Source: a virus. Taken from it: DNA of 24,926 nucleotides. The translations under genes and the position numbers were made by a program. Of this stretch, positions 1-24,926 are shown piece by piece. The stretch is from positions 1-24,926 of the IMG/VR virus record IMGVR_UViG_3300045135_003597. The stretch is one strand, 5' to 3'. The notes below the pieces were generated by a model. The model did no database searches. It saw nothing but the letters and a program-made list of their open reading frames with translations, and had not been told where the DNA came from. Positions within the stretch are counted from its first letter, which is position 1. Every line of letters starts with the position of its first letter.

Positions 1-53
1 GTGCCGAGATCGAGCGCCAGAATGCAGCGCAGGTGTTCGTTGGATTGGGTCAT
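1..53 (-). CDS. RuvC-like Holliday-junction nuclease, N-terminus only (runs off left edge)
   Basis: The minus strand has a strong AGGAGG ribosome site just before an ATG at 53. The 18 visible residues, MTQSNEHLRCILALDLGT, match the first beta strand of RuvC-family resolvases, where the Asp of LALDLGT is a catalytic metal ligand. A RuvC-like protein would resolve branched recombination intermediates and fits the neighbouring RecA-like, SSB, nuclease and helicase genes. Only the first strand is visible, so another RNase H-fold protein (for example a ROK or ASKHA family member, which also opens with a DLGT motif) cannot be excluded; phage context favours RuvC. It is separated from the upstream primase gene by a repeat-rich gap that may hold its own promoter. 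Confidence 0.6.
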   Translation of the reverse strand, partial: MTQSNEHLRCILALDLG

Positions 54-238
54 CAAGACCTCCTCTTCGCTTTGGCGAGCGTGGCGAGAGGGCTGGCCGG
101 TGAAGGCTGCGGTCTCGCCAAGCCCCGAAGGGTGGTCTGGTCATGTCTATCACGGGACGAGCAGGTCGCCCGGGACTTCTTTCAATTCCTTCAACGGGGG
201 CTTTTGAAAGAAGTTGGCCCCTAAGGTGTTGATCCCTA

Positions 239-268
239 TATATAATATAACTTCTTTCAATATTTCAA
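239..268 (-). promoter_or_regulatory. Candidate promoter for the RuvC-like gene
   Basis: Reading leftward, TTGAAA (263-268) is followed after 18 bases by TATATA (239-244). Transcription would begin near 230 and give a leader of about 180 bases containing the 175-214 inverted repeat. The hexamers are fair matches, but the region is AT-rich and repeat-filled, so chance matches are likely. Confidence 0.3.
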
Positions 269-275
269 TTATTTC

Positions 276-289
276 ATGAGGTACCTCAT
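276..289. repeat. 14-bp perfect palindrome ATGAGGTACCTCAT
   Basis: A perfect palindrome in the middle of the iteron-like gap between the primase-helicase and RuvC-like genes. A second, looser dyad (GGATAC at 313-318 with GTATCC at 329-334) lies nearby. Either could be a binding site for a dimeric protein. No partner is identifiable. Confidence 0.5.
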
Positions 290-444
290 CCTTATTTTAA
301 CCGCGCGCGCGAGGATACACATATACAGGTATCCCCTTGAAAGATTGAAAGAAGTGAAGGAAGTCAAAATACCCGTTTTTACAGGCACTTGGACCCAAAC
401 TTATTTCAATTGAAGAAACCCCCGGTTTGAAGGAAGCCCCCGGA

Positions 445-2715
445 TCACGCCAGAAGCCGGTAAATCATGGCCCTCCGCCCGCCGGTGTCCCGCATGCCAG
501 TTGTGATGTCCCCGCTCTCGATCAGGGTCAGCAGGATCTCATCGCGGTCACGGGATTTCAGCCACTGTGAGGCCCGGGTGATCTCGGACTTGGTGATGCC
601 CTTGGCACCCGAGCCTCGGATGATCTCCTTCAGCCGCTTCAGATGTGCCTCGGTCTCGGTGTCCGCGACATGCCGCTCGACCGCCTCCATCGTGCGCTGC
701 GCGTAGTGCCGCACGAAACCGATGGCCCACTCCGCCGCCGAGATCTCGATCTCGGGACGGACCGGATCACGCCCAACCGCCACGATGAGGGCAAGCTTCA
801 GGGCGTTTTCACCGATGCGGGCGAGGATGGCCGTGAAGGCCGTGCCAGCGGCGGCGCGCAATTCCTCGGTCAGCTCGATGCTGAGCTGGCGGAACCGGGC
901 GCGCGCCTCCTCGGTCATGGGCACGATCATCGGGTTCACGGCGGTGTTTTGATCTGCCGTCTTGCCCGCGAGATTGCCCTTTGGGGCGCCTCCACCGGCC
1001 GCGATCAACTGCAGCCCCTGGATCAGCGCCGGCGGGGCCTGGCGGATGCCGACGGCGATATTTTCGTCGGGATAGTCCTCGTCGCTGGGCAAGATCAGGA
1101 AACGGGCCAGCGAGCCATCGACCACGTTTGCCCCCTGCAGCGCGCCCCAGAAGTGCAAGGGCGTCGTGGTGCCATAGACGCACAGGCAGGGCTGGTTGAT
1201 GTCGCGCCGCTCGTTCGTGCCGTCCCGGTTGGCGTATTCTGCCCCGAGGAAGATCCCGCCGGCCGAGGTGTAAAGTTCGGTCATGTTGTCGAGGATCTCA
1301 GTGATATGGCGTGGGCTGCGCTTGCGGTCTGCGGCGGCTGACAGGAACATGCCGAACTCGTCTATCTGGAACAGGATCGCGGGCTGACGGTGCAGCGCGG
1401 TCAAAAGTCCCGCACCAGAGGCGATCTTGTTGCCGCCAAGGTGATGGGCCAGCCCCGCCTCGAAGAAGGTCTCGTTGATGATTTCACGGGCGTGGTTCTT
1501 GCCCGACCCGCTGTCTGCGATGCCAACGACATAGACGTTCGAGCGCAGGTTGCTCTCTGTCCGGTAGTTCCGCCCCATCAGCGCGCCGATGGCGCAAAGG
1601 CTGGCACCAAGCGACAAAAGCGGCTGCGGGCGCCGGGCGGTGGTCAACATGTAATCCGTCAGATCGCCCACCAAGCCGTCAGGGATGGCCAGCGCATACG
1701 CAGGTGTGGGCGCAGAGACTGCGGTGGCAGCCGCAGCAACATCCAACCTCGCCAGCAAACCGGCCGCCGGATGGTCTCCACCATCGGGCAGACTGCCGTC
1801 CAAGCGGAGATCAGGTTCAGGCTGCCAGCCGCGTTCAATGGCGAGATGGTAGATCGTGCCAGCCCCGATCCGGTCGGGCTTGAAGCTGGCCCAGGCCTTC
1901 ATCGTGGTCGCGGGCACATCCTTGGCCGCCTGCGCTGACCAGTCAGCAAAGAGATCAGCCCCGGCCTCGCCAAGCGCACCTTTCAGGGCCATGCCGACAC
2001 GCATCCAGCTGTCGTAGTCCAGCTCCGCGTTTGGCAGCCATGCGAGCGCGGCCTCTATCGCGGGTAAGGTTCCGATCTGACTGTGGATGCGCTCGACATC
2101 CCCCGCAGCTGCAACGGCAGAGAGTCCACGCTGGCGCAGCACTTCTGGCAGCAAAGCGTAAGCCTCGTCGAGAAAAGCGGTGGCAGCTTCCGCAGTAATT
2201 TCGGGCAAGTCGGTGATGTCGAGGTCCGCCAGCCCCTCCTCAGGCCAGGCATAGGGCGCGCCAGTGTCGGGGTGGATGGCATAGGCAACGAACTGTTGCC
2301 CAAGACAAAGCACCTCCAGCGGATGGCGCTTGATGCCCCGGAATGGCTCCGCCGTGCGATAGACCAACATCCGTTTCGGGGGCCGGCCGATGCGCAGGGC
2401 GGGCGTATCGCCGAGGCGGGAGCGCGCCAGTTGCTCGATCCGCAGCGCCAAATCAGCATCGTCTTTGATGTCGATATCGACCGCCGCGACAGCACCGCCC
2501 ACGATCCCGATGCCGCAATCGGGCCAAGACGACCAAGTGGCCACCTCGACCTCGGTAGTGCCACGCTCAGCATGGCGGTTCCATTCCGGATAGTCCGCCC
2601 AAGCCCCGCGCTGGAAGCGGCCAGGCTTCTTCGTGCCCGGGCCGATCGGCAGGATGGCATAGCCATTGGTCACAAGCCGCGCGCCGAAGCGCGCCATGAA
2701 GGATGTGTTGGTCAT
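445..2715 (-). CDS. Phage primase-helicase (PrimPol domain, PriCT-2, DUF3987-like ATPase)
   Basis: A 756-residue replicative protein that probably primes and unwinds the element's DNA. Residues 1-175 look like a bifunctional primase/polymerase domain of the archaeo-eukaryotic primase type: the DxD acidic pair is VDID at 79-82, and the FVAYAIHPDTG segment supplies His148. Residues about 213-297 resemble PriCT-2. The C-terminal half is a DUF3987-type P-loop ATPase with Walker A GIADSGSGK (398-406) and Walker B ILFQIDEFG (447-455). The ATG at 2715 is chosen over upstream starts because it has GAGGTG upstream, overlaps the DUF6511 stop as ATGA, and begins the conserved domain. It is the last gene of the long coupled leftward run before the repeat-rich gap. 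Confidence 0.85.
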   Translation of the reverse strand: MTNTSFMARFGARLVTNGYAILPIGPGTKKPGRFQRGAWADYPEWNRHAERGTTEVEVATWSSWPDCGIGIVGGAVAAVDIDIKDDADLALRIEQLARSRLGDTPALRIGRPPKRMLVYRTAEPFRGIKRHPLEVLCLGQQFVAYAIHPDTGAPYAWPEEGLADLDITDLPEITAEAATAFLDEAYALLPEVLRQRGLSAVAAAGDVERIHSQIGTLPAIEAALAWLPNAELDYDSWMRVGMALKGALGEAGADLFADWSAQAAKDVPATTMKAWASFKPDRIGAGTIYHLAIERGWQPEPDLRLDGSLPDGGDHPAAGLLARLDVAAAATAVSAPTPAYALAIPDGLVGDLTDYMLTTARRPQPLLSLGASLCAIGALMGRNYRTESNLRSNVYVVGIADSGSGKNHAREIINETFFEAGLAHHLGGNKIASGAGLLTALHRQPAILFQIDEFGMFLSAAADRKRSPRHITEILDNMTELYTSAGGIFLGAEYANRDGTNERRDINQPCLCVYGTTTPLHFWGALQGANVVDGSLARFLILPSDEDYPDENIAVGIRQAPPALIQGLQLIAAGGGAPKGNLAGKTADQNTAVNPMIVPMTEEARARFRQLSIELTEELRAAAGTAFTAILARIGENALKLALIVAVGRDPVRPEIEISAAEWAIGFVRHYAQRTMEAVERHVADTETEAHLKRLKEIIRGSGAKGITKSEITRASQWLKSRDRDEILLTLIESGDITTGMRDTGGRRAMIYRLLA

Positions 2716-3101
2716 CAGAAAGGCACCTCGGGGGTCATGGCGTCGAGACGCGTGCGGTCCTGGCCCGCCAGCTCGCGCAAGTGGTCGCAATATCCGGTGA
2801 CAACCGCGTCGATGAAGCGGTCCCACTCGGTCTCGGTCAGGGTGGCGAGATCCGATTTGCCGATGCTTTCGAGATACTCGCCGCCCATCTGGCCGCCGAC
2901 GGTCATCGCCTGCATCTCATTCGGGGTGGGATCGATCATGCCCGTCCTCCTGTGACAGATGTCTTGGCAGGTGCGACTGCAGAGGTGCTTGCGGCTGGTG
3001 TCGCGCCGCGGGTCGGCGAGCCGATAGTGTGGGTTGAACCAGCCAAACCCACGAGGTTGCCGGTGGCAAACGGCGCAGAGGCCGGGGGAACTTTGGCGCA
3101 T
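2715..3101 (-). CDS. DUF6511-like zinc-binding phage protein
   Basis: A 128-residue protein with an N-terminal cysteine cluster (CAVC at 9-12 and CSRTCQ near 41-46) around an FGWFNP motif, then a helical C-terminal half. This resembles DUF6511 proteins of alphaproteobacterial phages, whose function is unknown; the cysteines suggest a small zinc-binding fold. Its first 55 codons lie out of frame inside the 3' end of the helicase gene (overlap 2936-3101), and its stop overlaps the primase ATG (ATGA), so translation is probably coupled on both sides. The start is supported by the cysteine motif lying wholly within the overlap; a start at 2939 or later would lose it. Family assignment is from memory of the motif pattern. 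Confidence 0.65.
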   Translation of the reverse strand: MRQSSPGLCAVCHRQPRGFGWFNPHYRLADPRRDTSRKHLCSRTCQDICHRRTGMIDPTPNEMQAMTVGGQMGGEYLESIGKSDLATLTETEWDRFIDAVVTGYCDHLRELAGQDRTRLDAMTPEVPF

Positions 3102-4672
3102 GGGTCAAACCTGTAGCCGGAAACCTCGACATAACGGCCCGCGGGGCGGACCGAGATCGCACTGGGGCGCATAAGCTCTTGGGCCTGCAAAATGGCCTCA
3201 TCCACGCTGAGCGGCACCGGACAGCCGGGCGCGCGCTTGCGCCACCATTCCGACGCCTTCTGGCGTGCATAGCCCTGATGCTCGATGCAGACCCATTCGC
3301 TGTAGGACTTCAGCCCGCAGCTATAGGTGACCTTGAGCGAGGGCTGCCCGCCCAGCTTGTCGTGGCGGCTATAGGACACACCGTGGACCGGCAGCCATTG
3401 GACCTTTGGCGACAGGACGGGAAGTGTGGCCGCCGTGGGGGCGATTTTGACCTCCCGGGCCGGAAAGACGTAACCGCAGTCCGGGCATTCCGTAGCCGAC
3501 AGTGCAATGATGCTGTCGCATTCCGGGCAGAGCTTGGTCGGGGACTCGCCGCTACCGGGCTCACCGGGTCGCCGGGGCCGCACCAGATCGATCGGCCCGT
3601 GGCGGCGGACATTGCCGGCAAAATCGAGTACGAGGCAGTTTTCTTTGTCCGGTGCGAGACGCGTCCCACGGCCCACCATCTGCACATAGAGCCCTGCGGA
3701 TTTGGTGGGGCGCAGGAGCGCGATCAGATCGACGGCCGGGGCGTTGAAGCCGGTGGTCAGCACGCCCATCGAGGCCAGCGCACGGATTTCGCCGCGCTTG
3801 AAGGCGGCAATGATCGCGTCCCGCTCCTCCTCCGGCGTATCCCCGAAGATGGTACGGCAGATGATCCCCTGCCGCCCGAATTCCTCGGCCACATGACGCG
3901 CGTGCTCAACGCCCGAACAGAAAGCCAGCCAAGATTTCCGGTCGCGGCTATGCGCGATGATCTCGGTGACTGCGGCCCGCGTGATGCCCTCCTTGTCTAC
4001 CGCAGCCGCCAGATCGCGCTGGATGAAGTCGCCGGCGCGGGTGCCGACCTTCGAGACATCGAGCCGCGTGGCAGGCTGTTTCGACACGAGCGGGCTCAGA
4101 TAGCCAGCGTCGATCAGATCGCGGACCGGGGCCTCATAGGCGATGTCGGTGAAGAGCGCGTTCTTACCCTCGTGCAACATGCCGCTATCGACCCGGAATG
4201 GTGTCGCGGTCAGGCCAATCACCTTGAGTGCCGGATTAATGCGGGTCAGACTATCCAGAAACCGGCGGTACATCGTGCTGGAATTGCCAGGGATGAGATG
4301 GGCCTCATCGATCAGCACGAGATCCGTGTGGCCGATTTCCTGCGCGCGGCGGTGGATAGACTGGATGCCTGCGAAAAGGATCCGGGCCTGTGCCTCGCGC
4401 TTGCCGAGGCCCGCCGAGTAGATGCCCGCTGGCGCATCAGGCCAGAGGCCGATCATCTCGGCATGGTTCTGGGCGATCAACTCTCGCACATGGGTCACGA
4501 TCAGGATGCGCTGGTCGGGCCAAGCCTTCAGCACGCCCTCGATGAAGGCTGCCATGACGAGGGACTTGCCCCCGGCGGTCGGGATAACCACCAGCGGGTT
4601 GCCTTTGTTCTTCTGGAAATAGCCGTAGATCGCGGTGATCGCGGCCTGTTGATAGGGGCGCAGGGTCAGCAT
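2936..4672 (-). CDS. Phage SF2 DEAH-box helicase with zinc ribbon
   Basis: A 578-residue superfamily 2 helicase (phage DEAD/DEAH-box, UvsW/RecG-like role possible). Visible motifs are Walker A PTAGGKS (31-37), DEAH (122-125), TATP (155-158) and motif VI QMVGRGTR (331-338). After the helicase core, a four-cysteine zinc ribbon (Cys382, 385, 396, 399) is followed by a region near 440-500 that may bind DNA. The last 55 residues are rich in Ala, Thr and Pro and are encoded in the stretch shared out of frame with the DUF6511 gene. The ATG at 4672 overlaps the 3' end of the nuclease gene by a few bases. It probably remodels forks or recombination intermediates with the nuclease and annealing proteins next to it. 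Confidence 0.85.
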   Translation of the reverse strand: MLTLRPYQQAAITAIYGYFQKNKGNPLVVIPTAGGKSLVMAAFIEGVLKAWPDQRILIVTHVRELIAQNHAEMIGLWPDAPAGIYSAGLGKREAQARILFAGIQSIHRRAQEIGHTDLVLIDEAHLIPGNSSTMYRRFLDSLTRINPALKVIGLTATPFRVDSGMLHEGKNALFTDIAYEAPVRDLIDAGYLSPLVSKQPATRLDVSKVGTRAGDFIQRDLAAAVDKEGITRAAVTEIIAHSRDRKSWLAFCSGVEHARHVAEEFGRQGIICRTIFGDTPEEERDAIIAAFKRGEIRALASMGVLTTGFNAPAVDLIALLRPTKSAGLYVQMVGRGTRLAPDKENCLVLDFAGNVRRHGPIDLVRPRRPGEPGSGESPTKLCPECDSIIALSATECPDCGYVFPAREVKIAPTAATLPVLSPKVQWLPVHGVSYSRHDKLGGQPSLKVTYSCGLKSYSEWVCIEHQGYARQKASEWWRKRAPGCPVPLSVDEAILQAQELMRPSAISVRPAGRYVEVSGYRFDPCAKVPPASAPFATGNLVGLAGSTHTIGSPTRGATPAASTSAVAPAKTSVTGGRA

Positions 4673-5610
4673 GGCGCAGCCTCCGTTGTGCGGGCGTCGT
4701 TTGCCCAGGTCGAGCCATCGGCCATGCGGTAGGTGACGACATCGTCGCCCGCGTCGATGACATCGCCCGGAACGAGATCGGGGATGAAGAGATGGCGGAT
4801 GCAGGCCGCACGCTGCTCGGCGGGCGCAAGCATCCGGTCATGACGGGCACAGTGCCAACCGCCTTCAATTGGGGTGGAATGCAAACAGGATCGGCACGTC
4901 ACAGCCGCCCCACCCCCCTCATGGCAGGCGCCATGGTGATCGCAGAACCGGCATTCAAACCAGGCCGGGTCCGCGCTGATCCGCGCGGGCGGATGTTGGG
5001 CGAAGATGATGCGCCCGGCCTTCTCCAGCAGGCGCTCGGCCATGGCGCTGTCGGCCTCGATGCGCTCGATATGAAGCGCGTCGGTGTCTTTGCAGACCGC
5101 CACATACATCGCGCGGGTGATCCCCGTCAGATGCATGTAGATCAGCATCTGTGCGGCGTGCTGGGGCTTGGCCTGCACGACGCCCTTGGCAGTCAGCTCA
5201 GAGAAGCTCTTGACCCCATGGGTCTTGAACTCCAGCACATGCCAGGTCTTGGGCGCCTCCAAGAGCCCAAGGGCAACGCCATCGAGCGAGCCGCCAAAGT
5301 GCCCGCCATGGGCCTCGACACGGAACTGTCGGCCAGTTTCCGGATCGACCTCTAGCACCGTGGCACCAGTGGCGCGCAGATTGCGCACGAGGCGATCCTC
5401 TTCCAGCTGGCCGGTCTCAAAGAGGCGCAGCAGGCGACCAGAATGGCGCGCGGGCGTGACCCAGCGGAAATCATACCAGAGCGCCCGGGCGCAGGACTTG
5501 CCGATGATCGAGGCGCCGAGGTGATCGCGGAACCCATCGCCCTGGCAGGCCTCATAATCAGCATAGATCGCCGTCAGCGTCGGCGTGGGGGCTTCGGGAA
5601 GCTCTGCCAT
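4666..5610 (-). CDS. Cas4/RecB-like PD-(D/E)XK nuclease
   Basis: A 314-residue exonuclease-type protein. The core is GSLDG (Asp110), EFKTH (Glu127 and Lys129) and the QAKPQHAAQ helix (Gln150/154), the usual PD-(D/E)XK signature of RecB/Cas4 nucleases. Cys40 together with Cys220, Cys223 and Cys229 is arranged as in Cas4/AddB-type iron-sulfur nucleases. A second cluster (Cys239, Cys242, Cys254) sits in a C-terminal extension and may bind zinc. The start could be GTG 5613 or ATG 5610; the ATG is preferred because it shares one base with the upstream stop (TGATG). It lies between an unknown small gene and the helicase, and likely resects DNA ends for the annealing ATPase. Confidence 0.8.
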   Translation of the reverse strand: MAELPEAPTPTLTAIYADYEACQGDGFRDHLGASIIGKSCARALWYDFRWVTPARHSGRLLRLFETGQLEEDRLVRNLRATGATVLEVDPETGRQFRVEAHGGHFGGSLDGVALGLLEAPKTWHVLEFKTHGVKSFSELTAKGVVQAKPQHAAQMLIYMHLTGITRAMYVAVCKDTDALHIERIEADSAMAERLLEKAGRIIFAQHPPARISADPAWFECRFCDHHGACHEGGGAAVTCRSCLHSTPIEGGWHCARHDRMLAPAEQRAACIRHLFIPDLVPGDVIDAGDDVVTYRMADGSTWANDARTTEAAPC

Positions 5611-5972
5611 CACAGACCCTCCCGTTCGCTGCGGGCCTGCGCCTCGGTCAGAATGTCGGTCCAGGTCTCGGGGTCATGGCGTTCGCGCAGGATGCCGATC
5701 AGCGCGTCCTTGAGTTTTTCGCGGCGACGACGGCCGGTGCCTTGGGCCAGCAGTTCCGCCCGTTCGCGGCTCAGATGCCGAAGCGCCGTGCGCGCCCGGT
5801 GGAACCAGTCCGGATCGATCGGCCTCGCCCCGCGTTGGCGGGCCAGATCGGCCGTCGCGATCTGCGTGCGGATCTTGGCGATGGCATCGTCGAGTTCGAT
5901 CAGCCGCCGCTGGTCTTCAGGCAAGCCGGGGCTGTTCACGGCCACAGGGGCCGCGTTGGTCATGTCAGTCAT
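5610..5972 (-). CDS. Unknown phage protein, helical, basic
   Basis: A 120-residue protein I do not recognise. It is predicted mostly alpha-helical, with heptad-like stretches around residues 18-45 and a basic run GRRRREKLKD near 80-90, followed by a helix ending in EREGL. The ATG at 5972 has GAGGAAA about 7 bases upstream; an in-frame ATG three codons later is possible. Its stop overlaps the start of the Cas4-like nuclease, so it is likely made with it and could be a small accessory of the recombination module. No domain supports a specific role. Confidence 0.7.
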   Translation of the reverse strand: MTDMTNAAPVAVNSPGLPEDQRRLIELDDAIAKIRTQIATADLARQRGARPIDPDWFHRARTALRHLSRERAELLAQGTGRRRREKLKDALIGILRERHDPETWTDILTEAQARSEREGL

Positions 5973-6036
5973 GGGAATTTCCTCAGATGGGGTGATGCGC
6001 TGCCCCGTCAGTCAAGGCGCAGGGCAGCGCGAAGGC

Positions 6037-6537
6037 TCAGCCCTTCTTGTTCCAGGGCGCTGAGGCCATTTTCGGCGGCACCGAAGAACCGGCCGGGTCA
6101 GACACGGGCTTCGCCGGACGGGCGGCTGGGGCCGAACCACGCTCGGGCGGCAGATAGGCAATCGCGTTGCTCTCGCCGTAGCCGTTCTTCGGCGGCCGTA
6201 TCTTCACCTGGATCGTCATCGGGATCAGGTGCAGTTCTTCGCTGTCGCTGACATGCATCCGGCCCGTGGCATGGCAGATGGCCGACAGCGTGCGCTGTGC
6301 GATCTCCACCGTGGTCGGGTTCGGGTTCACCAGGTTCAGCTGGTCGAAGATCTTCCGGCCTTTCTGCTCCCCTTCGAGAATATCGATCATCAGCCATAGA
6401 AACTGGCCCATGCCGTTCTTAGTAACGCGCATCTCGCTTTCCACGATCTGGGCGCGGTATTTGCCTGCGGGCAGAAGCTCGTAGGCGGTGGTGGGTTCGA
6501 CGCTGGTCGCGTCAAAAGAGGTGTCGAAACGTGCCAT
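6037..6537 (-). CDS. DUF669 phage single-stranded DNA-binding-like protein
   Basis: A 166-residue DUF669 protein, a family seen in phage replication modules and thought to act like single-stranded DNA-binding protein. It shows the typical opening (ARFDTSFDA, then LPAGKYRAQI), the W-L-x-I-D-I-L-E-G-E-x-K-G-R-K-x-F-D-x-L-N-L strand pair at about 48-69, and a Pro/Ala-rich flexible tail ending in APWNKKG. A GAAAGGAT ribosome site precedes the ATG. It sits directly downstream of the Sak4-like ATPase gene, the pairing expected if the ATPase anneals strands covered by this protein. Confidence 0.8.
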   Translation of the reverse strand: MARFDTSFDATSVEPTTAYELLPAGKYRAQIVESEMRVTKNGMGQFLWLMIDILEGEQKGRKIFDQLNLVNPNPTTVEIAQRTLSAICHATGRMHVSDSEELHLIPMTIQVKIRPPKNGYGESNAIAYLPPERGSAPAARPAKPVSDPAGSSVPPKMASAPWNKKG

Positions 6538-6558
6538 GGTTTTATCCTTTCAAGGCAA

Positions 6559-7305
6559 TCATTCAGGTTGGGGCATGGCTGCGAGGAACTCCGACCACTC
6601 GAGCGGCAGGGTGTCCGGCAGGCCGTAACGGTTCTTGGCGAGGAAGGCGGGGCGCTCTTCGGTGTGCATGACGCGGGCACCGGACCCGAGCGCCCGGGTT
6701 ACCTTCTTGTTGAAGCCGACATCGGATTTGGCGACCGAGATCTGGTAGTTGGCGAAGAGCACGACATCTGAGTGTTCCTGCAACAGCGCCGAGGCGCGGG
6801 TCTGCAGCTTAATCACATAGCGGTCGTAGGGCTCGTGCTCGGGGCTGTCGAAACGCTTGATGTCGGTATGGGCGATCTGGATGACCACCATGCCTTTCTG
6901 ATCCCGAAGCGCGTTCAGCTTGTCGAGATATTCCCGCCAGACATTCAGCGCTTCCGCAAAGCCCTTGCCAAAGCCCGGCGCCTCGATGGACGCCCAGCCG
7001 TTACGCTTACAGGTCTCAGCCCAAATGAGTGGCTCCAGCCAATCGATACTGTCGATCACAACGGTGCCAAAATCGTGGTCCTCGGTCAGCAGTGCATCGA
7101 GGGCTTCAGCCACCTCCGTGTAGCTCGTCGCCAGCGGAAAATGCGGCACTTGAAGCTTGCCGAGGCCATCCTCGGTCATGATGAACACCGGCCGATCCGC
7201 AGCGGCGGCAAAGGTGGATTTGCCCACCCCGGCCACGCCGTGGATCAGAATGCGCGGTGGCGTCAGCGCCGATGTGGTGCGAAGGGATGCGAGGGAAATC
7301 GCCAT
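6559..7305 (-). CDS. RecA-like phage ATPase, Sak4/AAA_24 type
   Basis: A 248-residue P-loop ATPase. Walker A is GVAGVGKS (23-30) and Walker B is TVVIDSID (81-88). The short RecA-like core with a QIAHTD strand (motif near 143-148) and no LexA-stimulating loops resembles the phage nucleotide-binding AAA_24/Sak4 group, which promotes single-strand annealing with an SSB partner. The ATG at 7305 overlaps the upstream stop as ATGA. Its neighbours, DUF669 and a Cas4-like nuclease, support a role in recombination-dependent replication or repair of the element. Distinguishing Sak4 from other RecA-fold phage ATPases would need a profile search. Confidence 0.75.
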   Translation of the reverse strand: MAISLASLRTTSALTPPRILIHGVAGVGKSTFAAAADRPVFIMTEDGLGKLQVPHFPLATSYTEVAEALDALLTEDHDFGTVVIDSIDWLEPLIWAETCKRNGWASIEAPGFGKGFAEALNVWREYLDKLNALRDQKGMVVIQIAHTDIKRFDSPEHEPYDRYVIKLQTRASALLQEHSDVVLFANYQISVAKSDVGFNKKVTRALGSGARVMHTEERPAFLAKNRYGLPDTLPLEWSEFLAAMPQPE

Positions 7306-7508
7306 CAGAACTCTCCCATGTCAGGTTTGTCGTTGGAAATCGTCGCCGGGATGGGTGCCACTTCGCCGGTGACAGCCGCGTAGAGCGCATCGAGCCGGTC
7401 GGCTTCGGCGAGGTGTTCGAGGGCCTGACGCCGCATAGCGCGCCGCATTTCATCGATCCGTGTGAGATCGGTCGTCGGATTGCGAGAGTTTTGAGAAAGC
7501 GTGGTCAT
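7305..7508 (-). CDS. Small unknown phage protein (67 aa)
   Basis: A 67-residue helical protein of unknown function, with an RRAMRRQALEHLAEADRLDAL helix-rich centre. The ATG at 7508 is preferred over a longer upstream start because it overlaps the stop of the preceding gene as ATGA, the arrangement used throughout this operon; its own stop overlaps the Sak4-like start in the same way. Cysteine-containing codons upstream of this ATG belong to the preceding gene's reading region and are not expected to be translated in this frame. Confidence 0.6.
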   Translation of the reverse strand: MTTLSQNSRNPTTDLTRIDEMRRAMRRQALEHLAEADRLDALYAAVTGEVAPIPATISNDKPDMGEF

Positions 7509-7999
7509 TGCACAGCCTCCCCAACGAGCGCAGTACCGCCCTTGGCCAGAATGGCATCTAGACAATCACCGAAGCTCCAGCCCGGGTTTTCCTCCCAAAA
7601 CTGATCGGCCTGCCGCAGGGCGTTGCGCCATTCCCGCAGCGCATGTTGGTCATTGGCAATCTGGACCCGGCGGATGGCGATCGCACGTTCAAATTCGGCG
7701 CGGGACAATTGGCGCGTGGCCACCAGCGTCGTTCCGTCAATATCCATGGCCACCGCAGCCGGGAGTTGGAACGGTAAAGCCGCTTGGTCCGGCGCCGAAG
7801 ACTGCTCGGCCTTGAGCTTGAGGCGGCGGGCACGGGTGTCGATCCGCGCGACAACACCATCGATACCAGCGAGATACTGTCCATCCGCATCGATATCGTC
7901 CCAGCGGTTTACCGCAGCTTGCCGCTTGTTGATCGCGCGCCCCGCGATCACTTCGCCGACGATCTCGCCGACAACATCATTCAGTCGCATATGTCCCAT
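7505..7999 (-). CDS. Unknown phage early protein (164 aa)
   Basis: A 164-residue protein I do not recognise. The N-terminal 45 residues (RLNDVVGEIVGEVIAGRAINKRQAAVNRWDDIDADG) look like a short helical dimerisation segment, and the C-terminal half is helical with Trp-rich NPGWSFGDCLDAIL. The ATG at 7999 has a textbook AGGAGG six bases upstream and overlaps the end of the preceding gene by 23 bases; longer in-frame starts lack a ribosome site. Its stop overlaps the next gene's ATG. Role unknown; position in the early operon suggests a DNA-metabolism accessory. Confidence 0.65.
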   Translation of the reverse strand: MGHMRLNDVVGEIVGEVIAGRAINKRQAAVNRWDDIDADGQYLAGIDGVVARIDTRARRLKLKAEQSSAPDQAALPFQLPAAVAMDIDGTTLVATRQLSRAEFERAIAIRRVQIANDQHALREWRNALRQADQFWEENPGWSFGDCLDAILAKGGTALVGEAVQ

Positions 8000-8819
8000 T
8001 GTGGACCTCCTGTTCGTAAAGGGTGGTGAAGTCGGTGAGCCAGGCCGCTGCACGCCGCATGGGCGCGATTTCCACGGCGTGGCGTGAGGCTGGTGGAATG
8101 CGGCGCACTGCCTCCGCCGGGCTTGGCTGCTCGTCGATGCGTTCGACGATCTCGACCAAGCGCTCGTGAATGGCGCGATCCTCTGGGGTTCCAAACACCG
8201 CGATCTGGCGGGCCCGCATCTCTGGCGTCAGCGGTGGCGGGCGGTTTTCTTCGAGTTGCCGGACGCTTTCCTGAATGCGCTGCAGCCGGTCGAGAGAGCG
8301 TTGCAGACGATCCTCGGCCGCACGGCGGACCGCTGACCGCGTTGGTTCTTCCCCACGCTCGAGCTTTTGATCCAACGTGCGGCGTACAATGCCAGGGTCG
8401 GCAGCTTCGGCGTCACGGATCAGGCGCGCATCATGAATTTGGTCGCGGCGGAGCCCGAGATCAGTCAGCGAAGGGATGTTGGTCTCTGCAACATCCCGTG
8501 GAAGCTGGCCACCATGCCGATGAACATCCCCCCGCGCCTGCGCTGCATCATATTCATCTGCGAGGCGCCGTTTGGCAGCGGCTTCGATTTCCAGTGCATC
8601 AGCCTGTGCACGGTGGGCTGCCGCAATCAGATCATCATGCGCGGACTTGGCACGGCTAAGACGGGCAGCCCGTTTTGCAACGTCATAGGCAAGACCGGCA
8701 GCTTCACGGGCCTCGAGCACTTCTGCCGCCGTTTTGGCGCTGGCCAGCATCGTGGCAGCACGATCGATAAGACCCGGCAGATCAGAGACACCTGCCGAAA
8801 TGGGAGCAAGCACCGTCAT
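7977..8819 (-). CDS. Unknown phage protein with long helical N-terminus, ParB-like in places
   Basis: A 280-residue, highly charged, mostly helical protein. Residues about 15-95 are Ala/Arg/Glu-rich and probably coiled coil. The middle part (an LTDLGLRRDQIHDARLIRDAE segment) resembles the helical DNA-binding part of some ParB-like or KorB-like phage proteins; the C-terminal third is again charged and helical. I cannot assign a function. The ATG at 8819 overlaps the upstream stop as ATGA; a longer start near 8900 lies inside the preceding gene and has no ribosome site. Confidence 0.65.
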   Translation of the reverse strand: MTVLAPISAGVSDLPGLIDRAATMLASAKTAAEVLEAREAAGLAYDVAKRAARLSRAKSAHDDLIAAAHRAQADALEIEAAAKRRLADEYDAAQARGDVHRHGGQLPRDVAETNIPSLTDLGLRRDQIHDARLIRDAEAADPGIVRRTLDQKLERGEEPTRSAVRRAAEDRLQRSLDRLQRIQESVRQLEENRPPPLTPEMRARQIAVFGTPEDRAIHERLVEIVERIDEQPSPAEAVRRIPPASRHAVEIAPMRRAAAWLTDFTTLYEQEVHNGTYATE

Positions 8820-9304
8820 TTCCGCGCCTCCGCCGGTTCGATCGAGACCTTGAGCGCGCCGACCTTCACCGTGCGAGCAGGTTCGAAACCGTCTCGCCAC
8901 GCTTTGGGCAAGGCGTTGAATTTACGCTCCGAGACCGACAGCTTGGTGTCGATAAACTCAGACGGGTCCTCGCCGCTGGCCGCTATATTCGCTGCGATCT
9001 GGGTGAGTTTCTCCTGATCCCAATCAACGCGCTTGGGCAGATCGGCCACGACGGCGTAATCGCCGTCCATAAGGCGAACCATGCCCGTGTCCTTGGCGCA
9101 GGCGCGGCGCGCCTCGGCGGCGCGGGTCGCGTAGCGCACTTCAAGCGCTGCGCTGAACTGCGCTGTTGCGGCCTTCAGCTGCGTGCTCGCGTGCACCAAC
9201 TCGCTCTGAAGGGCGGCCAGTAATTCCACAGGCATCTGGGCCAGATCGCCGGTGGACATATTGAGCATGTCATCCACGCTCGGGGTGTTGTCGGGGAAAG
9301 CCAT
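8816..9304 (-). CDS. Unknown phage early protein (162 aa)
   Basis: A 162-residue protein not recognised. The N-terminal 70 residues are helical (VELLAALQSELVHASTQL); the centre has an ADLPKRVDWDQEKL segment and the end an SERKFNALPKAW motif followed by beta strands. These last features recur in alphaproteobacterial phage proteins of unknown role, but that is recollection and not a search. GAAAGGAG lies six bases upstream of the ATG at 9304, so this gene has its own good ribosome site and need not be coupled to its upstream neighbour. The stop overlaps the next gene's ATG. Confidence 0.7.
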   Translation of the reverse strand: MAFPDNTPSVDDMLNMSTGDLAQMPVELLAALQSELVHASTQLKAATAQFSAALEVRYATRAAEARRACAKDTGMVRLMDGDYAVVADLPKRVDWDQEKLTQIAANIAASGEDPSEFIDTKLSVSERKFNALPKAWRDGFEPARTVKVGALKVSIEPAEARK

Positions 9305-9327
9305 AGGGGGCTCCTTTCAAAAAGACG

Positions 9328-9633
9328 TCAGTGGGCTGCGATCAGCCGTTCGGGGATGGACGGTGTGGGAGGTTTCGGCCGGGCGATGGCGCGGTACTCA
9401 AAGAGATCCGGGCCAAGGCGTTCCTGGACGAGATGCACCAGCTGTTGCTCGGAGGCCCGCCAGGCGGCATCCGCGATGCCGCGCAACGTGGCCTGCTGAG
9501 ACGGTGTCAGGCGCGACATGAGCGAGCCGGTATCAACGGCCAAAAACCCACGGTGGTAGCTGACACTTGCACCTGCGTCTGCGAGCGAGACCCAAGCGTA
9601 AAAGCCAATGTCATCGCGGATCTGCGACGCCAT
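9328..9633 (-). CDS. Unknown phage early protein (101 aa)
   Basis: A 101-residue protein of unknown function with a helical core (LTPSQQATLRGIADAAWRAS) and a Pro-rich end. Translation could start at GTG 9636 or ATG 9633; the ATG shares a base with the upstream stop (TGATG), the same arrangement as at the Cas4-like nuclease, so it is preferred. It is the second gene of the leftward operon, immediately after the small HTH gene. Confidence 0.6.
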   Translation of the reverse strand: MASQIRDDIGFYAWVSLADAGASVSYHRGFLAVDTGSLMSRLTPSQQATLRGIADAAWRASEQQLVHLVQERLGPDLFEYRAIARPKPPTPSIPERLIAAH

Positions 9634-9842
9634 CACGACACCTGTGCACTTTGGGAGGCATCGCCTCGGCGCAAGGCCGCCGCCTCAAAGGTCATGATGT
9701 CCTCGAGCCGGTAGATGACCCGCCCGCCGAGTTTGAGATAATCGGGGCCTTCGCCGGTCCAGCGCCACCGTTCCAGTGTGCGATGAGAGATCGCCCAGCG
9801 TCGGGCTAGCTCCTTTTGGGTGAGGCAGAGTTTTGACTGCAT
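9633..9842 (-). CDS. Small helix-turn-helix protein, excisionase/AlpA-like
   Basis: A 69-residue DNA-binding protein. LTQKELARRWAISHRTLERW (7-26) is a MerR/excisionase-type helix-turn-helix, followed by the wing-like GPDYLKLGGRVIYRLEDI. Proteins of this type act as excisionases (recombination directionality factors) or as small activators in phages and integrative elements. It is the first gene of the leftward early operon. Its ribosome site lies within a 9-bp inverted repeat just upstream, suggesting autoregulation or translational control. Whether it directs excision by the serine recombinase 3 kb away or only regulates transcription cannot be told from sequence. Confidence 0.75.
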   Translation of the reverse strand: MQSKLCLTQKELARRWAISHRTLERWRWTGEGPDYLKLGGRVIYRLEDIMTFEAAALRRGDASQSAQVS

Positions 9843-9845
9843 CCT

Positions 9846-9873
9846 TGTCTCCTGTCTTGGTTACCAGGAGACA
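9846..9873 (-). promoter_or_regulatory. Inverted repeat enclosing the ribosome site of the HTH gene
   Basis: TGTCTCCTG (9846-9854) and CAGGAGACA (9865-9873) form a perfect 9-bp inverted repeat with a 10-bp spacer. In the leftward mRNA the arm nearest the gene contains AGGAG, about 6 bases from the start codon, and the other arm carries CTCCT. A hairpin would therefore hide the ribosome site. Alternatively it is a DNA operator for a dimeric repressor. Confidence 0.55.
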
Positions 9874-9888
9874 ATGCGAAACACCGAT

Positions 9889-10018
9889 GTGGGATGTCGT
9901 CGGGATCGCGGTGGGATGCAGTGCCGGATCGAGACGCTGAGAAATTTCAACGCTCTAAAATGCAGTGGGGGATGGGCATCCGGCACCCATCCCCCAGCAG
10001 ATCCCACACCCATCCCAC
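9889..10018 (-). promoter_or_regulatory. GTGGGATG repeats and GC-rich hairpin upstream of the early operon
   Basis: GTGGGATG occurs at 9889-9896 and 9911-9918 and inverted (CATCCCAC) at 10011-10018, with a near copy at 10000-10007. Between them TGGGGGATGGG (9966-9976) and CCCATCCCCCA (9986-9996) make an 11-bp perfect inverted repeat with a 9-base loop and no T-run. The region is the only non-coding stretch upstream of the 10-kb leftward operon, so these are likely operator or activator sites; no convincing sigma70 promoter was found. Confidence 0.45.
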
Positions 10019-10040
10019 GCCGGGCGCAGTTGCGCGGTCT

Positions 10041-10724
10041 TTAATCGAAGCGCAATCGGTAGTTCCCGCGTCCGTCAGATTGAATCAATTCGCGCCACTC
10101 GGGCTTTGACTTGAAGACATCGACCATCTTCAAGCTGCGCGATCCGGCTGCCGTCAGAAGGGTCTTACCGTTTTGCCAAGGCTGACCGGATTCTGCTGCA
10201 GCATGGAGCGCCTGCACAACATCGGCCTGAATGGCACCAAGCTGAAAGCAAAACCCGCGGCTGCGCACTTCTCGATAGCCAACAGTGTGGATGAACCCTT
10301 GCTCTGGCGTCTGCCCGTCGCCCGTGTGAAATCCCGATTTGATTTCATAGCGATCGCGCTCATGACGTCGCATCAAAAGATCCCCAATAACAACGTATTG
10401 CGGCGCATGCGTTTCTGGAAACGCCGCGTAACCAAAACGATCATGGCGGAACTCATTCAGATGAGCCTCTCCACAGCGGAAGAGGTGGAACACATCGCAG
10501 GCATGCAGATCAAGAAGGCCGCTGAACACGCGTTCTTCATAGGGCACCCGGAACCGCGCCCCATCGATGTCAGCATCATAATCGCCAAACTCTAGGAGTT
10601 GATTGAAGACCCGGATGGAGAGCCGAACGTGGTTGTTTTCTGCGAGGTAGATCAGATCGTCTTCCTCGATGGACCAACGCCGGAGGATCTCTGGTAGCGA
10701 ATAATACTCCTTCTCAATCCGCAT
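10041..10724 (-). CDS. Unknown protein divergent from the repressor, putatively SOS-controlled
   Basis: A 227-residue protein with no function I can name. The N-terminus (YYSLPEILRRWSIEEDDLIYLAE) resembles a small helical domain of the MerR/HTH kind; the middle is beta-rich with His and Cys; the end (160-227) has an ADVVQALHAA helix, then GKTLL and a VFKSKPEWRELI...GNYRLRF segment that looks like a winged helix. A GGAGG ribosome site precedes the ATG. It lies back to back with the repressor, and a GTTC-N7-GTTC LexA box overlaps its predicted promoter. That position suggests an inducible gene such as an antirepressor or switch protein, but this is inference. Confidence 0.7.
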   Translation of the reverse strand: MRIEKEYYSLPEILRRWSIEEDDLIYLAENNHVRLSIRVFNQLLEFGDYDADIDGARFRVPYEERVFSGLLDLHACDVFHLFRCGEAHLNEFRHDRFGYAAFPETHAPQYVVIGDLLMRRHERDRYEIKSGFHTGDGQTPEQGFIHTVGYREVRSRGFCFQLGAIQADVVQALHAAAESGQPWQNGKTLLTAAGSRSLKMVDVFKSKPEWRELIQSDGRGNYRLRFD

Positions 10725-10750
10725 GACTGCCTCCGACTCTCACCCCGCAT

Positions 10751-10765
10751 GTTCCATTATTGTTC
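10751..10765. promoter_or_regulatory. SOS (LexA) box, GTTC-N7-GTTC
   Basis: GTTC at 10751-10754 and GTTC at 10762-10765 with exactly 7 bases between match the direct-repeat LexA site known from Rhodobacter, Caulobacter and Rhizobium. It lies 27 bases upstream of the leftward gene's ATG, covers that gene's predicted -10, and ends 8 bases before the repressor promoter's -35. The match is seen; LexA control is inferred. Confidence 0.75.
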
Positions 10766-10790
10766 TATCGCCTTGACGATCCCATAGCAA
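10762..10790 (-). promoter_or_regulatory. Candidate leftward promoter of the unknown gene
   Basis: Reading leftward, TTGCTA (10785-10790) and TAGAAC (10762-10767) are 17 bases apart; each matches 4 of 6 consensus positions. The -10 overlaps one half of the SOS box, so bound LexA would block it. Confidence 0.4.
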
Positions 10791-10801
10791 TCATGTCTTA
10801 T
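10773..10801 (+). promoter_or_regulatory. Candidate rightward promoter of the S24 repressor
   Basis: TTGACG (10773-10778) is followed after 17 bases by TCTTAT (10796-10801). It faces the leftward promoter, overlapping it, so the two probably interfere. A 7-bp inverted repeat, CTTATCC (10797-10803) and GGATAAG (10826-10832), brackets the start region and may be a repressor operator. Confidence 0.45.
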
Positions 10802-10832
10802 CCTATTATATCCACAAGCGGATGGGGATAAG

Positions 10833-11510
10833 ATGACCTTGCATCATAGTTTGGCCAACCGACTGCAGGCGCGCGCTGACCAGCTTGGGCTCAGCCCCGC
10901 CCATGTTGCGGAGATGGCCGGGGTCAATCGCTCCTTTGTCTACGACATCCTGCGGGGCCGCTCCTCTCGGCCTGGTCTGGATCGGTTGATGGAGGTCGCG
11001 CGCGTCCTCAAGGTCGAAGTAGATTGGCTGATCCACGGCATCGGGGACATCGAGGGACCATCCCCTTTCTTGGAAAACCCCGACGAAACCTTCGTGCCGA
11101 TCGCGCAAGCCCCCGTGCGGCCCTCAATGGGCGGCGGATCCGTGGCACTTGAGAACTATGATGAACCAGGCCGTGCTTATCACTTCCGGAAGTCTTGGAT
11201 CAAACAAGGTCTAAAGGCTTCGCCCTCCCAACTACGCATCATGAAGGTCGAGGGCGACAGTATGGAACCCACGCTCTTTGACGGCGACACCGTGCTCGTC
11301 GACATGGACCGTAAGGCCCCAAACCCGCCTGGGATATTTGTTCTCGATGACGGCATGGGCTTGGTTGCCAAGCGTTTACAGCACGTCCCTAACAGCGATC
11401 CGCCCGCCGTTCGTGTGATCTCAGACAACAAACACTATCCGGAGTATGAGCGCACGGCAGATGAGATTGTCATCATCGGCCGTATTCGATGGTTTGCCCG
11501 GGAGATTTGA
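10833..11510 (+). CDS. Phage S24-family repressor (LexA/CI-like)
   Basis: A 225-residue repressor. The N-terminal helix-turn-helix spans about 8-65 (LANRLQARADQLGLS...VAEMAGVNRSFVYDIL). The C-terminal half is an S24 peptidase fold with the catalytic Ser in EGDSMEPTL (Ser143) and Lys in LVAKRL (Lys180), so RecA-stimulated self-cleavage is expected. A typical Ala-Gly cleavage pair is not seen; the linker near 98-103 is MGGG-like, so the cleavage point is unclear. GGGGATAAG just before the ATG may serve as ribosome site and operator. It probably holds the element silent by controlling the leftward operon and its own promoter, and its induction ties to the adjacent SOS box. Confidence 0.9.
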   Translation: MTLHHSLANRLQARADQLGLSPAHVAEMAGVNRSFVYDILRGRSSRPGLDRLMEVARVLKVEVDWLIHGIGDIEGPSPFLENPDETFVPIAQAPVRPSMGGGSVALENYDEPGRAYHFRKSWIKQGLKASPSQLRIMKVEGDSMEPTLFDGDTVLVDMDRKAPNPPGIFVLDDGMGLVAKRLQHVPNSDPPAVRVISDNKHYPEYERTADEIVIIGRIRWFAREI

Positions 11511-11511
11511 G

Positions 11512-12243
11512 GTGATTGAATTCCGTTCCCTTGCTGATGACGAGCCATCCCTCAGCTATTCGCCATTGCTCAGAGGCTTCCTCAGAACCTTTGCCTATGT
11601 TGCTGAACACGGTGGCATCGGCCTCACGGCCTCCAAAGGCTTCAAACGTGATTTTGTACATTGGGCGGCGCGAGAGTTCGACTGGCCCGGCCACACCGAG
11701 GCGGACCTCTTTGCCGTGAACAAGGTTCTGAACGAGCAAGACTTCATGCCGCTAGTAGATATTCACTTCTTGCTGACAACTCTCAAAATGGGGCGGCATT
11801 ACAAAGGGCAGTTCAAACTGACCAAGGCAGGCACGGAAGTCAGCCAGCATCCGGGACGGCTCTTCGGGATCATAACGCCCTTCTATCTTTTTGAGACCGA
11901 CCACAGCATCTGGAGCCGGTCTCCAGACACCGAGATCATGTTGAACTGGAATGTTTTCTTGAACGTGATCAACGTAGAGGCTGAAAACGGCGCCCTTGGC
12001 GCCGACCTGCGTCGAACCTTCTACGGTGACCCGACGCCAGAGCATTTTCCGCACTATGATGTCGTGATGGCCAATCTTTACACGCAAGTCTTGCGGCCCT
12101 TGATTTGGACTGGCCTCCTTCAAGAAACACGCCCTGCAAAATCGTTCCGTTCGCAAGAGAGTGTCTTTACGAAGACACCGCTTTGGAAAGCATCCCTCAA
12201 GTTGGAAACCGATTCCCAGGTCAAGCGCGCCACGCGGCATTGA
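11512..12243 (+). CDS. Unknown protein downstream of the repressor (243 aa)
   Basis: A 243-residue protein I do not recognise. It is rich in aromatic residues (HWAAREFDWPG near 49-60; FYLFETDHSIWSR near 123-136) and mixes helix and strand, with no membrane segment or nuclease motif visible. Its GTG start at 11512 lies one base past the repressor stop and has GGGAG a few bases upstream, so the two genes are almost certainly co-transcribed; longer ATG starts would overlap the repressor. Co-expression with a repressor suggests a maintenance or immunity function for the dormant element, but nothing in the sequence proves it. Confidence 0.7.
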   Translation: MIEFRSLADDEPSLSYSPLLRGFLRTFAYVAEHGGIGLTASKGFKRDFVHWAAREFDWPGHTEADLFAVNKVLNEQDFMPLVDIHFLLTTLKMGRHYKGQFKLTKAGTEVSQHPGRLFGIITPFYLFETDHSIWSRSPDTEIMLNWNVFLNVINVEAENGALGADLRRTFYGDPTPEHFPHYDVVMANLYTQVLRPLIWTGLLQETRPAKSFRSQESVFTKTPLWKASLKLETDSQVKRATRH

Positions 12244-12369
12244 TGCCCTTCAGCTTCGATCCCTAGCACATACTCTCCACCCCGCAGATCTTCACCAACC
12301 GATTGTTTTGGCTTGATTATCAGGAGCTGGCGAGGCCCAAGTGGGTTCACCAACCCGAAAGGCGCTCCC

Positions 12370-12597
12370 ATGCTTGATGAACGTGAAACCCCGATTTCGG
12401 GGCCCAATCCCCTATGCCCTGAACGCATGTCGCCTCAAGCCCGACGACAAGAGATCAGCCGCCTCTTGGCCACGGCCGTGGTGCGCCTCATGGGACACGA
12501 TCGCGATGATCTATCCAAGGATACTGGAGATAGTTCGCTACACTTCCTGCGCAAACAGAGCGGTACTGCAACTCCAACTCAGAGGAGATCTGCATGA
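12370..12597 (+). CDS. Small protein of the DUF2924/recombinase module
   Basis: A 75-residue protein starting MLDERETPISGPNPLCPER, followed by a helix (RRQEISRLLATAVVRLM). Short genes of this form precede DUF2924 and serine recombinase genes in other alphaproteobacterial elements, as I recall. No function is known. The ATG at 12370 is preferred over an upstream start at 12313 because it begins the conserved part and has an AAAGG nearby. Its stop overlaps the DUF2924 ATG as ATGA. A small GGGTT/AACCC hairpin (12343-12356) lies just upstream. Confidence 0.65.
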   Translation: MLDERETPISGPNPLCPERMSPQARRQEISRLLATAVVRLMGHDRDDLSKDTGDSSLHFLRKQSGTATPTQRRSA

Positions 12598-13049
12598 CCA
12601 CAGAAGACCCCATCCTGGCACGCTTGGCTGCCTTGAAGCTCATGTCTGTCAATGGCCTGAAGGCCGAATGGCAGACGCTCTTCGGGGCCCCTGCCCCGAA
12701 CAACAGCCGCAACTTCTTGGAAAGCCGCCTGGCTTATCGCATCCAAGAACTGACCTATGGCGGCCCGGACAAGCAAACGCGCCGCCTGCTGGACCTGCTG
12801 GCCGACGAAGTCGAGGGCACGCTGACGCGCAAGGCCCAGATTGCTGACCCTCGAAACCCCGTGGTGGGCACCAAGCTCATCCGTGAATGGGATGGCACTG
12901 CGCATACGGTCACCGTTTTGAAAGACGGCTTCGATTGGGGTGGCCAGCGCTACAAGTCGCTCTCGGCTGTTGCCCGGGCCATCACTGGCACCCGCTGGAA
13001 CGGTTATCGCTTCTTTGGGCTGCGTGAGCGGAAGCGAGGTGAAGCATGA
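12594..13049 (+). CDS. DUF2924 protein
   Basis: A 151-residue DUF2924 protein. The diagnostic C-terminal block is present: GTKLIREWDG, then HTVTVLKDGFDWGGQRYKSL, then A-R-A-I-T-G-T-R-W-N-G. The N-terminal half is helical (LAALKLMSVNGLKAEWQTLFG). These proteins occur next to large serine recombinases in alphaproteobacterial elements; their role is not established, though a DNA-binding accessory to recombination is plausible. It overlaps its upstream neighbour as ATGA and the recombinase by four bases, so all three are likely made together. Confidence 0.85.
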   Translation: MTTEDPILARLAALKLMSVNGLKAEWQTLFGAPAPNNSRNFLESRLAYRIQELTYGGPDKQTRRLLDLLADEVEGTLTRKAQIADPRNPVVGTKLIREWDGTAHTVTVLKDGFDWGGQRYKSLSAVARAITGTRWNGYRFFGLRERKRGEA

Positions 13050-14368
13050 AGGACCTGTCCGCAAAACCCGCCCGCCGCCTCCGGTGCGCCATCTACACAC
13101 GCAAATCCAGCGAAGAAGGTCTCGAGCAGGAGTTCAACTCGCTTCATGCGCAGCGCGAGGCCTGCGAGGCCTATATCGCCAGCCAGAAATCCGAAGGCTG
13201 GGCCTTGGTACGTGACCAATATGATGATGGCGGCATTTCAGGTGGGACATTGGAGCGCCCCGGGCTGAAGCAGTTGCTGGCCGATATCGAGGACGGCCTC
13301 GTGGATGTGGTCGTCGTCTACAAAATCGATCGTCTGTCGCGCTCACTGATGGATTTTTCTAAGCTGGTAGAGGTCTTCGACCGGAACGGTGTGACCTTCG
13401 TCTCGGTGACGCAGTCTTTCAACACGACCACCTCCATGGGGCGGTTGACGCTGAACATCCTCTTGTCCTTCGCCCAGTTCGAACGCGAAGTTACGGCCGA
13501 GCGCATTCGCGACAAGGTAAAGGCCTCGCGCATGAAAGGCCTGTGGATGGGCGGCCCTGTCCCCTTTGGCTATGACGTGATCAACCGTAAGCTTGTTATC
13601 AACGAAGACGAAGCCGCTCGGGTTCGAATGATCTTTGAGCGTTTCGTCGAAGTGGGCTCAGCGACGCTCCTCGCACGCGAGTTGCGCCAGAACGGGATCC
13701 GCAACAAGCAAGGGAACTTAATCGACAAGGGCTACTTGTACCGCTTGTTGAATAACTGCGTCTATCGTGGTGAAGCCGTTCACAAAGGCAAGTCCTACCC
13801 CGGGGAGCACGAGGCCATTATCGACGCGCGGCTCTGGGAACAGGTGCATGACATTATGGGGGAAAGTCCCCGCAAGCGGGCGAACAACAGTCGGACGCAA
13901 ACGCCTGCGCTGCTCAAGGGATTGCTCTTCACCGCCACCGGCGCCGCAATGACCCCCTCGAGCACCAAGAAGGGCACACGTCGGTATCGCTACTACGTCT
14001 CTATGGACCTTCTGAAAAACCGCGAAACGCCCGAATATGGCATCCCGCGGCGCCTGCCCGCCAACACCGCTGAGGCCGCCGTCATCTCAGAAATCCGCCG
14101 TGTTCTGCGCACGCCGGAAACCACAGCGCAGGTTATTGCTGCGCTGGACCGCGACAACATCTCTGAGAAGGATGCAATCGAAGCGCTCCAGCACTTCCCC
14201 AATCTTTGGGATCAGCTCTTTCCAGGCGAGCAGGCCCGCATCATTCAGCTACTTATCAGGCGCGTGACCGTGACCGCTGAAGGCCTTATCATCGACATGC
14301 GCACCGACGGCATTGCGGGCGTCATGCGGGACATGATGGTTCCGCGGCAGCTGGAGGCCGCAGAGTGA
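13046..14368 (+). CDS. Large serine recombinase (integrase) of the element
   Basis: A 440-residue serine recombinase that should integrate and excise the element. The resolvase domain (about 12-160) has Arg19 and nucleophile Ser21 in YTRKSS, Asp95-Arg96 in IDRLSR and the AQFEREVTAERIRDK helix. A recombinase domain (PF07508 type) follows at about 165-280. The zinc-ribbon position (about 290-320, LLKGLLFTATGAAMTPSSTKKGTRRYRYYVS split by the reader at will) lacks the usual cysteines, so this subfamily may fold without zinc. It is shorter than phiC31-class enzymes. It overlaps DUF2924 at its start and the HTH-like gene at its end. Confidence 0.9.
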   Translation: MKDLSAKPARRLRCAIYTRKSSEEGLEQEFNSLHAQREACEAYIASQKSEGWALVRDQYDDGGISGGTLERPGLKQLLADIEDGLVDVVVVYKIDRLSRSLMDFSKLVEVFDRNGVTFVSVTQSFNTTTSMGRLTLNILLSFAQFEREVTAERIRDKVKASRMKGLWMGGPVPFGYDVINRKLVINEDEAARVRMIFERFVEVGSATLLARELRQNGIRNKQGNLIDKGYLYRLLNNCVYRGEAVHKGKSYPGEHEAIIDARLWEQVHDIMGESPRKRANNSRTQTPALLKGLLFTATGAAMTPSSTKKGTRRYRYYVSMDLLKNRETPEYGIPRRLPANTAEAAVISEIRRVLRTPETTAQVIAALDRDNISEKDAIEALQHFPNLWDQLFPGEQARIIQLLIRRVTVTAEGLIIDMRTDGIAGVMRDMMVPRQLEAAE

Positions 14369-14757
14369 TGGCTGCGCCCGACACCATTCAGGTCTTCGTT
14401 CCTCTTAAGGTGCGCAAAAAGAACGGGCGGCCCAAAATCCTGCCGCCCACTGATTACTTGCCCAGCGAGGACAACACCCAAGATCCGCATATCCTGCGCG
14501 CCATTGGCCGCGCCTGGGCCTGGCGGCGGCGGATGGAAGCCGGTGAATTCGGAACAGTGCGCGACCTGGCGATCGCCGTGAACCTCGCCGAGCGTCATGT
14601 CAGCAGACAGCTGCGCTTGGCCTACCTCGCGCCTCAGGTCTTGAAACGCCTAGTCTACAAGCGCGATGTCACTGCCATCACCGTCATGCAATTCACCGAA
14701 TGTGCGCTCCTGTCTTGGAAAGTGCAGGAGGTCTGGGTGTTCGGGGAGGTACGATGA
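14368..14757 (+). CDS. Small HTH-like protein following the recombinase
   Basis: A 129-residue protein starting AAPDTIQVFVPLKVRKKNGRP, rich in basic residues, with a helical centre (HILRAIGRAWAWRRRMEAGE, 41-60) and a likely helix-turn-helix at about 63-95 (FGTVRDLAIAVNLAERHVSR). Genes of this form regularly follow the DUF2924-recombinase pair. It could bind att DNA or steer recombination direction; that is inference. The ATG at 14368 shares a base with the recombinase stop (TGATG); GTG 14365 is the alternative start. It is the last gene of the element. Confidence 0.65.
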   Translation: MAAPDTIQVFVPLKVRKKNGRPKILPPTDYLPSEDNTQDPHILRAIGRAWAWRRRMEAGEFGTVRDLAIAVNLAERHVSRQLRLAYLAPQVLKRLVYKRDVTAITVMQFTECALLSWKVQEVWVFGEVR

Positions 14758-14763
14758 TAGGAA

Positions 14764-14786
14764 GGCGGATTTGACGCTAGTCCGCC
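14764..14786 (+). terminator. Weak hairpin after the recombinase module
   Basis: GGCGGA (14764-14769) and TCCGCC (14781-14786) form a 6-bp stem with an 11-base loop and no T-run, just past the last element gene and before the convergent LysR gene's 3' end. It may be a terminator or part of the element end. Confidence 0.25.
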
Positions 14787-14830
14787 CCCTACCCTGCCTC
14801 AAGTGGAGTTACTCTGACAAGACCCTGCTA

Positions 14831-15760
14831 TCAGGTTCGCAACGAGCGACTTGGCCAACGACCTGAAGACACTTCTTCCATTACGCATTCCAAGATGACT
14901 TCTCGGACGTAAGCCATAGATCGAGAGCGAGGGCTGTCAGTGCGCTCACAAAGATACAAGCTGCGGGTAATTGCAGGATTGATTATGGGCCTTCCGACGA
15001 TATCTGAGCTGAAGGCTTGGTGACGAAGGTTTGCCCAAGTTCCGAGGACAACCCCGGAACCAGAATTTACGAACATAGTGGCAGCCGCAACATTCTGGGA
15101 AAAAAGACTGGCTTTTTCCTCCAAACGTTTTTGAACATCGCGTTCATTTGGTGTTGGGCGGCCTCGGGGTCCTCTCCGGGCTAGCACGAATTTCTTTGTA
15201 AGAAACTCGTCCATAGTTAACGGTTTACTGGTATCACCGACCAGTTCAGGTTTACCCAAACACACGAGTTCTTCTTCGAGTAGTGGAGTTAAAGCAAGGC
15301 GTTGATCACGCGGCGGATTATAGGCCACTGCGAAGTCGATATCGGTGCTGATAAGATGCTCGATTGTTGAACCAGAAACGCTTTCTGCAATTTCCAACTG
15401 AAGATCCGGTTGTTCGGCCATAACGCGCTGAATGAAGGGCAAACCGAACCCCACAACAGCGGAATAGGCCAATCCGACGACCACACGCCCTGTCAAACCA
15501 ACCGTATTATTCTTCATCTCACCTTCGGCATTCTCGATTGAACGTAAGATTGCCATCGCATGATGATAGAACTGCCGCCCTTCTGGGGTGGGAGAAACCC
15601 CCCTGGCCGAGCGCTCGAAAAGCTGTTGTTTCAGGTGACTTTCCAGGTTCACCAAATGGTGAGCGACCACAGAGGGCGCGCAACGCTCGACATCTGCAGC
15701 CCCAACGATGCTTCCCGCATCATAGACGGATTTGAAAATTCTGAGCTGACGAAAATCCAT
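14831..15760 (-). CDS. LysR-family transcriptional regulator
   Basis: A 309-residue LysR regulator. The N-terminal winged helix-turn-helix spans about 2-60 (MDFRQLRIFKSVYDAGSIVGAADVE, then NLESHLKQQLFERS), followed by the linker helix and a type 2 periplasmic-binding-like effector domain from about 90 to 300. It is transcribed divergently from the CoA-transferase gene, with a LysR box immediately upstream of its own start, so it probably activates the CoA-transferase operon and represses itself. The inducer is unknown, perhaps the pathway's organic acid or CoA ester. Its base composition is less GC-rich than the flanking phage and conjugation blocks. Confidence 0.9.
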   Translation of the reverse strand: MDFRQLRIFKSVYDAGSIVGAADVERCAPSVVAHHLVNLESHLKQQLFERSARGVSPTPEGRQFYHHAMAILRSIENAEGEMKNNTVGLTGRVVVGLAYSAVVGFGLPFIQRVMAEQPDLQLEIAESVSGSTIEHLISTDIDFAVAYNPPRDQRLALTPLLEEELVCLGKPELVGDTSKPLTMDEFLTKKFVLARRGPRGRPTPNERDVQKRLEEKASLFSQNVAAATMFVNSGSGVVLGTWANLRHQAFSSDIVGRPIINPAITRSLYLCERTDSPRSRSMAYVREVILECVMEEVSSGRWPSRSLRT

Positions 15761-15765
15761 GATAG

Positions 15766-15784
15766 GTCTCTAAATATTCGAGAC
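15766..15784. promoter_or_regulatory. LysR box (GTCTC-N9-GAGAC)
   Basis: A perfect 5-bp dyad, GTCTC (15766-15770) and GAGAC (15780-15784), contains the T-N11-A spacing typical of LysR-type sites. It starts 6 bases upstream of the LysR ATG and overlaps the -35 of the divergent promoter, as expected for an autoregulated activator. Confidence 0.65.
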
Positions 15785-15805
15785 TTGGGCACGAAACAAT
15801 ATAAT
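15777..15805 (+). promoter_or_regulatory. Promoter of the CoA-transferase operon
   Basis: A perfect -10, TATAAT (15800-15805), lies 17 bases after a poor -35, TTCGAG (15777-15782), that sits in the right half of the LysR box. A strong -10 with a weak -35 under an activator site is typical of LysR-activated promoters. The predicted leader is about 48 bases. Confidence 0.6.
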
Positions 15806-15859
15806 TTTCGACACCAACAGGCGGTGCTAGCCTTCTCTACAATTCAAGAAGGAGAGGAC

Positions 15860-17041
15860 ATGTCTGGAGATTTCAGGCCGCTCGCAGGTGTTCGCGTTGT
15901 CGAAATGAGCCATATGATCATGGGCCCATCTTGTGGGATGTTCCTTGGATATCTTGGTGCAGAAGTCATCAAGGTAGAGCCGCCGGAAGGAGACAAGACC
16001 CGTCACCTAACCGGCATGGGCCGACCAATGTTTCCGCTGTTCAATCGTGGCAAGAAGTCCGTGGCTATCGACGTCCGAACTGAAGCTGGCCGAGAAGCCT
16101 TGTTGCGCTTGCTGGAAACAGCGGATGTGTTCGTGGAGAATTTCCGTGACGCGTCGTTGGTCAAAGCGGGTGTGGATGCAGCAACTCTAAGGAAAAAATT
16201 CCCAAAATTGATTTTTGCTGCAGGGAAAGGCTTTCTCTCTGGCCCCTACCAGAACCGCACTGCTTTGGATGAAGTGGTGCAGATGATGACTGGCCTTGCG
16301 TACATGACTGGTCCGACGGGGCGCCCGCTCCGAGTGGGATCTTCTGCCAATGATATCATGGGCGGCTTGTTCGCTGCTCTCGCGGTTGTCGCGGCCCTTT
16401 TGGAACGGAAAGACACAGGGACGGGCCGCGAAATCCGCGTGGGCCTATTCGAAAACTGCCTTCTATTGGTCGCGCAGCACATGGTGCAATTCGAGCTGGA
16501 GGGAAAGAATCCGCCGCCGATGCCGGAACGTGAGTTCTCCTGGCCGGTCTATGACATCTTCACTGATCGGAACGGGAAACAGATCTTTGTCGGTGCCGTG
16601 ACTGAGGGACAATGGGTTTCGATTTGCCGCTTGCTCGGTCTGGACGACTTGATCTCTGATCCCCGCCTGCAAACCCGGATGGACCAGATCAATGCCCGCG
16701 ACTGGACGATACCCCTCGTTGGCGCGAAGATTGCGGAGCGGTCTTCGGAAGAATTGGCCCCCGAGTTCGAAGCTGCGGGTTTGCCGTTTTCTCCGATCGC
16801 CAAACCTTGCGACATGTATCAAGACCCTCACGTGATGCGGCCTGGCGGTTTGGCGATTTCCAACTACGGCGAGCATCAATTCCGCGCGCCGGGGTTGCCG
16901 TTTGAAATCGACGGAGAAATGCTACCGAGTGGTGGCGATTTACCTTCCGTCGGACAAGATTCTGAGAAAATCCTGGCAGATCTTGGGTATAGCTTGAGCG
17001 ATCTGGCCGCGATCACGGGGCGTCCCGTGGAGGCTGCGTGA
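15860..17041 (+). CDS. CaiB/BaiF family III CoA-transferase
   Basis: A 393-residue family III CoA-transferase, the normal length. It moves CoA between an acyl-CoA donor and a carboxylic acid. The opening LAGVRVVEMSHMIMGPSCGMFLGYLGAEVIKVEPPEGD is the usual Rossmann-like start; Asp165 in SANDIMGGLF is at the place of the catalytic Asp; RKDTGTGREIRVGLFE follows. The ATG at 15860 is chosen because AAGGAG lies five bases upstream; longer starts run through the LysR gene. The stop shares a base with the HMG-CoA lyase start (TGATG), so the two formed an operon: acid activation to a CoA ester followed by C-C cleavage, as in C5/C6 branched dicarboxylate breakdown. The exact substrate is unknown. Confidence 0.9.
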   Translation: MSGDFRPLAGVRVVEMSHMIMGPSCGMFLGYLGAEVIKVEPPEGDKTRHLTGMGRPMFPLFNRGKKSVAIDVRTEAGREALLRLLETADVFVENFRDASLVKAGVDAATLRKKFPKLIFAAGKGFLSGPYQNRTALDEVVQMMTGLAYMTGPTGRPLRVGSSANDIMGGLFAALAVVAALLERKDTGTGREIRVGLFENCLLLVAQHMVQFELEGKNPPPMPEREFSWPVYDIFTDRNGKQIFVGAVTEGQWVSICRLLGLDDLISDPRLQTRMDQINARDWTIPLVGAKIAERSSEELAPEFEAAGLPFSPIAKPCDMYQDPHVMRPGGLAISNYGEHQFRAPGLPFEIDGEMLPSGGDLPSVGQDSEKILADLGYSLSDLAAITGRPVEAA

Positions 17042-17211
17042 TGCGAGCCCTTGATCTTTATCCGGCCAACCGCGTTGTACTTCGCGAAGTAGGTTTGCGA
17101 GACGGCCTGCAGCTTACCAAGACCTTTCCGGATACCCTCGCAAAAATTGCATGGATGGACGCCGAGCATAAAGCAGGTGTGCGGCATTTCGAAGTCGGGT
17201 CGTTTCTCCCG
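17041..17211 (+). pseudogene. HMG-CoA lyase-family gene, 3'-truncated
   Basis: The first 57 codons encode an intact HMGL-like start: VVLREVGLRDGLQ holds the metal-binding Asp and conserved Arg, followed by HFEVGSFLP. After codon 57 (17211) the reading frame enters the antisense of virB4 and loses all similarity; a stop comes at 17538. A full enzyme is near 300 residues, so the TIM barrel is lost and the protein cannot be active. The gene is coupled to the CoA-transferase before it. The break coincides with the virB4 truncation, marking a rearrangement joint. Confidence 0.8.
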
Positions 17212-17801
17212 AGGAACCCGACCAGTTCGCCGGAGGCTGCTGAGAGAATGCGGGGTTTGAGTTCCGCCAGGCCGGAGGTGAAAACCCCGACTGCCTCTTT
17301 AAGCCGCCGGACTCGTTTCGCGGTCTCTTCCTTGAACCGTTCCGGCGCAGGACTGTTCACAAAGCCAAGGAAACTCTTCGGGGGCGGGCGGTGGATGATC
17401 GTCAGCGTCAGGGTCTTGTCGCGCAGTCCCGCCGATCCCAGCCTCAGACGCCAGGCCTCATCCACCGCCGCCGCAAAGCCGTCGCCCCGAACCGGGAGCA
17501 AGTCCGGGGTGATCGACTTCGAGACCTTGTGCACATAGTAGCTGAACTTGGGGCCCAGCTGCGCGATGATGCGGGCGAAGAGGGCGGTCACCTTGTCGAG
17601 ATAGGCGTCGTCCGTGGTGTAGCTGTTCACGCCGCCGAGGCGGACGCACTGGAAGAGTTCGTTGACCCGGGTCCGGACCGTGTGGTCATCGACGAGGCTG
17701 ACATAGGGCAGCATATGCGCGAGGCGCTTCTCGCGCGCATACCAGTCCGGCAGCAGGGTGCGGGTATCGTAGGTCTCATCCAGGGCTTTGCTATGGCGCA
17801 T
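17212..17801 (-). pseudogene. virB4: virB4/trbE ATPase gene, 3'-truncated
   Basis: About 198 residues match the N-terminal part of VirB4/CagE/TrbE ATPases (LPYVSLVDDHTVRTRVNELFQCVRLGGVNSY and the SYYVHKVSKSITPDLLP segment), ending at ELVGFLG. The sequence then runs into the HMG-CoA lyase gene read backwards, with a stop at 17058. The normal protein is about 800 residues and its Walker A and B motifs lie in the missing part, so secretion energy would be lost. The ATG at 17801 overlaps the virB3 stop region by 11 bases. Confidence 0.85.
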
Positions 17802-18069
17802 AGCTGTCGCCCCCGTGGACGGACCGGTTCCGCGTCGGCGGCGTCTCCTGCAGCGCCGTCATCATCACGTCGATGAAGCGCGGGTCCCAGTCCGCCGCCT
17901 TCCAGAGCACCGGATAGAGCACCGCCGCCACAACGAGAACGATCATGTGCTGCACCCAGACGAAGAGCAGCACCGAGCCGAAGAGCCAGACCATGGCGTA
18001 CATGATCGGCAGGCCGAGGAGCTTTGGCGGGCGCACCAGGCCCAGGAAGAGGGGGGATCGCTCTGCCAC
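17791..18069 (-). CDS. virB3: VirB3/TrbD inner-membrane T4SS protein
   Basis: A 92-residue VirB3-family protein: a short polar start (ERSPLFLGLVRPPKLLG), two hydrophobic segments at about 19-36 and 40-55 (IMYAMVWLFGSVLLFVWV and MIVLVVAAVLYPVLW), and a charged tail. VirB3 sits in the inner membrane and works with VirB4; fusion of the two is common. The gene lies between virB2 and virB4, in the standard order, and overlaps virB4. With virB4 truncated it is probably non-functional here. Confidence 0.85.
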   Translation of the reverse strand: MAERSPLFLGLVRPPKLLGLPIMYAMVWLFGSVLLFVWVQHMIVLVVAAVLYPVLWKAADWDPRFIDVMMTALQETPPTRNRSVHGGDSYAP

Positions 18070-18081
18070 GTTGCCGACCCC

Positions 18082-18381
18082 TTACGGCGTACCACCACCA
18101 AAGACGGCGGCCACGATCGTCGGCGCGGCTGCGACACCGGCGATGCCCACCAGCACCCAGAGCGCCTGGCGCAGGTCGATGATGTTGAAGAACCAGCTCA
18201 GAAAGACGCCGAGCACGGCGAGAGTGGCGATGACAACACCGAGCGGGCCGGTCAGCGCGTCGACAATCCCCTGCAACAGGCTCTGGATCGGCGAGAGGTC
18301 GATGCTTTGTGCGAGCGCCGGCTCGGCGAGGACGACAAGGAATGTGGCAAGCGCGCCAAGGGTTGCGACGGGGTTTTTCAT
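18082..18381 (-). CDS. virB2: VirB2/TrbC pilin
   Basis: A 99-residue pilin precursor. It has a signal peptide (LGALATFLVVLAEPALA, cleavage near 24), then a mature part with two hydrophobic helices (GVVIATLAVLGVFLSWFF and ALWVLVGIAGVAAAPTIVAAVF) joined by a short polar loop, as in VirB2/TrbC. These subunits build the conjugative pilus. It lies between the transglycosylase and virB3 in normal order. The product could still be made but would have no complete machine. Confidence 0.85.
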   Translation of the reverse strand: MKNPVATLGALATFLVVLAEPALAQSIDLSPIQSLLQGIVDALTGPLGVVIATLAVLGVFLSWFFNIIDLRQALWVLVGIAGVAAAPTIVAAVFGGGTP

Positions 18382-18386
18382 AACAT

Positions 18387-19121
18387 CTATCCTTCCAGCC
18401 GGGTGAGGACGGCCAGCACCCGCTGGACGTGGGAATGGGTCTCTTGAAACGGGGGAATGCCGCCGTGGTCCCGCACGGCGTCGGGTCCGGCATTATAGGC
18501 GGCGAGCGCGAGGCGTACGTCGCCGAACTCGGCCAGCATCAGCGCGAGATAGCGGGCCGATCCGTCGAGGTTCTGCCGCCAGTCATGGGGATCGACCCCG
18601 AGCGCGCGGGCGGTGCCCGGCATGAGCTGCCCGAGCCCGATCGCCCCGGCATGGGAGACGGCGCGCGGGTCGTAGCCGCTCTCGATCTCGATATTGGCGC
18701 GATAGAGGTTGAGCCAGTCCGAGACGGAAATGTCCGCCGCGCGAAGACCGGGGTGGCCGGCATAGCGCAACCCGGTGTCCTCGATCGCCGCAAGGATGTC
18801 CGGGCGCGGCGCGGGGGCATTCGGCGCCACCGCCGCGATCCGCAACTCATCGTTCTTGGCAGCATCCTTGTAATCACCGAAGATGCGTAGCCCGTCCGAA
18901 GCGGGTCCTTGCCCGATCCCGTCATTGTAGGTGCGGGCGAAACTGGATTGCGCGGCCGACGGGGAGAGCGAACCGTCGCCTCCCATCACCAGCACCATCT
19001 CGGCCGACGCGGGAAAGCTCAGGACGGCGAGAAGAAGGGCGCTAACCCCGGCTGGCAGCGATCTCCTCGCCGGACAGCTTCTGGACCGTCCGCTTGCCTT
19101 CCTCGAGTGGAATATCGGCAT
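18387..19121 (-). CDS. VirB1-like lytic transglycosylase
   Basis: A 244-residue (if started at 19121) periplasmic muramidase that opens the cell wall for T4SS assembly. The SLT domain has the catalytic Glu in [13 protein letters not shown] (about 147), [10 protein letters not shown] in place of the usual G-L-M-Q-L-M-P, and [12 protein letters not shown] signal-like hydrophobic stretch ([15 protein letters not shown]) precedes it. The start is uncertain: the ATG at 19121 has no clear ribosome site and lies within the preceding gene; a non-standard CTG near 19055 has AGGAG upstream. Gene end is firm. It is followed by virB2, six bases on. Confidence 0.75.
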
Positions 19122-19419
19122 GGGAGAAGCCGATGCCCTGCAGGAAGGAGATGACGCCGGTGACGGTCCTGATCTCGCGGATCTTGATGTCGTTGCGCGA
19201 GGTCCGGGTCCGGGCGGTGACCAGGAGTTTTTCGACGCCTTCGTCGCTGACGGCGCGCAGAATCCAGACCCCGTGCCAGTTGGGGCCCTTCTTGAAGGCG
19301 TCCTCCTTGCAGACAACTTCGACGCGATAGCCGCTGGCGACCAGATCGCGGAATCTGGGTTCGGTGACCACATTCGGGGCTTCTTTTTCTAGGTCCATCA
19401 CCCGGATCACGTTCTCCAT
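19042..19419 (-). CDS. Unknown protein at the head of the virB operon
   Basis: A 125-residue soluble protein I do not recognise, with a beta-rich centre ([28 protein letters not shown]) and basic strands ([16 protein letters not shown]). No signal or membrane segment. The start may be ATG 19419 or ATG 19398; neither has a strong ribosome site. Its end overlaps the transglycosylase. A CAA-N3-TATA-N3-TTG dyad lies 44 bases upstream of 19419, and the gene is divergent from the exported protein at 19543. As first gene of the T4SS operon it may be a regulator or effector-like protein, not shown. Confidence 0.65.
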
Positions 19420-19462
19420 AAAGGCGAATGACCGGGCCAAAGATGTTGAAGCCCAGACATAC

Positions 19463-19478
19463 AATGATATAGCTTTGA
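19463..19478 (-). promoter_or_regulatory. Dyad CAA-N3-TATA-N3-TTG, copy 1
   Basis: CAATGATATAGCTTTG lies between the divergent starts of the virB-operon first gene and the exported protein. It differs from copy 2 (21310-21325) at two of 16 positions. A dyad of this type could bind the small XRE protein encoded at 20021. Seen: the repeat; inferred: its reader. Confidence 0.5.
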
Positions 19479-19542
19479 CGCACAAGATATATTGAGCGTG
19501 CGACAGGCGGATTCTCGCTCACGCAATGGATAAACCGGGCGC

Positions 19543-19863
19543 ATGCATTTGATCAAGAAAATAGGGGACTTGCGTAACCTCCGGTTGAGTGGGGCCGGCG
19601 TATCACAGGCTATACTTCTGCTCCTTCTATCCACCGGACATGCCTCGGCCGAATCCTGTCTCGCCCCGATTCGTCCCTATGTGCCGGGCAACGCCCAGGC
19701 CGCGCGGGACTATGCCGATCTCATCCGGCGCGACTTCGAACTCTACATCCGCGACATCCAGAGCTATTTCCGCTGCCTCGAGGCTGAGCGGGCCCGCGCC
19801 TTCGAGGAAGCGCGCGAGGTCAGCGAGGAATACGGGAAGTTTCTGCAGACGATCGATCGGTGA
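19543..19863 (+). CDS. Small exported protein of unknown function
   Basis: A 106-residue protein with a basic n-region, a hydrophobic run (AILLLLLSTGHASA) and a signal-peptidase-like ASA-ES site near 36. The mature 70 residues are helical and charged (YADLIRRDFELYIRDIQSYFRCLEAERARAFEEA) with two Cys that could pair. Secreted, short, helical proteins beside virB operons are common in this order and may be accessory or entry-exclusion-like factors; that role is inferred. The ATG at 19543 lacks a strong ribosome site. An 8-bp hairpin follows the stop. Confidence 0.6.
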   Translation: MHLIKKIGDLRNLRLSGAGVSQAILLLLLSTGHASAESCLAPIRPYVPGNAQAARDYADLIRRDFELYIRDIQSYFRCLEAERARAFEEAREVSEEYGKFLQTIDR

Positions 19864-19897
19864 CGTCTCGAAGCGCGAACCCGTCGCGGATCTGTCG

Positions 19898-19918
19898 GTA
19901 TGGCGCAAGACGCCATAC
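19898..19918 (+). terminator. Hairpin after the exported-protein gene
   Basis: GTATGGCG (19898-19905) and CGCCATAC (19911-19918) form a perfect 8-bp stem with a 5-base CAAGA loop, 35 bases past the stop of the preceding gene. No T-run follows, so it could be a weak terminator, an mRNA-stabilising hairpin, or a protein site. Confidence 0.4.
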
Positions 19919-20000
19919 GAAAGAACAGGTTTGACCGCAGAATCCATGTAGCGCCCGCAATATCCACTTTTTAGATAATCTACAAACTGGATTAGCCCGT

Positions 20001-20017
20001 TCACAAGAGGTTTGTGA
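20001..20017 (+). promoter_or_regulatory. Dyad over the ribosome site of the XRE gene
   Basis: TCACAA (20001-20006) and TTGTGA (20012-20017) form a perfect 6-bp dyad with GAGGT between them; the centre is the probable ribosome site of the gene that starts at 20021. Binding by its own product would block expression, so autoregulation is likely. Confidence 0.5.
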
Positions 20018-20020
20018 CGC

Positions 20021-20278
20021 GTGGCTAAGACGATCAGGAGTTCGGGACATGAGGCGCTGCGCGATGCATTGATCGCGGCGAGAAAGAATGCTGCGCTGAC
20101 ACAGGCCGAGCTCGCCGAAAGGCTCAGATGTCACCAGTCCTTCGTCGCGCGGGTCGAGAGCGGGGAGCGCAGGATCGACGTCATCGAGCTGATCGTGCTG
20201 GCGCGGGCCCTGGAGGTGGACGCCCGCGAATTGTTGTCGTCTGCCGAGGGCGCGACGGAACCGGATCACAGGATCTGA
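20021..20278 (+). CDS. Small XRE-family helix-turn-helix regulator
   Basis: An 85-residue one-domain regulator. Residues 11-70 form a five-helix XRE fold: [24 protein letters not shown], then recognition helix [12 protein letters not shown] and a final [19 protein letters not shown] helix. It starts at a GTG with GAGG upstream inside a dyad. Its place among T4SS genes, with similar dyads before two leftward genes, suggests it represses the conjugation locus and itself. No sensor or protease domain is present, so an antagonist or copy-number signal would be needed for release. Confidence 0.85.
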
Positions 20279-20385
20279 AGAGAGAAGTGGGCGTCAGTTG
20301 ATGGGATGCTGGCGCGAGGCTCGCGGCACGGTTATCTCCGGCTGGTAGTGGTCAGGGCCGCGAGTTCGCATAACGCACGGACGAC

Positions 20386-20401
20386 AACCCTATAGTATTG
20401 C
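20386..20401 (+). promoter_or_regulatory. Dyad CAA-N3-TATA-N3-TTG, copy 3
   Basis: CAACCCTATAGTATTG, inverted relative to copies 1 and 2, lies between the XRE gene and the 3' end of the leftward exported-protein gene. It matches the complement of copy 2 at 13 of 16 positions. No gene clearly starts next to it, only a 20-codon frame at 20466-20528. Confidence 0.35.
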
Positions 20402-20521
20402 GCCTGTTCCGGCATTGACTGGCGGCGCAAACACACCGATGCCTTCTTCAGAAGAGGCCCGGGTCATGTCGGAACAGATGCTTCGCACCTTCTCGCGCGA
20501 CATGCAGGCACGATGTGTCGC

Positions 20522-21268
20522 TCAGTAGTTGACCTGTTCATATCCATAGTTGCCCTCGTAGTCGCGCCAGTCGACGAAGACCGACCGATGAAAGATGCCC
20601 GGGCAATGCTCGCCCCAACGTTCAAGTCCCACGTGTGCTTCGGGTAGGGCCGTCAGTGAGGTCGGGGCCCAGGCGAAATCGCCCTGAACCCCGTAGGTTC
20701 CGAGGCGGACCGTCGCGGTTCGATTGCAATCCCCATCCCGGCCGGATTCATGCTGTCGCGCATATCGCACGTCATAGACCCGGATCGAGCGCACAAAATT
20801 GAACTCGGGGCCGCTGATATCGATGTCCGCCCGGTCCTGTGCTAGGTGCAGCGCGAGCCCGTTCGGCAGCTTGGCATCTCGATCCGGTTTCAGGGAGAGC
20901 ACCGCCGGTGTCGCCTCGGTCCCGGTTCGCGCCCGGTTTACAGGAAGGCTTTGGGGCAGGGGGGCCGAGTCAAACAGGATGTCGTAGAGGCGAGCGTTGT
21001 GGTCGCCGTCACCCTTTGGGTGATAAGACGCGCCCATCGGGCAGCGCCAGATCTGCAGCGGTGGTTCTACGGGCCAGGGTGTGATCCGCCGGATGAACTC
21101 GGCGCGCGCCCGAGCGCAAGGCACGGATGTCGGCCATCCGCCGGACAGGCACAGCAGGATCGCGCAATCGATCGGGTAGGATTGTGCGGAAGCGTGGTTC
21201 GCGCCGCCCAGGATCGGGAGTGTGCCGATGGCGGATGCGATTACAAATCGAGAGATTGAGCGAAGCAT
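20522..21268 (-). CDS. Exported protein of unknown function, conjugation-locus associated
   Basis: A 248-residue protein with a signal peptide (SRFVIASAIGTLPILGGANHASA, cleavage near 28) and a distinctive start to the mature part: IDCAILLCLSGGWPTSVPC, then ITPWPVEPPLQIWRCPMG. Six or more cysteines suggest disulfides in the periplasm. I recall similar proteins near Rhodobacterales VirB-type loci; no function is known. It has its own upstream dyad (21310-21325) and is separated from the virB operon by two rightward genes, so it forms a single-gene unit. Confidence 0.7.
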   Translation of the reverse strand: MLRSISRFVIASAIGTLPILGGANHASAQSYPIDCAILLCLSGGWPTSVPCARARAEFIRRITPWPVEPPLQIWRCPMGASYHPKGDGDHNARLYDILFDSAPLPQSLPVNRARTGTEATPAVLSLKPDRDAKLPNGLALHLAQDRADIDISGPEFNFVRSIRVYDVRYARQHESGRDGDCNRTATVRLGTYGVQGDFAWAPTSLTALPEAHVGLERWGEHCPGIFHRSVFVDWRDYEGNYGYEQVNY

Positions 21269-21309
21269 GGGCGGGGTCCATCAGGATGGAAGTTTCCAGC
21301 ATCGTGCCT

Positions 21310-21325
21310 CAATAGTATAGCTTTG
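21310..21325 (-). promoter_or_regulatory. Dyad CAA-N3-TATA-N3-TTG, copy 2
   Basis: CAATAGTATAGCTTTG lies 42 bases upstream of the exported-protein gene, almost the same distance as copy 1 from its gene. A TTGACA-like hexamer further upstream is too distant to pair with the TATA centre, so the motif is better read as an operator or unusual promoter element. Confidence 0.45.
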
Positions 21326-21380
21326 TCACGTTAAATACATCCAACTGTCAAGTGGACTGCGCACTCGACGTCTGTTCAAA

Positions 21381-21629
21381 CTACTTGGAAGCGCCATCTG
21401 CTATGAGCCTATCAAGAAGCGCCGTGATCTCGTCAGTGGTCACGGACTTGGCCCTTGCAAGAACCTCCGGGTCCAGCGGCGGTTCGATGTATTCCGGTGC
21501 CAGATCGCGGCGCAGCCACAGCACGCCAAGCTCGAACGTGTTCCAGAGATAGACCCAGCCGACAGTCAGGTTCGCTGTGCCACCGACCAACCGGGCAATC
21601 GCTGTGCCTTCGTCCTGTCTGGTGTTCAT
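21381..21629 (-). CDS. Small unknown protein (82 aa)
   Basis: An 82-residue protein I do not recognise: a polar start, then an amphipathic Trp-rich segment LTVGWVYLWNTFELGVLWL (27-45) that could lie on or in a membrane, then a Pro-rich turn (EYIEPPLDPEV) and a final helix (TTDEITALLDRLIADG). The ATG at 21629 is chosen because AAGGCAGG precedes it; the frame is open further upstream but without coding character. It lies between the T4SS remnant and the TPP-enzyme operon and belongs clearly to neither. Confidence 0.55.
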   Translation of the reverse strand: MNTRQDEGTAIARLVGGTANLTVGWVYLWNTFELGVLWLRRDLAPEYIEPPLDPEVLARAKSVTTDEITALLDRLIADGASK

Positions 21630-22036
21630 AGGTACCTGCCTTCTTGCCCGCGCTTGCTCTGGTGACCCGATGTGTTCGGGCCAATGTCGCGTTTGGTGTT
21701 TGGCTGGGCTCCTTACGCCTCGCTGGAAAAAGAGGCGGCACCGAAGGATCCGGCGCTGCCAGTTGGTCGCCCACAGGGAGGTAAAAAAGGGCGAATGATA
21801 TCGCGGATACATCGGCTCGATTTTGGTCTTTTGGGGCAATGCACACCCTTGAAATCGCCATTCTGACAACCGCAATCCACAATCACCTGACAATGCTGCC
21901 AGCTTCCATGTGGAGCCGGAACAAGAAGGCTTACGACAAAGTCGAAGCACCAGCCCACCCGCATCCGCTAGTCCGGCCCCTGCACGGAGAAGGAAAGAGT
22001 GGCGGACTCCCCGGCGGTTCGGGGCGCCCTGCCTTG
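21630..22036. other. 407-base stretch with no supported gene
   Basis: Open frames here lack ribosome sites and domain-like character. It includes an AAAAAAG run near 21783 and a CG-rich tail with a small hairpin. It may be decayed DNA at the join between the conjugation remnant and the catabolic operon, but no transposase fragment was recognised. Confidence 0.4.
22009..22024 (-). terminator. Short hairpin after the TPP-enzyme operon
   Basis: CCCCG (22009-22013) and CGGGG (22020-22024) give a 5-bp stem 13 bases past the last gene of the leftward operon. No clear T-run follows in the leftward direction, so it is only a possible terminator. Confidence 0.25.
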
Positions 22037-22639
22037 TCAGTCCGGGGCCGCCGCGAGGGTGCTGCGCAGCTTCTCGGCTTCCACGCCCATGCGGGCGAAG
22101 TGGTAGTCCGGCAGGTCCGGCTGCAAATTTTCGGCACCCCAGAGGTTGCCGCTTGCCGGCTCGATCTTTAGCTCCACGAAATGCGGGCCGGGAGACGCTA
22201 GCAGATAGGGCAAGGCCTGTCGGAAGGCTTCATGGTCGGCGAAGTGGTGCGCGCTGCGATAGCCCGCCGCCTCCGCCATCTCGCTGTAGCGCACGTCGGC
22301 GCTGCCCGGCACATCGAGATTGACCATGTTCTCGAACCACACGCCGTTGTTGAAGACGACGTGGATGAAGTTTTTCGGCGCGTTCTCGACACAGGTGACG
22401 AGCGAGCCCAGCTGCATCTGCAGGCTGCCGTCGCCATCCAGCACGATGACCGACCGCTCAGGCTGGCTCAGCGCGAGGCCGAGCCCTAGCGCCGAGGCAC
22501 CGCCCATCAGCGGCACGCAGCTCACCCGCAGAGTTTCGGGGGCCAGGGTGTCGACCCACTTGATCGCCGACATGGTGGGCACGAGGATGCCGTCGCCGAC
22601 ATGTTCCAGAACGGCCCTGACGGCCTGTTCGCATTTCAT
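22037..22639 (-). CDS. TPP-binding subunit of a split 2-oxoacid decarboxylase (ComE/Ppd C-terminal type)
   Basis: A 200-residue protein equal to the PP (pyrophosphate) domain of TPP enzymes. MGGASALGLGLAL leads to the TPP/Mg motif DGDGSLQMQLGSL (from 68) ending in VFNNG (Asn97-Asn98). The length and layout match the beta subunit of sulfopyruvate decarboxylase (ComE) and the C-terminal half of phosphonopyruvate decarboxylase. The partner Pyr domain is the next gene upstream, 43 bases away, so the two likely form an alpha2beta2-type enzyme. Expected reaction: decarboxylation of a 3-substituted pyruvate to an aldehyde. The substrate cannot be read from sequence. Confidence 0.8.
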   Translation of the reverse strand: MKCEQAVRAVLEHVGDGILVPTMSAIKWVDTLAPETLRVSCVPLMGGASALGLGLALSQPERSVIVLDGDGSLQMQLGSLVTCVENAPKNFIHVVFNNGVWFENMVNLDVPGSADVRYSEMAEAAGYRSAHHFADHEAFRQALPYLLASPGPHFVELKIEPASGNLWGAENLQPDLPDYHFARMGVEAEKLRSTLAAAPD

Positions 22640-22682
22640 GGCTTATCCTTTCCTGAGACGGTGTGACCGGGCGCGGAAGCGA

Positions 22683-23255
22683 CTACTGCCACGCCATGTT
22701 GCGGTCGAAGATCACGGCCGCGGGCCAGCTGCGGCGCTCGCTCTCGGAATAGGCTTCGGAGATCTTCGCGAGGTCGGCCGTGGTCTCGACCTTCCAGTAT
22801 GGAATGTCGAGCAGCTCGAGTAGCGGCTCCAGTATCCGCACGATCCGGCGTGAGGAGGCGGTGGTCGGCTGGCCGAAATTGTCGGGTTCGCGCCCGAACT
22901 GACCGATCATTATCACCAGCGGCATGTTGGAGTCGAGCCCGATGCCACGCAGCGCGTTGAGCCCGGCATAGAGCCCCTGATTCTGGATCACTACGACCGA
23001 GCGCTGGCCGCCGATATGCAACCCGGCGGCCACGAGAAAGGCCTCGTCTTCGGTGGTGCATTTCTGCACGCGCACCGTCGGCGCCTCGGCTCTGTCCTTC
23101 TGGGTGTCGAGCGCGCGTTGCAGCGGCAGCTGCACCCAGTCGGATACCGTCACGACATTGCCGACGCCGTTGTCACGCAGAACCTGGAGAACCTGCTCGC
23201 CGTTGGGCGCTGTCACAGCCTGCGCCGGGTGGTCTGGGAGTTGTGCTTGGGTCAT
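22683..23255 (-). CDS. Pyr-domain subunit of a split TPP-dependent decarboxylase (ComD/Ppd N-terminal type)
   Basis: A 190-residue protein equal to the Pyr domain of TPP enzymes. Glu69, in TTEDEAFLVAAGLHIGG, has the spacing of the Glu that activates the cofactor; LYAGLNALRGIGLDSNMPLVIMIGQFG is the next conserved block. Separate Pyr and PP genes are typical of sulfopyruvate decarboxylase (ComD/ComE) and related enzymes. It lies between the GMC dehydrogenase and PP-domain genes, all leftward with gaps of about 40 bases, so one operon is likely. Confidence 0.8.
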   Translation of the reverse strand: MTQAQLPDHPAQAVTAPNGEQVLQVLRDNGVGNVVTVSDWVQLPLQRALDTQKDRAEAPTVRVQKCTTEDEAFLVAAGLHIGGQRSVVVIQNQGLYAGLNALRGIGLDSNMPLVIMIGQFGREPDNFGQPTTASSRRIVRILEPLLELLDIPYWKVETTADLAKISEAYSESERRSWPAAVIFDRNMAWQ

Positions 23256-23294
23256 GTGTTGTCCTGTCTTTTGTAGCGTTGGAAGGACTGCGCA

Positions 23295-24893
23295 TCAGAG
23301 CGCGGCATCTTCGAGGATCATGTCGGAGGCCTTCTCGCCGATCATCACGACCGGGGCGTTGGTATTGCCTGAGACGAGGTTGGGCATGATGCCGCAATCG
23401 GCGACCCGCACATTGGCCAGCCCGTGCACCCGGAGGCGCGCGTCGACCACCGAGTTATCGTCGCTGCCCATCCGAGTGGTGCAGCTCGGGTGGAAGATGG
23501 TGGCCCCCGCGTTTCGCATCCACTCGACGATCTGCTCGTCGCTCTCGACCTCGGGGCCGGGCTGGTGGTTGGCTTCCTTGTAGTCGGCCAGGGCCGGGCT
23601 GTCGGCCAGGCGGCGGGCAAACTTCACCCCCTCGAGCGAACAGCGCCAGTCGAGATCGGTGGTCAGATAGCGCGGGTGGATGATCGGCACGCCGTCATGC
23701 GCCGGCGAGGAGATATGCACCGAACCGCGCGAAGTCGGCCGCAGCTGGCAGACCGAGAAAGTGAACCCCGGGAACTTGTCGGGCTTGCCGGCGGCCAAGT
23801 TCGCGGTGAGTGCCGAGAAATGGAACTGGATGTCGGGCCCGGCGGATTCCTCCAACACTTGGGTGAACATGCCGGCATGGTTGATGCCCACGGCCATCGG
23901 CCCGGTGCGGCGCAGTATGTATTCCGCCCCGATGCCCAGCCGCCCCCAGAACGAGTTGAGCTTGTCGTTCGAGGTGATCGGCTTCTTGCAGCGGAACTGG
24001 AGCCGGAACTGCAGGTGGTCCTGCATGTTCTCGCCCACCGCCTTGAGCTCGTGCACCATCTCGATGCCCATCGAGCGCAGCAGCTCTGACTGGCCCACGC
24101 CAGAGCGTTCGAGCAGCATTGGGCTGTGCAGCGCGCCCGCAGAGAGCACCAGCTCGCGGCCGACATGGGCCACCTTGGTCTCGCCGTTCTGGACATACTC
24201 GATGCCGGTGGCCTTCTTGCCGTCGAAGACGATCCGCTTGGCCATGGCGCCGGTCTCGACGCGCAGGTTGGCCCGATCACGGGCCGGCTTGAGATAGCCC
24301 ACTGCCGTCGAGCAGCGGAAGCCGTTATGGGTGAAGAGCTGGTAGTAACCCACACCTTCTTGGTTGGGGCCGTTGAAATCATCGGTGGTCTTCACGCCCT
24401 GCTCGTTGCCGGCGCGGATGATGGCCTCCATCAGCTCGTGGCGCTCGTGGATATCGGAGCATTTCAGCGGGCCATCGCCGCCGTGGAACTCGCTTTCACC
24501 ACGTTCGTTGCCCTCAAGCTTGCGGAAATAGGGTAGAACATCGTCCCAGCCCCAGCCGCGATTACCTTCCTGGGCCCACAGATTGTAGTCGAGCGGCTGC
24601 CCGCGCACATAGATCAGCCCGTTGATCGAGCTCGACCCGCCTAGCACCTTACCGCGCGGCCAGTAGATCCGGCGGTTGTTCATTTCGGGGTCGGGCTGGG
24701 TATAGAAGCACCAGTTGTATTTCTCGTTGAACATCGTCTTGGCGTAGCCCACAGGGATATGGATCCAGTGGTAGCGGTCCTTTGGGCCAGCTTCGATCAG
24801 CAGCACGCTGTGCTTGCCATTATCGGAAAGTCGGTTCGCTAGGACGCAGCCGGCCGTGCCTGCACCGACAATGATGTAATCATAAGTTGCCAT
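23295..24893 (-). CDS. GMC-family flavoprotein dehydrogenase (choline dehydrogenase-like)
   Basis: A 532-residue FAD enzyme that oxidises an alcohol to an aldehyde. The dinucleotide motif GAGTAG (10-15) with Glu35, the GMC signature around GKVLGGSSSINGLIYVRG, and the catalytic pair His468 (IFHPSCTTRMG) and Asn512 (SGNTNAPVVMIGE) are all present; Cys471 replaces the more usual Gly. The ATG at 24893 begins the FAD fold; an in-frame TTG at 24905 is less likely. It leads an operon with a split TPP decarboxylase. Choline, isethionate and other small alcohols are possible substrates; the combination hints at C2/C3 sulfonate or similar aldehyde chemistry, which is inference only. Confidence 0.85.
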   Translation of the reverse strand: MATYDYIIVGAGTAGCVLANRLSDNGKHSVLLIEAGPKDRYHWIHIPVGYAKTMFNEKYNWCFYTQPDPEMNNRRIYWPRGKVLGGSSSINGLIYVRGQPLDYNLWAQEGNRGWGWDDVLPYFRKLEGNERGESEFHGGDGPLKCSDIHERHELMEAIIRAGNEQGVKTTDDFNGPNQEGVGYYQLFTHNGFRCSTAVGYLKPARDRANLRVETGAMAKRIVFDGKKATGIEYVQNGETKVAHVGRELVLSAGALHSPMLLERSGVGQSELLRSMGIEMVHELKAVGENMQDHLQFRLQFRCKKPITSNDKLNSFWGRLGIGAEYILRRTGPMAVGINHAGMFTQVLEESAGPDIQFHFSALTANLAAGKPDKFPGFTFSVCQLRPTSRGSVHISSPAHDGVPIIHPRYLTTDLDWRCSLEGVKFARRLADSPALADYKEANHQPGPEVESDEQIVEWMRNAGATIFHPSCTTRMGSDDNSVVDARLRVHGLANVRVADCGIMPNLVSGNTNAPVVMIGEKASDMILEDAAL

Positions 24894-24926
24894 CTTTTCT
24901 CTCAACTAAGTTTTTCTGATCCTAGG

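Follow-up and report, generated by a model that had tools for sequence, protein, structure and literature searches.

A conserved host-type LexA box in the repressor switch of an alphaproteobacterial prophage family

A LexA box of the type found at the host lexA and recA genes lies within the repressor switch of a prophage, at the predicted promoter of a gene for a 227-aa protein. We consider it likely (probability about 0.82) that host LexA controls the leftward promoter from which the gene would be transcribed. The box is conserved across the family, even in two members that have no repressor in the switch, and these phages therefore probably listen directly to the host alarm. The DNA analyzed (the window) is a virus record of 24,926 bases, which contains a prophage with its early genes oriented leftward.

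The LexA box in the window, hosts, and relatives

The box (GTTCCATTATTGTTC; the minus strand reads GAACAATAATGGAAC) occupies positions 10751-10765 and is assigned to the minus strand. The sequence-only reading had placed a GTTC-N7-GTTC motif here, overlapping the -10 element of the leftward gene (TAGAAC, minus strand 10767-10762) and close to the -35 element of the repressor (TTGACG); the sequence agrees on each point, and the gap to the repressor -35 is 7 bp. Since 0.78 bare patterns are expected by chance and one was found, a single sequence is no proof of a box. It is the comparisons (with homologs, hosts, and repressor-less members), not the window alone, that make it convincing. A weight matrix was made from the host lexA and recA boxes and used to scan the window on either strand. 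The top site was 10751-10765, with a score of 19.6 bits versus 12.1 for the next best site and a host mean of 19.1. The box overlaps the predicted leftward -10, so that GTTC-N7-GTTC stands at a predicted promoter, as in the LexA regulon. By its sequence, this is a putative LexA-type operator of the 227-aa gene.

The host sample included 30 lexA and 30 recA genes from genomes carrying the element. GAAC-N7-GAAC was found upstream of lexA, on the same strand, in all 30 cases. All 30 recA genes had GAAC-N7-(G/A)AAC, again on the same strand, with the AAAC half in two of them; SOS promoters of the hosts themselves thus admit a half-site of this form. AAAC half-sites were also seen in some second lexA boxes of the hosts.

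The sequence-only reading had named absence of the box from orthologous elements as a result that would refute it. This check was carried out, and passed, on 83 distinct promoters of 227-aa gene homologs, with shuffled promoters as a control. GAAC-N7-(G/A)AAC was present in 78 of the 83, compared with 0.5% of the shuffled promoters. The box has the same orientation as the 227-aa gene and lies approximately 41 bases ahead of the start codon. The first half-site is intact in every promoter (83/83), and the half-sites are fixed while most of the spacer is variable, positions 8-11 varying freely. GAAC-N7-GAAC (29 promoters) characterizes the window's own group; GAAC-N7-AAAC (49 promoters) characterizes a second large group, the largest subclade, where it is probably a weaker operator. 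The remaining five promoters carry other changes in the second half. Deviant second halves include GAAC-N7-GAAT (L003 and L011), CAAC (L036 and L037), and AGAC (L065 and L066). In L003 and L011 a single base of the second half is changed; in G001, which is the host of L003, the recA box is also of the AAAC type.

Conservation extends to remote relatives. An intact box was found in G071, G238, and G346, as well as in a Shinella plasmid copy (L028, 39.6% identity), and the AAAC form was found in G009. In each of these five a divergent S24 gene stands beside the box.

Gene layout, divergent promoters, and the 227-aa protein

In the window, the genes for the integrase, a DUF2924 protein, and the S24 repressor are divergent from the 227-aa gene and the leftward early genes. 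The 227-aa gene (10041-10724, minus strand) encodes a protein without a known family, a candidate SOS-induced switch regulator. Downstream of it, the early operon (445-9636, minus strand) includes genes for a phrog_2480 protein, Sak4, SSB, a Cas4-type exonuclease, helicase, primase, and others; its first gene (9633-9842, minus strand) encodes an excisionase/AlpA-like HTH_17 protein of 69 aa. On the plus strand, the gene for an S24 (CI/LexA-like) phage repressor with HTH_3 and Peptidase_S24 domains (10833-11510) is followed by a lysogeny module (11446-14757) of a 265-aa ORF without a name, DUF2924, a serine integrase (13046-14368), and a 130-aa recombinase-associated ORF. From near 14831 on, the genes are host-like. 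An assignment of 12594-13049 and 13046-14368 to UmuDC was dropped, as these are the DUF2924 and serine integrase genes. The absence of an HK97-type portal (PF04860) prompted us to consider a non-phage element; this was also rejected, because PHROGs identified phage structural genes (terminase, portal, major head, tape measure, and tail fiber) in a relative. Outside the prophage, at 17038-19373, a short HMG-CoA lyase-like fragment is located beside leftward ORFs resembling a truncated VirB4, other VirB parts, and an SLT transglycosylase. Of these assignments, the SLT domain is the only one confirmed; the region is probably what is left of an element for secretion or conjugation.

The leftward promoter (10762-10790, minus strand) is predicted to consist of a -35 element TTGCTA (10790-10785), a 17-bp spacer, and the -10 element TAGAAC that overlaps the box. 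The predicted repressor promoter (10773-10801, plus strand) has TTGACG at 10773-10778, a 17-bp spacer, and TCTTAT at 10796-10801. The two promoters had been described as face-to-face; this is incorrect, for they are divergent and point apart, with interleaved -35 elements. Among 81 distinct promoters, 76 have the TTG of the leftward promoter where its distance predicts it. The repressor -35 (GTCAA) is found in 79 of 81 and is missing only in L045 and L046, both of which have no repressor gene. Three ATCC/ATC units with 10-bp spacing (10790, 10800, and 10810; feature 10788-10816, no strand assigned) are kept in relatives and represent a candidate operator of the S24 repressor, the 227-aa protein, or both. 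A further element, TTATCCCC, was tried as an operator arm and dropped; it overlaps the Shine-Dalgarno region of the repressor gene, which explains its conservation without an operator.

The 227-aa protein could not be assigned to a family in Pfam, PHROG, or NCBIfam searches, and a PDB sequence search matched no solved structure. The AlphaFold2 model is confident (pLDDT 88) and predicts a helical unit at the N terminus, a beta domain in the center, and a winged-helix-like domain at the C terminus. Foldseek searches of PDB and BFVD with this model gave no match at E <= 0.001; the C-terminal fold showed a weak trend toward OmpR/PhoB winged-helix domains, below significance (E 0.05-0.7, probability up to 0.84). 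In one relative (L008:3170-3850) an in-frame stop codon was observed near residue 62. A 31%-identical homolog was found in a contig of a human fecal phage (L029, MT838658.1, 4237-4905), with no S24 gene or LexA box visible nearby. Given this homolog, the family may reach beyond the alphaproteobacteria.

Proposed mechanism and competing explanations

In the lysogen, LexA would lie over the -10/start region of the leftward promoter and block the 227-aa gene, and the S24 repressor, bound to the phased ATCC units adjoining the box, would probably act as a further lock. Upon DNA damage, LexA would be cleaved by RecA and the leftward promoter would open. The interleaving of the divergent promoters also means that leftward initiation by RNA polymerase should compete with synthesis of the repressor. 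The 227-aa protein would then act as a DNA-binding switch protein. It had been proposed as a candidate SOS-induced antirepressor or switch protein. The second designation appears very probable, because a conserved host-type LexA operator overlaps the -10 of its gene. No specific support was obtained for the first; a DNA-binding regulator is somewhat more in keeping with the fold prediction, the array, and the order of the genes. The favored reading is that of an SOS-induced DNA-binding activator. Its activator step is tentative: the protein would bind a GGGAT array 3' of its own gene and activate the early operon for recombination and replication, which is led by the HTH/excisionase gene.

This array (9888-10018, no strand assigned) consists of about eight GGGAT/ATCCC units with 11-12 bp spacing, arranged in two inverted halves, and is kept in relatives including Shinella. 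OmpR/PhoB-type domains bind direct repeats of about one helical turn, and for this reason we propose that the 227-aa protein may bind it; other candidate binders are the S24 repressor and the HTH protein. L022 and L023 agree at the start of the HTH gene but differ in the outer array units, which hints that these units belong with the 227-aa gene. It is also possible that the array is a replication origin rather than a regulator-binding site. A terminator-like GC hairpin (9966-9996, minus strand) is embedded in the array; its z scores in three members were -3.0 (the value for the window), -4.7, and -2.3. As the hairpin follows the 227-aa gene, this gene is probably a single-gene unit. The array stops at a conserved block ahead of the HTH gene, near a separate conserved GCAT element.

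The order of genes also permits another reading, in which the lytic early promoter is itself under direct co-repression by LexA. The 227-aa gene would then be no more than the leading early gene (Cro- or initiator-like), and transcription would continue past the hairpin to the HTH and replication genes. The early operon follows directly on the same strand with no leftward ORF between, direct LexA control of a phage promoter has a precedent in GIL01 (PMC4551915), and the T-run after the hairpin is weak in the window; it is stronger in L009 and L023, many relatives have no strong one, and in some it is absent. However, the gap of approximately 200 bp contains the GC hairpin and the conserved array that ends near the separate GCAT element, and we regard read-through as an unlikely, though serious, alternative to an activator acting at the array.

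Another explanation is an antirepressor under LexA control, of the Gifsy or 186 Tum type: the SOS-induced 227-aa protein would bind the S24 repressor and lift it off the DNA. The state of the repressor gives this some appeal. Self-cleavage of the repressor had been taken for granted as a first SOS input. The HTH and S24 domains and the catalytic Ser (GDSM) and Lys (VAKRL) dyad are indeed present; however, the Ala-Gly (or Cys-Gly) scissile pair is absent, and Met-Gly-Gly-Gly stands in its place in the window and in nearly all relatives. The alignment of this site is fixed by the remote relative G346, which carries Ala-Gly-Gly-Gly at the same place. With Met-Gly where Ala-Gly is usual, self-cleavage is uncertain, and a LexA box together with a repressor that has an atypical cleavage pair recalls the logic of Gifsy, whose repressors are not cleaved (PMC3121763). 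Against this, the known Gifsy antirepressors are small and encoded outside the immunity region (PMC3121763), and the predicted 227-aa fold weakly resembles a DNA binder.

The members without a repressor weigh further against an antirepressor. L045 and L046 encode relatives of the 227-aa protein (66 and 64% identity) behind perfect boxes. In their divergent slot no S24 gene was found; a small ORF, DUF2924, and the integrase come directly instead. No S24 domain was detected in the whole 40,277-base L045 record (G407), whereas four related records each have one. This record, which is possibly incomplete, carries genes for terminase, portal, major head, tape measure, and tail fiber; L046 is a 6.7-kb fragment. 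The GGGAT array is also kept in L045. The persistence of the 227-aa gene in L045 and L046 makes it unlikely that binding the S24 repressor is its only job, and we consider the antirepressor reading as a whole quite unlikely. The sole HTH_3 protein of the L045 record was examined as a substitute repressor and rejected; its gene sits in the structural region next to a HigB-like ORF, and the protein resembles a HigA antitoxin. A HigBA-like toxin-antitoxin pair was read from the sequence within the structural genes of the L045 phage (L198:6816-7408).

A bolder and rather doubtful version of the favored reading would make host LexA the true SOS sensor of the family. The Met-Gly S24 repressor would not cleave itself, the L045/L046 subclade would have dropped it, leaving an integrated tailed phage that stays lysogenic through host LexA alone, and the 227-aa protein would be a new type of SOS-induced lytic activator on the GGGAT array. 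The window, which has an S24 repressor, is not a case of lysogeny by host LexA alone of the GIL01 type. The lack of a phage-encoded SOS-sensitive repressor is so far represented only by the 40-kb L045 record and the L046 fragment; a scan of viral contigs with the L045 protein added one relative, which is truncated.

It is very improbable that the GAAC repeat is kept for a reason other than LexA, such as an operator of the S24 repressor or constraints on the -10/start region. The -10 (TAGAAC) does include the first half-site, but the second, which lies beyond the -10, is likewise conserved at a fixed spacing, and the motif is identical at host lexA and recA. The box also persists where the S24 gene is absent: L045 and L046 show that it is not maintained for the sake of the phage repressor, and this explanation was dropped. 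A chance match, for which the frequency of the bare motif might speak (one in 25 kb is expected anyway), is refuted by the comparative data (78/83) and can be given practically no weight.

Relation to known systems and distribution

The LexA motif of Caulobacter is GTTCN7GTTC (PMC12700426). The box described here is like the alphaproteobacterial LexA operator in its motif, spacing, promoter overlap, and identity with the host lexA and recA boxes; it differs in its location in a prophage switch and in that many members have one GTTT (AAAC) half-site. Phage regulators under LexA are known from the Gifsy prophages and from coliphage 186 (Tum) (PMC3121763). A LexA-type operator at a phage regulator gene, which here is recognized by sequence, would similarly tie induction to SOS. 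In contrast to Gifsy, where the gene lies outside the immunity region, the 227-aa gene is within the switch, divergent from the repressor gene and overlapping its promoter; moreover, the protein belongs to no known family, and antirepressor action is hard to reconcile with the repressor-less members.

In GIL01 of Bacillus thuringiensis, host LexA represses a phage promoter and thus directly controls lysogeny (PMC4551915). The L045/L046 subclade resembles it in that it also seems to have no SOS-sensitive repressor of its own. GIL01, however, is not integrated and uses gp7 as a partner of LexA (PMC4551915), whereas the phages studied here are integrated serine-integrase phages of alphaproteobacteria with siphovirus-like head and tail genes and, in most members, an S24 repressor. 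That repressor is similar to Lambda-type CI/S24 repressors in its N-terminal HTH_3, C-terminal S24 domain, and Ser and Lys dyad, and differs in that, in nearly all members, Met-Gly takes the place of Ala-Gly where cleavage would be expected. Another serine-recombinase prophage of a related host, phiPam-6 of Paracoccus aminophilus, is induced by mitomycin C (PMC3925955).

A literature search, within the library covered, found no paper on this prophage family or arrangement. As LexA control of phage regulators is already known, what is described here is a variant inside the repressor switch of a broadly distributed prophage family. Two side observations were made among these elements. A ParB/methyltransferase protein (L197:11674-13782) has a weak Intein_splicing match (E 6e-4) and may contain an intein. 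The element of Paradonghicola geojensis (G003:C11:234000-253200) seems to pass from the primase region to host-like genes without any structural genes and is possibly a truncated prophage.

The family offers a natural experiment: members with GAAC or AAAC half-sites, and with or without the repressor gene, would make the contributions of LexA and of the repressor separable. The arrangement would tie a phage switch directly to host LexA, and it involves a conserved protein family to which no library gives a name. In one host family, 40 of 397 sampled genomes encode a relative of the 227-aa protein, and in 29 of these 40 the match has an E value below 1e-58. If the proposed control is true, it would therefore be a common route by which DNA damage triggers the prophages of these abundant bacteria.
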